Below the pieces are notes generated by a model. The model saw nothing but the letters and a program-made list of their open reading frames with translations, did no database searches and had not been told where the DNA came from. This document shows positions 1 to 64,000 of a stretch of DNA of 64,000 bases, one piece after another. The position numbers and the translations under genes were made by a program. The DNA is from Dechloromonas denitrificans (lineage in GTDB: Bacteria > Pseudomonadota > Gammaproteobacteria > Burkholderiales > Rhodocyclaceae), in the NCBI RefSeq assembly GCF_020510685.1, contig NZ_CP075185.1:2294001-2358000 (forward strand). The letters run 5' to 3'. Position 1 is the stretch's first letter; the number at the start of each line of letters is the position of its first letter.

Positions 1-1021
1 GACGCCGGAGGAAATCCACGCCCGCCTGCCGCTGTCCGACAAAGCGGCCAGGACGGTCACCCACGGTCGCCACCTGCTGCACAACATCCTCGACCGCAAG
101 GATCATCGGCTGTTTGTCGTCGTCGGCCCCTGCTCCATCCACGACCCGGTCGCCGGCCTCGATTACGCCCGCCGCCTGAAAAAGCTCTCCGAAGAAGTCG
201 GCGACACGCTGCAACTGATCATGCGCGTCTACTTCGAAAAGCCGCGCACCACCATCGGCTGGAAGGGCTACATCAACGACCCGTTCATGGACGACAGCTT
301 CCGCATCGACGTCGGCATGGCCAAGGCCCGCGAATTCCTGCTCCAGGTCGCCGAAATCGGCCTGCCGACCGGTACCGAAGCGCTCGACCCGAATGCGCCG
401 CAATACTACGGCGATCTCATCACCTGGACTGCCATCGGCGCCCGCACCACCGAATCGCAAACCCACCGCGAAATGTCCTCCGGCCTGTCCACCCCGGTCG
501 GCTTCAAGAACGGCACCAGCGGCGACCTCAGCGTGGCCATCAACGCCATCCTCTCCGCCTCCAAGCCGCACTCCTTCCTCGGCCTGACCAACCAGGGCCG
601 CGTCGCCGTCGTCCGCACAAAGGGCAACGGCTACGGCCACATCGTGCTGCGCGGCGGCGACGGCCGCCCGAACTACGACACCGTTTCGGTCGCCATGGTC
701 GAACAGGCGCTGACCAAGGCCAAACTGCCGCACAACATCGTCGTCGATTGCTCGCACGCCAACAGCTTCAAGAAACCGGAACTGCAACCGCTGGTCATGG
801 CCGACGTGGTCAACCAAGTCCGCCTCGGCAACAAATCGCTGGTCGGCGTGATGATCGAATCCAACATCGAAGCCGGCAACCAGTCGATCCCGGCCGACCT
901 CAGCCAACTGAAATACGGCTGCTCGGTGACCGACGGCTGCGTCGATTGGGCGACCACGGAAAAGATGATTCGCGATGCCGCGGTACTGCTGCGGGACGTG
1001 TTGCCGGAACGGCTTTCCTGA
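1..1021 (+). CDS. aroG: 3-deoxy-7-phosphoheptulonate (DAHP) synthase, 5' truncated by window edge
   Basis: Condenses phosphoenolpyruvate with erythrose 4-phosphate, the first step of the shikimate pathway, in the cytoplasm. The reading frame is already open at base 2, so the start lies outside the window. About 339 residues are present, nearly the whole of the usual 350-360. Class I AroF/G/H hallmarks are visible: VVVGPCSIHD, RVYFEKPRTTIGWKG, GARTTESQTHREMSSGLS, GFKNGTSGD and the metal-binding DCSHANS. The family is certain. Which feedback type (Phe, Tyr or Trp) it belongs to cannot be told from the part seen, so the symbol aroG is a convention. A GC-rich hairpin lies about 40 bases after the stop. 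Confidence 0.95.
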   Translation, partial: TPEEIHARLPLSDKAARTVTHGRHLLHNILDRKDHRLFVVVGPCSIHDPVAGLDYARRLKKLSEEVGDTLQLIMRVYFEKPRTTIGWKGYINDPFMDDSFRIDVGMAKAREFLLQVAEIGLPTGTEALDPNAPQYYGDLITWTAIGARTTESQTHREMSSGLSTPVGFKNGTSGDLSVAINAILSASKPHSFLGLTNQGRVAVVRTKGNGYGHIVLRGGDGRPNYDTVSVAMVEQALTKAKLPHNIVVDCSHANSFKKPELQPLVMADVVNQVRLGNKSLVGVMIESNIEAGNQSIPADLSQLKYGCSVTDGCVDWATTEKMIRDAAVLLRDVLPERLS

Positions 1022-1031
1022 ACTTGTTTGA

Positions 1032-1352
1032 ATGCCTAGCCAGCCGCCACTGCAAGGAAATACCGCCGCTGGAGTAACTCCGGCGGCCCCCTGGCGAATT
1101 CAGGCTGTCTCGGTCCTGCCAAATCACCGGCTCGCCCCGATCTTTCGTGACGTCCTGATTGGGGTTGCCGATTTTTCGGCAATCGGAACAACCGCCAACC
1201 CCGGTATCTACGCTCCGCTGGTCGACATCGATTTCTTTGGCCAGGTAAAAATCGAACTAGGCATTCTCACTTGGCCGAATGGCAGAGACATTGATCCCGC
1301 CTGGCTGCACGAGAGTCTGGCATCCGATAAAACGTGGTCTGTTCCCTTTTAG
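1032..1352 (+). CDS. DUF2442 domain protein
   Basis: Small protein of 106 residues, function unknown. From about residue 22 (APWRIQAVSVLPNHRL) to the end it follows the DUF2442 pattern, with GIYAPLVDIDFFGQV, LGILTWPNGRDIDPAWL and a KTWSVPF tail. DUF2442 proteins are small and sometimes lie beside toxin-antitoxin-like genes, but no partner is recognisable here. ATG 1032 is the only usual start in frame and has no good Shine-Dalgarno sequence. The first 21 residues look low in information, and the DNA there includes the hairpin after aroG, so the real start is uncertain. The 3' end overlaps the next gene by 19 bases. Confidence 0.7.
   Translation: MPSQPPLQGNTAAGVTPAAPWRIQAVSVLPNHRLAPIFRDVLIGVADFSAIGTTANPGIYAPLVDIDFFGQVKIELGILTWPNGRDIDPAWLHESLASDKTWSVPF
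1063..1086 (+). terminator. GC-rich hairpin downstream of aroG
   Basis: CCGCCG (1063-1068) pairs with CGGCGG (1081-1086), and the stem can be extended inwards by GAG/CTC. No run of T follows, so this is a weak candidate for an intrinsic terminator. It lies inside the predicted N-terminal codons of the DUF2442 gene. Confidence 0.3.
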
Positions 1353-1966
1353 CCTGCCTACGAATGATTGCTTGGCGCAAACTCCCCGCGTGGCTCCTAA
1401 GAGCGTGGCCACTTCTTGCATTGGTTCCGTTCTTCGCTGTTCATGCTGTTGCACTAAACGCCTTCCAAGGCCAAGCGACATGGGTACACAAGATAATCGG
1501 CCTGTCCCTGCAATTGCTGGGCGGCCTTCTGGTACTTTGGTCAGTAAACGACAACCTTGGCTTGTTTCGCAAGACGAGCCTGGCGGGAACATTCATGGCC
1601 TGGTTGCGAGACTTCCCCACAACGAACCACCACCTAATACTAGCGACGAACGGCATGGCAAACGCATCTGGCAGCGCAGCAGTGGTGTCTGTGGGTCGGA
1701 AAACGCCGACGTCTCTTGAAGAGCGTGTTGCCGAGTTGGAACTACTGCTTCAGGAGCTTCGCGCGGAATTGAGTACGAAGATCACCAATCTCGCGATGCG
1801 AGTCGAAGCAAGCAAAACTGAGCTTTCGGATTTGATTCAAGCGACCGACGGAAAGATAGCGTCTCTCTCTGAGCGAGTTGAGAAGGTAACTATTGGTGGC
1901 TTCAAGGTTCAGGCTTTCGGCGTTCTCTTGGCAATCTACGGCGCAATTACTAGTGTCCTCGCTTAG
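1334..1966 (+). CDS. Unrecognised membrane protein with cytoplasmic-type coiled coil
   Basis: 210 residues, no family recognised. Two hydrophobic segments near the N-terminus (about residues 22-42 and 52-70) are followed by a polar linker. A heptad-rich coiled coil (about 125-190, with LEERVAELELLLQELRAEL and SLSERVEKV) comes next, then a last hydrophobic stretch (GFKVQAFGVLLAIYGAITSVL) at the C-terminus. The architecture suggests a membrane-anchored oligomer, but there is no functional clue. An alternative start is the ATG at 1364 (MIAWRKL). The DNA is visibly richer in A and T than the flanking genes, which with the next gene suggests a small acquired insert. Confidence 0.55.
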   Translation: MVCSLLACLRMIAWRKLPAWLLRAWPLLALVPFFAVHAVALNAFQGQATWVHKIIGLSLQLLGGLLVLWSVNDNLGLFRKTSLAGTFMAWLRDFPTTNHHLILATNGMANASGSAAVVSVGRKTPTSLEERVAELELLLQELRAELSTKITNLAMRVEASKTELSDLIQATDGKIASLSERVEKVTIGGFKVQAFGVLLAIYGAITSVLA

Positions 1967-1993
1967 GTTTTACATTCCAGTCCGCTATCAAAA

Positions 1994-2194
1994 ATGGAAA
2001 AAGACACCGCCCTGCTTTTTATTCGAGCCTTACAGTTTGAGTTCATCATGTTTTTGGTTTTCTTCATCGGCATAAGAAAAAAAATGACTCGTCCTTGGCA
2101 ACTTCGAATTTCAGTTGGTTTGCTATCCACTATTGCCGCTACGTTTATCGCATTTTTCTATTTTTCCTATGCCAATGGGCTGATAAAAAATTGA
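1994..2194 (+). CDS. Small membrane protein of unknown function
   Basis: 66 residues with two hydrophobic helices (about 8-27 and 40-60) separated by a basic turn, RKKMTRPWQLR. Codon use is strikingly AT-rich (runs of tttttatt and aaaaaaatg) compared with neighbouring housekeeping genes. No homologue is recognised. It could be a real small inner-membrane protein carried with the gene before it, or a chance reading frame in AT-rich DNA. Support is modest. Confidence 0.35.
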   Translation: MEKDTALLFIRALQFEFIMFLVFFIGIRKKMTRPWQLRISVGLLSTIAATFIAFFYFSYANGLIKN

Positions 2195-2294
2195 GCACAG
2201 TCCGAAATCCATGCCTAGCGGGCAACTAATCAAGAGGCATTTGATCTCTGTTGTATCGTCCTGATACTTCTACTCATTTGGTTAAGGAACAAAC

Positions 2295-2498
2295 ATGCCC
2301 TACGTAAACATCAAAATCACCAAAGAAGGTGCAACCCCCGAGCAGAAGGCTCGCCTCATCCAGGGCGTCACCCAGCTTCTGGTCGATGTGCTTGGCAAGA
2401 ACCCGAAAACGACTGTCGTCGTCATCGACGAGGTCGATACCGACAACTGGGGAGTCGGCGGGGAATCGATTACCGTTCGCCGGGCGCGGGGCGAGTAG
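2295..2498 (+). CDS. 4-oxalocrotonate tautomerase family protein
   Basis: 67-residue tautomerase of the 4-oxalocrotonate tautomerase (2-hydroxymuconate tautomerase) family. Members form small oligomers in which the N-terminal proline left after methionine removal is the catalytic base. That Pro is present (MPYVNIKIT), as are the family's basic residues (R20 in KARL and the C-terminal RRARGE) and the VVVIDEV strand. No aromatic meta-cleavage genes lie beside it, so its substrate is not indicated. The start is preceded by AAGGAA at a suitable distance. Confidence 0.88.
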   Translation: MPYVNIKITKEGATPEQKARLIQGVTQLLVDVLGKNPKTTVVVIDEVDTDNWGVGGESITVRRARGE

Positions 2499-2522
2499 GC
2501 TTTACTTGGCTCGTTTCCCCCG

Positions 2523-2900
2523 ATGAAGGCCAAGCGCTCCAAACCACGCCATGCCGCCGCGAGCAGCCCGGATGTCCCGGCGATGGACTCGTTCTGCGCC
2601 TGGGACGGCGAGACGCTGGTGCTCAACATCCTCGGCCAACCGAATGCCAACCGGGACGCCATTGGCAAGCCGAAAGGCAAGCAGCTCCAGGTCAGCGTGA
2701 CGGCGGCGCCGGTGGCCGGTCGGGCGACCGATCACATGGTGCGCTTTCTGGCCGGCGAGTTTGCCGTGTCGCCTGCGGCCGTCACGGTGGTGTTTGGCCG
2801 CTTCAATATCAACAAGCAGTTGCGCATCCGCGCGCCGCAAAACCTCCCTGCCGTCGTCGCCAAACATCTGGCGCAGCAACCACTACAACTTGAACTCTGA
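2523..2900 (+). CDS. DUF167 (YggU/YggT-associated) family protein
   Basis: 125 residues. From about residue 24 it matches the small DUF167 fold: WDGETLVLNILGQPNANRD, then KQLQVSVTAAPVAGRAT and the strand-helix VTVVFGRFNINKQLRI. Known members are about 90-100 residues and of unknown biochemical function. This one carries a polar N-terminal extension, and an internal ATG (MDSFCAWDG, 2583) would give the standard length. It is probably co-transcribed with serB, which begins 9 bases later. Confidence 0.8.
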   Translation: MKAKRSKPRHAAASSPDVPAMDSFCAWDGETLVLNILGQPNANRDAIGKPKGKQLQVSVTAAPVAGRATDHMVRFLAGEFAVSPAAVTVVFGRFNINKQLRIRAPQNLPAVVAKHLAQQPLQLEL

Positions 2901-2909
2901 CAGAACACC

Positions 2910-3749
2910 ATGAACCTCATCATCCAGGGCGGCGCCCTTCCGACTTTTCTGCTCGAACGCATCGTTGCCGCGACCGGCGCCCGTGCCGTCGAACCGCGCC
3001 CGCCGCAGGTCGTCCGGCTGCTCGGTGCGGTGCGCACGCCGGAATTTGCGGCGCTGATTCCGCTGATCGAAGCAGAAAAACTCGATTGGGCCTTTGTCGA
3101 GACCGGCAAGAAGCTGGCCGATTTCGGCCTGATCTGCTTCGACATGGATTCGACGCTGATCACCATCGAATGCATCGACGAACTGGCCGACTTTGCCGGC
3201 AAGAAGGCCGAGGTGTCGGCGGTGACCGAGGCCGCGATGCGCGGCGAGATCGATTACCGGGAAAGCCTGCGCCGCCGCCTTGCCTTGCTAGCCGGGCTGG
3301 ATGCCCGGGTGCTGGCGCGCGTTTATGGCGAACGCCTGCTGCTCTCGCCGGGCGCCCGCGAACTGCTGGCGGCAGCCCAGGATGCCGGGCTGCGCACGGC
3401 AATCCTGTCCGGCGGCTTCACCTACTTCACCGAGCGGCTGCGCATCGAACTGGGCTTCGATTTCGCCACCTCAAACGAACTGGAAATCTCCGGCGGCAAG
3501 CTGACCGGCCGGGTCGTCGGCGACATCGTCGATGCCGCGGCCAAGGCGCATCACTTGGCGCGCCTGACCGATGAACTGGGCTTGCGGAAGGAACAGGTCA
3601 TCGCCTGCGGCGACGGCGCCAATGACTTGCAGATGATGGCGCAGTCCGGCCTTTCGGTGGCCTTCCGCGCCAAGCCGGCAACGCGGGCCAAGGCCGATGT
3701 GGCGATCAACTTCGGCGGTCTGGATTCGCTGCTTAACCTGTTTGACTGA
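2910..3749 (+). CDS. serB: Phosphoserine phosphatase
   Basis: Removes phosphate from O-phosphoserine, the last step of serine synthesis. It is a HAD-superfamily enzyme of 279 residues. HAD motif I is CFDMDSTLITIECIDE (nucleophile Asp about residue 79), motif II is AILSGGFTYF, and motif IV is ACGDGANDLQMM. An N-terminal region of about 70 residues precedes the catalytic part, as in the E. coli-type SerB. The 3' end overlaps the convergent sulfate-permease gene by 17 bases. Serine made here is also the substrate of the CysE encoded at 18-19 kb. Confidence 0.95.
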   Translation: MNLIIQGGALPTFLLERIVAATGARAVEPRPPQVVRLLGAVRTPEFAALIPLIEAEKLDWAFVETGKKLADFGLICFDMDSTLITIECIDELADFAGKKAEVSAVTEAAMRGEIDYRESLRRRLALLAGLDARVLARVYGERLLLSPGARELLAAAQDAGLRTAILSGGFTYFTERLRIELGFDFATSNELEISGGKLTGRVVGDIVDAAAKAHHLARLTDELGLRKEQVIACGDGANDLQMMAQSGLSVAFRAKPATRAKADVAINFGGLDSLLNLFD

Positions 3750-5478
3750 GCGGCGCGGCTCCGGTCTGCGGCAGGCCGGCCAGTTTCTCGAAGGCGGCAT
3801 TGGCCGACAGGAAGACCTCGCCGCTCAGCGCTGACCACAGCGCCGAATTCAGCAAGCGATCCTGGACCGGCCCCTTGACCTCGGCCAGGTGCAGCCGGAT
3901 GCCCTGATCGGCAAGATCCTGGTTGAGTTCGGTGAACACCTCGACGGCCGTCGCATCCATCAGATTGACGGCGCTCATCACCAGCACCAGGTCGTGGGCG
4001 TCCGGCACACGCTCCAGCTCCTGCTTCAGGCGGCTTTCGACGGCGCCGAGATTGCCGAAGAACAGCCGCTCGTCGATGCGGACGAAAAGCACGCTGGGGA
4101 TCGTCTCAACGGCGTAGCGCTCGACATTGCGGAAATGTTCGCTGCCGGCAATCCGGCCGACGACGGCAATGTGCGGTGTGCTGACCCGGTACAGCAGGGT
4201 CGCCATCGAGAGCACGATACCCAGCCCGATGCCGGCTTCCAGGCCGATCAACAGCACCCCGCCGGCCGTGCCGAGCAAGGCCAGGGCATCGGCCCGGTCG
4301 TAGTTCCAGGCCTGCCGGAGGGCGGTGATGTCGATCATCGAAATGGCGGCCATGATGATGCTGGCCGACAGCACGGCCAGCGGCAGGCGCTCGAACCAAC
4401 CGGCGGCGCCAGCCACCACGCCGACCATGGCGAGGGCGGCAACGATGCTGGCGAGCGGCGTCTGGGCACCGGCTGCAACATTGACAGCGGAGCGCGACAG
4501 GCCGCCGCCGACCGGCATGCCGCCGGAAAAGGCAGCGACGACGTTGGCCGCGCCCAGCCCAACCAGTTCGGCATTGGCATCGATCCGCTCGCGCCGCTTG
4601 ATGGCCAGGGCCTGGGCCATGGTGATGCTCTGCACCATGCCGATCAGCATCATCAGGAAGGCCGGAACGATCAGGCTGCGCGTTGTACCAAGGCCGGGCA
4701 GAAAAAAGTTGAAAGCCGGCATCCCGGCAGCCACCGCGCCAACCACGGCGACGCCGTGGCTGCGATCGAGATCGAATTCGCTAACCGCCAGCGTGCCGAT
4801 CAGCACGACAACCAGCGGCATCAGCCGAACGACGAAGGCCGCCTGGTTCTTGCTGAGGCGAGCCTTGATCAGCCAGCCGGCCAGCGCGTAACGAACGATA
4901 AACAGCACGCCCAACGCCGCCAGACCGATGCCCAGCGTCGGCAGATGGCTGTGCGGCAGCTTGCCCAGCACGTCGAGCACGACTTCGCCGCTGCTGCTGC
5001 CGTGCGGCGTGACGCCGAGCAGGTATTTCAACTGGCTGATGATGATCAACACCGCCGAACCGGAAATGAAGCCGCTGATCACCGGCCGGCTCAGTAATTG
5101 CGACAGGAAGCCTAGGCGCAGCACGCCGCAGGCCAGCAACATGAGGCCGGAAATCAGTGACAGGGCGGCCGCCAGCGCGATGTATTCGGGCGAGCCGGGT
5201 GCGGCGATCGGGCTCAGTACGGCATAGGTCATGATCGCCGTGACGGCGACCGGCCCGACTGCCTGCACCATGCTGCTGCCCAGCCAGGCATAGGCGATGA
5301 CCGGCAGAATGCTGACGTACAGCCCCAGTTGCGGCGGCAAACCGGCCAGCAGCGCGTAGGCAAGGCTCTGCGGAATGACCAGGATGGTGACGATCAGGCC
5401 GGCGACGATATCCGTGCCCAGTTTTTCTCTGGGGTAATGCCTGAGCCAGGCGGGGAGAAGGCTGGGGAAAGCGGACAT
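3733..5478 (-). CDS. SulP family inorganic anion transporter with STAS domain
   Basis: Inner-membrane carrier of the SulP/SLC26 family, typically for sulfate, bicarbonate or similar anions. Start chosen at ATG 5478 (MSAFPSLLPAWLRHYPREKLG), which is where family similarity begins. Residues about 20-420 hold 10-12 hydrophobic segments, including the SulP signature region PQSLAYALLAGLPPQLGLY. A C-terminal STAS domain follows at about 450-560 (LVLVMSAVNLMDATAVEVF). At 581 residues it is of family length. No neighbouring carbonic anhydrase or cys gene fixes the substrate, so sulfate is only the default guess. Confidence 0.9.
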   Translation of the reverse strand: MSAFPSLLPAWLRHYPREKLGTDIVAGLIVTILVIPQSLAYALLAGLPPQLGLYVSILPVIAYAWLGSSMVQAVGPVAVTAIMTYAVLSPIAAPGSPEYIALAAALSLISGLMLLACGVLRLGFLSQLLSRPVISGFISGSAVLIIISQLKYLLGVTPHGSSSGEVVLDVLGKLPHSHLPTLGIGLAALGVLFIVRYALAGWLIKARLSKNQAAFVVRLMPLVVVLIGTLAVSEFDLDRSHGVAVVGAVAAGMPAFNFFLPGLGTTRSLIVPAFLMMLIGMVQSITMAQALAIKRRERIDANAELVGLGAANVVAAFSGGMPVGGGLSRSAVNVAAGAQTPLASIVAALAMVGVVAGAAGWFERLPLAVLSASIIMAAISMIDITALRQAWNYDRADALALLGTAGGVLLIGLEAGIGLGIVLSMATLLYRVSTPHIAVVGRIAGSEHFRNVERYAVETIPSVLFVRIDERLFFGNLGAVESRLKQELERVPDAHDLVLVMSAVNLMDATAVEVFTELNQDLADQGIRLHLAEVKGPVQDRLLNSALWSALSGEVFLSANAAFEKLAGLPQTGAAPLSQTG

Positions 5479-5596
5479 TGCTGGCGTGATGCGGTCAATG
5501 ACGAAAAGTGCCGGCAGTATCGGCGCCGGGCGGCGCTCCGTCAATCGGCGGCCGGTGCATGTGGCGGCCGGGAGAGCCTGCCGCCGCCCGTAAAAA

Positions 5597-6604
5597 CTAG
5601 CGCATGGCGCGCAGGCGGGCGATGCGTTCGGCGGTGTCGGGGTGACTGGACAGGCCGTCCCATGCCGAGCCTGCCCTGCCCTTCGCGTCATGGGCTTTTT
5701 CCATGCGCTCCAGCATCGCGGCCAACGGTTCGGTGCCCCGCCCTGCGGCCAGCATGGTCCGCGCCGCATAGGCATCGGCTTCGCGTTCAAAATCACGCGA
5801 ATAGCGCGATTCGAGCGCCAGGGCGCCGAGGCTGGCGGCTATCGACGAAACGTCGCCGAGGTAGATGCCGACGACGAAGGACACCACCGATGACTGGATC
5901 AGCTGGCGCATGCCGTGCCGGTAGGCGACATGGCCTAGCTCGTGGGCGACGACGCCGGCCACTTCGTCGTCGTTCCCGGCCAGTTCGACCAGTTGGTCGA
6001 AAATCACGACATCGCCGCTGGGCAGCGCGAAAGCATTGGGCCCCATCGCCGACGAGCGGAAATGCAGGCGATAGCCGGGGTGCTCGGCACCGGCCTGCAA
6101 AATCCGGTCGGCGTACGCCGTCAGTTCGGCGCGCCGCGCTGCACTGAGGTTTGACGGCGTCAGCACCTTCTGGTCGAGGAAGGCCAGGGTTTGCTGCGAC
6201 AGCGACTGGACGAGTGTTGCCGGGATGCGCGGGGCGAGTACCTTGGTGAGCGCCGGCAGGCCCCAGAAATAGATCGCCGCAATCAACAGGACCGTCCCGA
6301 GCAGCGAGCCGAGCGCCCAGGACCAGCGCTTCTGCAGGCGGACGACCGGCGACTCGGCAAAGCCGGCCACCTTCAGCCAGCGTGCAAACTCTTCCAGATC
6401 GGCCACTTCAAGCAGCGCGCCATCGGCAAAACGGACGATGCGCGGCGAACGCCCCATCGCTTCCGAAATCTCGACCTCGGCCCGGCGGGCCCGCCGCTCG
6501 CCGAACGGGCCGCGGGCGACGATTTCATCGCCGACCGCCAATAGTTCCGCCGGCTGACGGAGCGGCGTGCGCCCGTCGTAGTAGCTGGCGGCGATACCCG
6601 TCAC
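5597..6604 (-). CDS. M48 family metallopeptidase, membrane-anchored
   Basis: 335 residues. Zinc-protease motif HELGH at residues 221-225, preceded by the M48 context NAFALPSGDVVIFDQLVELAG and followed by the glutamate zinc ligand in FEREADAYA. One transmembrane helix (about 94-115) separates a roughly 90-residue N-terminal domain from the protease. M48 enzymes of this type act in the envelope on misfolded or membrane proteins. Its start overlaps the stop of the upstream DUF898 gene by four bases (ATGA), so the two are translationally coupled and probably work together. Confidence 0.9.
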   Translation of the reverse strand: MTGIAASYYDGRTPLRQPAELLAVGDEIVARGPFGERRARRAEVEISEAMGRSPRIVRFADGALLEVADLEEFARWLKVAGFAESPVVRLQKRWSWALGSLLGTVLLIAAIYFWGLPALTKVLAPRIPATLVQSLSQQTLAFLDQKVLTPSNLSAARRAELTAYADRILQAGAEHPGYRLHFRSSAMGPNAFALPSGDVVIFDQLVELAGNDDEVAGVVAHELGHVAYRHGMRQLIQSSVVSFVVGIYLGDVSSIAASLGALALESRYSRDFEREADAYAARTMLAAGRGTEPLAAMLERMEKAHDAKGRAGSAWDGLSSHPDTAERIARLRAMR

Positions 6605-7932
6605 AGGCCGATGTCCAGATCGAACATTTCGGCCGCTTCGTCGCCAATCGCCGTGGCGCTACCGGCCTCGCCGGCCACGAAGTCGTCGAGGCTGCCGCTG
6701 ACCGCCAGGGCCAGATACTCGGCCCGGAAGCGGGCGACGCGAACCCGCGCCCAGGGAATGAACAGGCCGAGCGTGAATACGGTGGCCAGCCAGTTCACCA
6801 CCGTCAGGCCGATATAGCCGCCGACCGGCAAGCGGCTGCGGAAGTGGTGCTCGCCGAGGCGGGTGCTGCTCCATACCGCATTGTTGGTGCGCGCCGTGAC
6901 ATAGGGCACGACGACGGCCTGTACCGCCACGAAGATCAGCGGGATCAGCATGAACAGGAAGCCGAGGGCAACCAGGGCTTCCTTGCCGCCCTTCCCGCTG
7001 GCCGCCACGACGGCGGTGACCACGATTCCGACGAACAGGGCGATGAACACCAGGCCGGGCAGCAGGAATATCTTGTAGATGGTGCCGGTGGTGACGGCGC
7101 ATTCAAAGGCGGTGGTCCCGAAACGGATGTTGTCGAGCACGAACTTGCGCAACTGCCGATAGAAAACCGGGAAGGCCAGCCACAACGTGAACGGCACCAG
7201 CAGCCCGTAGCCGACGAAGACCTTGAACGCCTGCCCGTAGCTACCGTGGAAGGAGAAACGCAGGCCGCGATAGCTGGTGTTGTGGGCACGGAAGCGAAAG
7301 GCCTTGACGGCCAGCCAGGGAACCAGCGGCAGCAGGCAGAGGATGGCGATCCCGTAGGCCAGCGGGCTGAAACGCTGGGCGGCGGACAGGCCGAACAGCA
7401 GCACAACGGCGACGATCCGCCCCTTGAGGATAGCCATCGGCTGACCGTGATAGTCGAAGCCCGAGCCGTCGAGCATCAGGTTGCGATGAAAATACTGCTC
7501 GCGCCGCACCTTGGCCCAGGCCGAATAAATGCCGAGGGTAACGATGCTGAGCAGGATATTGACGATCCAGATGCGGAAATACTCGCCACCTTCGCCGGTA
7601 AACCGGAAGTTCTCTTCGCGCGGCTCGGCGGGTTCGGCCGTTGCGGCCGGCGTGTGTGTCGGAATGGCCGGTTCGGCTTGCGGTTCCTGGACGACGGACT
7701 GGTTCGCCGCGCCGTTCAGGGAAGCGTCATAGCTCTCTCTGGACAGCGGATCGCCGAGGATCGTGAACGCCTGGCGCAAGGCATCGAGGCTTTCCGCCGC
7801 CGGCTTCTCCGGCGTTTTCATCTTTTCCCGGAAAGCACCCAGTTGCCGGGCGTAGGCTGCCTTGATGTCGGCCAGCGTGGCCTCCGGACCGATGCCGAGT
7901 ACGTCGTAGTAAGTGGCCGCAAGCGCTTGCAT
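6601..7932 (-). CDS. J-like domain fused to DUF898 (YjgN-like) membrane protein
   Basis: About 443 residues. ATG 7932 is preferred because GGGGA lies just upstream; ATG 7956 would add eight residues. The N-terminus (YYDVLGIGPEATLADIKAAY to FTILGDPLSRESYDAS) reads as a DnaJ-type J domain, but the HPD tripeptide that stimulates DnaK is absent (the loop is YARQLGAFREK). After an Ala/Pro/Glu linker come several membrane helices with DUF898/YjgN features (EYFRIWIVNILLSIVTLGIYSAWAKVRREQYF, in two parts). YjgN function is unknown. Coupling to the M48 protease suggests an envelope quality-control pair. Confidence 0.8.
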   Translation of the reverse strand: MQALAATYYDVLGIGPEATLADIKAAYARQLGAFREKMKTPEKPAAESLDALRQAFTILGDPLSRESYDASLNGAANQSVVQEPQAEPAIPTHTPAATAEPAEPREENFRFTGEGGEYFRIWIVNILLSIVTLGIYSAWAKVRREQYFHRNLMLDGSGFDYHGQPMAILKGRIVAVVLLFGLSAAQRFSPLAYGIAILCLLPLVPWLAVKAFRFRAHNTSYRGLRFSFHGSYGQAFKVFVGYGLLVPFTLWLAFPVFYRQLRKFVLDNIRFGTTAFECAVTTGTIYKIFLLPGLVFIALFVGIVVTAVVAASGKGGKEALVALGFLFMLIPLIFVAVQAVVVPYVTARTNNAVWSSTRLGEHHFRSRLPVGGYIGLTVVNWLATVFTLGLFIPWARVRVARFRAEYLALAVSGSLDDFVAGEAGSATAIGDEAAEMFDLDIGL

Positions 7933-8018
7933 CTTTTCCCCAGTGATTGTCGGCATTGCCTGAATCAGGCCATTTTATCCATTTGGCACAGCAGGATGAT
8001 GACAAATAAGTGGGCGTA

Positions 8019-8273
8019 TCAGGTTTTTCGGATCAGTTGCTTGGCAAAGGCCGCGTCGTTCTTGGTGATGCGCGGCACTTTCTGCGGCCCCTGCGCATTG
8101 ACGAAGCGCACGAAATCGTCGAGCGACAGCGCTTCCGAAACGGCCTGGTCGCCGCCCTCGACCCGTTCGCGCAGCAAAAACTGGCCACTGCCGGTGATCA
8201 CCATCAGATAGTGCCGCCCTTCACTCCGCTCATTGAGCCGAGCCACCGCCGCTGTTGCACGAGTCGAGCGCAT
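8019..8273 (-). CDS. Conserved small protein, unknown function
   Basis: 84 residues starting at ATG 8273, chosen because GGGAG precedes it by about six bases. Longer in-frame starts overlap the neighbouring gene. The protein is basic at both ends with a central strand-rich part (HYLMVITGSGQFLLRERV) and an acidic helix (SLDDFVRFVNAQ). There is no recognisable family, signal peptide or membrane segment. It lies 19 bases downstream of the next small gene and is probably in its operon. Confidence 0.55.
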   Translation of the reverse strand: MRSTRATAAVARLNERSEGRHYLMVITGSGQFLLRERVEGGDQAVSEALSLDDFVRFVNAQGPQKVPRITKNDAAFAKQLIRKT

Positions 8274-8292
8274 CGCTATCTCCCTGAAAGTC

Positions 8293-8490
8293 TTACTTGT
8301 ACTTCTTGAAAATGGCCTTGGCGTCGAGATGGGCGCGATCCAGCGTGCAGATCGACGGATCGTCGTCATGGCCGACAAAGAAATCGTCGGCCTGGGCGCG
8401 CATCACCATCTCGATGGCGGCGGCGTCGGCGATGTCGTATTTCTCGGTAATCAGCGTGGTTACTTCGTCGAGATGCTCTTCGTAGGTCAT
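8293..8490 (-). CDS. Small acidic protein, unknown function
   Basis: 65 residues from ATG 8490 (MTYEEHLDEVTTLITEKYDI), ending AIFKKYK. Mostly predicted helix, with an acidic middle (DDFFVGHDDDPSICTLD). An upstream in-frame ATG at 8556 (MPADNSIENG) would give 87 residues and cannot be excluded. No family recognised. The gene is divergent from the CheW-domain gene at 8762, so about 270 bases hold promoters for both. Confidence 0.5.
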   Translation of the reverse strand: MTYEEHLDEVTTLITEKYDIADAAAIEMVMRAQADDFFVGHDDDPSICTLDRAHLDAKAIFKKYK

Positions 8491-8761
8491 TTTTGCTCGC
8501 ACTTTGTCGTGATGGGCAAAAAATCGCCCGTTTTCAATACTGTTGTCGGCCGGCATTGTCCCACGCCGCCTGCGCTGCGGTCCATGCGGCTGCAACAGGT
8601 GGCGCACGCCAGCAAAAACAGCCTGGCACCACGCCGGTGCGTCGCTTGGAAAAAGCGCCTGTTTTAGTGCTGCTAAATGCCCGAAAGCCGCTTCTACTGG
8701 GCGTTTTGACGGGCACATCAATTGCTTCGTCAGATATACATGTTGGCAACTGGAGATTTGC

Positions 8762-11314
8762 GTGGCGAGATACAAAGGCATCGAAGTGAAGGATGGCGTG
8801 CGTCAGTTGTTGCCACACATGCCACTGATCGAGGAATACCGGGAAGTGCTGCAATCGCTGCAGGCGGTCTGGGACAACCTCAACCTGCTCGGCCAGATGT
8901 CCGGCACGACGGCCGAAATCGGCCAGACGCGCGAAGCGTTCGCCAGCCTGACCAGCGAACTGTTGAACAATCTGGCCGAGCAAACGCTGGCCAAGCGCGA
9001 ACAGGAAATGAAGGCCAAATCGCAGGTGGTGATCGATATCCTGATCCGCAACCTGTTCGAGCGCACGGCCGACATCGGTTTTCTCACCACCGACGACGCG
9101 ATTCGCCGCTTTGCCGCCGAGCCGGGCGAACCACGGGCGCTGCAGCAGCGTTTCCAGGAATACGTCCGCAAGTATTCGGTGTACGAGGATGTCGTCCTGC
9201 TTGATTGCAACGGCGGCATTCTCGCCCGGCTGGTGCCGGAGGCGCGGGTCCTTGCCATCGGCGACGGCTGGGTCCGCCAGGCCGCGGCTACTACGGCCGC
9301 CTATGTCGAGGTCTATGGGCATTCCGGGCTGTTTCCCGAGCAGCCGCGCGCGCTGATCTACGCCTACCGGGTCAGCTCGGCGCAAGGCGAAACGCTCGGC
9401 GTACTGGCCCTGTGTTTCCGCTTTGCCGATGAGATGACGCGGATTTTCCGCGGCCTGGCGCAGGCCGACGATCCCGGCGTGATGGCCCTGCTCGACGCTG
9501 GTGGCCAGGTCATCGCCAGTAGCGACCCGTGGCAGGTGCCGGTCGGCGCGGAATTGCAGCTGGCCTCCGGCCGCTTGCAGCGCCTGCGCTTCGCCGGGCG
9601 CAGTTATCTCGCCTTTGCCAGCGATACCAAAGGCTACCAAGGCTACCTGGGGCCGGGCTGGCGGGGTTTGGTGATGATGCCTGTCGATCAGGCCTTCGAC
9701 ATGCACGACGACGACCAGCTGGCGGCAATCGAGCCCAGCCTGCTGGCTTCGGTGATGTCCGGCGGCCGGGCCTTTTCCGCGACGTTGCGGGCCATCCCGC
9801 AGCAGGCCGAGGCCATTCAGCGCGATCTCAGCCGGGCGGTGTGGAACGGTACGGTGCGACAAGGCGCAACGTCCGCCTCGAGCAATTTTTCGAAGATTCT
9901 GCTGCGGGAGATCAGCCGCGTCGGCATGAGCATGCGCGAAGTTTTTTCCCGCTCGATCGGCAATCTGCAGACTACCGTCCTGTCGTCGCTGCTCGCCGAT
10001 AGCCAGTTCTTCGCCGCGCTGGCCGTCGACATCATGGACCGCAATCTGTACGAACGGGCCAACGACTGTCGCTGGTGGGCGCTCGACTCGACGATTCGCC
10101 GGCTGATGGCGACGGCTGACGACAACGGCCGGCAAGCCGGGCTGGAAAAGGTAATCGGCTATATCAACAGCCTGTACACCGTGTACGACGACATCCTGCT
10201 GTTCGACACGACCGGCAAGGTCATCGCAGCGGCCAACCCGGAGCACGCCAAACTGGTCGGCCAGCCGCTCGACGAACCCTGGGTCGATGAATGCCTGGCC
10301 CTGGCCAGCAGCCAGTCCTACGCAGTTTCCCGTTTCGCCGGCAGCCCGCTCTACGCGGCACGGCCGACCTATGTCTATCTGGCAGCCCTGCGCGCGCCGG
10401 ACGATGCCCGGGTGGTCGGCGGCATCGCCATCGTCTTCGACAGCGCGCCGCAGTTTGCCGCGATGCTTTACGACGCCCTGCCCCGCGAGGCTTCCGGCGA
10501 ACCGGTGGCCGGCAGCTTCGCCGTCTTCCTCGATGCCGAGGGAAAGATCATCGCGGCGAGCGATCCCGCCTACCAGCCCGGCCAGCAACTTGAAATCCCG
10601 CCCGATCTGCTCAAGCCGCCAGCCGGCGGCTGTTCCCGGCTGATCGTCGTGAACGGCCAGGCGATGGCGGTCGGCGCCCGACTATCGACCGGCTACCGCG
10701 AATACAAAGGCAGCGAGGATACCTATCGGAACGAAATCACAGCGCTGGTCTTCATTCCGCTCGGGGTTTACGACGCGCAGGCAAGCCTGACCAAGCCGAG
10801 CGGTGATGTCGCCAGCCGTCGCTCAAGCATTGCCGCCGACGTTCCGGTCTGCGAAATCGCCACCTTCCACCTTGGCGATCACTGGCTGGGGCTGCCGGTC
10901 ACGGCGGTCGAGGAGGCCATCGAATTGAGCGGTGCCGCCTGCCTGGCCAATGCCCCGAAACAGGTTTATGGCGCCCTGCTCCATCGCAACGAAGCCTTGC
11001 CGATCTACAACCTCGATGCGGCGCTCGGCCTGGCGGTGCCGGCGGAAACCGCGGGCAGCCGGCAGGTGGTCGTGGTGCGCGGCGAAAACGGCGTCAATTT
11101 CGGGATTCTGGTGGACCGGCTGGGCGAGATCATGGAAGCCGCGGTCAGCGACATCGACGATTTGTCGAACATCTATGTCGGGGTCGCCTCGGTGCTGGCA
11201 TCGGTGGTCAAGACGCCGGCCAAGGACGGCTCGTCGATGCTGGTCCTGCTCTCCGTTGCCAGCATGAGCCAGCATCTGCGCGGCAGCCTGTCAGCGGCGC
11301 CGCTCGCCGCCTGA
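8762..11314 (+). CDS. Soluble sensor-adaptor: two Cache-like modules plus C-terminal CheW domain
   Basis: 850 residues. GTG 8762 (MARYKGIEVKDG) is chosen because GGAG precedes it at proper spacing; the open frame upstream looks non-coding. A helical N-terminus (about 20-86) is followed by two repeats beginning near residues 87 and 413, each with a FERTADIGFL/YERANDCRWW helix and then a YSVYEDVVLLD/YTVYDDILLFD strand, as in extracellular Cache sensors. Residues about 696-845 are a CheW fold (FHLGDHWLGLPVTAVEEAI to GILVDRLGEIMEA). I see no transmembrane helix, HAMP or methyl-accepting segment. It presumably couples a ligand signal to a CheA kinase. No CheA is in the window. Confidence 0.8.
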   Translation: MARYKGIEVKDGVRQLLPHMPLIEEYREVLQSLQAVWDNLNLLGQMSGTTAEIGQTREAFASLTSELLNNLAEQTLAKREQEMKAKSQVVIDILIRNLFERTADIGFLTTDDAIRRFAAEPGEPRALQQRFQEYVRKYSVYEDVVLLDCNGGILARLVPEARVLAIGDGWVRQAAATTAAYVEVYGHSGLFPEQPRALIYAYRVSSAQGETLGVLALCFRFADEMTRIFRGLAQADDPGVMALLDAGGQVIASSDPWQVPVGAELQLASGRLQRLRFAGRSYLAFASDTKGYQGYLGPGWRGLVMMPVDQAFDMHDDDQLAAIEPSLLASVMSGGRAFSATLRAIPQQAEAIQRDLSRAVWNGTVRQGATSASSNFSKILLREISRVGMSMREVFSRSIGNLQTTVLSSLLADSQFFAALAVDIMDRNLYERANDCRWWALDSTIRRLMATADDNGRQAGLEKVIGYINSLYTVYDDILLFDTTGKVIAAANPEHAKLVGQPLDEPWVDECLALASSQSYAVSRFAGSPLYAARPTYVYLAALRAPDDARVVGGIAIVFDSAPQFAAMLYDALPREASGEPVAGSFAVFLDAEGKIIAASDPAYQPGQQLEIPPDLLKPPAGGCSRLIVVNGQAMAVGARLSTGYREYKGSEDTYRNEITALVFIPLGVYDAQASLTKPSGDVASRRSSIAADVPVCEIATFHLGDHWLGLPVTAVEEAIELSGAACLANAPKQVYGALLHRNEALPIYNLDAALGLAVPAETAGSRQVVVVRGENGVNFGILVDRLGEIMEAAVSDIDDLSNIYVGVASVLASVVKTPAKDGSSMLVLLSVASMSQHLRGSLSAAPLAA

Positions 11315-11315
11315 T

Positions 11316-11711
11316 TCAGTGCAGGTCGACGGCGTGCTCTTTCAGCGCCGCCAGCGGCACGATTTCGAGGGCGGCCTGGTTGGTCGCGTTGACCGCGACC
11401 TGTGGCGCCTTGCCGGCCGCGTATGCCTGCAGCCAGCGAGCGGCGCACAGGCACCAGCGCTGGCCGGGTTGCAGGCCGGGAAAACCGAATTCCGGATGCG
11501 GCGTCGACAGGTCGTTGCCGGCAGCTTTCGAGTAGGCGAGAAATTCGGCGGTCAGAACGACACAAACCGTGTGACTGCCGAAATCTTCTTCCGAGGTATT
11601 GCAGCAACCATCCCGGAAGAAGCCGGTGACCGGCCGCTCGCTGCAGGGCAGCAAAGGCCCGCCGAGCACATTCAGCTGGTTGCCGCGGCCCGGGAAATCA
11701 CGGGTTTTCAC
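11316..11711 (-). CDS. DUF2237 family protein
   Basis: 131 residues starting at GTG 11711 (MKTRDFPGRGNQLNVLGG), whose first bases overlap the stop of iscX (GTGA). DUF2237 marks are the conserved cysteines and short motifs: LNVLGGPLLPCS, TGFFRDGCCNTSEEDFGSHTVC, FPGLQPGQRWCLCAARW. Function is unknown. It is the last gene of the isc operon here, so it is presumably co-expressed with Fe-S assembly genes. Only one base separates its stop from that of the convergent CheW-domain gene, leaving no room for a terminator. Confidence 0.85.
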   Translation of the reverse strand: MKTRDFPGRGNQLNVLGGPLLPCSERPVTGFFRDGCCNTSEEDFGSHTVCVVLTAEFLAYSKAAGNDLSTPHPEFGFPGLQPGQRWCLCAARWLQAYAAGKAPQVAVNATNQAALEIVPLAALKEHAVDLH

Positions 11712-11902
11712 GCCACCTCGTCGATCCAGGCCTGCTGGATGGCTTCGAGAACCTTTTCGCCGCTGTGCTTCGGATCGTCGTTGAATTTGGGCAAGGCCAT
11801 GACCCAGTTGCGCAGATCGACAAAGTTGATTTTCAGCGGGTCGATGTCCGGATGCGCTTCGCTCAGTTCGATGGCGATATCGTTGATGTCGGTCCATTTC
11901 AT
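11708..11902 (-). CDS. iscX: Fe-S assembly protein IscX
   Basis: 64 residues, the normal size for IscX (YfhJ), a small acidic helical protein that binds IscS and iron and modulates the rate of cluster assembly. Visible marks are [20 protein letters not shown], the F-V-D-L-R-W segment, and the conserved WIDE end (AIQQAWIDEVA). Four-base ATGA overlap with fdx upstream. Its place after fdx is the classic gene order. Confidence 0.95.
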   Translation of the reverse strand: MKWTDINDIAIELSEAHPDIDPLKINFVDLRNWVMALPKFNDDPKHSGEKVLEAIQQAWIDEVA

Positions 11903-12243
11903 TTGCGGTGTCCTTCCTTCGCCATGTTGATGCTGTATTTCGGAATCTCGACGACCAGCGGCGTCGTCCGGACGATCGCCTGGCAGCCGAGGCGGGAGTT
12001 GGGTTCCAGACCCCAGGCCTTGTCCAGCAGGTCTTCCTCTTCCTCTTCGGCGGCTTCGAGCGAATCGAAACCCTCGCGGACGATGACGTGACAGGTCGTG
12101 CAGGCACAGGACATTTCGCAGGCGTGGTCGAGCTCGATACCGTTTTCCAACAGGTTCTCGCAGATCGATTTGCCCTCTTCCGCCTCGATGACGGCGCCGT
12201 CCGGACAGTTCTCGGGGTGCGGCAATACGACGACTTGGGTCAT
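11899..12243 (-). CDS. fdx: ISC-type [2Fe-2S] ferredoxin
   Basis: 114 residues. Electron carrier for cluster assembly on IscU. The four cluster ligands fit the adrenodoxin-type pattern C-x5-C-x2-C in [13 protein letters not shown] plus a later Cys in LGCQAIV. The E-rich stretch ([17 protein letters not shown]) before the last ligand is typical of ISC ferredoxins. The start overlaps the hscA stop (ATGA), indicating coupled translation. Confidence 0.96.
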
Positions 12244-14129
12244 ACAACTTCTCCTTCTTCACCAAGCTTGATGTCATCGACCTTGCGGCCCGAGAGGACT
12301 TTCTTGATGCTTTGATCCATCCGGCGGTGAGCGAATTCCTGCGTTTCAAAGCCGAGATCGTCCATCGCGATGTTGATCAGGCGGCGATTCTCGCCGTTCA
12401 TCGTTTCGCGCAGCTTGGCGATGCTGTTCTGTATCTTGGCCGTTTCGGACTCGTTAAGCAGATGCGGGTCTTCCTTCAGCGCGGCTTCGGTCGCCTCGAT
12501 CATCCGTTGCCCTTCGACCTGCGCTTCCTTGAGCGCCCGGTTGATCGCATCGTCCTTGGCATGCTCCATCGAATCCTTGAGCATGCCGGTGATTTCATCG
12601 TCGGACAAACCGTAGGACGGCTTGACGATGACGCTCGCCTCGACGCCGGTCGTCTGTTCGCGCGCCGCCACCGACAGCAGGCCATCGGCATCGACCTGGA
12701 AGGTGACACGGATGCGCGCCGCACCGGCCACCATCGGCGGAATGCCACGCAACTCGAAGCGGGCCAGCGAGCGGCAGTCGGAGACCAGCTCGCGCTCGCC
12801 CTGGACGACATGGATGGCCATCGCCGTCTGGCCGTCCTTGAAAGTGGTGAATTCCTGGGCGCGCGCCGTCGGGATGGTGGCATTGCGCGGGATCACCTTC
12901 TCGGTCAGGCCGCCCATGGTTTCCAGGCCGAGCGACAGCGGAATGACGTCGAGCAGCAGCCAGTCGTCCTTGCCGGTCTTGTTGCCGACCAGCAGATTGG
13001 CCTGGGTCGCGGCGCCGAGCGCGACGACCTTGTCCGGATCGAGATTGGTCAGCGGTTCCTGGCGGAAGAAATCGCCGACCGCTTTCTGGATCTGCGGCAT
13101 GCGCGTCGCGCCGCCGACCATCACCACGCCCTTGATATCTTCGGCGCGCAGACCGGCATCGCGCAGCGCTTTTTTGACCGGTTGCAGCGTCTTCGAGATC
13201 AGCGTCTGGGTGATCTCGGCAAAGGTCGCCACATTGAGCTTCAAATCGACCATTTCACCGGTCGACAGGCGCGCCGAAATCGGTGCTTCAGCGTTCAGGG
13301 TCAGGAATTCCTTGCCTTCGCGGCAGCGCATCATCAACAGCCGCCCGTCTTCCGGCGACAGCGGCTGCAGCTTGGCCTGCTCAATCACCCAGCAGAAGAT
13401 ACGGTGGTCGAAATCGTCGCCGCCCAGCGCCGAATCGCCGCCGGTGGACATCACTTCGAAGACGCCCTTGGTCAGCTTGAGGATGGAAATATCGAAGGTG
13501 CCGCCGCCCAGGTCGTAAACCGCATAGACCCCCTCTGCGCCGTTATCCAGCCCGTAGGCAATGGCGGCAGCGGTCGGTTCGTTGAGCAGGCGCAGCACAT
13601 TGAGGCCGGCCAGACGGGCGGCATCCTTGGTCGCCTGACGCTGGGCATCGTCGAAATAGGCCGGCACGGTGATCACGGCGCCGACCAGATCGCCGCCCAG
13701 CGCAGTCTCGGCCCGTTCCTTGAGGGTTTTCAGGATTTCCGCCGAGACTTCGACCGGACTCTTGATGCCGGCGATCGTCTTGACCTTGACCATGCCCGGC
13801 GCTTCGACGAAGTCGTAGGGCATCGATTCGACGTGCGAAATATCCTTCAGCCCGCGCCCCATGAAGCGCTTGACCGAAACCACGGTATTGCGCGGATCGA
13901 CCGCCTGGTGGGTCTGGGCGTCGTAACCGACTTCGGTCGTGTGGTCGGCGTGATAACGCACCACGGAGGGCAGCAAGGTACGCCCATGCTCGTCGCTCAG
14001 GCAGATCGAGATGCCGCTGCGCACGGTGGCGACCAGTGAGTTGGTCGTGCCGAGGTCGATGCCGACAGCCAGTTTGTGCTCATGCGGGGCGGCCGACTCA
14101 CCAGGCTCGGCAATTTGAAACAGGGCCAT
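12240..14129 (-). CDS. hscA: Fe-S assembly chaperone HscA (Hsp70 family)
   Basis: 629 residues. Specialised Hsp70 that, with HscB, drives cluster transfer from IscU. The nucleotide-binding domain shows [14 protein letters not shown], the [14 protein letters not shown] loop and [14 protein letters not shown]. The substrate domain shows [14 protein letters not shown] and the [15 protein letters not shown] region. It starts two bases after the hscB stop. Slightly longer than E. coli HscA because of a short N-terminal extension ([19 protein letters not shown]). Confidence 0.97.
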
Positions 14130-14131
14130 TT

Positions 14132-14659
14132 TTATTCTTCCAGCGACGCCAACGCGTCGTCGATTTCGTACAACAGTTTTTCCAGAAACATCAGCCGGCG
14201 CACACGGTCGGTGGCCAGCGCGTAATCGTCATTACCGTCGAGCAGTTCGCCGAGTTCTTCATAACGCTGCTTGATGTCGGCGTGCAGGCGGTTATGCAGA
14301 TGTTCCAGTTCGTGATGATCGCCGCCGTTGCGGGCATCCATCACCGCTTCGCGCCACTCCATCTGCTCCATCAGGAAATCGGTCGGCATCGCGGTATTGC
14401 TCTCCGCCTGGATGTCGTGGCCGGTCAGATGCAGCAGGTACTTGGCCCGTTCCAGCGGCTTTTTCAACGTCTGGTAAGCCTCGTTGGCATGCGTCGCCCA
14501 CTGCATCGACATCCGTCGCTCGGCATCGCCGGCGTTGGCGAAACGGTCCGGATGGACCTGGGCCTGAATGTCGCGATAGCGGGAATCGAGGTCGGACAGA
14601 TCGAGCCGGAAACTCCGGCTCAATCCGAACAGGGCGAAGTGGTCGGCGCGAAAATCCAT
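14132..14659 (-). CDS. hscB: Fe-S assembly co-chaperone HscB
   Basis: 175 residues. J-domain protein with an intact HPD ([12 protein letters not shown]) that delivers IscU to HscA and stimulates its ATPase. The C-terminal helical domain (about 85-175) contains the [10 protein letters not shown] region that contacts IscU. The start overlaps the last base of the iscA stop codon. Confidence 0.96.
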
Positions 14660-14982
14660 CAGACGTTAAATGATTCGCCGCAACCGCACTGATCCTTGAC
14701 GTTCGGGTTGTTGAACTTGAACCCTTCGTTCAGGCCTTCGCGGGCGAAGTCGAGTTCCATTCCCTCGAGATAAGGCATGCTCTTGGCGTCGACGAAGACC
14801 TTGACGCCATTGCTTTCGAATACCAGATCCTCGGGATCAACCTCGTCGACAAATTCCAGCTTGTAGGCCATGCCGGAACAGCCGCTGGTCCGCACGCCGA
14901 GACGCAGGCCGATGCCCTTGCCCCGTTTGGTCAGGTAATTGGCGACGTGCTGCGCCGCCTTGTCGCTCAAGGTGACTGCCAT
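14659..14982 (-). CDS. iscA: A-type iron-sulfur carrier protein IscA
   Basis: 107 residues, the standard length. The three conserved cysteines are present: one in [14 protein letters not shown] and two in CGCGESFNV at the C-terminus. Carries Fe-S clusters from IscU to client proteins. Starts two bases after the iscU stop. Confidence 0.97.
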
Positions 14983-14984
14983 GC

Positions 14985-15368
14985 TTATTCTCCGTGCTTT
15001 TTCTTGTAATCGGCCACGGCTGCCTTGATGGCATCCTCGGCCAGAATCGAACAGTGGATTTTAACCGGCGGCAGGGCCAGTTCTTCAGCAATTTCGGTGT
15101 TTTTGATGGCCAGGGCCTGATCGACCGTCTTGCCCTTGACCCATTCGGTGACCAGCGACGACGAGGCGATCGCCGAGCCGCAACCGTAGGTCTTGAACTT
15201 GGCGTCCTCGATCACCCCGGCCTTGTTGACCTTGATTTGCAGCTTCATCACGTCGCCGCAGGCCGGCGCGCCGACCATGCCGGTACCGACCCCGTCGTCT
15301 TCCTTGGCAAAGGAACCGACGTTGCGCGGATTCTCATAATGATCAATGACTTTGACGCTATAGCTCAT
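14985..15368 (-). CDS. iscU: Fe-S cluster scaffold protein IscU
   Basis: 127 residues. Scaffold on which [2Fe-2S] clusters are built. Cluster ligands are at the canonical positions: Cys37 (GAPACGD, with Asp39), Cys63 (YGCGSA), and His105-Cys106 (KIHCSIL). The LPPVK motif recognised by HscA is present just before ([10 protein letters not shown]). An 87-base gap containing a stem-loop separates it from iscS. Confidence 0.98.
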
Positions 15369-15406
15369 GTTGTTTCTCCTAAAATCAGTTATTCGTTGTT
15401 AGTTAT

Positions 15407-15443
15407 TAGTCGCTAGCAAAAGCTTGCTGATAACTAGCGACTA
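15407..15443. repeat. Inverted repeat in the iscS-iscU intergenic gap
   Basis: TAGTCGCTAG (15407-15416) and CTAGCGACTA (15434-15443) are perfect ten-base inverted copies around a 17-base loop. Related partial copies (GTTAGTTATTAGTC, GACTACCGACTAGC) flank it. It can form a stem-loop in the isc mRNA exactly between the desulfurase and scaffold genes. It may be an RNA processing or stabilising element, or a dispersed intergenic repeat. Confidence 0.7.
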
Positions 15444-15455
15444 CCGACTAGCAAC

Positions 15456-16667
15456 TCAATGCGCTGCCCACTGAACGGTGCTCAGATCAACACCGTCCTT
15501 GAACATTTCCCACAGCGGCGAAAGTTCGCGTAACTTCCCAACTTTCGCTTTCAACAAGTTGATTGCATAGTCTATTTCTTCTTCCGTTGTGAAGCGGCCG
15601 ATACTGAAACGGATCGAGCTATGAGCCAGTTCGTCGTCGCGACCGAGGGCGCGCAAAACATAGGACGGTTCCAGACTGGCCGAGGTGCAAGCCGAGCCGG
15701 ATGAGACCGCGAGATCCTTGATCGCCATGATCATCGACTCGCCTTCGACATAGGCGAAACTGATGTTCAGGTTGTGGGCGACGCGCTGCTCGAGGTCGCC
15801 ATTGACGAAAGTCGCTTCCATGTCCTGCAGGCCCTTGAGCAGACGGTCGCGCAAGGCGCCGACGCGCTTGTTTTCTTCGGCCATTTCTTCCTTGGCCAAA
15901 CGGAAACATTCGCCCATGCCGACGATCTGATGCGTCGGCAGCGTGCCGGAACGGAAACCGCGCTCGTGACCGCCGCCATGCATCTGCGCTTCGAGGCGAA
16001 TGCGCGGCTTGCGCCGGACGTACAGCGCGCCGATGCCCTTCGGACCATAGGTCTTGTGGGCGCAGAAACTCATCAGATCGACCTTCAGCTTGCTCAGGTC
16101 GATATCGACCTTGCCGGTCGCCTGGGCGGCATCGACGTGGAAGATGATGCCCTTGTCGCGGCAGATTTCGCCCAGTTCGGCAATCGGCTGGATGACGCCG
16201 ACTTCGTTATTGACGTACATCACCGAGACCAGCACGGTATCCGGACGAATCGCCGCCTTGAAGACTTCCAGGTCGAGCAGGCCGTTTTCCTGGACATCGA
16301 GATAGGTCGCCTCGAAACCCTGGCGCTCCATCTCGCGCACGGTATCGAGCACTGCCTTGTGTTCGGTCTTCACGGTGATGATGTGCTTGCCCTTGGTGCT
16401 GGCGTAGAAATTGGCGGCTCCCTTGATGGCGAGATTGTTCGATTCGGTTGCGCCGGAGGTCCAGATGATTTCCTTCGGATCGGCCCCGACCAGCGCGGCG
16501 ACCTGTTCGCGCGCTTCCTCGACGGCAGCTTCCGCCACCCAGCCAAAGCTGTGCGAACGCGAGGCCGGGTTGCCAAAATGCTCGCACAGGTAAGGAATCA
16601 TTTTTTCCGCCACGCGTGGGTCGACCGGGGTGGTCGCCGAGTAATCCAGGTAAATAGGAAGTTTCAT
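15456..16667 (-). CDS. iscS: Cysteine desulfurase IscS
   Basis: 403 residues. PLP enzyme that takes sulfur from cysteine as a persulfide for IscU and other acceptors. PLP lysine in [12 protein letters not shown], catalytic cysteine in the flexible loop [15 protein letters not shown], and the IscS-type C-terminus [16 protein letters not shown] that docks IscU. It follows another desulfurase gene by 24 bases. Both are in the operon controlled from the iscR region. Confidence 0.97.
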
Positions 16668-16691
16668 CGTATTCTCGCTAAGTCGGGTTGT

Positions 16692-17849
16692 TCAGACAGC
16701 CATCGCTGTCAGTCCCTGCAGGCGTCCGACGGTAACCTGCAAGGCGTTGATGAATTGTTCGATTTCCAGATCAGTGTTGCTCGCGCCAAGACTGACGCGC
16801 ACCGCACCACGGGCGATTTCCGGTGCCACGCCCATCGCCCGCAAGACATGCGACGGTTCCGGGTTGGCGCTGGAACAGGCGGCGCCACTGGCTACGGCGA
16901 ATCCCGCCCGATCCAGTTTGCCGACCAGGGTTTCGCCATCGATATCGGAAAAGGCGAAATAACTGGTATTCGGCAAACGTTTCGCGTCCGTTGCAAAAAT
17001 CCGCGCACCCAGCCCCACCAGTCCGGCCTCCAGTTTCGCCTGCATGGCCCGCAAGCGAGCGGGTAGTTCGGCAACAGCTTGCGCCGCAAGTTCCGCTGCG
17101 ACACCGAATCCGACAATCGCCGGCACGTTTTCCGTACCGGAACGCAGGCCGCGTTCATGGCCGCCGCCAGCAATCAGCGGCTGCAGTTCGACCCGCTTGT
17201 CGAGCACCAGTGCCGCCGCGCCTTTCGGGCCGCAAGCCTTGTGCGCCGACAGCGTCAGGGCATGAACACCGGCCGCGTTCAGCGCCCGAAAATCTATCGC
17301 CAGCTTGCCCAGCGCCTGTGCCGCATCGCTGTGGAACCAGGCGCCACCGGCCTTGGCGGTCGCCGCCAAGGCCGCGATATCCTGCACGACACCGGTTTCG
17401 TTATTGGCCAGCATCACCGAAATCAGTTTCGGTTGGGCCAGCAAGGCGGCCGCATAGTCTGCCAAATCGAGCCGGCCGGAACCATCCACCGCCAGCGTTC
17501 GTACCTGCCAGCCCTGCCTTGCCAATTGCGCGGCCGGCTTGAGCACGCAGGGGTGTTCGATGGCGCTGACCGCCAGCAGGCCGGGCTTCAGCGAAGCGGC
17601 GGCGCCCTTGATGAACAGGTTGTTGGTTTCGCTGCCGCCACTGGTAAAGACCACCTCGGTCGGGTGGGCGTTGACCGCTGCGGCTACCTGTTGGCGCGCC
17701 GCATCGATCGCCCGCCGTGCCGCCCGGCCGAATTCGTGCCGGCTCGACGCATTGCCGTACTGGCTTTCCAGCCAGGGCAGCATGGCCGCCAGCACCGCGG
17801 GATCGAGCGGTGTCGTGGCGTTGTGGTCGAGGTAGGCAGGCCGGAACAT
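16692..17849 (-). CDS. Second cysteine desulfurase (NifS/IscS-like)
   Basis: 385 residues from ATG 17849 (MFRPAYLDHNATTPLDP); the upstream open frame runs into iscR and is not coding. Class-V aminotransferase fold with PLP lysine in TLSAHKACGPKG and catalytic Cys in ASGAACSSANPEPSH. It differs clearly from the adjacent IscS, lacking the IscS C-terminal tail and having the short SSxNPEPSHVLRAMG loop seen in NifS-like desulfurases. It lies seven bases after iscR, so it is the first enzyme gene of the operon. Its sulfur acceptor is unknown. No nif genes are present. Confidence 0.9.
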   Translation of the reverse strand: MFRPAYLDHNATTPLDPAVLAAMLPWLESQYGNASSRHEFGRAARRAIDAARQQVAAAVNAHPTEVVFTSGGSETNNLFIKGAAASLKPGLLAVSAIEHPCVLKPAAQLARQGWQVRTLAVDGSGRLDLADYAAALLAQPKLISVMLANNETGVVQDIAALAATAKAGGAWFHSDAAQALGKLAIDFRALNAAGVHALTLSAHKACGPKGAAALVLDKRVELQPLIAGGGHERGLRSGTENVPAIVGFGVAAELAAQAVAELPARLRAMQAKLEAGLVGLGARIFATDAKRLPNTSYFAFSDIDGETLVGKLDRAGFAVASGAACSSANPEPSHVLRAMGVAPEIARGAVRVSLGASNTDLEIEQFINALQVTVGRLQGLTAMAV

Positions 17850-17856
17850 GGCGTTC

Positions 17857-18363
17857 TCAGATGACCGCAGCCGTCTTTTCGCGACCGGCTTTGGCCCGCA
17901 CCGGCGGGCTCGAGCGCCGCTTGTCTTCGAGCACGCTCGGAGCAACCCCGGCCAGCTTGAGCTTCTGGCGATCGACCAGTTCGGCCAGCGTCACCGAAGA
18001 CAGGTAGTCGTACATTTTCGAGTTGAGCGTGGACCACAGGTCGTGCGTCATGCAGCGATGTTCATCGTGACAGTTTTCGCGGCCGCCGCATTGCGTCGCA
18101 TCGAGCTGCTCGTCGACAGCGCGGATGATGTCGGCCACGGTTACCAGGTTGAGCGGCCGGGCGATGCAGTAACCGCCACCCGGACCACGCACGCTGTCAA
18201 CCAGTCGATAGCGGCGCAGCTTGCCGAACAGCTGCTCGAGATAGGACAAGGAAATCTTCTGCCGCTCGCTGACGCTGGCCAGCGCTACCGGCCCGCCTTC
18301 GCCGCGCAAGGCCAGATCGATCATGGCAGTAACGGCGAAACGCCCTTTGGTGGTCAAACGCAT
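17857..18363 (-). CDS. iscR: Rrf2-family Fe-S sensing regulator IscR
   Basis: 168 residues. Winged-helix repressor/activator that binds a [2Fe-2S] cluster. Cluster ligands are at E. coli-like positions: Cys92, Cys98, Cys104 and His107 (in QCGGRENCHDEHRCMTHDLW). N-terminal DNA-binding helix MRLTTKGRFAVTAMIDLAL and recognition wing RGPGGGYCIAR. With a cluster it represses its own operon at type 1 sites. Two such sites are readable just upstream. The C-terminus (KRRSSPPVRAKAGREK) is longer and more basic than in E. coli. Confidence 0.96.
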   Translation of the reverse strand: MRLTTKGRFAVTAMIDLALRGEGGPVALASVSERQKISLSYLEQLFGKLRRYRLVDSVRGPGGGYCIARPLNLVTVADIIRAVDEQLDATQCGGRENCHDEHRCMTHDLWSTLNSKMYDYLSSVTLAELVDRQKLKLAGVAPSVLEDKRRSSPPVRAKAGREKTAAVI

Positions 18364-18379
18364 TGCTGCTCTCCCGCTA

Positions 18380-18404
18380 ATAACCTAGTATTATGGTCAA
18401 CTAT
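18380..18404 (-). promoter_or_regulatory. IscR type 1 site over the iscR -10 region
   Basis: On the minus strand this 25-base stretch begins ATAGTTGAC and ends CTAGGTTAT. I score 21 of 25 positions against the type 1 consensus (ATASYYGACTR, three W, YAGTCRRSTAT). It covers the -10 box and lies about 17 bases before the iscR start, the place for autorepression. Confidence 0.75.
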
Positions 18405-18429
18405 AACGAAGCCGCAGCAAATTAGTCAA
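18400..18429 (-). promoter_or_regulatory. iscR operon promoter (sigma-70)
   Basis: Minus-strand -35 TTGACT (18429-18424) and -10 TATAGT (18405-18400) with an 18-base spacer. The -35 box overlaps the cysE stop codon, so the iscR operon can be transcribed independently of cysE. Confidence 0.7.
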
Positions 18430-18446
18430 CTATTTTACTCAGGTAA
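18422..18446 (-). promoter_or_regulatory. Second IscR type 1-like site over the iscR -35 region
   Basis: Minus-strand sequence from TTACCTGAGTAAAA to TAGTTGACTAA, also 21 of 25 against the type 1 consensus by eye. It lies inside the last codons of cysE and covers the iscR -35 box, giving tandem sites as known at the E. coli iscR promoter. Confidence 0.6.
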
Positions 18447-19177
18447 TTGGGATCGAAGCGATCGGCCGCCAGCACTTCGTTGTCGCACTTGACGCCCTGC
18501 TCTGCCAGCTCCTTGAGCAGCGAGGTCAGGCGACGGTCGGTCTCGGCCGCGTGGTCGAGCAGCGCATGAACGGCCTTGGCCAGCGGATCGTCCTGATCGC
18601 GCCCGACGGCATAGGCGGAGAAACCCATTTTTTCGGCTTGCGCCTGGCGTTGCCGGCTTTGCTCCGAGTTGTCGAGAATCCGCGCCGGATTGCCGACCGC
18701 TGTGGCGCCGGCCGGCATCGGTTTGGTGACGACGGCATTGGAGCCAATCTTGGCGCCGGCGGCGATCGTGATCGGCCCGAGCACTTTGGCGCCGGCCCCG
18801 ACCACCACGCCATTTTCCAGCGTCGGGTGACGCTTGCCCTTGTGCCACGAGGTGCCGCCCAGCGTAACGCCGTGGTAGAGCGTCACGTCGTCGTGGATTT
18901 CGGCTGTTTCGCCGATCACCACGCCCATGCCGTGGTCGATGAAGAAGCGCCGGCCGATGGTGGCTCCCGGGTGGATTTCGATGCCGGTGAAGAAGCGGGC
19001 CAGATGTGCCGTAAAACGTGCCAGCCAGCGCAGCCGGTGGCCCCACAGCCAGTGCGCCAGGCGATGCAGGATCAGGGCATGGATGCCCGGATAGCAGGTG
19101 AGCACCTCCCAGAACGAGCGGGCTGCCGGATCGCGGTCAAAAACCGCACGGATATCCTCACGCAGATACCGGAACAT
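18422..19177 (-). CDS. cysE: Serine O-acetyltransferase
   Basis: 251 residues. Acetylates serine with acetyl-CoA, the committing step of cysteine synthesis. Helical N-terminal domain followed by the left-handed beta-helix of hexapeptide repeats: [53 protein letters not shown] and [21 protein letters not shown]. The catalytic His pair (DHGMG, YHGVT) is present. It is upstream of iscR in the same direction and preceded by its own IscR-type site, so supply of the IscS substrate appears to be tied to Fe-S demand. Confidence 0.95.
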
Positions 19178-19209
19178 GAAGCCAAATCTCCCTTTTCAAA
19201 CGAGGGCGA

Positions 19210-19242
19210 ATTTTAAAATACTCGACTGAATTTGTCAGCTAT
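19210..19242 (-). promoter_or_regulatory. cysE promoter overlapped by an IscR type 1 site
   Basis: The IscR-like site occupies 19218-19242: minus strand ATAGCTGAC, AAATTC, AGTCGAGTAT. I count 24 of 25 matches to the type 1 consensus. A sigma-70 promoter lies over it: -35 CTGACA (19238-19233), 17-base spacer, -10 TAAAAT (19215-19210). A bound IscR would block RNA polymerase. Confidence 0.8.
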
Positions 19243-19319
19243 TTTCCCCTGCGGCGAGCCTAGGTATCTGATTTATAATCGCGCGCCGCGTCGCCAACCC
19301 ACCGTGAGAGCTTTTTTCC

Positions 19320-21086
19320 ATGTCCAGCCGCCTTCTTCCGCTCGTCGCCAGCACTCTGCTGCTGCTCGCTGCCTGCGCCACGCCGCCGCCGGTTTCGGAA
19401 GGCAGCAGCCGCGGCGATTATCGGCACACGCAAAACTATCTTTCCTGGTTGATCGACCGCGAGATGGCGGCCAACGAGATCACCGGCATCAGTATCGCGC
19501 TGGTCGATGATCAGCGGATCGTCTGGCAAAAGGGTTTCGGTTTCGCCGATCGCGAAAACGATATTGCGGCGACGCCGGAGACGGTTTATCGCGCCGGCTC
19601 GATTGCCAAGGTATTTACCGCCGCCGCCACCATGCAGTTGGCCGAACAGGGCAAGATCAACATCGACCAGCCGCTGGCCGCCGCCCTGCCCGAGTTTGCC
19701 ATCAAAACCCGCTTTCCCAATGCCGGGCCGGTCACACCGCGCAACGTGATGAGCCATCATTCCGGGTTGCCTTCCAATTTCCTGCGCGGCATGTTCGTCC
19801 GCGAGCCGGGGCGTTTTGAAACGGTGGTCGACGAACTGCGCGACGAACACCTGACCTTCCCGCCCAATTTCGTCTTTTCCTATTCCAACGTCGGCATGGC
19901 GCTGCTCGGCGCGACGGTCCAGAAAGTCAGCGGCGAACCGTTCAACGATTACATGGAACGCCATTTCTTTCAGCCGCTGGGCATGACCCAGAGCAGCTTC
20001 GCCTCGCGGGCGATTGCCAAGGCCTACGATCACAACCAGGAAGTTGAAGTCTTCTCGTTGCGCGACATGCCGGCCGCCAACCTGCTGAGCAATGTCGTCG
20101 ATCTCGGCCAGTTCATCAAGATGCAGTTCGCCGACGGCAAGGCCGGCGACCGGCAGGTATTGTCCGGCGCCACGGTGCGCGAGATGTTCCGCGTCCAGAA
20201 CAAGGATTTGCCGCTGACTTTTCAGCAATACGTCGGCCTCGGCTGGATGATGAGCGGCATCGAAGTGCCAGGCGGCGGCCCGGTCGCCAGCCATGGCGGC
20301 TCGCTGCCCGATTCGCACAGCATGATGGCGCTGCTGCCGGAGCATAAGCTGGGCGTCGTCGTGCTCTCCAACTCGGCGACCTCGGCGGTTTCCGTTTCGA
20401 AAATCGCCACCGAAGCGCTGCGCCTGATGCTCGAAGCCAAGACCGGCATCCGCCCGGCGCCGACCCCAGTGGTCCGTTCCCCCGAGCGCGCCCCGAACAG
20501 CGAGGAACTGCAATTCTTCAACGGCCATTTCGATACGCTGGTCGGACTGGCCAAGGTTTCCACCGCATCCGGCAAGATCGATGCCGATGCGGTCGGCCAT
20601 CATTTCCAGCTGGTGCCGCACGAAGACGGCTTGCTCACGCTCAAGTACAAGGTCTTCGGCATGGTGCCGGTGCGGGTCGGGGCTTTTGAGGATATCCGCC
20701 TGTCGATTGCCACGGTTAACGGACGGCAGATCGTCGTCGGGCGCATCGGCGGCGAATCGCTGATGTTCGGCGAGAAGCTGACACCAAGCGCCATTCCGGA
20801 AAAATTCCTGCAGCTGATCGGGCGCTACGAAATCATCGACAAGATCGATGGCCCGGCCCCCGACCATATCATCCTCAAGGAAGACGACGGCCTGCTGGTC
20901 GGCGAAATGCGCTTCCCGGAGAAACCCGAACTGCTGTTGCGCATCGGCTTTCAGCCGGTTTCCGAGAACGAGGCGGTGACCGCCGGCCTGGGCAGCGGAC
21001 GCGGCGACACGCTGCGCCTGATCAATGAAGAGAACGAAGAACGGCTGGGTTTTTCCGGCTTCCAGCTACGCAAGAAACTGAACTGA
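19320..21086 (+). CDS. Serine hydrolase of the beta-lactamase/AmpC family, lipoprotein
   Basis: 588 residues. Signal peptide with lipobox LLLLAACAT, so probably membrane-anchored in the periplasm. Class C-type active-site motifs: SxxK as S-I-A-K (Ser about 94), YxN as Y-S-N (Tyr about 188), and HGG (about 325), a variant of the KTG box. A C-terminal part of about 200 residues (from about 385) resembles no enzyme I recognise. Such proteins are esterases, peptidases or D-Ala-acting enzymes rather than resistance beta-lactamases. Only three bases separate it from the acyl carrier protein gene, which hints at an acyl-related role. Confidence 0.85.
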   Translation: MSSRLLPLVASTLLLLAACATPPPVSEGSSRGDYRHTQNYLSWLIDREMAANEITGISIALVDDQRIVWQKGFGFADRENDIAATPETVYRAGSIAKVFTAAATMQLAEQGKINIDQPLAAALPEFAIKTRFPNAGPVTPRNVMSHHSGLPSNFLRGMFVREPGRFETVVDELRDEHLTFPPNFVFSYSNVGMALLGATVQKVSGEPFNDYMERHFFQPLGMTQSSFASRAIAKAYDHNQEVEVFSLRDMPAANLLSNVVDLGQFIKMQFADGKAGDRQVLSGATVREMFRVQNKDLPLTFQQYVGLGWMMSGIEVPGGGPVASHGGSLPDSHSMMALLPEHKLGVVVLSNSATSAVSVSKIATEALRLMLEAKTGIRPAPTPVVRSPERAPNSEELQFFNGHFDTLVGLAKVSTASGKIDADAVGHHFQLVPHEDGLLTLKYKVFGMVPVRVGAFEDIRLSIATVNGRQIVVGRIGGESLMFGEKLTPSAIPEKFLQLIGRYEIIDKIDGPAPDHIILKEDDGLLVGEMRFPEKPELLLRIGFQPVSENEAVTAGLGSGRGDTLRLINEENEERLGFSGFQLRKKLN

Positions 21087-21089
21087 GAC

Positions 21090-21350
21090 ATGGAAACACT
21101 GCACGCGGAACTCAAGGCTTTCATCATCGAAACGATGAATCTCGAAGACATCACGCCGGCCGAGATCGGCAATGACACGGTGCTCTTCGCCGAGGATGGC
21201 CTCGGGCTGGATTCGATCGACGCTCTCGAACTGGTGCTGGCCCTGAAGAAAAAGTATGGAATCGTGCTCGAAGCCAAGGACGCAGGCGCCCGCGAGCACC
21301 TGCGGTCGGTGGCGACGCTGGCAGCACTGATCAGTGAAAGTCGCGGCTGA
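21090..21350 (+). CDS. Acyl carrier protein
   Basis: 86 residues. Four-helix carrier with the phosphopantetheine serine at residue 42 in DGLGLDSIDALELVL. It is not the housekeeping fatty-acid AcpP: it is next to a serine hydrolase and far from the fab cluster. It resembles stand-alone carrier proteins of aryl-polyene or other specialised acyl systems. The end overlaps the convergent dnaE2 stop by 20 bases. Confidence 0.85.
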   Translation: METLHAELKAFIIETMNLEDITPAEIGNDTVLFAEDGLGLDSIDALELVLALKKKYGIVLEAKDAGAREHLRSVATLAALISESRG

Positions 21351-24300
21351 CCGTTTCCAGCCGACCGAGCCAGGCGGAAAGGTCGACCAGCCGCTTGGCC
21401 ACCAGATGCACCACTTCGCCCTCCTTCTGCAACTGTCCATAGACGCCGAGCAAGGCTGAGCCGAGCAGCTCGCGCCGCTGCTTGTCGACGAGTTGCGGAT
21501 GGACGACGACATTGACCAGCCCGCTTTCGTCTTCCAGCGTGACAAAGACGATGCCGGTCGCGGTTCCCGGTCGCTGTCGGCCAACCACGATGCCGGCGGT
21601 GCGGATCAAGGCCCGCTGGCCAGCCGTGCGCAAGCTGGCAGCCATGACGAAGCGGCGCGCCGTGAGATGCTCGCGGAGCAGCGTCAGCGGATGCTCGCGC
21701 AGCGTCAGGCCGAGGCTGCGGTAATCGGCCACCAGATTTTCCCCGGCATTCGGCGCCGCCAGTTCGGCCGTGCTTTCGCGTACCGGCAAGCCGTCGAACA
21801 GATCGCCCTGAAGACATCCTTTATTGGGTGGCGCCGTTCTTTCGACGCTCGCTGCCCAGGCGGCCTGCCGGCGGTGGCCGGCCAGGCTGGCCAGGGCATC
21901 GGCCGCGGCGAGCAGGTCGAGATCGCGCCGGGACAGAGCGGCCCGCGCCGCCAGGTCGGCGACACTGGCAAAAGGCTGTTGCCGGCGATCTGCCGCGGCA
22001 ATGCGTTGGGCGGCCGTTTGGGAAAATCCGCCGATCTCGCGCAGACCGAGACGCACCGCGCCATTTTCGTCGAGCCGGCTGTCCCAGTCGCTGGTCGCGA
22101 CGTCCGGCGGCAGCACCGTGACCCCATGCCGCCGGGCATCCTGGATCAGCATCGATGGCGAATAGAAACCCATCGGCTGGCTGTTCAACAAACCGCACAG
22201 GAAGGCCGCCGGTTCATGGCGCTTCAGCCAGGCCGAAGCATAGACCAGCAAGGCAAAACTGGCGGCGTGCGACTCGGGAAAACCGTATTCGCCGAACCCC
22301 TGGATCTGGGCGATGATCCGCCGGGCAAAGCTTTCCGGCAGGCCATTGGCCGCCATGCCGGCCAGCAGTTTCTGCTCGAAAGGCTCGAGCCCGCCCTTGC
22401 GCTTCCAGGCGGCCATCGCCCGGCGCAACTGATCGGCTTCGCCGGGCGTGAAATCGGCGGCAACGACCGCCAGTTGCATGACCTGTTCCTGAAAGATCGG
22501 CACGCCATATGTGCGGGCCAGCACGGCATCGACGGCCGGCGAAATCTGCTCAATTTTTTCCTTGCCCTGCCGCCGTTTCAGATAGGGATGCACCATGTCG
22601 CCCTGAATCGGCCCCGGCCGGACCAGCGCCACTTCGACCACCAGATCGTAGAAGTTGCGTGGTTGCAGACGCGGCAGCATGGCCATCTGGGCCCGCGACT
22701 CGACCTGGAAGACGCCCATGCTGTCGGCGTGGCAAAGCATTTCGTAGGTGGCCGGGTCTTCCGGCGGAATGGCCTGCAGTGCGAACGGCCGGCCGCGGCG
22801 CTCGCCGACCATGTCGAGCGTCCGGCGAATCGCCGACAACATGCCGAGGGCCAGGACATCGACCTTCATCAGACCCATCGCATCGAGGTCATCCTTATCC
22901 CACTGGATGACGCTGCGCGCTTCCATTGCCGCATTTTCGACCGGCACCAGCCGCGACAACGGCCCGCGCGAAATGACGAAGCCGCCGACATGCTGCGTCA
23001 AGTGGCGGGGAAAACCGCGCAGGGCGGCGGCAATGGCCAGCCATTTCTCGACCCGCGGCGCCGTCGGGTCAAGGCCGAGTTCGGCGAAGCGCTCCGGCAA
23101 TTGTTCGCGCTGGTCCCACCAGGCCAGGGAGGCGGTCAGCGCATTGATCTGGGCGATGCCGAAGCCGAGCGCCCGGCCCGCATCGCGCAAGGCGCCCTTG
23201 GTCCGGTAGGTGATCAGCGCGGCAGCCAGCGCCGCCCGATCGCGGCCGTATTTGCCGTAGATGTACTGGATGACCTCCTCGCGCCGCTCGTGCTCGAAAT
23301 CGACGTCGATATCCGGTGGTTCGCCGCGCTCTTTGGAAACGAAGCGCTCGAACAGCAAGGCCGAGCGGGCCGGGTCGACCTCAGTGACGCCGAGCGCGTA
23401 ACAGACCGCCGAATTGGCCGCCGAGCCCCGCCCCTGGCAGAGGATGTGCTGGCTGCGGGCAAAGCAGACGATGTCGTAGACGGTCAGGAAATAGGCTTCG
23501 TAGTTCATTTCGCCGATCAGGGTCAGCTCGTGCTCGACGCGTTCGCGCACGCTGTCCGGCACGCCATCCGGATAACGCCGCCCCAGGCCGCGCTCGGTTT
23601 CGGCGCGCAGCCAGGAAGCCGGTGTTTCGCCGGCCGGAATGATTTCTTCCGGGTATTCGTAGCGCAGTTCGTCGAGCGAAAAGGTGCATCGGGCGGCGAT
23701 TTTCAGCGTTTCGGCGAGCAGCTCGGGCGGATAGAGACGGGCCAGGCGCAAGCGCGAGCGCAAATGCCGCTCGCCATTCGGATAAAGCGCGTAACCGGCC
23801 TCAAAGACCGTCGTTTTCAGTCGGAGCGCAGTCAGCACATCCTGTACCGGGCGCCGGGAACGCCCATGCATATGCACGTCGCCCGCCGCCACCAGCGGCA
23901 GGCCGCTCGCTGCACCGAGGTCCTGCAGGCATTCCAATCGGGCCGCATCATCCGGGCCGGCGTGGAGTTCGACGGCCAGCCAGGCCCGCCCGGGAAAGCG
24001 CGCCGCCAGCCAGCGCCCATCGTCGAGCGAAGGCGCAGCCCCTGGAACCCAGAGCACCAGACAATCGGGCAACGCACCGCTCGGCGAAATGGCCTCCAGA
24101 TCGTTGCGCTGCAGGGTATAGGCGCCCTTTTCCGCGCGCCGCCGGGCCAGCGTAATGAGCGCCGACAGGTTGCCGTAGCCATGGCGGTTGCCAGCCAGAA
24201 AGACCAGCTTCAGGCCATCCGAAGTCGTCATCTCGCTGCCGATAATGAATTTCAGGCCGGCCGCTTGCGCCGCCAGATGCGCCCGCACGACGCCGGCCAG

Positions 24301-24453
24301 CGAACACTCGTCGGTCAGCGCCAGTGCCTGATAGCCTTGGGCCAGCGCCTTTTTCGCCAACTCATCCGGATGCGAAGCGCCGCGCAGGAAGGTGAAATTG
24401 GAGAGGCAGTGCAGTTCGGCGTAGTCGGGGAGTTGTTCAGCTGAACAGGCCAT
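21331..24453 (-). CDS. dnaE2: Error-prone DNA polymerase III alpha subunit DnaE2/ImuC
   Basis: About 1040 residues from ATG 24453 (MACSAEQLPDYAELHCLSNF), where family similarity starts. The start overlaps imuB by 17 bases. PHP domain at the N-terminus (ELHCLSNFTFLRGASHPDEL), polymerase active-site segment PPDIDVDFEHERREEVIQ, and an OB fold near the C-terminus (ALIRTAGIVVGRQRPGTA). It performs damage-induced mutagenic translesion synthesis together with ImuA and ImuB. It is the last gene of an operon headed by lexA. Confidence 0.95.
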   Translation of the reverse strand: MACSAEQLPDYAELHCLSNFTFLRGASHPDELAKKALAQGYQALALTDECSLAGVVRAHLAAQAAGLKFIIGSEMTTSDGLKLVFLAGNRHGYGNLSALITLARRRAEKGAYTLQRNDLEAISPSGALPDCLVLWVPGAAPSLDDGRWLAARFPGRAWLAVELHAGPDDAARLECLQDLGAASGLPLVAAGDVHMHGRSRRPVQDVLTALRLKTTVFEAGYALYPNGERHLRSRLRLARLYPPELLAETLKIAARCTFSLDELRYEYPEEIIPAGETPASWLRAETERGLGRRYPDGVPDSVRERVEHELTLIGEMNYEAYFLTVYDIVCFARSQHILCQGRGSAANSAVCYALGVTEVDPARSALLFERFVSKERGEPPDIDVDFEHERREEVIQYIYGKYGRDRAALAAALITYRTKGALRDAGRALGFGIAQINALTASLAWWDQREQLPERFAELGLDPTAPRVEKWLAIAAALRGFPRHLTQHVGGFVISRGPLSRLVPVENAAMEARSVIQWDKDDLDAMGLMKVDVLALGMLSAIRRTLDMVGERRGRPFALQAIPPEDPATYEMLCHADSMGVFQVESRAQMAMLPRLQPRNFYDLVVEVALVRPGPIQGDMVHPYLKRRQGKEKIEQISPAVDAVLARTYGVPIFQEQVMQLAVVAADFTPGEADQLRRAMAAWKRKGGLEPFEQKLLAGMAANGLPESFARRIIAQIQGFGEYGFPESHAASFALLVYASAWLKRHEPAAFLCGLLNSQPMGFYSPSMLIQDARRHGVTVLPPDVATSDWDSRLDENGAVRLGLREIGGFSQTAAQRIAAADRRQQPFASVADLAARAALSRRDLDLLAAADALASLAGHRRQAAWAASVERTAPPNKGCLQGDLFDGLPVRESTAELAAPNAGENLVADYRSLGLTLREHPLTLLREHLTARRFVMAASLRTAGQRALIRTAGIVVGRQRPGTATGIVFVTLEDESGLVNVVVHPQLVDKQRRELLGSALLGVYGQLQKEGEVVHLVAKRLVDLSAWLGRLETVSRDFH

Positions 24454-25885
24454 GCAGGTACCATCCTTGCGCATCGCGAAACACCCAGGCCCATTGCCCC
24501 TGCGGGTTGCGAGCCACGAAATAGTCGCGCCGCACATCGCCGGCCGCGGCGGCTTCCCCTTCGTCCCACCAGCCGCTTTCCAGCCGCTCGGCGCGCGACA
24601 GCAGCTTCAGCGGACCATGCCAATGCGGCTGACCGGCCCGTTCGGCCAGCGACTGCGGGGCCGGCAGCAGCCACAGCGGGCGCCGGGGCGGCATGGCGGC
24701 GGCCGGCGGTGGCGACGGCTTGGGCTGGGCAACATCCGCTGCGGCATCGCGGTGCACACTGGCGCACTCCGGCCGGTAATCCGCTTTCTCGCCGAGCATC
24801 TGGACGGCTGCTTCGCCAAGCCGCGCCCGCAGACGCTCAAGGCAAGCCAACGCGCCCTCGCCGACCGGTGCCGCGTCGAACAGATGGGCGCTGGCTCCCG
24901 GCTTGTTCTCGACTTCATCGGCGAGCAGCCGCAAGACCTCAACCGGCGCGGCCAAGTGCAGCCGGGCAAGCTGCTCGCGCAGCAGACGGAGAAAACGCCC
25001 CTCGTCAGCCGCCGGTTCGGCAAAGCGCAGAACCAGCGCAGTGAGCGAGCCATCATCGTGCTTCAGTTGCAGCGTACAGGCGCGGACCAACAGCTGCCGG
25101 CCATGCAGCCAGCCGGCCAGCGCGGCGAACAGTCGCTGTCCGGCGAAGGCCAGCGCCTCGGCACGCTCGACGCGGGCCGGCAGCTCGATTTCAATGGCAA
25201 AGCTTTCGGGAAAAACGAAAGGCTGTTGCGGGTCCGGCAGCTCGCCCCTCGCCCGCAACAGATCGTCGACCGGCTCGCTGCCGATCCGCCGCCGCAAACC
25301 GGCGGCGGGCAAGGCCTGCAGATCGCCGAGATGTTTCAGGCCAAAAGAGGCCAGCCGACTCTGTGCCTCGGCCGGCCAGCCGGGAACGGCGCATGGCAAG
25401 CCGGCCAGCGCCGCCTGCATGGCCGCCGGCTCGCGATAAATGGCGCCGGCTCCGGCCTGTGCCAGCCAGCGCCCGCCGAGCGCGGTCGGCGCCACCGCCC
25501 AGGTGGGCGAATAACACTGTTCGGCACAACCGGCAAGGACCGCGTCGACGATCGGTTCCACGCCGCCGAACAGGCGCAGGCAGCCACCGATTTCCAGCAG
25601 CAAGGTATTCGGTGGCGCCAGACTGAGTGTCGGCGTGAATCGCCCGGCCCAGCAGGCAAGGCTTTCCAGTGCGCCGTTTTCGCGCACCGCTTCCCGCTCG
25701 AAAACGGCCAGGCCGGGCTGCAGGCCGAGCGCCGTCGACAGCTTTTGCCCGCTCTTGACCCCTGCCTCTGCTGCCTGCCGGTCGCAGGCCAGCACCCGTC
25801 CGCGACTGACGACCGCGCTAGGCGACTGCCGCAGCGGCAGGGCCTCGAGCGGTAGCAAGGGAAAGTGAAGGGCCAGCCAGAGCAC
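24437..25885 (-). CDS. imuB: Y-family polymerase-like protein ImuB
   Basis: 482 residues from GTG 25885 ([17 protein letters not shown]) with GGGAG upstream. ImuB resembles Y-family polymerases but lacks the catalytic acidic residues. It serves as the beta-clamp-binding hub of the mutasome. Recognisable parts are VVSRGRVLACDRQAAEAGV, the fingers/palm-like region LEIGGCLRLFGG, and the helix-hairpin-helix region FGLKHLGDLQALPAAGLRRR. Overlaps imuA by 68 bases and dnaE2 by 17. Confidence 0.92.
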   Translation of the reverse strand: MLWLALHFPLLPLEALPLRQSPSAVVSRGRVLACDRQAAEAGVKSGQKLSTALGLQPGLAVFEREAVRENGALESLACWAGRFTPTLSLAPPNTLLLEIGGCLRLFGGVEPIVDAVLAGCAEQCYSPTWAVAPTALGGRWLAQAGAGAIYREPAAMQAALAGLPCAVPGWPAEAQSRLASFGLKHLGDLQALPAAGLRRRIGSEPVDDLLRARGELPDPQQPFVFPESFAIEIELPARVERAEALAFAGQRLFAALAGWLHGRQLLVRACTLQLKHDDGSLTALVLRFAEPAADEGRFLRLLREQLARLHLAAPVEVLRLLADEVENKPGASAHLFDAAPVGEGALACLERLRARLGEAAVQMLGEKADYRPECASVHRDAAADVAQPKPSPPPAAAMPPRRPLWLLPAPQSLAERAGQPHWHGPLKLLSRAERLESGWWDEGEAAAAGDVRRDYFVARNPQGQWAWVFRDAQGWYLHGLFS

Positions 25886-26531
25886 GTGACGATCTCCCGG
25901 GACGGGGCAAAGACAAATTGAGCGGGCGCGCCGCGGGTCGGCCGCGCCGCTTGAGGATCTGCACCGACAAACCGTTTTCACTCGTCGCCAAAGTCAGGCG
26001 CAAAGGCGCCGGCGACGGGACTGCGGCCTGTGTCAGCGGCCGCCACAGGCAGGTAAAAGTGGCCTGACCTTCGGCAGCGACCTGCAAACGCCGCAGCGCC
26101 TGGGCGCCGATACCGGCTTCCGGCCAGACCAGCAGGCCGGCAAAGCCGCCACAGGCGAGCAGTTGTTCGCAGCACCAGGCGGCCTGCTTGCCGGCCTGGA
26201 CGACGACCAGCCGATCGAGAGCCAGCCCGGCCGCCGCCCAGGCCGGTGCATGCGGCAACCACGGCGGGGCAACCAGAGCCAGCCAGCCGCCTTCGGCCGA
26301 TAGCCGCGCCAGAGCCGGCAACAGCAAACTCATTTCGCCGAGACCGCTGCGGTCGATCAGGATTTCCGTAAGGTTGCCACGTGGCCAACCGCCACCCGGC
26401 AATTCGGCATCGAGTTCGGCATGACCACTCGGGATGGCGCTGGTCGGCAGGCTGGCCAGGGTGTCGCCGCGCCAGATATCGCCTCTGGCCAGGACCTCCG
26501 CCAACGTGGCCGGTAACGCCACTGCGCTCAT
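25818..26531 (-). CDS. imuA: Mutasome protein ImuA (RecA-like)
   Basis: 237 residues. ImuA proteins are distant RecA/SulA relatives required for DnaE2-dependent mutagenesis. Typical start ([37 protein letters not shown], split over two strands) with a degenerate nucleotide-binding region lacking a standard GKT/S. Basic C-terminal tail [16 protein letters not shown] overlaps the lexA stop (ATGA), so lexA, imuA, imuB and dnaE2 form one translation-coupled unit. Confidence 0.9.
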
Positions 26532-27133
26532 GACAAGCTGCTGATCGCCCCGCGAATCAAGCCGACGGCAACGCCTTCGATGGCGAAATCGACCTCGGCC
26601 GGATTGACGATGATCGGCTCGTAATCCGGGTTTTCGGCAATCAATTCGATCAGGCCGTTACGCCGCTTCAGGCGCTTGACGGTGACATCCTCGGCCACCC
26701 GGGCGATGACGATCTGGCCGTCGCGCGCCTCGGCGGTTTTATGCACGGCGAGCAGATCGCCATCGAAGATGCCGGCATCGATCATCGACAGGCCACGCAC
26801 CTTGAGCAGGTAATCGGCGCGCGGGCTGAACAACTGGGCATCGAGCGCATAGCGGCCCTGTACATTTTCCACCGCAAGAATCGGCGAACCGGCCGCCACC
26901 ATGCCGATCAACGGCAAGCCAAGCTGCTCGACCAGCCGGATGCCGCGCGCCGAACCGGGTTCGAGGACGATGGCTCCCTTCTTGGCGAGCGCCTTGAGGT
27001 GATCTTCCGCAGCGTTGGGTGAAGCGAAGCCGAAGGCGTGGGAAATCTCCATGCGCGTCGGTGGCGCACCGAGCACTTCCAGCGTGCTCCGGATGAAGTC
27101 GAGAATTTCCTGCTGACGTGGCGTGAGTTTCAT
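26528..27133 (-). CDS. lexA: LexA repressor of the SOS response
   Basis: 201 residues. N-terminal winged helix ([27 protein letters not shown]). Self-cleavage site Ala81-Gly82 in GMVAAGSPI, catalytic Ser116 (GLSMID) and Lys153 (TVKRL). RecA-stimulated cleavage would derepress its own operon. A LexA box lies 26 bases upstream of the start. Some LexA-imu operons carry a second lexA-type gene, so this need not be the only LexA in the genome. Confidence 0.96.
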
Positions 27134-27158
27134 GGTCTGCTCCGCTAAAAACCTATGG

Positions 27159-27174
27159 CTGTATTTTTGTACAG
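27159..27174. promoter_or_regulatory. LexA box
   Basis: CTGTATTTTTGTACAG, a perfect CTG-N10-CAG SOS box, 26 bases before the lexA start. It would serve autoregulated SOS induction of lexA-imuA-imuB-dnaE2, and it could also affect the divergent gene at 27241. Confidence 0.95.
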
Positions 27175-27240
27175 TATCCGGTTTTTGGCAAGCGGAGAAT
27201 GGGCTAATATCCGGTCATCCTCCGGATTGGAAATCACCGC

Positions 27241-27546
27241 ATGAAATTGCAGCAACTCCCCAACGGCGCCCGCTTCGAATACCAGGGCCGGGTCTTCGTC
27301 AAAACCGGGCCGCTGACCGCCCGCTCGGAAAACGGCGGACAGCAGATCATTCCCCGCTCCGCGACCCTCAAAGCGCTCGACCCTCCGGCCCCGGAACAAA
27401 CTTCCGCCGGGCGCGGCAAGCTGAGCGAAAGCCTTGTCCTCTCGGCCTTCGATACCTTCTACCGGACCTCTACCCGCCTGGTCGATGCAGCGTCCAGACC
27501 GGCACTGGAAGAAGCCCGCGCCCGCTTCCTGGCGGCCCTGCAGTAG
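27241..27546 (+). CDS. Hypothetical protein
   Basis: 101 residues, no family recognised. The N-terminal half is a small strand-rich module (MKLQQLPNGARFEYQGRVFVKTGPL) followed by a proline-rich hinge and a C-terminal amphipathic helix (LVLSAFDTFYRTSTRLV). No signal or membrane segment. It is divergent from lexA, 67 bases from the LexA box, and convergent with dgt, ending four bases from its stop. Codon use is like its neighbours, so it is probably a real gene. Confidence 0.6.
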   Translation: MKLQQLPNGARFEYQGRVFVKTGPLTARSENGGQQIIPRSATLKALDPPAPEQTSAGRGKLSESLVLSAFDTFYRTSTRLVDAASRPALEEARARFLAALQ

Positions 27547-27550
27547 CCGC

Positions 27551-28894
27551 TCAAGTCGGCAGATCGACACCCTTGAGCTTGCGGTACATATCGACCGCGT
27601 AGGAATCGGTCATCCCGGCGACGAAGTCGGCCACCTGCAGCAGGCGAATATACGGGTCGGCATCCGGCTCGCCGCCATGACCGAGGAACTGGGCCGGCAG
27701 CAATTTGAGCAACATGCGTTCGCGGGTGGTGAACCGGGCATGCCCTGCCCCGGCCTCGACCGCCTGGGTAAACAGGCCGAGCAGTGCACCCAGCACCTCG
27801 AAACCGGCGGTTTCGATTTCCAGCGCCGGACGGGCCGTGTAGATCGTCTCCTTGGCCAGCTTCAAAACCGCCTGCAAGGGAAAGAAGGCCGGCGACTGGG
27901 TCAGCAATTCGTCATCGAACTCGCCCTTGAGGATGGCATCCTCGTTTTCCAGAAATACTGCAGCGGCACTTTCCAGCAAGCGGCCGATGGCCTTGGCGCG
28001 CAGATATTCGAGCCGCTCCTTCGGATCGTGCAGGCGATCCAGCCGGCCGCCGTTAACCGTATTGCCGGCCAGATCGGCAAGCAACAGTTCGGCATCGCGA
28101 TAGGGCACAAAACCGAGCTTGGCGGCATCTTCCAGATCGACGATCAGATAGCAGGTGTCGTCCGCCACCTCGACCAGAAAGGCCAGCGGATGGCGGCGCC
28201 AGGCGGTGCCGGGAAGGCGTTCGACCAGCCCGGTCGACTGCGCGACGCGCCGAAAAGCCTCGGCATCCTGCTGAAAAAAGCCGAATTTCTTGCTGCTTTT
28301 GCCGTCCAGCTCGGCCTCGAGATGCGACGGCCGCGGATACTTGGTAAACGTGGCGAGCACCGCGCTGGTCAGCTGCAAACCGGGATTGGCCGGGCTTTGC
28401 AGCCGGGTGACGATGCGGAAACCCTGGGCATTGCCCTCGTAACGCTCGAAGTCGGCGCGCTGGGCAGGGGTGAAGGGATGACGATCGAGCAGGCCGGACT
28501 GACGAAACCACTCGCGGATCGCATCCTCGCCGGCATGGCCGAAGGGCGGGTTGCCGATGTCGTGGGCCAGGCAGGCCGCCGCGACAATCGCCCCGAAATC
28601 GCCGGATTCGACATGCTGCAAACCATGCCGGGCAATGATTTCGCGGCCGACCACGGCGCCCAGCGAACGGCCGACGCAGCTTGCTTCCAGGCTGTGCGTC
28701 AGGCGGGTGCGCACGTAATCGCTCTTGGATAGCGGAAAAACCTGCGTCTTGTCCTTCAGGCGCCGAAAGGCCGAGGTGAAGACGATACGGTCGTAGTCCT
28801 GCTGGAAGGCCGTCCGCTCCGGCGTGCCCGGCGCCTTGCCGGCCCCCGGACGATCCGCCGACAGCAGTTTTTCCCAGATTTTTCGTTGGCCCAT
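27551..28894 (-). CDS. dgt: Deoxyguanosinetriphosphate triphosphohydrolase
   Basis: 447 residues from ATG 28894 (MGQRKIWEKLL). HD-domain dNTP triphosphohydrolase that releases triphosphate from dGTP or other dNTPs and so shapes the nucleotide pool. HD metal motif: His in RLTHSLEASCVGR, His-Asp in CLAHDIGNPPFGHAGE, and a later Asp in VEVADDTCYLIVDLED. Family length for the dGTPase type 2 group. Sits downstream of the thioesterase gene with a 35-base gap. Confidence 0.92.
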   Translation of the reverse strand: MGQRKIWEKLLSADRPGAGKAPGTPERTAFQQDYDRIVFTSAFRRLKDKTQVFPLSKSDYVRTRLTHSLEASCVGRSLGAVVGREIIARHGLQHVESGDFGAIVAAACLAHDIGNPPFGHAGEDAIREWFRQSGLLDRHPFTPAQRADFERYEGNAQGFRIVTRLQSPANPGLQLTSAVLATFTKYPRPSHLEAELDGKSSKKFGFFQQDAEAFRRVAQSTGLVERLPGTAWRRHPLAFLVEVADDTCYLIVDLEDAAKLGFVPYRDAELLLADLAGNTVNGGRLDRLHDPKERLEYLRAKAIGRLLESAAAVFLENEDAILKGEFDDELLTQSPAFFPLQAVLKLAKETIYTARPALEIETAGFEVLGALLGLFTQAVEAGAGHARFTTRERMLLKLLPAQFLGHGGEPDADPYIRLLQVADFVAGMTDSYAVDMYRKLKGVDLPT

Positions 28895-28929
28895 GTGGTT
28901 CGAAGTTGGCGACAGGATGGGCTGCGAGT

Positions 28930-29340
28930 TTACTCTGCTTCGAGCATTGCCCGCACGTGATCCGGCAGTGGAACGGACTTTCCGGTCTGCGTATCCATCC
29001 ACACCACCTTGGCCGCACCCTCGGCATACAGGCGCTCGTCGCCCTCGATATACATTTCCACATAAGTCTGCACGCTGGAACGGCCGGGCGGGCCGGTAAA
29101 AGTGCGGACCTCAACACGGCCGGGGTAGCTCATCGGAATCAGGAAGGTGCAGCTGGCATTGATGATGACCGGCCCGGCCCCGCCCGGGCGCACCAGAATA
29201 TTCATCGCCTCGATCCACTCGACGCGTGCCTGCTCCATGTAGCGAAAATAGACCGTATTGTTGACATGGCCGTAAGCATCCATGTCGCCCCAGCGAATGG
29301 GCATCTTGCACACGTGAATAAGTTTCTTTTTCTCTTCCAT
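28930..29340 (-). CDS. Acyl-CoA thioesterase, hot-dog fold (YbgC/4HBT type)
   Basis: 136 residues. Hydrolyses acyl-CoA thioesters. The 4HBT signature is RWGDMDAYGHVNNTVYFRYM, with the catalytic Asp in GDMDAYGHVNN, followed by the long helix EQARVEWIEAM. Substrate is not predictable. It is divergent from the ETF-ubiquinone oxidoreductase gene, a fatty-acid or amino-acid oxidation component, which fits an acyl-CoA role. Confidence 0.9.
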   Translation of the reverse strand: MEEKKKLIHVCKMPIRWGDMDAYGHVNNTVYFRYMEQARVEWIEAMNILVRPGGAGPVIINASCTFLIPMSYPGRVEVRTFTGPPGRSSVQTYVEMYIEGDERLYAEGAAKVVWMDTQTGKSVPLPDHVRAMLEAE

Positions 29341-29431
29341 ATTCCTGAAAAGCGCGAGGGGTTGATCAATGCGTTTCCATACTGTACCGTATTGTCAATA
29401 GCGTCACAATAAATCAAATCGAGGAGACATC

Positions 29432-31078
29432 ATGGAACGCGAAGCCATGGAATTCGACGTCGTCATCGTCGGCGGCGGCCCGGCCGGCCTGGCCTCGGCC
29501 ATTCGGCTGAAACAACTGGCGGCGGAAAAAGGCACGGAGATTGCCGTTTGCCTGATCGAGAAAGGCGCCGAAATCGGCGCCCATATTCTTTCCGGCGCCG
29601 TCATGGACCCGCGCGCCCTGACCGAATTGCTGCCCAACTGGCAGGCCGATGGCGCCCCGCTCAATGCGCCGGTCTCCGAGGACCGCTTCTTCATCCTCTC
29701 CGAAGATGGCGCCACCAGAATACCGAATAGCCTGCTCCCCAAGTGTTTCCATAACGAAGGCAATTACGTCATCTCGCTGGGCAATCTCTGTCGCTGGCTC
29801 GGCGAACAGGCCGAAGCGCTCGGCGTCGAGATTTACCCGGGCTTTGCCGGCTCGGAAGTGCTGTTCGATGAAAACGGCGCGGTCAAGGGCGTCGCGACTG
29901 GTGACATGGGCCGCCTGCGCGACGGTTCCGAAGGTCCGAACTTCCAGTCCGGCATGGAACTGCACGCCAAATACACTTTCTTCGCCGAAGGCTGTCGCGG
30001 CCATCTCGGCAAGCAGCTCGAAGCGCAATTCAATCTGCGCGACGGCGCCGATCCGCAGACTTACGGCATCGGTCTCAAGGAACTCTGGGAAATCAAGCCG
30101 GAAAAACACCAACTGGGTCTGGTCGTCCATAGCGGTGGCTGGCCGATGGCGCCGGACACTTATGGCGGCGGTTTTCTTTACCACCTGGAAAACAACCAGG
30201 TGGCCGTCGGCTTCGTCGTCGGGCTCGGCTACAGCAACCCTCACCTGTCGCCGTTCGAGGAGTTCCAGCGTTTTAAGACGCACGCCAATATCCGCAGCTT
30301 CCTCGAAGGCGGCAAGCGCATCGCCTATGGCGCCCGGGCACTGAGCGCCGGCGGCCTGCAGGCACTGCCCAAGCTGATTTTCCCGGGCGGCGTGCTGGTC
30401 GGCGACGATGCGGGCTTCTTGAATGCGGCGCGTATCAAGGGTTCGCACTGCGCCATCAAGTCCGGCATGCTGGCCGCCGAATCATGCTTTGCCGCGTTGG
30501 CCGACGAACGCCAGCGCGACGAGCTGAGCGCCTATCCGGAAGCGTTCAAGAACAGCTGGCTGCACGAAGAATTACATCAGGCGCGCAACTTCAAGCCCTG
30601 GATGAACAAGGGTCTGAAACTCGGCTCGCTGATGTTCGGTATCGACCAGCTGGTTTTCGGTGGCAAGGCGCCGTGGACCCTGCACAACACGGTCCCCGAC
30701 CATGCCAAGCTGAAGCCGGCCGCCGAATGCACCCCGATCGCCTACCCGAAACCGGACGGCGTGCTCAGTTTCGACCGCTTGTCGTCAGTCTTCCTGTCGA
30801 GCACCAATCACGAGGAAGATCAGCCCTGCCACCTGCAACTGAAGGACGCCGCGATTCCGATCAGCGTCAATCTGGCGCAGTACGATGCGCCCGAACAGCG
30901 CTTCTGCCCGGCCGGCGTTTACGAAATTCTGCGCGACGAGCAAGGCAACAATCCGCGTCTGCAAATTAACGCCCAGAACTGCGTACATTGCAAAACCTGC
31001 GACATCAAGGATCCGACGCAAAATATCAACTGGGTAGTCCCGCAAGGCGGCGAAGGACCAACCTATCCGAACATGTGA
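29432..31078 (+). CDS. Electron transfer flavoprotein-ubiquinone oxidoreductase
   Basis: 548 residues. Passes electrons from ETF, and thus from acyl-CoA dehydrogenases, to quinone at the inner membrane. FAD-binding VVIVGGGPAGLASA near the N-terminus, GDDAGFLNAARIKG in the middle, and a C-terminal [4Fe-4S] domain with cysteines in FCPAGVY, INAQNCVHCKTCDIKDP. GGAGA precedes the start at 29432. An in-frame ATG at 29447 is the alternative. Confidence 0.95.
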   Translation: MEREAMEFDVVIVGGGPAGLASAIRLKQLAAEKGTEIAVCLIEKGAEIGAHILSGAVMDPRALTELLPNWQADGAPLNAPVSEDRFFILSEDGATRIPNSLLPKCFHNEGNYVISLGNLCRWLGEQAEALGVEIYPGFAGSEVLFDENGAVKGVATGDMGRLRDGSEGPNFQSGMELHAKYTFFAEGCRGHLGKQLEAQFNLRDGADPQTYGIGLKELWEIKPEKHQLGLVVHSGGWPMAPDTYGGGFLYHLENNQVAVGFVVGLGYSNPHLSPFEEFQRFKTHANIRSFLEGGKRIAYGARALSAGGLQALPKLIFPGGVLVGDDAGFLNAARIKGSHCAIKSGMLAAESCFAALADERQRDELSAYPEAFKNSWLHEELHQARNFKPWMNKGLKLGSLMFGIDQLVFGGKAPWTLHNTVPDHAKLKPAAECTPIAYPKPDGVLSFDRLSSVFLSSTNHEEDQPCHLQLKDAAIPISVNLAQYDAPEQRFCPAGVYEILRDEQGNNPRLQINAQNCVHCKTCDIKDPTQNINWVVPQGGEGPTYPNM

Positions 31079-31121
31079 TGCTTTATAATTCGGCGGCTAA
31101 ACCCCTAAGGGAGAACAACAC

Positions 31122-31919
31122 ATGGGCTTTCTCGCCAACAAGAAGATTCTGATCACCGGTCTGCTGTCCAAGCATTCCATTGCCTATGGCATTGCCAAGG
31201 CCTGCCATCGCGAAGGGGCCGAACTGGCTTTTTCGTACCAGAACGAGCGCTTTCTCGATCGCATCACCAAATTCGCCGCCGAATTCGACAGCACGCTGGT
31301 TTTCCCGTTGGATGTCGCTAGCGACGAACAAATCACCAGCCTGTTCGCGGAACTCGGCAAGCACTGGGATGGCCTGGACGGCCTGGTGCACGCCATCGCC
31401 TACGCCCCGACCGAAGCCATCGAAGGCGATTTCCTGAATGGCATCTCGCGCGAAGCCTTCCGCATCGCCCACGACATTTCCGCCTACAGCTACCCGGCGC
31501 TGGTCAAGGCCGCCCGTCCGATGATGCAGGGTCGCAAGAGCGCCGCTCTCGCCCTCTCCTACCTCGGCGCCGAGCGCACCATGCCGAACTACAACACCAT
31601 GGGCCTGGCCAAAGCCAGCCTGGAAGCGGCTACCCGCTACCTGGCCTTCTGCCTCGGCCCCGAAGGCATCCGTGCCAACGCCATTTCGGCCGGCCCGATC
31701 AAGACGCTCGCTGCCTCCGGTATCGGCAACTTCGGCAAGCTACTTTCCTACAATTCGCACAATGCTCCGCTGCGTCGCAACGTGAGCATCGATGAAGTCG
31801 GCAACGCCGCTGCCTTCATGCTCTCCGACCTGGCCAGCGGCATCACCGGCGAAATCCTCTACGTCGATGGTGGCATGAATACCACGGCGCTCGGTAACGC
31901 TGACCCGCTACCCGCCTGA
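31122..31919 (+). CDS. fabI: NADH-dependent enoyl-ACP reductase
   Basis: 265 residues. Last reduction of each fatty-acid elongation cycle and target of triclosan. Atypical SDR nucleotide motif ([20 protein letters not shown]), active-site Y-x6-K in [14 protein letters not shown] preceded by [10 protein letters not shown], and the substrate-loop region [20 protein letters not shown] lies at good distance from the ATG. A clear terminator follows. Confidence 0.97.
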
Positions 31920-31970
31920 TTTTCCAGTCCCCGGAGCATTCCTTCGGGACGCCTCAAGCGGCAAACAAAA

Positions 31971-32001
31971 CGCCGACCTGGTTTGCACCGGTCGGCGTTT
32001 T
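31971..32001 (+). terminator. Intrinsic terminator of fabI
   Basis: CGCCGACC (31971-31978) pairs with GGTCGGCG (31990-31997) followed by a T run. Confidence 0.85.
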
Positions 32002-32024
32002 TCATTGCCGGAAATCTTCCGAAA

Positions 32025-32048
32025 AAACGGGCCGTTGCCGGCCCGTTT
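32025..32048 (-). terminator. Intrinsic terminator of the PpiD-like gene
   Basis: Perfect ten-base arms AAACGGGCCG (32025-32034) and CGGCCCGTTT (32039-32048). Read on the minus strand, the stem is followed by a run of six T, just after the stop at 32055. Confidence 0.85.
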
Positions 32049-32054
32049 CATTGC

Positions 32055-33941
32055 TTACTTTTCCTTGGTTTCCAGTGCGGCCTTGTTGATTTCGACCTTG
32101 TAGCGGCCACGCAGCGCGGCCAGATAAAGCCGGACATCTTCCTGGGCGCCCATCTTGCCGAGTTGATCGAGCATGGCCCGCTGCTTGGCATCGTCAATCT
32201 TCTCGCCGGCATTGACCTTGCTCAGCTTGAACAGGGCATAGCCGGAACCGGGCAATTCGACGCCGGCATAGGCTGGCAGCTTGGCGGCATCCATCCGGAA
32301 AACGGCCGGCACGGCAGCTGGCGGAATCAGGCGTGAATCGATCCGGGAAACGCTTTTGGCAGCGCTCCAGGACAGTTTGTCTTCACCCTTCTTCAAGGCT
32401 TCGAGGCGGGCCTCGCCATCCTTTTTGGCCAGCGCCTGGGCTTCCTGGCGCTTGAGCATGGTCTCGATGGTGCTCTTGACCCCGTCGAAGGGCTGCAGCG
32501 CGGCCGGCTTGTAGTCGATCAGGCGACCTGCAACCAGCGTATTCGCCGCGATCTCGACGGCCTCGGTATTGCGCTTGTTCTTGATCGAATCATCCGAGAA
32601 CAAGGCCGCCAGCAGCTTGGCGTTACCGAGCGGACCATTGGCCGGATTGGCCTGACGAGCCAGCCAGTCGGACTGCTTGACGCTCAGATTGAACTTCTCG
32701 GCCACCGGTTTCAGGCTGTCGGGTTGTTCATATACGGTATTGCTGAATGCTTCGGCTGCTTCGGCGAACTTGCGCGAAGCGGCGGCCTTTTTCAGCTCTT
32801 CCTCGATCTGGCCGCGGACTTCGGACAGCGGCTTTTCCTTGGCGGCATGAATGCCGGTCAGCTTGATGATGTGGAAGCCGAAATCGGATTCGACGACGCC
32901 GGAAATCTCGCCTTCCTTGAGCGCCAGGGTGGCATCTTCAAACGGCTTGACCATCATGCCGTGACCGAAGAAACCAAGATCGCCGCCCTTCGAGGCGGAA
33001 CCCGGGTCATCCGAATTCTTTTTGGCCAGATCGGCGAAATCTGCCGGGTTCTTCCGGACTTCCTTGAGCACTTCCTCGGCCCGGACTTTTGCCTTGTCCT
33101 TGCCGAGCTTTTCCGAGGCAATCAGGATATGGCTGGCGCGCCGCTCTTCGGCCTGCTGGAACTGCGCCTTGTGGCCGTCATACCAGCTCTTGATTTCGGC
33201 TTCGGTAACCGCCAGCTGAGCGCCGATGGTTTCCATCGACAGCACCACATATTCGGCCCTGGCCTGCTCGGGCAGTTCGAACTGCTTGCTGTTCTCGTCG
33301 TAGAACTTGCGGGCCGCACCATCGGCCAGCTTGACCTTGTCGAGATAGCTGTCAAGGCCGAGGCGAAGCTCCATCACTTCGCGCTTTTCCGTCTGCAGCG
33401 CCAGCATGCGGTCGCTGACCGTATGGGCCAGCACGCCGGACTGGCCAATGGCACCGGCCAGTTGCTGCAACGTCAGGTCCTGCCGCAACTGGGCTTCGAA
33501 ACTGGCCGGGGTCATGCCCTGGGCGCGCAGGGCCGCCTCGTAACGTTCGCTGGAGAACTTGCCGTCGATCTTGAATGCGTCGATTGAACCGATCGTCTGG
33601 CGAATGGCATCGTTACCGACGAACAGGCCCTTCTTGTTGGCCTCGATCATCAACAGGCGCTGGTTGACCAGGTCATCGATGATAGCCGTGCGCGCTTCCG
33701 GCGCATCGAGCAATTTTGCATCGAATTGCTCGCCAAGCTGGGTGCGCAGGCGTTCGCTCTGATCGCGCAGTGCCTGCTGGAACTGTTGCTGGGTGATCTT
33801 GACGTCACCGATTTTGGCCACGTCGTCGCCGGAATTCACACCGCCCAGATAGGAATCAACGCCGAAAAATGCAAAGGGCAGGATGATCAGCGCGAGGAAT
33901 ACCTGGACGATTCTTTTACTGTTGCGGACTGCATCGAACAT
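32055..33941 (-). CDS. ppiD: PpiD-like periplasmic foldase (peptidyl-prolyl isomerase)
   Basis: 628 residues. One N-terminal transmembrane helix (about 12-32, [20 protein letters not shown]) anchors a periplasmic chaperone. SurA-type N-terminal helices (about 40-250) are followed by a PPIC/parvulin domain at about 265-360 ([18 protein letters not shown] to [21 protein letters not shown]). PpiD associates with the Sec translocon and helps newly exported proteins fold. Length and order match the family. Confidence 0.93.
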
Positions 33942-34137
33942 AAGGAGAAAAATCCTTCAGAGTCGTTCAAAAAGGCAAGGCACTGCCTGCCCAAAAAGGG
34001 TGAATGATACCGTAGTTTGGCCTACCCTCATTTGCCGCCGTCAAGCGACCAGCCGTAAAGTCCGATGACGAGACAGCCTGCAAACCTAACTCACACCAAC
34101 TTGCAGCTGCATCGTTCCGCATACTCCGACGAGAGGA

Positions 34138-34530
34138 TCAGCGTCGTTTTCGCCGATCATCGGCAATTCCCCGCCACACCTTCAGTTCAGCCGAAGTCGG
34201 CTCGCCAAATTGGCTGCCGACCGCATTCAGCATGTAGATCACCGCGCGGGCCAGCTCGATGTCGCTCAATGCGGGGTTGGCGCCCATCGGCGGCATTTTG
34301 CGCAGGCCGGCCATGGCTGATGGAACGAGCGTGTCCAGCCCCTGCTCCGCCCGATGCTGCCAAGCCTCATGCTCACCAAAACGGGGTGCATCATGTTTGC
34401 CAGCGCTATGGCAGATGATACAGCTGCCTTGATAAATCTCGGCCCCCGGCCTGTTCTCCTCCGCGGCAGATGCAGACAGGAGGCCTGATAACAGAGCGGC
34501 GATCAATAAGCCCGGTGGTGGCGAAGCCAT
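34138..34530 (-). CDS. Small secreted c-type cytochrome (c5-like)
   Basis: 130 residues. Signal peptide (LLIAALLSGLLSASAA), haem motif CIICH in YQGSCIICHSAGKHDAPRFG, and a probable axial Met in RKMPPMGANPAL. The ISxxEL-type helix (LSDIELARAVIYML) is typical of class I cytochrome c5. Periplasmic electron carrier. It lies after a terminator that follows the two-gene secreted-protein unit upstream, so it is only partly co-expressed with them. Confidence 0.88.
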   Translation of the reverse strand: MASPPPGLLIAALLSGLLSASAAEENRPGAEIYQGSCIICHSAGKHDAPRFGEHEAWQHRAEQGLDTLVPSAMAGLRKMPPMGANPALSDIELARAVIYMLNAVGSQFGEPTSAELKVWRGIADDRRKRR

Positions 34531-34558
34531 CTTTTACTCGATTCACCAAACAACAAAA

Positions 34559-34598
34559 GGCCCGCTGTACCAGCAGATGAATGCCAGCACAGCAGGCC
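34559..34598 (-). terminator. Intrinsic terminator after the DUF6152 operon
   Basis: Arms GGCCCGCTGT (34559-34568) and ACAGCAGGCC (34589-34598) with one mismatch. On the minus strand the stem is followed by TTTTGTTGTTT. It sits between the secreted-protein gene and the cytochrome gene. Confidence 0.7.
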
Positions 34599-34636
34599 GA
34601 GCCTCTTCCCGTTCCGGAGGTCAGCGCAGGTTCAGA

Positions 34637-35584
34637 TCAACGGACGCCGCCATTGCCGTGGCCGCCGTTGTTCTCGGTACATATCTGCTCGTAGCGTTCC
34701 AGAATCTTCTCCTTGCCGGCATGCTTGGCCGGGAAGAGGATGTTGTTCCAGTTGTCGTGAGCGAAGTTCTCGACCCGGCGGATGGGAATGGTGATGGTGA
34801 ACGGACGGGTGAATACCGTCGGATCATCGTAGGTCGCGTGGTAGAGGAATTTCTGCCGATCGCTGTCGAAGACGTAGCGCTCGGTGATCTTGGCGTTTTC
34901 GCTGAAGAATTCGCCGGACCGCCCGAAACGTCCTTTGCCGTTGTTGTTGGCGACATCGACGACCAGCGTGTTGCCTTCCCAGTGACCGCGTGAGTCGCCA
35001 TTCCACAGCTTGACCTTCTGATGCAGATGCGGCTTGTTGTCGAGATGGATCACCCGTGTCCCGGAGTCGAACAGGAAAACAACGTAATCCTTGTACTGGC
35101 GGATATCGAAGCCATGCCACATGAAGGACTTGGACGGACCGGCCGGGGCGCAACGGGCCAGCGGCTCGATATATTCCGGCTTGGTCGGATCGAGCAGATG
35201 CTTGGCGAACTCATCGGCCTTTTCCCTTGCCCAGGGCTGGAATGGCACCTTGCCGTCGGCCGGATCGCTGATCCGGCTCGGCGCTCTGACCACCTGCCTG
35301 GCAGGGGCTTCCCCTTCGCGGCGATTTCGCTCGGTGTAGGAACCAGACTGGGTCAGATCGGAGTGGTTGCCGATGGTATTCGACCAGGCACCCTGCACAT
35401 CGGGCTGTCCGTCAGGCAGGTGCGGGCCTTTCCACTTGCCCTCGTCGACCTTGAAAACGGTTTTTTCACGCTGGAACTTGGGCAACGGCTCCTCGGCAGC
35501 GCTGGCCACAACTGGCGCGGCGATGAAGAGTGCGGCGACCAGCGCAGGAATCCGCAAACTCCGGAAATTAACGATAGTGTTCAT
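34637..35584 (-). CDS. Secreted protein, WEGxTLVVDV family, paralogue 1
   Basis: 315 residues from ATG 35584 (MNTIVNFRSLR), with AGGTGAG upstream. Sec signal peptide ending near ASAAEEPLP. The C-terminal half carries NGDSRGHWEGNTLVVDVAN, ITERYVFDSDRQKFLYHAT and DPTVFTRPFTITIPI, which align with the same parts of the next gene upstream, so the two are paralogues. An N-terminal part has DVQGAWSNTIGNHSDL. Such proteins occur beside TonB receptors and DUF6152 proteins in many environmental bacteria, with no known activity. Likely periplasmic. Confidence 0.75.
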   Translation of the reverse strand: MNTIVNFRSLRIPALVAALFIAAPVVASAAEEPLPKFQREKTVFKVDEGKWKGPHLPDGQPDVQGAWSNTIGNHSDLTQSGSYTERNRREGEAPARQVVRAPSRISDPADGKVPFQPWAREKADEFAKHLLDPTKPEYIEPLARCAPAGPSKSFMWHGFDIRQYKDYVVFLFDSGTRVIHLDNKPHLHQKVKLWNGDSRGHWEGNTLVVDVANNNGKGRFGRSGEFFSENAKITERYVFDSDRQKFLYHATYDDPTVFTRPFTITIPIRRVENFAHDNWNNILFPAKHAGKEKILERYEQICTENNGGHGNGGVR

Positions 35585-35616
35585 AAGTTTCTCACCTGTT
35601 CGATAGTTCGCAGCCG

Positions 35617-36489
35617 TCATTGCTCGACAGGCACCGGATAGTATTTGTCGTAATCGAGCGTGAAGCAGTAGTTCTCGACCAGTTGGAAGTTCTTCTCGCG
35701 ATGGCGATGCAGGATCACGGAGATATCCCAGGGACGACTGAATACGTTCTTGTCTTCGATGGTGGCCTTGTACTCGACAGTATTGGGATCGAGGTACTTC
35801 CAGCGTTCGACCACATGCAGCGCATCGCTGTGGTAGTTGCCGGCGCGGTCGAGCCAGGTTTGGTCATTGAAATGCTTGACGTCCACAACCAGCGTATCGC
35901 CTTCCCACTTGCCGCGTGAGTCGCCCAGCCACCAGTCGTTCGGGTCAGCCGGATGCTCGGTGTTGTTGGTATGCACGGTGCGCACCGAATGGCCGAACTG
36001 ATGATGGATGGTCAGATCGCGGGCCCGCTGGAAGATCTGGAATGGCTCCGGGTAATAGACGCTGCGCGGCACGCTGAGCGTGTAGCACTTGTTGCGTGGA
36101 TCGGCGCGTTCCCGCTCGGCGAAGTTTTTTTTCTTCTGCTCAAGTGCGTTCGGCAGATAGGGAATCTCGCCGCCCTCAACGACGCCCGGTCCGGACGGCA
36201 CGGGTTGCGTTCCATCACGGCGTGCCGAATGGGGTTCGAGGTCGTAGTCGGCGGCACTGGTCGTCTGCCAGATGCCGGAAAAGTCCGGCTTGCCATTGGC
36301 GAGACGTGGGATCTTGCCCGATGGCGCAGCAAATGCCTCACCACCGCTGACCACGGACAGGGCGGAAAGACTCGCCACCAAGGCCACGGCCAAGAAGTAT
36401 TTCGACCATCCGGTACGGCATTTCCGGTCGCAATTAGTTAAAAGGCCGCTGGCGGCCTGGTGCTTTGTATTCAAGGGATTGTTCTCCAC
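35617..36489 (-). CDS. Secreted protein, WEGxTLVVDV family, paralogue 2
   Basis: 290 residues. A polar N-terminus is followed by a hydrophobic signal segment (YFLAVALVASLSALSVVSGGEAFAA); the long n-region suggests that a later start is possible. Then KPDFSGIWQTTSAADYDLEP, and the shared block LGDSRGKWEGDTLVVDVKHF, VVERWKYLDPNTVEYKATIED, NVFSRPWDISVIL. Four conserved aromatic/acidic blocks match paralogue 1. Precedes it by 32 bases in the same operon. Function unknown. Confidence 0.75.
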   Translation of the reverse strand: MENNPLNTKHQAASGLLTNCDRKCRTGWSKYFLAVALVASLSALSVVSGGEAFAAPSGKIPRLANGKPDFSGIWQTTSAADYDLEPHSARRDGTQPVPSGPGVVEGGEIPYLPNALEQKKKNFAERERADPRNKCYTLSVPRSVYYPEPFQIFQRARDLTIHHQFGHSVRTVHTNNTEHPADPNDWWLGDSRGKWEGDTLVVDVKHFNDQTWLDRAGNYHSDALHVVERWKYLDPNTVEYKATIEDKNVFSRPWDISVILHRHREKNFQLVENYCFTLDYDKYYPVPVEQ

Positions 36490-36519
36490 GGGATCCTGTG
36501 ATCAACGGTCAAATGCGTA

Positions 36520-36933
36520 TCAGGTGCCCGCCGGGGCCGGCGCATCCTGAGCGCCACCGGTCTTGAACACCTTGCCGTCAGCCGTCTTGATCGTCACCGC
36601 GTAGGCATACGGTTTGCCACTCTTCGAACGGAAGCCGTTGACCGTCACTTCGACGCCCGGCTGCAGGACGCTCTTATCCAGACCGCGTTGCTGCAGGGCA
36701 TACGGCGAACCGAATTCAAAGCCCCAATTGGTTACCGTTCCATCGGCATTTTTGACGTCGACATACAGCCAGCTGTGCGGATTAACCCACTGCCCCTTGG
36801 TAACGTTACCCTTGATTTCAACCGGCGCCTCGCCGTCGAATTCGGCGGCAAAGGCATGATGGGCATAAACCGCCGAACTACCGGCAAACAGGCCCGCGCC
36901 AATCATTGCGAGAATGCCAAGTTGTTTTTTCAT
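36520..36933 (-). CDS. DUF6152 family secreted protein
   Basis: 137 residues from ATG 36933 (MKKQLGILAMIGAGLFAG), a clear Sec signal peptide. The mature protein opens with the family motif AHHAFAAEFD and continues as a small beta-barrel-like domain (EIKGNVTKGQWVNPHSWLYV, GVEVTVNGFRSKSGKPYA). The conserved His pair next to the cleavage site may bind metal (inference). First gene of a three-gene unit with the two WEGxTLVVDV proteins, and the gene nearest to the sigma-54 promoter candidate. Confidence 0.8.
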   Translation of the reverse strand: MKKQLGILAMIGAGLFAGSSAVYAHHAFAAEFDGEAPVEIKGNVTKGQWVNPHSWLYVDVKNADGTVTNWGFEFGSPYALQQRGLDKSVLQPGVEVTVNGFRSKSGKPYAYAVTIKTADGKVFKTGGAQDAPAPAGT

Positions 36934-37047
36934 GATGTTTCTCCAAGTCAAAAAATGATCGATGTACATTGCTGCGATTCCAGTACCGGTTGTTGACGGA
37001 TCAATCAGGCCCGTCGCTCGTTGCCGCAGCAAGCTGCCACCTTCATC

Positions 37048-37062
37048 GCAAGGCGTGTGCCA
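37048..37062 (-). promoter_or_regulatory. Sigma-54 promoter candidate of the DUF6152 operon
   Basis: Minus strand TGGCACACGCCTTGC: GG and GC exactly ten bases apart, with TGGCAC and TTGC complete, as in the -24/-12 consensus. The predicted transcript start is near 37036, about 100 bases before the gene. Confidence 0.75.
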
Positions 37063-37090
37063 CGCTGAAGCGCCGTCCGCTCCTCGTCGA

Positions 37091-37128
37091 AAAAAACATT
37101 TAACAATATGAATTTATTGATGTTTTTT
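37091..37128. promoter_or_regulatory. Inverted repeat upstream of the sigma-54 promoter, possible activator site
   Basis: AAAAAACAT (37091-37099) and ATGTTTTTT (37120-37128) are perfect inverted copies, with CAATA/TATTG as inner arms. The element lies about 55-90 bases upstream of the predicted start, near where enhancer-binding proteins bind. Confidence 0.5.
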
Positions 37129-37284
37129 AGAAATTCTCCACAACGGAAGCTGCCCGGGCCAATTCTTCAAAGAAATTCCAAAGCAATAACTGATGCGGAC
37201 GCAGCAGCCCGGCGAGCCGGGTGCTTCTCCCGAAACACCGGCAATTCCGGGAACCAGCAGAAAATTGCCGGCACCAGGCCAAAA

Positions 37285-37319
37285 AAAGCCCCGCACACCG
37301 GTGAAGGTGACGGGGCTTT
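37285..37319 (-). terminator. Intrinsic terminator of the cytochrome c' operon
   Basis: AAAGCCCC (37285-37292) pairs with GGGGCTTT (37312-37319). On the minus strand the right arm is followed by seven T. Lies 27 bases after the cytochrome c' stop. Confidence 0.85.
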
Positions 37320-37345
37320 CGAGGAAAAAAATTTGCAGTGCCGAA

Positions 37346-37816
37346 TCAGTCCTTGACCTTGAAATCGTCGTGACAGGCCTTGCAGGTCTGGCTCAATTTG
37401 CCGAACTGGGCCTTGATAGCCGCACTGTCGCCACTGGCTGCAACTTTGGCCAGTTCGTTGGCTTCGCGATTGAAGTTGCCGGCCAGTTCGCCAACCTTTT
37501 GCTGATTCTTGAAAAACTCGGGCTTGGTGGCGGTTTCCTTCCACCCCTTGCCGGTTTCCGTACCCGGCGCAAAGAGTGCGCCGATACCGCTGTTGGCCAA
37601 CGCAGCAATGGTATTGGCCGAGCGAACGACCTCTTCCTTGTTGAATTGCCCGTCGACATTTGCCTTGATCCGGCCACTGTTCCAGCCCAGGACCTGATAG
37701 ACCGACTGGCGCCACTTGATCAACTGCTCGGGCTTGGCACCGGCCTGCTGGGCAAATGCCCCGGCCGAACAGGACAACAACAGCGCAGCAAGCAGCGAAC
37801 TGATAACGTACTTCAT
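37346..37816 (-). CDS. Cytochrome c' (class II)
   Basis: 156 residues. Signal peptide (VISSLLAALLLSCSAGAFA) and a four-helix body with the haem motif CKACHDDFKVKD at the very C-terminus, diagnostic of cytochrome c'. Early helix IKWRQSVYQVLGWNSGRIKA contains the usual distal-side residues. Binds NO/CO-type ligands or scavenges radicals in the periplasm. Last gene of the unit that starts with the TonB receptor at 42.7 kb. Confidence 0.92.
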   Translation of the reverse strand: MKYVISSLLAALLLSCSAGAFAQQAGAKPEQLIKWRQSVYQVLGWNSGRIKANVDGQFNKEEVVRSANTIAALANSGIGALFAPGTETGKGWKETATKPEFFKNQQKVGELAGNFNREANELAKVAASGDSAAIKAQFGKLSQTCKACHDDFKVKD

Positions 37817-37907
37817 TGATACTCCTTGAATTGAATGAAAAGCAGGTCAGGCAAGGCCTGAAAACGTGAGGCCCGCCAGGGCGGGAATGAAAGCCCCGCT
37901 TTATTCC

Positions 37908-38798
37908 CTAACTACCCAGATGCGTATTGAAAAAGCCAACCGTTCGCTGCCAGGCCAGCTTGGCAGCCGCTTCGTCGAAACGCGGCGTTGTATCGTTGTT
38001 GAAGCCATGCTGAACGCCCGGGTAAATGTGGGCCGTGTACTTGACGCCGGCCGCCTTCAGCGCCTCTTCGTATTTAGGCCAACCAGCGTTGATCCGGGTG
38101 TCCTCACCGGCATAGTGGATGAGCAGCGGCGCCTTGATTCTTGCCGCATCTTCAGCCGCCGGCTGTGCGCCATAGAACGGTACGGCGGCGGCCAGGTCAG
38201 GAATCCTGGTCGCCAGCACGTTGGCAATGCTGCCGCCGTAGCAGAAGCCGACGACACCGACCTTGCCATTGCCTTCGAGCAATTGCTTCAGGTGACCGAA
38301 TGCCGCGATGACGTCTTCCCGCGCCTTGCCCTGGTCGAGCTTCGGAAAGAGCTCGCGCGCCTTGTCCTCGTCGCCAGGGTAACCACCCAGGGGAAACAGA
38401 CCATCCGGCGCAAAGGCAATGAAGTTGTCGAGCGCCAGGCGACGGGCGATGTCCTCGATATGCGGATTCAGGCCGCGGTTTTCATGGACGACCAGCACGA
38501 CCGGCAACTTCCCCTTGGCCTGCGCCGGCTGGACAAGATAGCCGCGGATCGTCCCATTGCCCTGGGGCGACGGATACTCGACGTAAGCGCCCTTGATCCT
38601 GGCATCCGTCGGCTTGACCTGCTGCGCCTCGGCAAAGCGCGGATTCAGGGCATTGAGCAGGCCTTCGGCGGTCAGGCCGGCGACCGCATATTTACCGGCT
38701 GATTTAAGGAATTCACGACGAGGAATGAGGCCGTGCACAAATTTATCGAAAAGCTGAAGGACTTCGGGATGGAAGTCCTTGGCTGTCTGACGGGGCAT
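37908..38798 (-). CDS. Dienelactone hydrolase family protein, Tat-exported
   Basis: 296 residues. Alpha/beta hydrolase with the dienelactone hydrolase triad: Cys in GVVGFCYGGSIANVL, Asp in YAGEDTRINAGW, and His in GVQHGFNND. The N-terminus has a twin-arginine motif (PRREFLKSAGKYAVAG), so it is predicted to be folded and exported, unlike cytoplasmic catechol-pathway DLHs. It may cleave a lactone or ester in the periplasm. Forty-one bases downstream of the SMP-30-type gene. Confidence 0.9.
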   Translation of the reverse strand: MPRQTAKDFHPEVLQLFDKFVHGLIPRREFLKSAGKYAVAGLTAEGLLNALNPRFAEAQQVKPTDARIKGAYVEYPSPQGNGTIRGYLVQPAQAKGKLPVVLVVHENRGLNPHIEDIARRLALDNFIAFAPDGLFPLGGYPGDEDKARELFPKLDQGKAREDVIAAFGHLKQLLEGNGKVGVVGFCYGGSIANVLATRIPDLAAAVPFYGAQPAAEDAARIKAPLLIHYAGEDTRINAGWPKYEEALKAAGVKYTAHIYPGVQHGFNNDTTPRFDEAAAKLAWQRTVGFFNTHLGS

Positions 38799-38839
38799 GG
38801 ATGAATCTCCTGCGATGGGTAATGGTGACTGGATCTGGA

Positions 38840-39832
38840 TTACTTGGCCCGGCCGGCAAAACCCGGCGTCAGGAGCGCAATCCTGTAGGCCGAGCCGCGG
38901 CCGACGACATACAGCGTCTTCTTGTCCTTGCCGGCAAAGGCGATGTTCTGCGGTTTCTTCGGCGTCGGGATGATGCCCAGTGCGTCGCCCTTCGCTGAAA
39001 ACACCTCGATGCCGGCGTTCGAGGTGGCGTACAGTCGCCCCTTCTCGTCGACAGCGAGGCCATCGGCACCGCTGGAATAGCCGTTATCGGTCTTCGTGTA
39101 GCCGGCCAGTTTGGCGAAGTTACGCCGCTGGCCGATGCTGCCATCGTTGCCGAGGTCGTAGGCAATGATGTATTCGCCGGGTGTATTGGCGACGTAGAGC
39201 ACCTTTTCATCCGGGCTCAACTGGACACCGTTGGGCCGTTCGATATCGTTGGCAATGCGTTTCAGCGCTCCTCCCGGCGTAATCTGATAGACCGCCGGCT
39301 TGCCGACGGGCGGCTGATCGGGCTTCTGGGCCGCCCCGGAATCGGTAAAGAAGATACCGGCCCGCCGGCCAACGACGATATCGTTCGGCCGGCCGAAGGA
39401 AACGCCCTCGTAGCTGTCGGCCAGTGTCCGTACCTTGTCGGCCGGAGCGATGACGCCGACCCGCGGTTCGCGATTCTGGACGGAAACCAACTCGCCATAG
39501 GCACTGAAGCCCAGGCCGTTTGAGCCGTTACTGTTTTCGAGATAGGTCGAAACGCTGCCATCGGCAGCGATACGGGTAATCCGGCTATCCTGGGTTTCGG
39601 TAAAGATGACGCTACCATCCGGCAGCCTTACCGGCCCTTCGGTGCCCTTGAATCCATCCCTGATGAATTCAATCCTGGTTCCTGCCTCGACAACACCGGG
39701 GATGGCTGTCGGAACGGCCTCTTGGGCCTGGATGGCGCCGGCACAAAGCAACAGGGCGGCAAACAACGGCCGGCTATGTTTCGGTCGAATACCGCAGTCG
39801 CCATCGGCTTTTTGCTGATTTTCAATATTCAT
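38840..39832 (-). CDS. SMP-30/gluconolactonase-like protein, secreted
   Basis: 330 residues. Six-bladed propeller of the SMP-30/lactonase family: EGPVRLPDGSVIFTETQDSRI, SFGRPNDIVVGRRAGIFFTDS, ERPNGVQLSPDEKVLYVANT and GADGLAVDEKGRLYATSNAG. The calcium-binding Glu, Asn and Asp of the family are in these blocks. Signal peptide (PLFAALLLCAGAIQA). Predicted to hydrolyse a lactone in the periplasm, the same chemistry as the neighbouring DLH. Confidence 0.9.
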   Translation of the reverse strand: MNIENQQKADGDCGIRPKHSRPLFAALLLCAGAIQAQEAVPTAIPGVVEAGTRIEFIRDGFKGTEGPVRLPDGSVIFTETQDSRITRIAADGSVSTYLENSNGSNGLGFSAYGELVSVQNREPRVGVIAPADKVRTLADSYEGVSFGRPNDIVVGRRAGIFFTDSGAAQKPDQPPVGKPAVYQITPGGALKRIANDIERPNGVQLSPDEKVLYVANTPGEYIIAYDLGNDGSIGQRRNFAKLAGYTKTDNGYSSGADGLAVDEKGRLYATSNAGIEVFSAKGDALGIIPTPKKPQNIAFAGKDKKTLYVVGRGSAYRIALLTPGFAGRAK

Positions 39833-39969
39833 GAACTATGGGTCCCAATGCAGCTGCTATCAAATGGCAGCAAATGACATGTCAGGCGAGCAGTCTCGGC
39901 ATGGCAATTACCGGACGCGTCACCCGTTTGCCCCCCGACGCGGAATCGGGGGGCAACAAATGCGGCCGA

Positions 39970-42720
39970 TCAAATTTTCGATTTGAAGACCAGCATCCAG
40001 GTCCGCGGAGATCCCCAGGTAACCGTCTGGGCTGCCGTACTCGACCAGGTGCTGGCACTGGTGTAGTACTCCTTGTCGAGCACGTTGCGGCCAAGCACCG
40101 AGACTTCCCAGCTTCGATCAAGCGCGCCCAGACCAATGCCGAGGTTGGTCACGGTATAGGCCTCCTGATAGGAGAAGGAAGCGTGGTTGTCGTTGAGGTA
40201 AGCACCCGAGCGATAGCTGTTGCTCAAGCTGAACCGCCCGAGATAACCGGCAACCGGCGCCTGGTAGTTGAAACCGTAGCTCAGGGACAGCTTCGGCACA
40301 TTGGTCACCTGCTCGCCCTTCAGGTCGAAATACTTGGTCGCCGAGATTTCCGGAACCTGCGCCAACCACTCGGTTTCATACTTCGCAATGTTGTACGCGG
40401 CATTGAAATCAAGCGACAGACGGCTGTTGTACTGATAGGCCGTTTGCAGTTCCAACCCCTTGGCTCCGATCTTCTCGACGTTGCCCCAACCGCTGACAAA
40501 GGAACCCGGTGAGGCCGGATTCTCGCGGCGCCAGGAAGCCTGGTAGTTCTTGATGGTGGTGTAATAGGCATTGGCATTCAACATCAGCTTGCGATTCAGC
40601 AACAAGCTCTTGAAACCCAATTCCAGGTCATAGGTCTCCTCTGGCTTGATCTGGGTTTCATCTGCCGCGCCATCGGTGCCGAAGAAGATGAAGCCGGACT
40701 TGACGCCCTTGCCGTATGACGAATAGAGCAGCACATCGTCGTTAACTTTGTAGCTTGGCCCAACATTCCATGCCGTCAAAGACGCCTTGATCGGGTTACC
40801 GTTGCGCCAGTCGAACGCGGAATACACTTGGCCATCGCGAATTGCCTGGGCTGTTGTAATGAGCGGGCTGTTGGCAGCAAGGCCGAGTGAGGTACCAAGC
40901 GCCGCCAGGTTTTCGCCGGGCCGATCGATCTGGTGGGAAACCCGGTTTTCCTTGGTTTCCTCGGTTTGGCGGACACCGAAGGTCAGCGTTGCCTTCTCGG
41001 TCAGGTGCCAGTCGGCCTGACCGTAAGCGGCGAGACTTTCGACCCGGGCATCCGTCACGCGGGATTGATAGACACCGTTCAGCGATGCCTGGAGCAAGGC
41101 GCGGCCGGCGGCGCTTCCCATCAGGCTGGTGAACTGATTGTCCTTGGCATACCAAGCCCCGGCATCCTGCCCGTAGTAACTTGGGTCATCGCTATAGACA
41201 CGGGCTTTCAGGTAATACAGGCCGGCCTGATAGTCGAGCTTCTTCGCCGGGCTGGGCGTCGAAGAGAAACGCAACTCCTGTGAAAACTGCTCGTTCCAAA
41301 GTTGCTGACCACTGTTGCTGACGTAGAACTGACCATACTGGCCGCCATTCTTGATATCGAAATCCTGATAGCGGTAAGCGGTGATTGAGGTCAGCGTATG
41401 GTCGGCGACACGCCAGTCAAACGTACCGGCGAGCCCCCACTGATTGGTAATCTGTGGGCGTGCTTCGGAATTCTGGATATCCGTCGTATTCAGCGGCGGC
41501 TGATAGACGCTGCCGTTGGCATTGTGGAACCAGGCCGCCTTGCGGGCAAACTGGCCGAGATAGCCATAGTTCGCATAGCTGCCGGTCGGTGCATAACTGA
41601 ATGGCGTCACCGTCGGCCGGGCCGAACCGTCGGCGTAAGTCGTCGGACCGTTCGAGACCAGCGTATTGCCGGTATTCACCCGCTCATCGGAACGAAGTTT
41701 GTCGAAGATGAAGCGCCCCGTCAGATCCTCGCTCGGCGTCCACAACACCTGGAAACGACCTGCCAGCTTGTTGCTTTCACGCCAGGTTTCCTTTGAGTGG
41801 CCCATCGATTGATAGGTATTGGTATAAATCCCATCGCTGCGGTCGGCCACGAAGTTGGCCCGATAAGCCAGCAAGCCGTCGACCAGCGCGCCGGTCGACG
41901 AAAATTTCCCGCTCAGGGTGTTCTGATCGCCGGTAAACAGTTCAAACGTCGATGCTTTCCTGAAGCTCGGCGCCTTGGTCAGGATATTGATCGCGCCGAG
42001 CGAGGTATTCTTTCCCATCAGCGTGCCCTGCGGTCCGTTCAGGACTTCGATGCGATCGAGGTCGACGTAATCAGCCCAGGCCTGACCCGAGTAGTACAGC
42101 GTGACGCCGTCGACAATGACGCCGACGCTTTGCTCCATCGAATCATTCGCCCCGCCCCGGCCCAAACCGCGAATCGATGGGCTGACCTTGCGGGCATTTT
42201 CACCCGGATTGTTGAGCTGCAGATTCGGCACTTTGGACGGCAAGTCATAGATCGACTTGATGTCTTCGCGGTCGAGCCGATCCCCGCCCAAAACCGTCAC
42301 CGGCAAAGGCACGTCCTGAGCAATTTCCTCGCGGTTGCGTGAGGTGACGATGACCTTGTCGAATGCGACTACGCCGTCATCGCCGGCCTGTACCGGTACA
42401 TTCGGCTTGGTAACAGCGGAGGTGGCGTCCCCACCGGAAACGACCGTTGCCGGCACGCCAACCGCCGCGGCACCATTGGCGCGTTGTTTCAGGGCCTCGA
42501 TTTCTTTCTTCAGGCGGAGGTTTTCGGCCTGCAGCTCCGTCAGTGCCTTGCCATCGTCGGCCGCATAAGCCTGCCCCGACCCGAGAAATGCGAGTCCCGC
42601 CATCACGGCAAGCGTGCTCGCGCGCACTTTGAAGCTTGGCCAAAGCTCGCTCCCGGCCCCCCCTGAATACCCCACCCGCTTTCTCGAAGACAGCGAGATG
42701 GACGATGTTGTTACTGACAT
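39970..42720 (-). CDS. TonB-dependent outer-membrane receptor with N-terminal coiled coil
   Basis: 916 residues. A signal peptide (LAVMAGLAFLGSGQAYA) after a long n-region is followed by a coiled-coil segment (LTELQAENLRLKKEIEALKQ). The plug domain has VTSRNREEIAQDVPLPVTVL, SIRGLGRGGANDSMEQSVG and DRIEVLNGPQGTLMGKNT. The 22-strand barrel ends in the aromatic-hydrophobic WMLVFKSKI. Imports a large or scarce substrate using TonB energy. The coiled coil before the plug is unusual. First gene of a unit with a lactonase, a hydrolase and a cytochrome; no ligand is implied by the sequence itself. Confidence 0.92.
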   Translation of the reverse strand: MSVTTSSISLSSRKRVGYSGGAGSELWPSFKVRASTLAVMAGLAFLGSGQAYAADDGKALTELQAENLRLKKEIEALKQRANGAAAVGVPATVVSGGDATSAVTKPNVPVQAGDDGVVAFDKVIVTSRNREEIAQDVPLPVTVLGGDRLDREDIKSIYDLPSKVPNLQLNNPGENARKVSPSIRGLGRGGANDSMEQSVGVIVDGVTLYYSGQAWADYVDLDRIEVLNGPQGTLMGKNTSLGAINILTKAPSFRKASTFELFTGDQNTLSGKFSSTGALVDGLLAYRANFVADRSDGIYTNTYQSMGHSKETWRESNKLAGRFQVLWTPSEDLTGRFIFDKLRSDERVNTGNTLVSNGPTTYADGSARPTVTPFSYAPTGSYANYGYLGQFARKAAWFHNANGSVYQPPLNTTDIQNSEARPQITNQWGLAGTFDWRVADHTLTSITAYRYQDFDIKNGGQYGQFYVSNSGQQLWNEQFSQELRFSSTPSPAKKLDYQAGLYYLKARVYSDDPSYYGQDAGAWYAKDNQFTSLMGSAAGRALLQASLNGVYQSRVTDARVESLAAYGQADWHLTEKATLTFGVRQTEETKENRVSHQIDRPGENLAALGTSLGLAANSPLITTAQAIRDGQVYSAFDWRNGNPIKASLTAWNVGPSYKVNDDVLLYSSYGKGVKSGFIFFGTDGAADETQIKPEETYDLELGFKSLLLNRKLMLNANAYYTTIKNYQASWRRENPASPGSFVSGWGNVEKIGAKGLELQTAYQYNSRLSLDFNAAYNIAKYETEWLAQVPEISATKYFDLKGEQVTNVPKLSLSYGFNYQAPVAGYLGRFSLSNSYRSGAYLNDNHASFSYQEAYTVTNLGIGLGALDRSWEVSVLGRNVLDKEYYTSASTWSSTAAQTVTWGSPRTWMLVFKSKI

Positions 42721-42748
42721 TACCGATCCTCTCTGAAGGTCACAAAAC

Positions 42749-42758
42749 GTTACGTAAC
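42749..42758. promoter_or_regulatory. Perfect palindrome at the predicted TonB-receptor transcript start
   Basis: GTTACGTAAC, self-complementary, 29 bases before the receptor start and over the predicted sigma-54 transcription start. Possibly an operator; a short palindrome can occur by chance. Confidence 0.35.
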
Positions 42759-42768
42759 AACCCCTTTC

Positions 42769-42783
42769 GCAACGACTGTGCCT
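42769..42783 (-). promoter_or_regulatory. Sigma-54 promoter candidate of the TonB receptor operon
   Basis: Minus strand AGGCACAGTCGTTGC: GG and GC ten bases apart, GGCAC and TTGC intact, only the first T of TGGCAC replaced. It closely resembles the promoter of the DUF6152 operon (both GGCACA, then TTGCGA). Confidence 0.7.
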
Positions 42784-42993
42784 GCTTCAGGAGGCGCCAT
42801 TACGGCTGCCCGGAAAAATCAAAAAACCAATCCAATCATTTGATTTATAGAATATTTCATAAAACAACAAAGTCGCTTGGCAAGGCCCTGCATCGACCAG
42901 CATCAGCCCTGTTCCAGCCGGTGCTGCTGCTCCGGCCACAGCGATACGATCAACATGCTGCGCTGGCAGCAGCCGCCAACGGGATCGCCGGCG

Positions 42994-43037
42994 AAAAAAA
43001 GCCGCCCTTCGAAAACGTATCGAAGAGCGGCTTTTTT
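42994..43037 (-). terminator. Intrinsic terminator after cysW
   Basis: AAAAAAAGCCGC and GCGGCTTTTTT arms with an inner TTCGA/TCGAA extension. On the minus strand a long T run follows. Lies 30 bases after the cysW stop. Confidence 0.85.
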
Positions 43038-43066
43038 GAACTCCGCGCCAAACCACGGCGACGCCA

Positions 43067-43966
43067 TCAAGTCTCGGCCGGCACGTCCTCCTTACTTCCC
43101 TGAGCGGCCCGCCACTCGATGAAACTCTTGATCACCAGCGTCAGCAAGGCAAGGATCGCCAGCAGCGAGGCCACGGCGAAAGCGGCAGCGAATTTGTACT
43201 CGCTGTAGATGATCTCGATATGCAGCGGCATGGTGTTGGTCTCCCCACGGATATGCCCGGAGACCACCGATACCGCGCCAAATTCGCCCATGGCCCGGGC
43301 ATTGCAGAGAATCACGCCATAGAGCAGGCCCCACTTCACGTTGGGAATGGTGACATGCCAGAAGGTCTGCCAACCGGAGGCGCCGAGTACCGTCGAAGCC
43401 TCTTCCTCATCCTTGCCTTGCGCCTCCATCAGCGGAATCAATTCCCGCGCGACAAATGGAAAAGTCACGAAGATGGTGGCCAGTACGATCCCGGGAACGG
43501 CGAAAACGACCTTCATGTCGTTGTCGATAAACCACGACCCCAGCCAGCCGGTCCGCCCGAAGACGAGGACGAAGATCAGACCAGCAACGACCGGCGAGAC
43601 AGAGAACGGCAGGTCGATCAGGGTAATCAGGAAGGATTTCCCGGGGAAATCGAACTTGGCGATCAACCAGGCTGCCGCGACACCGAAAACCAGATTGAGC
43701 GGTACCGAGATAAGGGCGGCGATCAGGGTCAGCCTGATCGCGCTCAGCGCATCCGGTTCGATCAACGCGGCCAGATAGGCATCCCAGCCCTTGCGCAGTG
43801 CCTCGTAGAAGACAACGATCAAGGGCAGCAGCAGGAAGAGGACGAAGAAGGTCAGCGAAATGCCGATGATGGTCCATTTGACCCAGTTGCTTTCCCGCGT
43901 CGCCGGATTGCTCTCGTACCGTTCGGCGTGGGCCTGACTGAGATGGAGGGAAATTGCGCCAGCCAT
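43067..43966 (-). CDS. cysW: Sulfate/thiosulfate ABC transporter permease CysW
   Basis: 299 residues from ATG 43966 ([17 protein letters not shown]), whose first base overlaps the cysT stop. Six membrane helices and the binding-protein-dependent permease loop [19 protein letters not shown]. CysW features include [23 protein letters not shown]. It forms the membrane channel with CysT. The normal next gene, cysA (ATPase), is missing; the operon ends at a terminator. Confidence 0.94.
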
Positions 43967-44793
43967 TATTTGGACTTTCCGGTACGTTTCGCCGTCCATG
44001 TCTGGAGGCTGTTGATGGTAATGAGCAGGATGAAGGAAACGACCAGCATGACGGCGGCAATGGCCGTCGCGCCACGATAGTCATACTGTTCCAGCTTGGT
44101 GATGATCATCAGCGGCGTGATTTCGGAAACCAGCGGAATATTGCCGGCGATGAAAATGACCGAGCCATACTCGCCGACCGCCCGCGCGAAGGCCAGTGCG
44201 AAGCCGGTAAGCAGCGCGGGAAACAGTGTCGGGAAGATCACCTTGCTGATGGTCTGCCAGCGATTGGCCCCGAGGCTGGTTGCCGCCTCCTCGATTTCGA
44301 CTTCGAGATCTTCCAGCACCGGCTGAACCGTTCGCACGACGAAAGGCAAACCGATGAAAACCAGAGCCAGCAAGACACCGAGCGGCGTGAACGCGACCTT
44401 GATGCCGAGCGGTTCGATGAGGCGGCCGATCCAGCCGTTGCCAGCCCACAGCGCGGTCAACGCAATGCCGGCCACGGCCGTCGGCAGCGCAAATGGCAGA
44501 TCGACCAGCGAATCGACAATTTTCTTGCCGGGAAAGGTGTAGCGCACCAGACTCCACGCCAGCAGCATGCCAAACACGGCATTGATTGCCGCGGCGGCCA
44601 GCGAGGCGCCGAAAGTCAATTTGTACGAGGCCATGACGCGTGGCGTCGTGACCACGAACCAGAACTGCTCCAGTGTCAGCTCGGCCGTCTTGATGAACAC
44701 CGCAGCCAGCGGGATCAGGACAATCAGCGACAGCCAGGTCAGCGTGTAGCCCAGGGATAGATTGAACCCGGGCAAGGCATTGCGATTGCTCAT
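43966..44793 (-). CDS. cysT: Sulfate/thiosulfate ABC transporter permease CysT
   Basis: 275 residues, also called CysU. Six membrane helices, with the EAA loop [21 protein letters not shown] and the conserved [18 protein letters not shown]. Pairs with CysW. Upstream is a 177-base gap after the second TonB receptor gene, in which I cannot pick a convincing promoter. Confidence 0.94.
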
Positions 44794-44970
44794 CGCGCCA
44801 CCTCGCTGCTAGCGCCCGTGATATTTCGTCGAAACCTTGCAATCATGAGAACTCCGAAACTCTGTTGATAGGCCGAAAGCTTAGAGAGCGCTGACAAGAT
44901 CGATAACCAATTTATTCGTCTTTGCTTATTCCGATTGCTGCAATACTCACCAGAACCGGCCGTTCCAGAC

Positions 44971-47055
44971 TCAAAAACTGGCCCGCAGGCCGACCCGCAG
45001 GGTGCGCGGCTCCAACGGATGAACCAGCCGTCCATCGATACCGCCGCCGCAAGTACCGGCCAGCGTCTCGCTGCGCGTACAAGCGCCGCCCCAGTACTCG
45101 ATGTCGTTGGCCTTCTTGTCGAACAGGTTGAGCACATCGAGGCTCACTTGCAGGTTCGGGCTGATGCGGTAGCCGGCCTTGAGGTTGGTCATCCAGAAGG
45201 CTGTCGATTTGTGGGTCGCCGATTCTTCCAAGGCGTAGGCGCCGAGATGGCGCAGGCGCACGCCGCCAAACCAGGCCCCGCCATTATCGGCGCTGATGCC
45301 AATCGATGCAGTCAGCGGAATGGCATTTGGCACATGGCGACCGCCGTTGTCCGGGTTGGGCTCCTTGAAGCGGGCCTGCGACCAGGCGAGATCTGCATCG
45401 ACGATCCAGCCATCGGCTGGTGTGATGTAATTCGACCACTCGACGCCATGCCGGCGCGAGGCGCCCTTTGGCTCGGTCACGCCTTCGTCGCCGATGAAGA
45501 CCAACTCCGAATCCAATTCCATCTGCCACAGTGCCAAGCTGCTATTCCAGCCAGGCAATGGCGCAGCGCGCAGGCCAATTTCGCTGCCTTTGGCCTTGAC
45601 GATCAGCGGGACGGCCGTCACTGCGCTGCCATCCTGCGGATTGGTTCGCGCCGTCGCGCCACGCGCATCGTTGCTGTGAAAACCATGGCCCCAGTTGGCG
45701 TAGAACTCGGTCTTGCCGAGCAGGTCGAAGGGGCCCAGGGTGATGGCTAGCTTGGGGCTGGTCTGGCCGGCGCTGGCGTTGCCACCGTTGTCCATGTTGA
45801 ACAGGCCGCCGAGCGCTGTCGCCTTGGCTGAAACCTGATCATGGCGCAGGCCGAGGCTGCTCCGCAGCCAGTCGGTCCATTGCGTCCGCGCCTCGAAAAG
45901 CGCGGCCACGGCAGTTTCCTCGATGCGTTCTTCACGGACCGTGCCGGTTCGCTGGCGGTTCTCCGTGGTGTACAACCCGACTTTGCCGATGCGGTCATGG
46001 CGTAGCTGAACGCCCGCCATCAGCTCCGTATCCCTCCAGTCAGCTCCGAGAAACCAGGTGTGGCTGCCCTGCCCGCCCCAGACCGTGCGCTCATCAGCCT
46101 GCTCGTGCTGGTCGCCCTGCTCGCCGTTGATGAAGCCGGAGGGGGCTGAATACAGGTTGAGAGCGTAGTCGATCACATACAGATTGGCCTTGCTGGCGCC
46201 CGACTCGGTGGTTTTTGCCAATTCACCGGACAGACTGTAACGATGCGTCTTGCCGCCATCAGTCGCAGAAAGGGCGCCGTAGCGGCTGATTTCGCCGCTG
46301 GCCATGGCCCGTTCCGGCACGTGTTCGGTTGCCGTCCAATCGGCCTGATAAGCCATGCCGGTGAGCGCAAAGCCGTTGCTGGTCGAACCCGAACTCAGGC
46401 GTAGTACGACATTGTTCTTGCCCAGCTTTTCCGGCTGATCCCACGGGCCATCGTTACCGGCCACCTCGACCGCCCCAAGCAGGCTGAGCTCACCAAGCTG
46501 GTGGCTGCCTGCTGCCACAAGGCGCCGGTAGTTGTGCTGCCCGAGGCCGATATCAACGAAGCTCTTGTCAAGTTTTCGCAAGTAATCGATGCTCCCGCTG
46601 CCGGTCACCGCCAGATCGCCTTCCTCGGCAGCATAGACACCCTTGCGGTATTTGATGCTACCGACCAGTTCAGGAATCAGGAAGTTGAGGTCCATGTAAC
46701 CCTGGCCATGGGCGTGGCTGACCATGTTGACGGGCATGCCCATCAGATGTGTTGCGAAGTCGCTGCCATGATCGAGATTGAAGCCGCGCAGAAAATACTG
46801 ATTGGCCTTGCCGTCCCCGGAGTGCTGCGTGACGATCATGCCGGGTACCGCTTCCATGACCTCGGCTGGGCGCAATAACGGACGATTGGCCAGTTGCCTG
46901 GCTGTGATCGTGCCTTCGCTGGCCGAATCTGCCACGCCGGCCAGACTCTGGCCCACGGTACTGACGCTGACTTCCTGTAGCGTTGGAATTCCCGCTGCGA
47001 TGACCGGTGCGGCAATAGCCGACAGCATGGCGAGAAGGAAAGGTTTGCATCGCAT
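44971..47055 (-). CDS. TonB-dependent outer-membrane receptor within sulfate-uptake genes
   Basis: 694 residues. Signal peptide (FLLAMLSAIAAPVIAAG), plug domain with LLRPAEVMEAVPGMIVTQHSGDG and YFLRGFNLDHGSDFATHL, and a barrel ending TLRVGLRASF (C-terminal Phe). The His/Gly/Met-rich plug loop (MGMPVNMVSHAHGQGYMDLN) is notable. Lies between sbp and cysT, all on one strand, so it may be sulfur-responsive and import a sulfur-containing compound (inference). A hairpin after sbp would limit read-through from sbp. Confidence 0.92.
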   Translation of the reverse strand: MRCKPFLLAMLSAIAAPVIAAGIPTLQEVSVSTVGQSLAGVADSASEGTITARQLANRPLLRPAEVMEAVPGMIVTQHSGDGKANQYFLRGFNLDHGSDFATHLMGMPVNMVSHAHGQGYMDLNFLIPELVGSIKYRKGVYAAEEGDLAVTGSGSIDYLRKLDKSFVDIGLGQHNYRRLVAAGSHQLGELSLLGAVEVAGNDGPWDQPEKLGKNNVVLRLSSGSTSNGFALTGMAYQADWTATEHVPERAMASGEISRYGALSATDGGKTHRYSLSGELAKTTESGASKANLYVIDYALNLYSAPSGFINGEQGDQHEQADERTVWGGQGSHTWFLGADWRDTELMAGVQLRHDRIGKVGLYTTENRQRTGTVREERIEETAVAALFEARTQWTDWLRSSLGLRHDQVSAKATALGGLFNMDNGGNASAGQTSPKLAITLGPFDLLGKTEFYANWGHGFHSNDARGATARTNPQDGSAVTAVPLIVKAKGSEIGLRAAPLPGWNSSLALWQMELDSELVFIGDEGVTEPKGASRRHGVEWSNYITPADGWIVDADLAWSQARFKEPNPDNGGRHVPNAIPLTASIGISADNGGAWFGGVRLRHLGAYALEESATHKSTAFWMTNLKAGYRISPNLQVSLDVLNLFDKKANDIEYWGGACTRSETLAGTCGGGIDGRLVHPLEPRTLRVGLRASF

Positions 47056-47084
47056 AATTTTTACGTGATCAACTTGAAAAAACG

Positions 47085-47123
47085 AAGCCCCGGCTCGGCC
47101 ATCGACTGGCCAATCGGGGCTTT
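47085..47123 (-). terminator. Hairpin after sbp
   Basis: AAGCCCCG (47085-47092) pairs with CGGGGCTT (47115-47122). On the minus strand it is followed by CGTTTTTTCAAG. It lies between sbp and the TonB receptor gene, so it can terminate or attenuate. Confidence 0.75.
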
Positions 47124-47164
47124 CCGGACAGCACCCTCAAGTGCCGCCCATCCCGCAACAAAAT

Positions 47165-48169
47165 TTACTTGATGTAGATCTGGTCGAAGACGCCACCATC
47201 GTCGAAGTGGTCCTTCTGCACCTTGGTCCAGCCGCCGAATTCCTTGTCGATGGTCACCAGCTTCAGCTTGGCGAACTGCTTGGCATACTTGGCAGCAACC
47301 TTGGCATCGGTCGGACGGTAGAAGTTCTTGCCGGCGATGTCCTGACCTTCTGCGGAATACAGGTAGTTCAGGTATTCGGTTGCGACCTTGCGGGTGCCCT
47401 TCTTGTCGACGATCTTGTCGACCACGGCGACCGGCGGCTCAGCCAGGATGGAGACAGACGGGGTGACGATCTCAAACTTGTCCGGACCGAGTTCCTTGAC
47501 GGACAGGTAGGCTTCGTTCTCCCAGGCAATCAGCACGTCGCCGATGTTCCTTTCGACGAAGGTGGTCGTCGAGCCACGTGCGCCGGAGTCGAGCACCTTC
47601 ACGTTGCCATAGAGCTTCTTGACGAATTCCTTGGCAGTGGCATCGCTGCCCCCCGGCAGTTGCTTGGCATAAGCCCAGGCAGCCAGATAATTCCAGCGGG
47701 CGCCGCCGGATGTCTTCGGATTAGGGGTAACAACCTCAATACCCGGTTTGACCAGATCGCCCCAGTCCTTGATGCCCTTCGGGTTGCCCTTGCGGACGAG
47801 GAGGACGATGGTCGAGGTATACGGCGAGGCGTTCAGCGGAAACTTCTTCTGCCAGTCCTTGGCCAGCAGATTGGCATTGGCCACTGCATCGATATCACCG
47901 CCCAAAGCCAGCGTGACAACATCGGCATCCAGACCGTCGATGACAGCGCGGGCCTGCTTGCCGGAACCACCATGGGCGGCCTTGATGGTCACCGTTTCGC
48001 CGGTCTTGGCTTTCCAGTGTTTGGCAAAGGCAGCGTTGTATTCCTGATAGAGTTCGCGCGTCGGATCGTAGGAGACGTTGAGCAGATTGACGTCAGCGAA
48101 GGCGTTGCCGCCGAAGGCAAGGCCAAGAGCCAGTGCAATCAGGCCGCGGCGGGTGTTGTTGAACTGCAT
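47165..48169 (-). CDS. sbp: Periplasmic sulfate-binding protein
   Basis: 334 residues. Signal peptide ([16 protein letters not shown]), then [21 protein letters not shown], the family start. The sulfate-contact region is [20 protein letters not shown]. Further family blocks are [20 protein letters not shown] and [16 protein letters not shown]. Delivers sulfate to CysTW. Preceded by an AT-rich leader (48215-48260), where a CysB-type activator might bind, but I cannot identify a definite site. Confidence 0.95.
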
Positions 48170-48295
48170 TTGCGAATTCCCTGTCTAGTTATGGAACCTT
48201 CAATTTACGGAAGGCCATCCGACAGTAAAACGATGTTATTTTTATTTGTTTATACAAGGCAGCCGAATACGCTTCTTGATCGGCGGCGAAGACAA

Positions 48296-48323
48296 AAAAC
48301 GGGCACTCTTAGGTGCCCGTTTT
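48296..48323 (-). terminator. Intrinsic terminator of the rhodanese-to-redoxin operon
   Basis: AAAACGGGCAC (48296-48306) pairs with GTGCCCGTTTT (48313-48323). On the minus strand it is followed by TTGTC with a T-rich right arm. Lies 29 bases after the redoxin stop. Confidence 0.85.
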
Positions 48324-48352
48324 GTTCTCGAGTCGGGGCATGTCCCCAACCG

Positions 48353-49003
48353 TCAATTGGCGTATTTGACGGTGCACCCGTAAGGCTGGGTGCTGGCATG
48401 GGCAGGCTTCTTGCCGCCGGCCAGATCGTTCAGCGCCAGCTTGACATAATTGTCGGCCTTGGCGATATCGTCCTTCTTGATGGAAGCGACACTGTCGATA
48501 CCGCCCTTGTAAACCAGCTTACCGTCCGGATTGACGATGAAGATATGCGGCGTCGTGACCGCTTCGTAGAGCCGACCGACCTTGCCGTCGGGATCGAGAA
48601 CCGTGCCGGTCGGGGCCGCGCCGCGATCAACGTTGAGCTTGAGCGCGGTCGCGCCGTCGACATGTCCCTGCTTGCCCGGCGCCGAGGAAATCACCTGCAG
48701 CCAGACGATGCCCTTGCCGACGGCATCCTTCTGCAAGGATGGAATATTGCCGCTCTCGTAATGCTTCTTGACGAACGGACAATCATGGTTGGTCCATTCC
48801 AGCACCACGGTCTTGCCACGATACTGCTCAAGGCTGATCGTGCCGCCGCTGGCGGCCGGCGCACTGAAAGTCGGTGCCGGCTGGTCGAGATTGGCCACGG
48901 CACAGGCAGAACTCGTGACGAGCGCAAAGGAAAGGCCGGCGGCTATGGCCCAAACGGATTTTCTTTGGGGCGCGGTCGCCCCCAAAAAAGGGTTGAGTTT
49001 CAT
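48353..49003 (-). CDS. Periplasmic redoxin (AhpC/TSA-like)
   Basis: 216 residues. Signal peptide (WAIAAGLSFALVTSSACA). Thioredoxin-fold domain with LDQPAPTFSAPAASGGTISL, the redox centre NHDCPFVKKHY (a single Cys, CPF-V in place of CxxC) and TPHIFIVNPDGKLVYKGGID. A further Cys is near the C-terminus (QPYGCTVKY). ATGA overlap with the dsbD stop: it is probably the partner reduced by that DsbD. Confidence 0.88.
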   Translation of the reverse strand: MKLNPFLGATAPQRKSVWAIAAGLSFALVTSSACAVANLDQPAPTFSAPAASGGTISLEQYRGKTVVLEWTNHDCPFVKKHYESGNIPSLQKDAVGKGIVWLQVISSAPGKQGHVDGATALKLNVDRGAAPTGTVLDPDGKVGRLYEAVTTPHIFIVNPDGKLVYKGGIDSVASIKKDDIAKADNYVKLALNDLAGGKKPAHASTQPYGCTVKYAN

Positions 49004-51165
49004 GAAGACTCCTTCTGGATAGTTGGGGATAAAACGGGAAGCAAGGTTTGACGGACCGTGTCGGGGGTCAGCAACTGTGGTAGCACGACCGGCTTGCTGT
49101 CGGCCCCCGGCGGGTAATAGACATAGAGCGGCACGCCGCTTCGCCCGAACTCACCGAGATAGGCCGTGATTTGCCGGTCCTGATTGGTCCAGTCGCCTTT
49201 CAGGTAGACGATGCCGCTGGCCTTGAAAGCCTCGATTACCGAGCTATCGCTCAGGGCTACCCGCTCGTTGACCAGACAGCTGATGCACCAGGCAGCGGTC
49301 ATGTTCACGAATGCCGGCTTCCCTGCCTGACGCAATTCGCGTAACCGTTCTGCCGAATATGGCTGCCAGTGTTTTTCGCTGGCCTCGCTGGCGACAGGCG
49401 ATCCAGAGAGTACAGCCACGGCATCGACACCGAAACCGCCACCGACCAGCGCGACGAAAACAGCCAGTGCCGCAAAGCCCGCGCCGCCGTGCCGGGTCCA
49501 TGAACTTCCCCGACGTGTCACCGCATACAACCAGCCGGCCAACCCAATCAGCACCATGCCCCCAAGCGCGACCAGAACGGCATTCGGCCCGCCCTGCTGG
49601 GCCAGCACCCAGACCAGCCAGACCGCCGCACCGTACATCGGGAAAGCCAGCGCCTCCTTGACCCGCTCCATCCAGACACCGGGCCTTGGCAACAGACGCT
49701 GCAAACGTGGCCAGGTGGTCAACAACAAATACGGAAAAGCCAGTCCCAGCCCGAGACTGAGGAAAATCGCCAGCAGCCCCGGCGCCGACTGGCTCAGCGC
49801 GTAGCCGATGGCGGCGCCCATGAACGGCGCAGTACATGGCGTGGCGACGATGGTTGCCAGCCCGCCGGTGAAGAAACTGCCGCTGTAACCGCCGCGTGCG
49901 GCCAGCGAGGAGCCGACACCGACGGTCGAAGCGCCGATGGTGAACAAGCCGGACAGATTGAGGCCGACACCGAACATCAGATAAGCGACGATGAGGACGA
50001 AAATTGGCGACTGGTATTGAAAGCCCCAGCCAATTGCCAGGCCGCCAGCCTTGAGCAGGATCAGTACGCCGGCCAGCAAGGCGAAGCTGAACAACACCCC
50101 GGCCGTGTAGGCCAGGCCCTGCAAGCGTTTCTGCAGCGGCGAATATTCGGCGTGTTTCAGCAAGGACAGCGCCTTGATCGACAGCACCGGGAAGACGCAG
50201 GGCATCAGGTTGAGGACGATGCCGCCGAGAAAGGCGAACAGCATGGCCGCCGCGACACCAAGGTCCCCCTGGCCGGCGGCAGAAGCCTTCGGCGCGACCA
50301 GCTCGAAACCGATCAGGCGTTCGCCATCCGGCATCGCCTCGCCGATGACCAGCACACCGCGCAGCGTTTCGCCCAGCGCTGATGAATCGTTAGTGGCCGG
50401 CAAATTTAGCCTGAGCACCCGGCCGTCGACGGCAAAGTGCTGTCCTGCGCTGTGGTTGATCGTGCCCCACTGTTCGGGATAGAACCAGGCACTGCTAATT
50501 TTCGCCTGGGCGATGCGCTCGCTGTCCAACCGAAGTTGCAACGAGCCGTCCTCGGTCCGGACAAAACTGCTCTCGCCCGGCGCGGCCAGCGGCAAACGAC
50601 CGACCGCCCGCGAGATAACCGGGCTGCCCGCCCCACTTTGGGGATTGCTGGCTACTACCGGCAGAGCGAGGCCGAGTTCGACCTCCTCGGGAATGCACTC
50701 TTCCTGACAAACCAGCCAGTTGACCGTGGCCCGCAGGACAAAATGCCCGCCGACAGGAATATCGGCAGGCACTTTGAGCCGGCTCAGCAGCGTTACTTCG
50801 CCCTCGTAGCCATAATTGGTCACCGGCCCCATGGCAATGCGTCCCGGTACCGGCCATTCGATTTCCCCGGCTTCAGCCCCCTTCGGTAACACCCAGTCGA
50901 TGCGGGTGGGCACCCCGGAGTCGCCCGGATTGCGCCAGTAGGTATGCCAATGCGGAATGATCTGCTGCTGAACGCCGAGCAGGATTTCAGATCCCGGCTG
51001 CACCGCATCGAGCGATGCGACCAGCGTGGCCCGGACATGTGGCGTAGCCACCGAAACCGGCGGTGTACCGGCCGCTTCGGCACCGCTCATGGCCAGCCCG
51101 GCCAGCACCAGCCAGCCGGTGCGACGCCGCAGGAATCGTGAAACAAATTGCATCACCCTGACCAT
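49000..51165 (-). CDS. dsbD: DsbD-type thiol:disulfide interchange protein
   Basis: 721 residues from ATG 51165; ATG 51153 is an alternative. The periplasmic N-terminal domain has a VCQEECIPEEV cysteine pair. About eight membrane helices include the redox-active cysteines in LNLMPCVFPVL and VATPCTAPFMG. The C-terminal thioredoxin domain has CISC (MTAAWCISCLVNERV). Moves electrons from cytoplasmic thioredoxin to periplasmic proteins. The long N-terminal domain is of the ScsB-like kind. Genes either side encode a redoxin and a haem-binding-like protein. Confidence 0.93.
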   Translation of the reverse strand: MVRVMQFVSRFLRRRTGWLVLAGLAMSGAEAAGTPPVSVATPHVRATLVASLDAVQPGSEILLGVQQQIIPHWHTYWRNPGDSGVPTRIDWVLPKGAEAGEIEWPVPGRIAMGPVTNYGYEGEVTLLSRLKVPADIPVGGHFVLRATVNWLVCQEECIPEEVELGLALPVVASNPQSGAGSPVISRAVGRLPLAAPGESSFVRTEDGSLQLRLDSERIAQAKISSAWFYPEQWGTINHSAGQHFAVDGRVLRLNLPATNDSSALGETLRGVLVIGEAMPDGERLIGFELVAPKASAAGQGDLGVAAAMLFAFLGGIVLNLMPCVFPVLSIKALSLLKHAEYSPLQKRLQGLAYTAGVLFSFALLAGVLILLKAGGLAIGWGFQYQSPIFVLIVAYLMFGVGLNLSGLFTIGASTVGVGSSLAARGGYSGSFFTGGLATIVATPCTAPFMGAAIGYALSQSAPGLLAIFLSLGLGLAFPYLLLTTWPRLQRLLPRPGVWMERVKEALAFPMYGAAVWLVWVLAQQGGPNAVLVALGGMVLIGLAGWLYAVTRRGSSWTRHGGAGFAALAVFVALVGGGFGVDAVAVLSGSPVASEASEKHWQPYSAERLRELRQAGKPAFVNMTAAWCISCLVNERVALSDSSVIEAFKASGIVYLKGDWTNQDRQITAYLGEFGRSGVPLYVYYPPGADSKPVVLPQLLTPDTVRQTLLPVLSPTIQKESS

Positions 51166-51197
51166 GATCACTTGCCGAGTTGAACCGAAAATACCGA

Positions 51198-51707
51198 TCA
51201 GCGCAGGCGTCCTTGAATCTTCTGCACGCCGACCAGGCCACACTCTTCATCGACATTGCTGCCGCGAGCACCACCGACACCGACGGCACCAACGACTTCA
51301 CCGCCCACCGACAACAGCACACCACCGGCACGGGCATTGAAGTTAGTGTTGGCAGCAATCTTGTCGGCGAGTTCCTTGTCGGTCTTGACCCGCTCAGCCA
51401 ATTGGCTGGTCGGCGCTTTGAAAGTCAGCGCCGTCACCGCCTTGTTGGTACTGGAACTGACACCGCGTGGCGAGGCACCGTCGGTAGCCAGCAGCACCCG
51501 CAGGACACCGGCGGAATCGACAACACTGACCGCAGCCTTCTGGTCACGTGCCTTGCAGGAGTCGATAGCCGCTTGGGCGGCTTCAAGCGCCAGTTCAAAT
51601 GATGGGCCGCGGGCTGGCGGCGCGGGAGTGGCCGGAGCGGTTTGGGCAAACACGCTCGACGCGGCGCACAGCAACGCGGCGCAGGCGAGCAGTTGGTTCT
51701 TTTTCAT
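51198..51707 (-). CDS. GlcG/HbpS-like secreted protein (DUF336, haem-binding family)
   Basis: 169 residues from ATG 51707 (MKKNQLLACAALLCAASSVFA). Mature protein with the DUF336 fold: LALEAAQAAIDSCKARDQKA, VSVVDSAGVLRVLLATDGAS, NKAVTALTFKAPTSQLAERV, and the glycine-rich end GGEVVGAVGVGGARGSNVDEEC. Family members include the haem-degrading HbpS and GlcG. Periplasmic. The substrate is not given by sequence. Confidence 0.85.
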   Translation of the reverse strand: MKKNQLLACAALLCAASSVFAQTAPATPAPPARGPSFELALEAAQAAIDSCKARDQKAAVSVVDSAGVLRVLLATDGASPRGVSSSTNKAVTALTFKAPTSQLAERVKTDKELADKIAANTNFNARAGGVLLSVGGEVVGAVGVGGARGSNVDEECGLVGVQKIQGRLR

Positions 51708-51758
51708 ACTTCGATTTCTCCAGGTCAGATCGTTGAAATGCATTGCCACGGCCGCCGA

Positions 51759-52331
51759 TCAAGCCGGTGGCTTCTTGGCATTCGGGTACCAGAATTTCAC
51801 GTGGCAGCTTTCGCAGGCTTGCTGAATCCGGCTGCCGGCCTCCAGCAGTCCGGCCACGCTCTTCGCATCAATCGCCTTCAAGGCAAGTTCGGCGACGTCG
51901 TGAAAACGATTCGCCTCCCCGGCAAAGCCGGCCTGATCCTTGCGGATTGCCTGTTGCGACTCTTCGGCCGAGAGGATGCCCGGCACATGGGCATCCTCCA
52001 CCTTGCCTCCGGCAGCGACCACGGCACGCCCCGGAATCAACAGCAGGTTGGCCGACTCGAGGAGCGTAATGGCCTGTTTGCGAACTGCCAGCCATTCCTC
52101 ATCGGTACGCGGTTGTTTCTCCACCAGGCCATCCTTGCTCAACTCCGTGCCCACCGCCTCCCACACCCCGTCGGCCGCTGGATCGACGATGGATACCATC
52201 AGATCCTGAACGGTAGCCGTCGTTTTGAATGCCGGGACAGCGATCTCAGGTGGCGATGCCGGCTTGTCGCAAGCAGCCAGCCCCCCAAGCAGAAAAGCCG
52301 ACAGCAGCAGGCGCCGGGTCAAAGTACTCAT
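51759..52331 (-). CDS. Lipoprotein with C-terminal haem c motif (cytochrome c'-like)
   Basis: 190 residues from ATG 52331 (MSTLTRRLLLSAFLLGG). Lipobox LLGGLAACDK. Mostly helical body, with CESCH near the C-terminus (IQQACESCHVKFWYPNAKK), the layout of class II cytochromes. Two helices (ATVQDLMVSIVDPAADGVWE and the region around RKDQAGFAGEANRFHDVAEL) match that fold. Predicted membrane-bound periplasmic electron carrier within the rhodanese/DsbD operon. Confidence 0.8.
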   Translation of the reverse strand: MSTLTRRLLLSAFLLGGLAACDKPASPPEIAVPAFKTTATVQDLMVSIVDPAADGVWEAVGTELSKDGLVEKQPRTDEEWLAVRKQAITLLESANLLLIPGRAVVAAGGKVEDAHVPGILSAEESQQAIRKDQAGFAGEANRFHDVAELALKAIDAKSVAGLLEAGSRIQQACESCHVKFWYPNAKKPPA

Positions 52332-52341
52332 CGCGATGTCC

Positions 52342-52815
52342 TTAAATGAAGCCAATAGCGCGACCGGTCACGCCGACACCGAACCAGAGAAGGATGGAGA
52401 GCACGACGCTCGCCTTGGCCAGCACCGGATTCGGGTTCTCGCGGGTAGTCACCCGGCGATACAGGGTGACCTGCAGGAGCACGGCAGCAGCCAGCAGCCA
52501 GATCTTCGCGACAAATGCCGGATTGGTGTAGTAAAGGAGCGGCGCCGAAAGGAACATCAGAATTCCGCTGATAACGGCAAAGGCGAGGCCTGCCCAGATC
52601 AGCCGCGTCGGTTCCTTGGCGACCTGCGGAATGGATAGCCCAGTCAGGGCAAAGCCGCTTAGACGCAGGTTGATGAGAATGACGGAAGCCAGCAGGAAGA
52701 CGAACCCCAAGACATGAAAAACTTGGGCCGCAGCACCGACCAGATGGTCCGTCTTGCCGATCGCATAGCCCAGGGGGCTATTCTGCAATGCGGTAAGCAC
52801 TTCTAAGGTTGACAT
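52342..52815 (-). CDS. Four-helix membrane protein, DUF6644-like, copy 1
   Basis: 157 residues with four predicted membrane helices. Blocks AAAQVFHVLGFVFLLASVILINLRLSG and VISGILMFLSAPLLYYTNPAFVAKIWLLAAA, given here only in part, correspond to those in the next gene. A His in the first helix (QVFHVLG) could be a haem ligand in a cytochrome-b-like bundle (inference). The family assignment is from memory of the pattern and is uncertain. Confidence 0.7.
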   Translation of the reverse strand: MSTLEVLTALQNSPLGYAIGKTDHLVGAAAQVFHVLGFVFLLASVILINLRLSGFALTGLSIPQVAKEPTRLIWAGLAFAVISGILMFLSAPLLYYTNPAFVAKIWLLAAAVLLQVTLYRRVTTRENPNPVLAKASVVLSILLWFGVGVTGRAIGFI

Positions 52816-52854
52816 GGAATTTCTCCGAAAATTGAATAACCCGACTCGCCAGGC

Positions 52855-53349
52855 TCAGGGAAGGTAGGGAATGAGGCGACCGGCAATAATCACAGCCCCC
52901 CACGAAAACAGCGAGGCCAGACCGGCATAGCGGATATTGGCCGGCAACACGGCATGGTTCTCGAGCACCGGGGGCTGCCGCGCCAGTCTCAACTCGAAAT
53001 ACAGTGCATTGACTCCGGCAATCGCGATGAACAGGAACTTCACGGGAAAAGCCGGACTGACTATGACGGTCGCCGCCTCGGACCAGAAAAGCAGGAAGCC
53101 GGAAATGAAGATCACCACAAAGCCGCCGATAACAAGGCCGCGTAGCTGATGCAGCAGATCGGGAATCGGAACGTTCTTCAGGATGACCCCGACCAGTCGG
53201 AGGTCAATCAGGAAGATAAGCCCGACCGACACGGACAAACCGATCAAATGAATGGCCTCGATCAGCGGAAAGGCATACGCCGATTCGGCAAGCGCCACAC
53301 CCGGTGCCGACGACTGCAAGGCTTGGGCAAGCTCAAGAATGAGTGACAT
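52855..53349 (-). CDS. Four-helix membrane protein, DUF6644-like, copy 2
   Basis: 164 residues with four helices, clearly a paralogue of copy 1: EAIHLIGLSVSVGLIFLIDL matches its first helix, with His in the same place. FISGFLLFWSEAATVIVSPAF matches the ISGILMFLSAP region, and KFLFIAIAGVNALYFE the third helix. A tandem pair of diverged membrane proteins suggests a heterodimer. The gene lies 64 bases after the rhodanese-like gene. Confidence 0.7.
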   Translation of the reverse strand: MSLILELAQALQSSAPGVALAESAYAFPLIEAIHLIGLSVSVGLIFLIDLRLVGVILKNVPIPDLLHQLRGLVIGGFVVIFISGFLLFWSEAATVIVSPAFPVKFLFIAIAGVNALYFELRLARQPPVLENHAVLPANIRYAGLASLFSWGAVIIAGRLIPYLP

Positions 53350-53413
53350 GATGAATTCTCCTATTGGCCAGCCGTGACCTCACCGCCCCGGCTGGCGCAG
53401 CTCATTTTCAGGA

Positions 53414-53863
53414 TTAGTTCGCGGCCTGTTTCGGTTGGGGCGGGGCAATCTTGGTCAGCGTGCCGCCCTCGGCTTCGTAATCCTGCGCACCGACCGCGCC
53501 AGCAACCTTGAAGCCTTTTTCAGCCAGCAAATCAGCCGAGCGACCGGCACGGCCTGCATGATTGGAAACCGTCACCACGCTACGATCCTTCGGGATGAAG
53601 GCAAGACTCTTTTCCAGATCCTTGGCCTGAATGCTCAGATAGACAGGGAATCCACCGTTATTAATCAGCTCGTCAGGACGACGCACATCGATGACGACCA
53701 ACTGATCGGGCTTGGCCAGCAAGGCGTCGAACTGCGCCCGATTGAGCTTGGGCGACTTGGCCTTGTACGTCGGAACCGCACCGCCACCCGCCTGCTGGGC
53801 GGAAACAAACGAACTGCTAGCTGCCAGCGCCGCCATGACCAGAAGATTAAGAAATTTTTTCAT
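53414..53863 (-). CDS. Secreted rhodanese-like protein lacking the catalytic cysteine
   Basis: 149 residues from ATG 53863. Signal peptide (LLVMAALAASSSFVSA). Rhodanese fold with QLVVIDVRRPDELINNGGFP and KGFKVAGAVGAQDYEAEGGTL. The active-site loop, which normally reads Cys-R-x-G-x-R-S, is VSNHAGRAGRSADLL here, and there is no cysteine anywhere in the protein. It therefore cannot act as a sulfurtransferase and may be a binding module. First gene of its operon. Confidence 0.85.
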   Translation of the reverse strand: MKKFLNLLVMAALAASSSFVSAQQAGGGAVPTYKAKSPKLNRAQFDALLAKPDQLVVIDVRRPDELINNGGFPVYLSIQAKDLEKSLAFIPKDRSVVTVSNHAGRAGRSADLLAEKGFKVAGAVGAQDYEAEGGTLTKIAPPQPKQAAN

Positions 53864-54285
53864 GATGTTCTCCACTGTTTCGGTTGAATCACTTGCACAC
53901 CCGGCGCCAATCGTCGAATGAAGTGACTTGAGTTTCGTCTGGCCAATAATTGCCAGCCTGGCTGGGGTGAGTGCAGCTATCGTGCCACCCAGGAAAACAA
54001 CCGGATCGGGCAAGGCAAGGAGGTTTAAAAAACCAAACAAGCAACTGATAACAATGTCTTTTATTTGACCGCGTACCTTGCCATTGGGGAAACATGATTC
54101 TGCCGGCAGGCCGCCAACCAACAATCGGTTGCTGAATTGGCAGCACCCAAAAACAGGCCGATGCTTCGCCAACAACACCCCCTGACGGAGAAGCCCCGGC
54201 CGGACCATCAACTAGAACAATTTCGACATATGCTTCGATTTTTTTCATCGTTTGCCGCATCGGCCCGGCTCGCTACCATGTGCCC
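53864..54285. other. Intergenic region upstream of the rhodanese-like gene
   Basis: 422 bases without a convincing gene. Near its left end lies a sigma-54-like element (53895-53909). An imperfect palindrome TGGCCAATAATTGCCA lies at 53940-53955. The rest shows nothing clear, and codon patterns in its open frames look non-coding. Confidence 0.55.
53895..53909 (-). promoter_or_regulatory. Weaker sigma-54 promoter candidate of the rhodanese operon
   Basis: Minus strand TGGCGCCGGGTGTGC: GG and GC ten bases apart, but with two departures from TGGCAC-N5-TTGC. It lies about 32 bases before the start codon, so the transcript leader would be short. Confidence 0.45.
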
Positions 54286-54756
54286 ATGAGCGATATCAAC
54301 ACCCTGCGCCGCGTGCTGCGCGAAAGCCGTACATTGGCCATCGTCGGACTCTCCGCCGACTGGTTCCGCCCGTCCAACTTCGCTGCCAAATACATGCAGG
54401 CGCACAGTTACCGGATCATTCCGGTGAACCCGAAATACGACGAGATTCTCGGCGAGAAGTGCTACCCCGAGCTGGCGGCCATTCCCGAGCCGGTCGATCT
54501 GGTCGACGTCTTCAGGAAGCCGGCCGACGCCCCGGCCATCGCCCGCCAAGCGGTGGCCATCGGCGCGAAGACCCTGTGGCTGCAGATCGGCGTGATCAAC
54601 GACGAGGCCGTACAGATCGCCGAAGCAGCTGGTCTGACCGTGGTCATGGATCGTTGCGTCAAGATCGAATACGCCCGCCTGTTCGGCGGACTCAACTGGT
54701 TCGGGGTCAATACCCGGCTGATTTCCTCCCGCCGGCCGACCTGGCTGCCCCACTGA
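54286..54756 (+). CDS. CoA-binding domain protein (YccU-like)
   Basis: 156 residues from ATG 54286 (MSDINTLRRVLRES). Rossmann-type CoA-binding fold: TLAIVGLSADWFRPSNFAAKY, YRIIPVNPKYDEILGEKCYP, AAIPEPVDLVDVFRKPADAP, KTLWLQIGVINDEAV and DRCVKIEY. Small proteins of this family bind CoA; their role is unknown. Nine bases upstream of the sulfhydrylase gene, so co-transcribed with it. Confidence 0.9.
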   Translation: MSDINTLRRVLRESRTLAIVGLSADWFRPSNFAAKYMQAHSYRIIPVNPKYDEILGEKCYPELAAIPEPVDLVDVFRKPADAPAIARQAVAIGAKTLWLQIGVINDEAVQIAEAAGLTVVMDRCVKIEYARLFGGLNWFGVNTRLISSRRPTWLPH

Positions 54757-54765
54757 AAGTTACCG

Positions 54766-56046
54766 ATGGCTGATCACAATTACGGATTCGACACCCTCTG
54801 CCTGCACGCCGGCCAGATTCCCGATGCCGCCACCGGCAGCCGCGCCGTGCCCATCTACCAGACCACCTCCTACGTCTTCGACAGCCCGGAACACGCGGCC
54901 AGCCTGTTCAATTTGCAGACCTTCGGCAACGTCTACTCCCGCCTCTCCAACCCGACTGTCGCCGTCCTCGAGGAACGCATCGCGGCACTCGAAGACGGCC
55001 GCGCCGCGGTCGCCGTCGGCAGCGGCATGGCGGCGCAGATGATCGCCCTGCTCAACATCTGCGAGGCCGGCGACGAGATCGTCGCGGCGCGCACGCTGTA
55101 CGGCGGTACCCATACCCAGCTCGACGTCAATTTCCGCAAGCTCGGCATCAACACCATCTTCGTCGACTCGGACGCCCCGGAGAATTTCGCCCGCGCCATC
55201 ACGCCGAAGACCAAGGTGCTGTATGCCGAAACGCTCGGCAACCCGTCGCTCAACGTGCTCGACATCGAAGCCGTCGCAAAAATCGCCAACCAGGCCGGCC
55301 TGCCGCTGTTCATCGACAACACCTTCGCCAGCCCCTACCTGTGCCAGCCGTTCAAGTGGGGCGCGGCAATCAGCGTCCATTCGGCCACCAAGTTCATCGG
55401 CGGCCACGGCACGACGATGGGCGGCGTCATCGTCGAATCCGGCAAGTTCCCGTGGGACAACGGCAAGTTCGCGACGATGACCGAGCCGTCGCCGGGCTAC
55501 CACGGCGTGCGTTTCTTCGAGACTTTCGGCGATTTTGGCTTCACGATGAAATGCCGCATGGAAGGACTGCGCACCTTCGGCCCCGCCCTCTCCCCGTTCA
55601 ACGCCTTTCTGCTGTTGCAAGGCGTCGAAACCTTGCCGCTGCGCATGGAACGCCACTGCTCGAACGCGCTGGCCGTCGCCCGTTTCCTGCAGGACCATCC
55701 GAAGGTGGCGTGGGTCAATTACCCGGGACTCAAAGACAACCGCTATTACGACCTCGGGCAAAAATACCTGCCCAAGGGAGCCGGAGCCGTACTGAGCTTT
55801 GGCATCCGGGGTGGCGCCGTCGCCGGGCAGAAGTTCATCGACAGCGTCGAGTTCCTGTCGCACCTGGCCAATATCGGCGACGCCAAGACCCTGGTCATCC
55901 ACCCGGCGTCGACCACGCACCGTCAGTTGTCCGAAGCGCAACAGATCGCCGCCGGCGTGCCGCCTGACCTGATCCGCTTGTCGGTCGGCCTGGAAACGCT
56001 TGATGACATTCTCTGGGATATCGACCAGGCGCTGGCCAAATCCTGA
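54766..56046 (+). CDS. metY: O-acetylhomoserine sulfhydrylase
   Basis: 426 residues. PLP enzyme of the Cys/Met metabolism family that makes homocysteine directly from O-acetylhomoserine and sulfide. Blocks: DTLCLHAGQIPDAATGSRAVPIYQ (in part), YSRLSNPTVAVLEERIAALE, the PLP lysine in HSATKFIGGHGTT, and LVIHPASTTHRQLSEAQQ. The length (about 425) favours MetY over the shorter MetB/MetZ group. It consumes the sulfide that sulfate assimilation delivers. Confidence 0.93.
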   Translation: MADHNYGFDTLCLHAGQIPDAATGSRAVPIYQTTSYVFDSPEHAASLFNLQTFGNVYSRLSNPTVAVLEERIAALEDGRAAVAVGSGMAAQMIALLNICEAGDEIVAARTLYGGTHTQLDVNFRKLGINTIFVDSDAPENFARAITPKTKVLYAETLGNPSLNVLDIEAVAKIANQAGLPLFIDNTFASPYLCQPFKWGAAISVHSATKFIGGHGTTMGGVIVESGKFPWDNGKFATMTEPSPGYHGVRFFETFGDFGFTMKCRMEGLRTFGPALSPFNAFLLLQGVETLPLRMERHCSNALAVARFLQDHPKVAWVNYPGLKDNRYYDLGQKYLPKGAGAVLSFGIRGGAVAGQKFIDSVEFLSHLANIGDAKTLVIHPASTTHRQLSEAQQIAAGVPPDLIRLSVGLETLDDILWDIDQALAKS

Positions 56047-56062
56047 TTGGTCGAATTTGCTG

Positions 56063-56095
56063 ATATGAATCCAAGGGCATCACTTGGATTCATAT
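56063..56095. repeat. Perfect inverted repeat between metY and the phasin gene
   Basis: Thirteen-base arms ATATGAATCCAAG (56063-56075) and CTTGGATTCATAT (56083-56095) around seven bases. It could end metY transcription, although A, not T, follows on the plus strand, or be an operator for the phasin gene 120 bases on. Confidence 0.65.
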
Positions 56096-56217
56096 AAAAA
56101 CAAATTGGTTGGCTCCCGAAAAGCGCTCGGAATAATGGGGTCGTGCATTGCCCGGCAGCAATACCTTCGCTGCCTGACAAAGCCCACTTCCTTCCAGCCA
56201 CTACCCCGGAGAATCCC

Positions 56218-56778
56218 ATGCCCTTTCCAGTATCCCGTGAGCAAATCGTCGCCGCCAACAAGGCCGTAGTCGATACGTTTTTGTCGGCCATCAACACCTC
56301 ATTGAATAGCGTCGAAAAAATCTCCAACCTTAATCTGTCGACCGCGCGCAGCGCCCTTGAAGCCCAGGTCGACAGCTCCAGCGAGCTGTTAGCCAGCCGC
56401 GACCCGCACCAGGCTTTGGCCGTACAAAGCGCGCTGGTTCAACCACAACTGGAAAAACTGATCGCCTATTCGCGCAGCCTCTATGAAATTTCCGCGCAGA
56501 CCCAGCACGAGCTGGTCAAGCTGCTCGAAGGCAAGCATGCCGAATTGAACAAGTCGATTGCCGGTGCGCTCGACTGGTATGGCAAATCTGCCGCCAATTC
56601 CGACATTGCCGTCGCCGCCGTAAAATCGGCCATTTCGGCAGCCAACTCGGCTTACGAGAATATCAACAAGGGCGCCCGTCAGGTCGCCGAGATCGCCGAA
56701 GCCAGCGTCAGCGCGGCCACCAGCGCCACCGCCCGGGCCGTAGGTGCAACCAGCCAGCCGCGAAAAAAAGCTGCCTAA
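56218..56778 (+). CDS. Phasin family protein
   Basis: 186 residues from ATG 56218 (MPFPVSREQIVAANKAVVD), with GGAG upstream. Amphipathic helical protein with the phasin pattern SLNSVEKISNLNLSTARSAL and the Ala-rich C-terminus ending RKKAA. Coats polyhydroxyalkanoate granules. No PHA synthase lies nearby. Followed at once by a hairpin. Confidence 0.88.
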   Translation: MPFPVSREQIVAANKAVVDTFLSAINTSLNSVEKISNLNLSTARSALEAQVDSSSELLASRDPHQALAVQSALVQPQLEKLIAYSRSLYEISAQTQHELVKLLEGKHAELNKSIAGALDWYGKSAANSDIAVAAVKSAISAANSAYENINKGARQVAEIAEASVSAATSATARAVGATSQPRKKAA

Positions 56779-56782
56779 CGAA

Positions 56783-56816
56783 CAACAATGCCTTGGCGGA
56801 AACCAGGGCATTGTTG
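56783..56816 (+). terminator. Hairpin after the phasin gene
   Basis: CAACAATGCCTTG (56783-56795) pairs with CAGGGCATTGTTG (56804-56816) with one mismatch. Strong stem five bases after the stop, but without a T run after it. Confidence 0.6.
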
Positions 56817-57029
56817 CAATGCTTCGAGCTTCCGCCCGCTCCGACAAGGCATTCGACGAACGATGCAGCCAATATAAGGATATTGGGCGCGCCAAATAAG
56901 AAGCGACAAACATCTTAGTTTTGTGGACCGGTCATAGCCGATACAGTCAGCATTCGTACTGATTTTCCACACTAGAAGGCGGCTATTGCGCAGGCAGCAC
57001 CTGCCGACAAATGGCCAAAGGAGAGCCCA

Positions 57030-57875
57030 ATGCCCCTCAGTGATCTGATCCGCACACTCAACGCGCCCACCGGCGGATTTCCCAAACATTACTCGCGCTC
57101 CGGACTCGACCAGCCGTTCGTTGCAGCGAATGGCAGCGTCTTCCTACACTATGCGAACATTCGCCTGGAATCCAAGTTTCTGCCGATTGTGGACACCGCG
57201 ACGGGAAAACTCCATGGTCACGCCGCCTCGCTTCAGGCCTTTGGTCTTTCCAACAAGATACAGATGGCGCCGGAAGCCGTATTCGTATTGCCGACCGACG
57301 ATGAAGAGTTTGTCTACCTCGACCGCCTGGTGCGCACGCTGCATGCGTTGAATTATCTGACCAAACCGGCCCGCGGCAACTTGCTGCTCAAAGTCCACTC
57401 GCGCCATGTGCTCAGCATTCCGGCCCATCACGGACTGGCCTTCGAGGAAATACTCAGGCCGTGCGGCCTGTTCCCGGAGCAGGTCACGCTGGAAATCGAT
57501 ACGGACGGAATTCTGGAAACCGATCACCTGATTCGTGCCGTCACCAGCTATCGCTCGCGCGGCTACGGTATCGCGATCGGCCAGTTTGGCCGCAGCAAGC
57601 TTGATTTTGGACTGCTCCGCGAACTGCAGCCGGATATCATCAAGCTCGACCACTTCCTGCTCTCCTCGGCCCGTCCGCTAAAGCGCATTGTCGATTGCCT
57701 GCACCAACTCCCCAGCCGGGTCATGATCGAGGGAAAAGACACCAACACGCTGCGCCGGATAGAAATCGCCGCCGAAATCGACCTGGTGCAGGCCAATGTG
57801 CCAGCTCGTCGCTTACTGCACGCCGTTCCTTCGCTGGCGGCAAAGGCGTGGGATGGCACCCGAAGTGCAGCCTAG
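57030..57875 (+). CDS. Degenerate EAL-domain protein
   Basis: 281 residues, EAL fold over about 45-270. The c-di-GMP phosphodiesterase signature is lost: the EAL/ExLxR position reads LESKFLPIVDTATG then HGHAA, the metal-binding Asn strand is LLLKVHS, and the ELTE strand is VTLEIDTDG. DDFG is replaced by IGQFGRSKLDFG, and the catalytic Glu region reads MIEGKDT. The structural IIKLDHFLL remains. So it is probably a c-di-GMP-independent or binding-only regulator. Good AGGAG before the ATG. Confidence 0.82.
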   Translation: MPLSDLIRTLNAPTGGFPKHYSRSGLDQPFVAANGSVFLHYANIRLESKFLPIVDTATGKLHGHAASLQAFGLSNKIQMAPEAVFVLPTDDEEFVYLDRLVRTLHALNYLTKPARGNLLLKVHSRHVLSIPAHHGLAFEEILRPCGLFPEQVTLEIDTDGILETDHLIRAVTSYRSRGYGIAIGQFGRSKLDFGLLRELQPDIIKLDHFLLSSARPLKRIVDCLHQLPSRVMIEGKDTNTLRRIEIAAEIDLVQANVPARRLLHAVPSLAAKAWDGTRSAA

Positions 57876-58024
57876 CCATTGCCGGGCAAGGATTTTCATG
57901 GCTTGCGGCAAACGGATGGTATGCGTGCCAGCACTCACGATTTAGCGACAAGTAACATAGACAGATCAAGTGGCTGCTGGCAGCCCAAATATTTAAAGCA
58001 TTTTCGACATTACTGAGCCCCAAC

Positions 58025-58927
58025 TCATTGCTGCCTGGCCTGGATCAAGAACTCGGCCAGCTGACTGCCGATAGCCCGCTGTTTCTGGATTGCCTGGGTA
58101 ATCTGGGTGACGACTTCGAGCCGCCGCTGCGCGCCAGCCTGAATGTCAGCCATCGCTTCCTGCGCACTGGACGTCACGCCGCGTCCGGTAGTGACTGCGG
58201 CATCGGTCTCCCTGACGGCTGCCGAGGCATCGCGGGAGGTCGAATTCAGATCGTTGGCGATCTTGCCGATCTGTTCGCTGGCGGCCCGGGCCTGCTCGGC
58301 CAGCTTGCGCACCTCGTCGGCGACCACGGCGAACCCGCGACCGGCATCGCCGGCGCGTGCCGCTTCGATCGCCGCATTCAAGGCCAACAGATTGGTCTGT
58401 TCGGAAATCTGCGTGATCGAGGCAACAAAGCCGGTGATGTGGCTCGACTGCTGGGCCAGCAATTGCAGATCTTCCTGCGCCCTTTTCAAGCCGACATCCA
58501 GCTTGTCGATTTCGGCGCTGGCCCGGTGCATCAACACGAATCCGCTGCCCACCCTTTCACCACTCGCCTTGGCCAGGGTATTGGCGGTCACCATGTCGGT
58601 CAGGGCCTGATCGACGACTGCGATCAGCTCGTCGGTCAGTTGATGGGCGCTGTCGAGCGCCAGCTTGAGCGCCGGCCTGTCGGAAGCCGAAGTATCGGCA
58701 AGCAGATGGCGCTCGACCTCAAACGACTGCTCCAGCTCGGCCAGTTGCCTTTCGAGGCCGGCAACTACTTGCCGGCTCTCGGCCAGCGCCAGTTCCAATG
58801 CTGAACGCTGCTGCTTATCCTTTTTTCGCCACCAGGCCCCAAAAACTACGCTGGCAATCAGTAACGATCCGCAGGTGATCGCCAGAACCGTGAAAACGCT
58901 TTCATGCATATGAGCTGTCACTTCCAA
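58025..58927 (-). CDS. Short methyl-accepting chemotaxis-type protein
   Basis: 300 residues. One N-terminal membrane helix (about 13-33, [20 protein letters not shown]), a coiled coil (about 40-75), then a cytoplasmic signalling hairpin whose tip region reads [35 protein letters not shown]. There is no periplasmic ligand domain or HAMP. It may sense an internal or membrane state, or act with another sensor. Alternative start at 58909. Convergent with the EAL gene, and upstream in the operon direction are two hemerythrins. Confidence 0.88.
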
Positions 58928-58960
58928 CCACTATGAAGAATAAAAATCGAGTCCGCCACA

Positions 58961-59401
58961 TCAGGCTTTAGCGTGCGCTCGTCTCAGGACCAGTGGCGCG
59001 CCGCCATGGGCTCGTTTGACCAGCCAGCCGGCCAGCGCCGAATCCAGGTAGTCGGCATGACCGGGAAACCACGCCATCAGGGCTGACGCCAGTTCCCGAC
59101 AAAGCCCGACATCACCATCCACAAGCTGTTGTTGCACCGCGTACACCGATGCCAGGACCTTGTTGTGTTCGTCGATGTGGCACTCGCGGGCGGGAAAGCC
59201 ATGCGCTTCCATCCAGGTGTTTTCCTGCGCGAAATGCGCTTCGGCATGCCGGGCGAAGGCGTCTAGTGCCTCCGGCAGAGCTGCGTCGTCCGCCGTCAGC
59301 AGGGCATCGACCCGTTCGACGAATTCCCGGTGGGTGTCGTCCATCGCCGCATGGCCCAGCAGATAGCGATCGTCCCAGGCGAAAGTCTCAGCTTCGTTCA
59401 T
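58961..59401 (-). CDS. Bacteriohemerythrin
   Basis: 146 residues. Di-iron O2-binding four-helix protein. Iron ligands in the expected order: His in MDDTHREFVERVD, His/Glu in HAEAHFAQENTWM, His in CHIDEHNKVL and Asp in PGHADYLDSAL. Stores or shuttles oxygen or signals its level. Its neighbours are a second hemerythrin (3-base gap) and a chemoreceptor, suggesting oxygen-related behaviour. Confidence 0.9.
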   Translation of the reverse strand: MNEAETFAWDDRYLLGHAAMDDTHREFVERVDALLTADDAALPEALDAFARHAEAHFAQENTWMEAHGFPARECHIDEHNKVLASVYAVQQQLVDGDVGLCRELASALMAWFPGHADYLDSALAGWLVKRAHGGAPLVLRRAHAKA

Positions 59402-59404
59402 GGA

Positions 59405-59971
59405 CTACCCCAGCCCGACCGGCGCCGGCGCCATGTTGACGATCTTCGAGAACAGGCCGGCGTACTGACCCGCCGCCCCTTGCCAGGGGTTGTCGTTGGC
59501 GAGAAAGGCCGCGTCGATTTCCGCCCAGTCTTCGGCCGTCAGACACGCCCTGGCCAGCGGGAATATCTGTTTCTCCTCGGTATTCATATGCTGCCACTCT
59601 TGGTCGAGGTAGGTTTGCAGCGTCTCGTAGAAGGCTGCGAAACCCGCCGTCCCGGCTTCGCGATAGGCCGCCAGCGAGGCACGCAGGGCGTTGATGCGCG
59701 CCTCGCCCTGGCGATGCTCCTCTTCCAGATGCTCGATGATCGGCAGCGCCTCGGTGCTGCGCAAGCGCAGCTTGGCAAACAGGTACTGATCTTCCTTCGG
59801 GTGATGCACCTTCTCCGGCACCTTGTCGATGTACTCGATCATCGCCGAGAGCAATTCGAAATCGGGCTTCAGGCGCCCTGCTTCGATACCCATGGCGATG
59901 GTCCGGATACCGCTGAGCATGGCGGCCAGGGCGCGATGCTCGTCGTGAATAATGTCGATGGATTTGGTCAT
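59405..59971 (-). CDS. Hemerythrin-domain protein
   Basis: 188 residues from ATG 59971 (MTKSIDIIHDEHRAL), with AGGA nine bases before. HHE-type domain with metal ligands in HDEHRAL, KVHHPKEDQYLF, HLEEEHRQGE and the MNTEEKQIFPLA segment. It has a C-terminal extension of about 40 residues. Ends three bases before the bacteriohemerythrin gene, and starts 35 bases after livF, so it may be at the end of the transporter operon. Confidence 0.88.
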   Translation of the reverse strand: MTKSIDIIHDEHRALAAMLSGIRTIAMGIEAGRLKPDFELLSAMIEYIDKVPEKVHHPKEDQYLFAKLRLRSTEALPIIEHLEEEHRQGEARINALRASLAAYREAGTAGFAAFYETLQTYLDQEWQHMNTEEKQIFPLARACLTAEDWAEIDAAFLANDNPWQGAAGQYAGLFSKIVNMAPAPVGLG

Positions 59972-60006
59972 GGCAATCATTTCCTTGCAAAAAATAGCCG
60001 ATCCGC

Positions 60007-60720
60007 TCAGACGCCGAGGTGTCGCCGGATCAATTCGGGTTGGTCGCGAACTTCCTGACTGCTGCCGTCGAAAACCACCTCGCCCTTGACCAGGATCATC
60101 GCCCGGTCGCAAATGCTGGTGACCGCCCCGTGGTTCTTGTCGACGATCACCGTGGCGATGCCGGTCTTGCGGATTTCCTTGACGATGCGCCAGATTTCCA
60201 TGGCGATCAGCGGCGCCAGCCCTTCGGTCGCTTCGTCGAGAATCAGCAGGTCGGGATTGGTCATCAGGGCGCGGCCGATGGTCAGCATCTGCTGCTCGCC
60301 ACCGGACAATTGCCAACCGCCGTTGTTGATCCGCTCGCCGAGGCGCGGGAAGGTTTCCATCACGCGGTCGAAAGTCCAGTTGCGCTGGCCATCGATGCCG
60401 CAACGGGCCGACATCTGCAGGTTCTCGCGGACCGACAGGTTGGGGAAGATGCCCCGCCCTTCCGGTACATAGGCGATGCCGCGCTGGGCCGTCCGGTAGG
60501 TCGGTGCCCGGGAAAAATCATCGCCGCGCACCAGTACCCGGCCGTGCCGGGGACGGACGATGCCGAGCATGCTCTTGATCAGCGTCGATTTGCCCATGCC
60601 GTTGCGGCCCATCAGCGCGATGCCCTCGCCCTGGCGGATATGGAAATCGATACCGTGCAGGATGTGGCTGGCCCCGTAATAGCTGTGTACTTCCTTGGCT
60701 TCGAGCAGCATGTTAGACAT
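60007..60720 (-). CDS. livF: Liv-type ABC transporter ATPase LivF
   Basis: 237 residues from ATG 60720 (MSNMLLEAKEVHSYYG), overlapping livG by eight bases. Walker A GRNGMGKST, signature LSGGEQQML, Walker B DLLILDEATEGL. LivF-type subunits pair with LivG to power uptake of branched-chain amino acids, amides or aromatic acids. Confidence 0.93.
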   Translation of the reverse strand: MSNMLLEAKEVHSYYGASHILHGIDFHIRQGEGIALMGRNGMGKSTLIKSMLGIVRPRHGRVLVRGDDFSRAPTYRTAQRGIAYVPEGRGIFPNLSVRENLQMSARCGIDGQRNWTFDRVMETFPRLGERINNGGWQLSGGEQQMLTIGRALMTNPDLLILDEATEGLAPLIAMEIWRIVKEIRKTGIATVIVDKNHGAVTSICDRAMILVKGEVVFDGSSQEVRDQPELIRRHLGV

Positions 60721-61486
60721 GGAAACTGTCCTCCTGACCCAGATAGGCTTCCTGAACGGCAACGCTGGCCTTGATCTGGGCCGGCGGCCCGGATTCCAGC
60801 ACCTGGCCGTTGACCATCACGGTAATGGTGTCGGCCACCGCAAAAACGGCGTCCATGTCGTGTTCGACGAGCAGGATGGCGCGGTTCTGCCGTAAGCGCT
60901 TGAGCACCTCGACCATCTTGGCCGACTCATCGGAACCCATGCCGGCCAGCGGTTCGTCGAGCAACATCACCACCGCATCGGTGGCCAGCACCATGGCGAT
61001 TTCCAGCTGACGCTGTTCGCCATGGCTCAGGCCGCCGGAAATCCGTTCCACCCGCTGGCCCAAACCCGCCTCCTCGATGCAAGCGATTGCCTTGTCGAGG
61101 GCCCAGCACTGCTCCATCGCCTTGCTGAAAAGGCGCCACGGCTGCTGATTCCGCGACTGGGCGGCGAGCCGAACGTTTTCGAGGACCGTGAAGGCGGGGA
61201 AAATATTGGTGCGCTGGTAGCTGCGACCGATACCGACCAGGGAGCGCTGGGCGGCACTCAAGCCGGTGATGTCCTTGCCCATAAACAGAATCTGGCCCTC
61301 GCTCGGTGGCAGATCGCCGGAGAGCATGTTGATGCACGTCGACTTCCCTGCCCCGTTCGGCCCGAGCAGGACATGCACCTTGCCGCGCAACAGATCGACG
61401 CAGACATCCTGATTGGCGACCAGGCCGCCGAAGCGACACGTGATCTTCCGGGCGACCAGCAGCGCCTCGTTTTCGACGTTACTCAT
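60713..61486 (-). CDS. livG: Liv-type ABC transporter ATPase LivG
   Basis: 257 residues from ATG 61486 (MSNVENEALLVARKITCRFGG). Walker A GPNGAGKST, signature LSHGEQRQLE, Walker B VVMLLDEPLAGMG. Overlaps livM by eight bases, so translation is coupled. The LSHGEQRQLE signature in place of LSGGQ is usual for this subunit. Confidence 0.93.
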   Translation of the reverse strand: MSNVENEALLVARKITCRFGGLVANQDVCVDLLRGKVHVLLGPNGAGKSTCINMLSGDLPPSEGQILFMGKDITGLSAAQRSLVGIGRSYQRTNIFPAFTVLENVRLAAQSRNQQPWRLFSKAMEQCWALDKAIACIEEAGLGQRVERISGGLSHGEQRQLEIAMVLATDAVVMLLDEPLAGMGSDESAKMVEVLKRLRQNRAILLVEHDMDAVFAVADTITVMVNGQVLESGPPAQIKASVAVQEAYLGQEDSFHV

Positions 61487-62447
61487 TGGCGCCTCCTCCT
61501 TGCACGGCCCGCCTGATGCGACCCGGAATGGCGGCAAGTCCGCCCGGCAGGAACAGAACGGCGGCAACGATGGTGCTCCCCATCAACAATTGCCAATGCT
61601 TGGTCCAGTTTCCGAACACCTCCTGCATGCCGGTGAATACGAAGGCCCCGGCAATGGCGCCAGGAAGATTGCCCATGCCGCCCAGGATCACCATCAGCAG
61701 CACGTTGCCCGACTGATGCCAGGACAGCAGTTCGGGCGTCACGAAGCCGAAAACGACGGCATAGAGGAAGCCGGCGATGCCACCGAGACCGCCGGCCAGG
61801 GCGAACGCCGCCAGCTTGTAGCGAAAGGTCCGGTAGCCCATCGACTGCATGCGGTGTTCGTTGCTCTTGATGCCGACCAGGACGCGACCGAACGGCGATT
61901 GCAGGATACGGACGAGGAACAGGTAGACCGCCACCAAGGTGCCCAGGATGAAGTAATAAAGGTGCGTCGGGTTATCCAGATCGAACGGCATCCAGCCGGC
62001 AATTTCGGCGCTCGGCTTGACATTGAGATAGATACCGTCGGAGCCGCCGCCGAGCGGTGTGTCGTGGAAGACGAAGAAGGCCAGCTGGGCGAAGGCCAGG
62101 GTCACCATGATGAAGTAGATGCCCCGGGTGCGCAGCACGAATAGACCGACGAACAGCGCCACCAGCGCCGATAGCAGGACCGATGCCGGAAAGACCAGCC
62201 ACAGGCTGGCCGCTTCGTACTTCGGACTCAATTGGGCGACGGCATAAGCCGCCACGCCGAAATAGGCGGCATGACCGAAACTGACCAGGCCGGTAAACCC
62301 GACCAGCAGATCGAGGCTCATCGCGAAGATTGCCAGAACCAGCGTCTTGGCGATCAACTCGACATAGAAGGATTCGCCGGTCAGCGGCACGCCGGCGAGA
62401 ATCGCCAGGACGAGCAGCTTGAGAATCAGGGAAGCTTGAGCATTCAT
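61479..62447 (-). CDS. livM: Liv-type ABC transporter permease LivM
   Basis: 322 residues, about ten hydrophobic segments. Characteristic blocks: SLDLLVGFTGLVSFGHAAYF, LRTRGIYFIMVTLAFAQL, and the cytoplasmic loop GRVLVGIKSNEHRMQSMGY. Follows livH by three bases. Channel partner of LivH. Confidence 0.93.
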   Translation of the reverse strand: MNAQASLILKLLVLAILAGVPLTGESFYVELIAKTLVLAIFAMSLDLLVGFTGLVSFGHAAYFGVAAYAVAQLSPKYEAASLWLVFPASVLLSALVALFVGLFVLRTRGIYFIMVTLAFAQLAFFVFHDTPLGGGSDGIYLNVKPSAEIAGWMPFDLDNPTHLYYFILGTLVAVYLFLVRILQSPFGRVLVGIKSNEHRMQSMGYRTFRYKLAAFALAGGLGGIAGFLYAVVFGFVTPELLSWHQSGNVLLMVILGGMGNLPGAIAGAFVFTGMQEVFGNWTKHWQLLMGSTIVAAVLFLPGGLAAIPGRIRRAVQGGGANE

Positions 62448-62450
62448 TTC

Positions 62451-63317
62451 TCAGCCTTTCTTGAAGATGCCTTCGGGGCGCCACAGCAGCACGGCGGCCA
62501 TCACCAGATAGACGACCATGCCGGACAGTTCGGGCAGCAGAACCTTGCCGAAGGTGTCGGCGAAGCCGACGATGAGCGCCGCCGCCAGGGCTCCCCAAAC
62601 CGAACCGATGCCGCCGATGACGACGATGACGAAGGAGATGATCAGCACGTGATTGCCCATGTTCGGAAAGACCGAGGAAATCGGCGAGGCCAACATGCCG
62701 GCCAGCGCGGCCAGCGCGACGCCGAGCGCGAAGACGACGCGGTAGATCATGTTGATATTGATGCCGAGCGCCTCGACCATGGTCCGGTCGTGATTGCCGG
62801 CGCGAATCATCATGCCCAGCCGGGTGCGCTGGATGACCAGGTAAAGGGCGATGGCCAGGACAATGCAGACGGCCGAGATGACCAGGCGGTACACCGGATA
62901 GTTCAGCACCTCGGTCAGCGGAATCGACCCGCCGAACATCGCCGGGATTTCGACGCCATGAACTTCGTCGCCGACCAGCAGGCTGCGCACTTCCTCGAAG
63001 ACCAGAATCAGACCGTAGGTCAGCAGCACCTGTTCGAGGTGATCACGTTTGTAAAGATGGGCGAACAGCGCCCATTCGAGAAAGGCGCCGAAGAGCAGCG
63101 CCAGCGGAATACCGAGCAGGATGGCCGAGAACAGGCTACCGGTGGAACTGGCCAGGACGAAAGCGAGGTAGGCGCCGATCATGTAGAAACTGCCGTGCGC
63201 CAGATTGATGATGCCCATGATGCCGAAAACCAGCGTCAGACCGCTTGCCACCAGGAACAGGAGCAATCCGTACTGCAGCGAGTTCAACGTCTGGATCAGG
63301 AAGGAAGCGAAATCCAT
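62451..63317 (-). CDS. livH: Liv-type ABC transporter permease LivH
   Basis: 288 residues, about eight hydrophobic segments. Blocks LTLVFGIMGIINLAHGSFYM and GMMIRAGNHDRTMVEALGIN are typical of LivH. Preceded by a strong hairpin after the binding-protein gene. The Asn-His-Asp loop in place of the usual ENPE-type loop is a family variant and gives no substrate. Confidence 0.93.
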   Translation of the reverse strand: MDFASFLIQTLNSLQYGLLLFLVASGLTLVFGIMGIINLAHGSFYMIGAYLAFVLASSTGSLFSAILLGIPLALLFGAFLEWALFAHLYKRDHLEQVLLTYGLILVFEEVRSLLVGDEVHGVEIPAMFGGSIPLTEVLNYPVYRLVISAVCIVLAIALYLVIQRTRLGMMIRAGNHDRTMVEALGININMIYRVVFALGVALAALAGMLASPISSVFPNMGNHVLIISFVIVVIGGIGSVWGALAAALIVGFADTFGKVLLPELSGMVVYLVMAAVLLWRPEGIFKKG

Positions 63318-63330
63318 GTGAGTCCCCGAT

Positions 63331-63352
63331 CCGGCAGGCCTTGGCCTGCCGG
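63331..63352 (-). terminator. Stem-loop between livK-like gene and livH
   Basis: CCGGCAGGCC and GGCCTGCCGG, perfect ten-base arms around TT, with no T run after it on the minus strand. Probably a 3' stabiliser or partial terminator that raises binding-protein mRNA over the membrane genes. Confidence 0.7.
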
Positions 63353-63388
63353 ACTGCTAATAACCGAAAAGGGAAAAGGCCGGCAAGC

Positions 63389-64000
63389 TCAGATCTTGCA
63401 GCCGCGTGCCGGATCGGCCAGTGCCTTGACGGCGGTACTGAGCACCTTGTTCTGTCCCCCCTGCACTTCGCGCAGATAGATGTCCTGCACCGGGTTGTGC
63501 GCCCGCGACAAGGTGAATGCGCCGCGCGGGCTGTCGATCCGGGCCGCCTCCATGCCCTTGATCACCACATCCTGCTTCGCGGCGTCGCCAGCCGCGGCGC
63601 TCAAGCCGGCCTGGTAGAGCTGGGCGGCGTCGTAACCCTGCACGGCATAGACATCCGGCTGCATCTTGTAGGCCTTCACGTAGCCGAGCCGGAAGGCGGA
63701 ATCCTTCTTGTTGTCGAGGCCGTCGGCGTAATGCAGCGTGGTCTGCACCCCCTTGCCGGCCTCACCCATCGCATCGAGGTTGCCATCGGTCAGGAAGCCG
63801 GGACCGTAGAGCGGAATGCTGTTCTTCAAGCCGGCGGCGGTGTAATCCTTGACGAACTTGGCGGCGCCGGCCCCGGCGAAAAAGACGAACACGGCATCCG
63901 GTTTCAGCGCGGCGATTTCCGTCAGAAAAGGCTGGAACTCGACGTTCGGGAAGGGCAAGGTCATGTCCTTGACGACCTTGCCGCCGCCCTTTTCGAAGGC
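63389..64000 (-). CDS. Liv-type ABC transporter substrate-binding protein, 5' part outside window
   Basis: The C-terminal 203 residues of a periplasmic binding protein. The frame stays open to the window edge (AFEKGGGKVVKD before the Met at 63964). Type I periplasmic binding fold: LKPDAVFVFFAGAGAAKFVK, FLTDGNLDAMGEAGKGVQ, DVYAVQGYDAAQLYQAGL and the end RGAFTLSRAHNPVQDIYLRE. Ligand not predictable; the end resembles those serving aromatic or amide substrates as much as branched-chain amino acids. Confidence 0.88.
   Translation of the reverse strand, partial: AFEKGGGKVVKDMTLPFPNVEFQPFLTEIAALKPDAVFVFFAGAGAAKFVKDYTAAGLKNSIPLYGPGFLTDGNLDAMGEAGKGVQTTLHYADGLDNKKDSAFRLGYVKAYKMQPDVYAVQGYDAAQLYQAGLSAAAGDAAKQDVVIKGMEAARIDSPRGAFTLSRAHNPVQDIYLREVQGGQNKVLSTAVKALADPARGCKI

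Follow-up and report, generated by a model that had tools for sequence, protein, structure and literature searches.

The present study concerns a locus in Dechloromonas denitrificans at which consecutive groups of genes for envelope proteins lie behind -24/-12 promoter elements, and asks which signal turns these groups on and what their products may do. A first-pass annotation of the window, by which we mean the whole stretch of 64,000 nucleotides that was analyzed, had interpreted two such groups as an inducible pathway importing and processing a lactone- or ester-containing compound. The larger gene set to which both groups belong is probably turned on in this soil or water bacterium when sulfur runs out, and we put the probability of a sulfur-starvation regulon with SfnR-type control of three operons, which together form an envelope system, at roughly 0.77.

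Organization of the island and its promoters

The two groups are part of a unidirectional island of approximately 20 kb on the minus strand (34.6-54.1 kb of the window), which holds three operons and sulfate-transporter genes; all features described below are on that strand. Both groups, with their -24/-12 elements, were present as originally described when gene content was assigned by Pfam. The first encodes a TonB-dependent receptor (39970..42720; PF00593 and PF07715, plug and barrel, with an N-terminal coiled-coil-like extension recognized by eye), an SMP-30/gluconolactonase-like (SGL) protein (38840..39832; PF08450, signal peptide by eye), a YghX-like dienelactone-hydrolase (DLH) family protein (37908..38798; PF01738, with a twin-arginine-type leader by eye and 426 bits against NF041440, which does not reach the cut-off of 460), and cytochrome c' (37346..37816; PF01322). 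The second encodes a DUF6152 protein (36520..36933; PF19649), WEGa (35617..36489; GTG start, no match in Pfam or NCBIfam), and its paralogue WEGb (34637..35620), which is 34% identical over WEGa residues 59-267.

A third operon, the promoter of which starts at 53987, had been missed. It encodes a Cys-less, rhodanese-like protein, RHOD (53414..53863), judged by eye to be exported; two DUF6644 membrane proteins (52855..53349 and 52342..52815; PF20349 in both); a cytochrome c'-like lipoprotein (51759..52355), in which a CxxCH motif near the C terminus and a lipobox were recognized by eye and PF01322 scores 24.5 bits, short of the cut-off of 26.5; an HbpS-like protein (51198..51707; PF03928); and, by Pfam, a DsbD-like thiol:disulfide interchange protein (49000..51243) and an AhpC/TSA-family protein (48353..49003), the gene of which is followed by a terminator-like stem (48323-48296). 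The sulfate permease CysTW-Sbp is likewise encoded inside the island, over curated cut-offs: the substrate-binding protein of a sulfate ABC transporter (47165..48169; NF008022, 528 bits, cut-off 288), CysT (43966..44793; TIGR02139, 424 bits, cut-off 246), and CysW (43067..43999; TIGR02140, 421 bits, cut-off 329).

Each of the two annotated operons is closed by a terminator, as had been stated. A 17-pair stem with a T tail (34598-34559) ends the DUF6152 operon, and a stem at approximately 37325-37285, which was read by eye because its loop is beyond the length limit of the terminator scan, follows the cytochrome c' gene. The scan returned 33 terminator-like sites versus 22.1 in shuffles, and, therefore, the long stem alone is telling. 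A second cytochrome c (34138-34530; Cytochrome_CBB3) lies past the 34598-34559 terminator and was rejected as a member of the DUF6152 operon; therefore, of the two kinds of cytochrome c that had been placed in this range, cytochrome c' is the only one within it.

The -24/-12 elements of the DUF6152 operon (TGGCACACGCCTTGCG; 37047..37062, starting at 37062) and the TonB operon (AGGCACAGTCGTTGCG; 42768..42783, starting at 42783) have GG and GC ten bases apart, as described for them, and agree with the flanking consensus; that of operon 3 (TGGCACGATAGCTGCA; 53972..53987, starting at 53987) also matches the consensus. The sigma-54 consensus and the scoring weights are general knowledge. A scan 5' of either annotated operon revealed no sigma-70-like promoter. 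Near-identical elements precede RHOD in three other loci (L018, L044, and L073), and 4 of 24 RHOD genes, including both acidobacterial ones (L093 and L094), were without a good element. This conservation in relatives, which was also apparent in the held-out test described below, and the sigma-54 factor encoded in the genome (PF04552, 221 bits) support the earlier proposal of a sigma-54-type, activator-dependent, and inducible envelope system, and the prediction of sigma-54-type promoters for the three operons is well supported.

The upstream repeat and an SfnR-like activator

An inverted repeat, GCTGYTG-N6-CARCAGC, occurs 136-150 bp upstream of each of the three -24/-12 elements. Its copies at 37187..37210 before the DUF6152 operon (score 15.6, center 136 bp before the -24), 42921..42944 before the TonB operon (15.1, 149 bp), and 54126..54149 before operon 3 (TGGGTGCTGCCAATTCAGCAACCG; 14.5, 150 bp) rank as the best, second best, and third best in the window, and the three top matches over 64 kb are, thus, the three promoters. 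The palindrome search yielded 83 sites, from which the window's own three were dropped, and the scoring model was trained on other loci. The spacings fall inside the 80-200 bp expected for activator sites, and the copies may be regarded as candidates for such sites.

By themselves, -24/-12 matches are common (27 sites scoring 14.1 or more in 380 kb of the own genome, and seven in the window), and those of the three operons are significant because they are paired with the repeat: at a repeat cut-off of 14, chosen with the window scores of 14.5-15.6 already known, no pair was found in the 380-kb own-genome background and three promoters carried one in the window. A fourth window pair shares the repeat of the third promoter; its -24/-12 element is weaker and lies 78 bp away from that promoter. 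The sulfate permease differs from the operons in that its genes lie between them, and neither sbp nor cysT was preceded by such a pair at the thresholds used. Without a -24/-12 element, the repeat lacks genome-wide specificity (144 matches with at most one mismatch versus 238 for the reversed control) and failed as a regulon finder by itself. The repeat with a -24/-12 element was also found 5' of msuE, adjacent to SfnR-type activators, in three Pseudomonas/Burkholderia records, none of which had been used in training.

In a held-out test of upstream stretches from the best 80 of 232 loci matching WEGa, positives were obtained for RHOD (16/24), the TonB6 receptor (13/27), the TonB9 receptor, which is the window's kind (6/15), and DUF6152 (14/61), versus none for the operon-internal controls WEGb (0/71), the second DUF6644 (0/41), and the cytochrome-like protein (0/36); the backgrounds gave 0/251 for the own genome and 24/790 for other genes in the loci. 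Upstream stretches of insufficient length had been excluded, leaving 61 of 62 for DUF6152, 67 of 68 for WEGa, and 41 of 42 for the second DUF6644. When two held-out halves were compared, the three repeats of the window did not reach the 5% threshold in one of them, and scores as high as theirs were obtained for 14-15 of 300 stretches upstream of other genes in these loci (15 of 300 at 15.0 or above). Unlabelled regulon members have probably contaminated this null, and, therefore, own-genome stretches were used as the background, a choice that favors the repeat motif and beside which the same-loci result stands.

The activator matching the island ranks first among 18 matches in the genome (415 versus 264 bits). 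It comprises a Sigma54_activat domain (PF00158, 225 bits) from residue 25 and a Fis-type HTH_8 at residues 305-344; no other N-terminal domain was matched, and the protein is, thus, without a receiver domain. Relatives in three loci (L062, L064, and L058) share this layout, with the HTH_8 of the latter two slightly under the cut-off, and close relatives (57-58% identity) adjoin msuE with ssuD or sfnG in all three annotated plasmid regions that were opened. The activator gene lies near sulfur-assimilation genes, sulfhydrylase genes adjoin both the island and the activator, and ExbB/ExbD adjoin the activator with two strong repeats in between. Among 60 same-genus genomes, including its own, SfnR was present in six (E<=1e-100), RHOD (E<=1e-10) in the same six plus one copy with an internal stop, and DUF6152 and SMP30 (E<=1e-60) in four each, every one of which was SfnR-positive (Fisher 1.4e-7 and 3.1e-5). 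Eight genomes of the order contained distant DUF6152 proteins without SfnR at the cut-off used, two others contained SfnR without RHOD, and the activator was within the stretch fetched in just 19/80 loci (best 80 of 232). Judged by its sequence, the matching activator is SfnR-like and co-occurs with the island genes in the genus.

The SfnR/sigma-54 regulon of pseudomonads has sfnFG and msuEDC as targets. The island resembles it in an activator without a receiver domain, a -24/-12 promoter, the same upstream inverted repeat, and sulfur-related targets, whereas the targets in pseudomonads are FMN-dependent monooxygenases and those in the island are envelope proteins (the TonB receptor, DUF6152, WEG, DUF6644, and cytochromes); relatives of SfnG, MsuE, MsuC, and SfnB were found in 0/80 WEGa loci, and SsuD in 1/80 (best 80 of 232). 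The function of SfnR itself is taken from published work (PMC12581299, and titles cited in PMC13352529).

Sulfur-poor composition and conservation of the envelope proteins

The seven proteins of the two annotated operons contain 15 Met and Cys in 2207 residues (0.68%), compared with 2.01% in 54 exported-like background proteins picked by a rough signal-peptide rule (p=7e-7), and this low content is a sulfur-sparing signature. Across loci, WEGa, DUF6152, RHOD, and TonB6 were similarly poor (p from 4e-12 to 1e-21, from related sequences that are not independent), 112 of the 120 WEGa homologues listed have no Met after residue 40, and the sulfate-binding protein has neither Met nor Cys past residue 35. 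The cytochrome-like, HbpS, ExbD, activator, and RND proteins were not clearly Met/Cys-poor, and DUF6644 was borderline. According to parts of one report, low Met/Cys is found in proteins used at sulfur shortage in cyanobacteria and in assimilation enzymes of E. coli and yeast (PMC5513900); in contrast to these cases, the depletion here extends over a large part of an envelope system, including a Cys-less rhodanese-like protein. RHOD matches PF00581 at E=0.0012 and 19.7 bits, which does not reach the cut-off of 22.2, and two of five relatives scanned exceed it. The window protein has no Cys or Met past residue 35, Cys amounts to 0.03% over 24 relatives, and the catalytic Cys of the rhodanese active-site loop is absent; therefore, RHOD was rejected as a rhodanese enzyme and is rhodanese-like only by weak PF00581 matches.

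DUF6152 has invariant HH and NPHSW motifs in an alignment of 57 sequences, and its structure model predicts a five-stranded OB barrel. By fold comparison, the model of WEGa is tentatively assigned to FABP/lipocalin-like barrels, and both predicted folds would fit ligand handling. Profile searches against solved structures returned no match for WEG up to E=1 and three for DUF6152, all at E 0.15 or worse.

The conservation of the gene set was surveyed in the best 80 of 232 loci matching WEGa, which is, thus, present in all 80 by construction; some contigs were short and cut off the neighborhoods. Locus genes were called by a simple script that placed some ORFs on the wrong strand (e.g., clusters c17 and c26 over WEG genes), and, therefore, the WEG, DUF6152, and TonB cluster sizes are lower than the tblastn counts. 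DUF6152, WEGa, and WEGb are adjacent in 73/80 of these loci, from beta-, gamma-, and alphaproteobacteria to Acidobacteria. The expected co-occurrence of the gene set, thus, held for this triad and not for SMP30 (7/80) or DLH (10/80), which are, therefore, accessory rather than core. The sulfate-binding protein was within the stretch fetched in just 5/80. A CysB-type LysR protein near the triad was confirmed in L091 (NF009327), the rest of its cluster being named by likeness only.

Trigger, proposed function, and competing readings

Given the SfnR-type activator, the sulfate-transport neighbors, the operator shared with msuE operons, and Met/Cys depletion, sulfur starvation, rather than a lactone or ester, is the most likely trigger. 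Under sulfate shortage, an enhancer-binding protein of the SfnR type would act on the repeats upstream of the three -24/-12 promoters and drive sigma-54 RNA polymerase to transcribe the three operons. The TonB receptor would mediate uptake through the outer membrane; the plug and barrel of the receptor and the ExbB/ExbD adjoining the activator are as in TonB-dependent nutrient import. SMP-30, DLH, DUF6152 with its OB fold, and WEGa/WEGb with FABP-like barrels would be responsible for periplasmic ligand binding and processing, in which the lactonase and DLH proteins may act on an organosulfur ester, while the DUF6644 proteins, cytochromes c', DsbD, and AhpC/TSA would constitute a redox branch and CysTW-Sbp next to the operons would take up the sulfate set free. 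We infer that an organosulfur compound is imported by a TonB-dependent route and handled in the periplasm, such that scarce sulfur compounds would enter via envelope proteins themselves very low in sulfur. A more specific version, toward which we are slightly more doubtful than inclined, is that a DUF6152-WEGa-WEGb complex desulfurizes the compound imported under SfnR/sigma-54 control, with electrons passing via a DUF6644/cytochrome c' chain, in an apparatus largely purged of Met/Cys in which RHOD gave up its catalytic Cys, and that this is a widespread and undescribed route to sulfur.

A sulfur-starvation regulon may instead serve no uptake of sulfur compounds and maintain the envelope through a sulfur-free replacement or redox-protection set (cytochromes, HbpS, DsbD, and the Cys-less rhodanese-like protein). 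Met/Cys poverty agrees with this, as do the HbpS, DsbD, AhpC/TSA, and cytochrome-like proteins in operon 3 and the antioxidant defenses that accompany sulfur starvation in P. aeruginosa according to part of one report (PMC12581299). However, the recurrence of TonB receptors and the ExbB/ExbD genes that adjoin the activator in some loci fit uptake, and the hydrolase families and possible ligand-barrel fold fit substrate handling; we consider the replacement set unlikely.

Far less probable is the pathway of the first-pass annotation, in which a carbon or stress signal acts through sigma-54 to import and hydrolyze a lactone or ester with no link to sulfur. The SGL and DLH families are present, and an amidohydrolase cluster, one member of which was checked as PF04909, lies near the triad in 7/80 loci (best 80 of 232), but the msuE-shared operator, SfnR-family activator, Met/Cys depletion, and sulfate transporter inside the island point elsewhere, and SMP30 and DLH are outside the core. 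This pathway was not borne out as such, and it was rejected as the trigger. Marginally less probable still is a heme or metal uptake system, the expression of which is merely coupled to sulfur status; the match of the TonB receptor to the TIGR01783 siderophore-receptor model, under its cut-off, the HbpS-like and cytochrome proteins, and the invariant motifs of DUF6152 are compatible with it, but both the operator and the activator belong to the sulfur type.

In the open-license papers searched, neither a TonB system partnered by DUF6152/WEG proteins nor any mention of DUF6152 or DUF6644 was found, and among papers on TonB, dienelactone hydrolase, or gluconolactonase in connection with SfnR or sulfur starvation, no title or abstract start describes this gene set. 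The sulfur-starvation reading offers a testable physiological role for DUF6152, DUF6644, and WEG, which are families without an assigned function. SfnR-type regulons elsewhere would be easier to predict from the operator motif in combination with -24/-12 elements. With Met almost missing from one protein family across species, the data also provide a strong case of elemental economy. The same reading suggests an uncharacterized envelope route to sulfur common to bacteria from methanotrophs to Acidobacteria; WEG-family searches at E<=0.001 returned at least 7085 and 3535 proteins, in two sets that may overlap.

Three operons and a conserved core

Two minus-strand operons were present where the first-pass annotation had placed them, and their -24/-12 elements were as it had described. 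One encodes a TonB receptor (PF00593/PF07715), an SGL (SMP30) protein, a DLH protein with a YghX-like N terminus and a cytochrome c'; in the other, DUF6152 was identified as a family, and both WEG proteins, the paralogues WEGa and WEGb, gave no match in Pfam or NCBIfam. Regarding the two cytochromes claimed for this range, one is there and the second (34138-34530) lies past the terminator (34598-34559).

The genome is a single contig of 4.62 Mb. Upstream on the same strand are genes for CysW, CysT, a second TonB receptor and a sulfate-binding protein, and all but the receptor were found to exceed NCBIfam cut-offs. A third operon further upstream encodes RHOD, a Cys-less rhodanese-like protein (53414-53863), a pair of DUF6644 membrane proteins, a cytochrome c'-like lipoprotein and HbpS-like, DsbD and AhpC/TSA proteins. 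A separate -24/-12 element serves it at 53987, a stem resembling a terminator lies at 48323-48296, and an O-acetylhomoserine sulfhydrylase gene comes next at 54766 on the opposite strand. RHOD and the 24 proteins of its cluster are essentially free of Cys, and the catalytic residue is thus gone.

Among the best 80 of 232 loci encoding a WEGa relative, DUF6152, WEGa and WEGb were adjacent on one strand in 73. When the neighbours in these 80 were clustered, DUF6644-type clusters were represented in 44 and 42 of the loci; 36 had a cytochrome c'-like protein, 24 had RHOD and 18 had a sigma-54 activator (19 by tblastn with the own activator as the query). With SMP30 relatives in 7 loci and DLH in 10, the lactonase/DLH pair counts as accessory, and the core consists of DUF6152 and the WEG genes together with DUF6644 and RHOD. 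In L024 and L027 (6.6-11.7 kb), from Cellvibrio and another gammaproteobacterial source, respectively, the DUF6152-WEGa-WEGb triad occurs twice in tandem. In the alphaproteobacterial locus L087, one ORF (5281-7038) has a rhodanese-like stretch and, after it, an SMP-30-like domain; its neighbours are genes for a TonB receptor, DUF6152, WEG proteins and a LysR protein of the CysB cluster. The alphaproteobacterial loci L090, L092 and L096 were noted alongside it.

Promoter elements and a shared upstream repeat

An element scoring at least 14 was found upstream of RHOD in 15 of 24 loci against 21 of 818 other genes, and upstream of the receptor clusters TonB6 (12/27) and TonB9, the window's kind (5/15), and of DUF6152 (9/62). 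Within the set, the sigma-54 promoters of the RHOD genes are the best conserved.

A gapped-palindrome search of the stretches upstream of 82 sites (one of 83 was too short; three were the window's own) detected TGTT-N8-AACA in 27 (shuffles, 0.67) and GCTG-N9-CAGC in 20 (shuffles, 0); refinement led to GCTGYTG-N6-CARCAGC, a candidate activator site. In a two-fold held-out test with thresholds set on negatives from the same loci, the 5% threshold was passed by 16 of 37 sequences in one half and by 16 of 42 in the other, and the 1% threshold by 8 and 3, respectively. For the three repeats of the window the result at 5% was split, a pass in one half and a failure in the other, and under the full model each of them was equalled or exceeded by 14 to 15 of 300 same-locus negatives. 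With this full model, whose training left out the window, the top three scores in the 64 kb were at 37187, 42921 and 54126, and each of these repeats is followed 136-150 bp later by a -24/-12 element. Stretches of this genome totalling 380 kb contained no repeat-element pair of that kind at a repeat cut-off of 14, picked with the window scores already known. Held-out pairs preceded RHOD in 16/24, TonB6 in 13/27, TonB9 in 6/15 and DUF6152 in 14/61, compared with 24/790 other genes, and none preceded the operon-internal genes (WEGb, 0/71; second DUF6644, 0/41; cytochrome-like, 0/36) or the own-genome background (0/251).

An SfnR-like activator

The sigma-54 activator of locus L062 had 18 matches in the genome, of which the best scored 415 bits and the runner-up 264. 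This best match has a sigma-54 interaction domain and a Fis-type HTH without a receiver domain, and its gene, 137 kb from the window's edge, adjoins ExbB and ExbD. Between them are two repeats with strong scores (19.3 and 19.1); ExbB is preceded by a weak -24/-12 candidate only (12.6). Next come genes for an O-acetylhomoserine sulfhydrylase, scoring above cut-off, and a cystathionine beta-synthase-like protein, scoring below. Plasmid relatives in Pseudomonas aeruginosa, Burkholderia pyrrocinia and B. glumae (57-58% identity) adjoin msuE plus ssuD or sfnG. Their msuE promoter regions, which were outside the training set of the repeat model, gave repeat and element scores of 17.9 and 14.5 in P. 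aeruginosa, 19.3 and 15.3 in B. pyrrocinia, and 14.3 (at a fitting distance) and 14.8 in B. glumae, where another repeat (17.1) lies about 355 bp away. We read the activator as a probable member of the SfnR family.

Among 60 same-genus genomes (the own genome and 59 relatives), SfnR occurred in six, RHOD in the same six plus one copy with an internal stop, and DUF6152 and SMP30 in four each, always alongside SfnR (Fisher p for co-occurrence, 1.4e-7 for RHOD and 3.1e-5 for DUF6152). In the wider order, SfnR was without RHOD in two genomes (G063 and G090), distant DUF6152 proteins were without SfnR in eight, and G083 had SfnR, RHOD, DUF6152 and SMP30.

About 10-30 kb from the SfnR-like gene (L146, 1104-19857; G000:C1, about 2.168-2.186 Mb), we noted by eye a methionine-type ABC transporter and two solute-binding proteins that are Met-free past residue 35, together with a weak cysteine-dioxygenase-like protein (PF05995), Met/Cys-free past residue 35. 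A monooxygenase there is SsuD-like, at 206 bits where the cut-off is 518; no repeat scored at least 12 in this region. In L147, an outer-membrane efflux factor (8428-9828, by eye), Met/Cys-free past residue 35, adjoins an RND pump with the activator nearby, and related clusters occur near several triad loci.

Sulfur sparing and the proposed role

Past residue 35, Met and Cys together make up 0.68% of the seven proteins encoded by the two operons (8 Met and 7 Cys among 2207 residues); for 54 exported-like proteins from other parts of the genome the figure is 2.01% (Fisher p 7e-7, or 2.5e-8 when Met is taken by itself). Met content over the 80 loci was 0.14% for WEGa, 0.23% for DUF6152, 0.07% for RHOD and 0.21% for TonB6, compared with 1.34% for 150 other exported-like proteins; depletion was borderline in DUF6644 proteins and absent from cytochrome-like, HbpS, RND, ExbD and activator proteins. 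Among the matches listed, 112 of 120 WEGa and 14 of 120 WEGb homologues are Met-free past residue 40.

SfnR has a role in sulfone and sulfonate use, and SfnR-controlled sulfur-starvation regulons are already known. The three operons, their promoters and shared operator, the activator family, the linkage and the composition are computational observations. Sulfur starvation would raise SfnR, which would act on sigma-54 polymerase from the repeats; the TonB receptor may bring in a scarce sulfur compound, to be handled by the hydrolases and DUF6152/WEG proteins, with the WEG proteins as either carriers or enzymes, and reduced or oxidised by a redox branch, and the product may be taken up by CysTW-Sbp or other permeases. 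The chief rival would assign the set to sulfur economy or redox protection, without uptake. The envelope set was not found within an SfnR regulon in the portions of the open-licence literature searched; a stronger reading, in which the set is a previously undescribed way of acquiring sulfur, is tentative, at slightly less than even odds.

Titles in the reference list of PMC13352529 refer to SfnR in sulfone and sulfonate use, and PMC12581299 reports SfnR1 and MsuCDE up, and CysW and Sbp marginally so, in sulfur-starved P. aeruginosa. The use of sulfur-poor proteins by sulfur-limited organisms has a precedent in PMC5513900. A phasin-like protein (56143-56778, plus strand, by eye) is also Met/Cys-free past residue 35, and its low sulfur content may have other causes.
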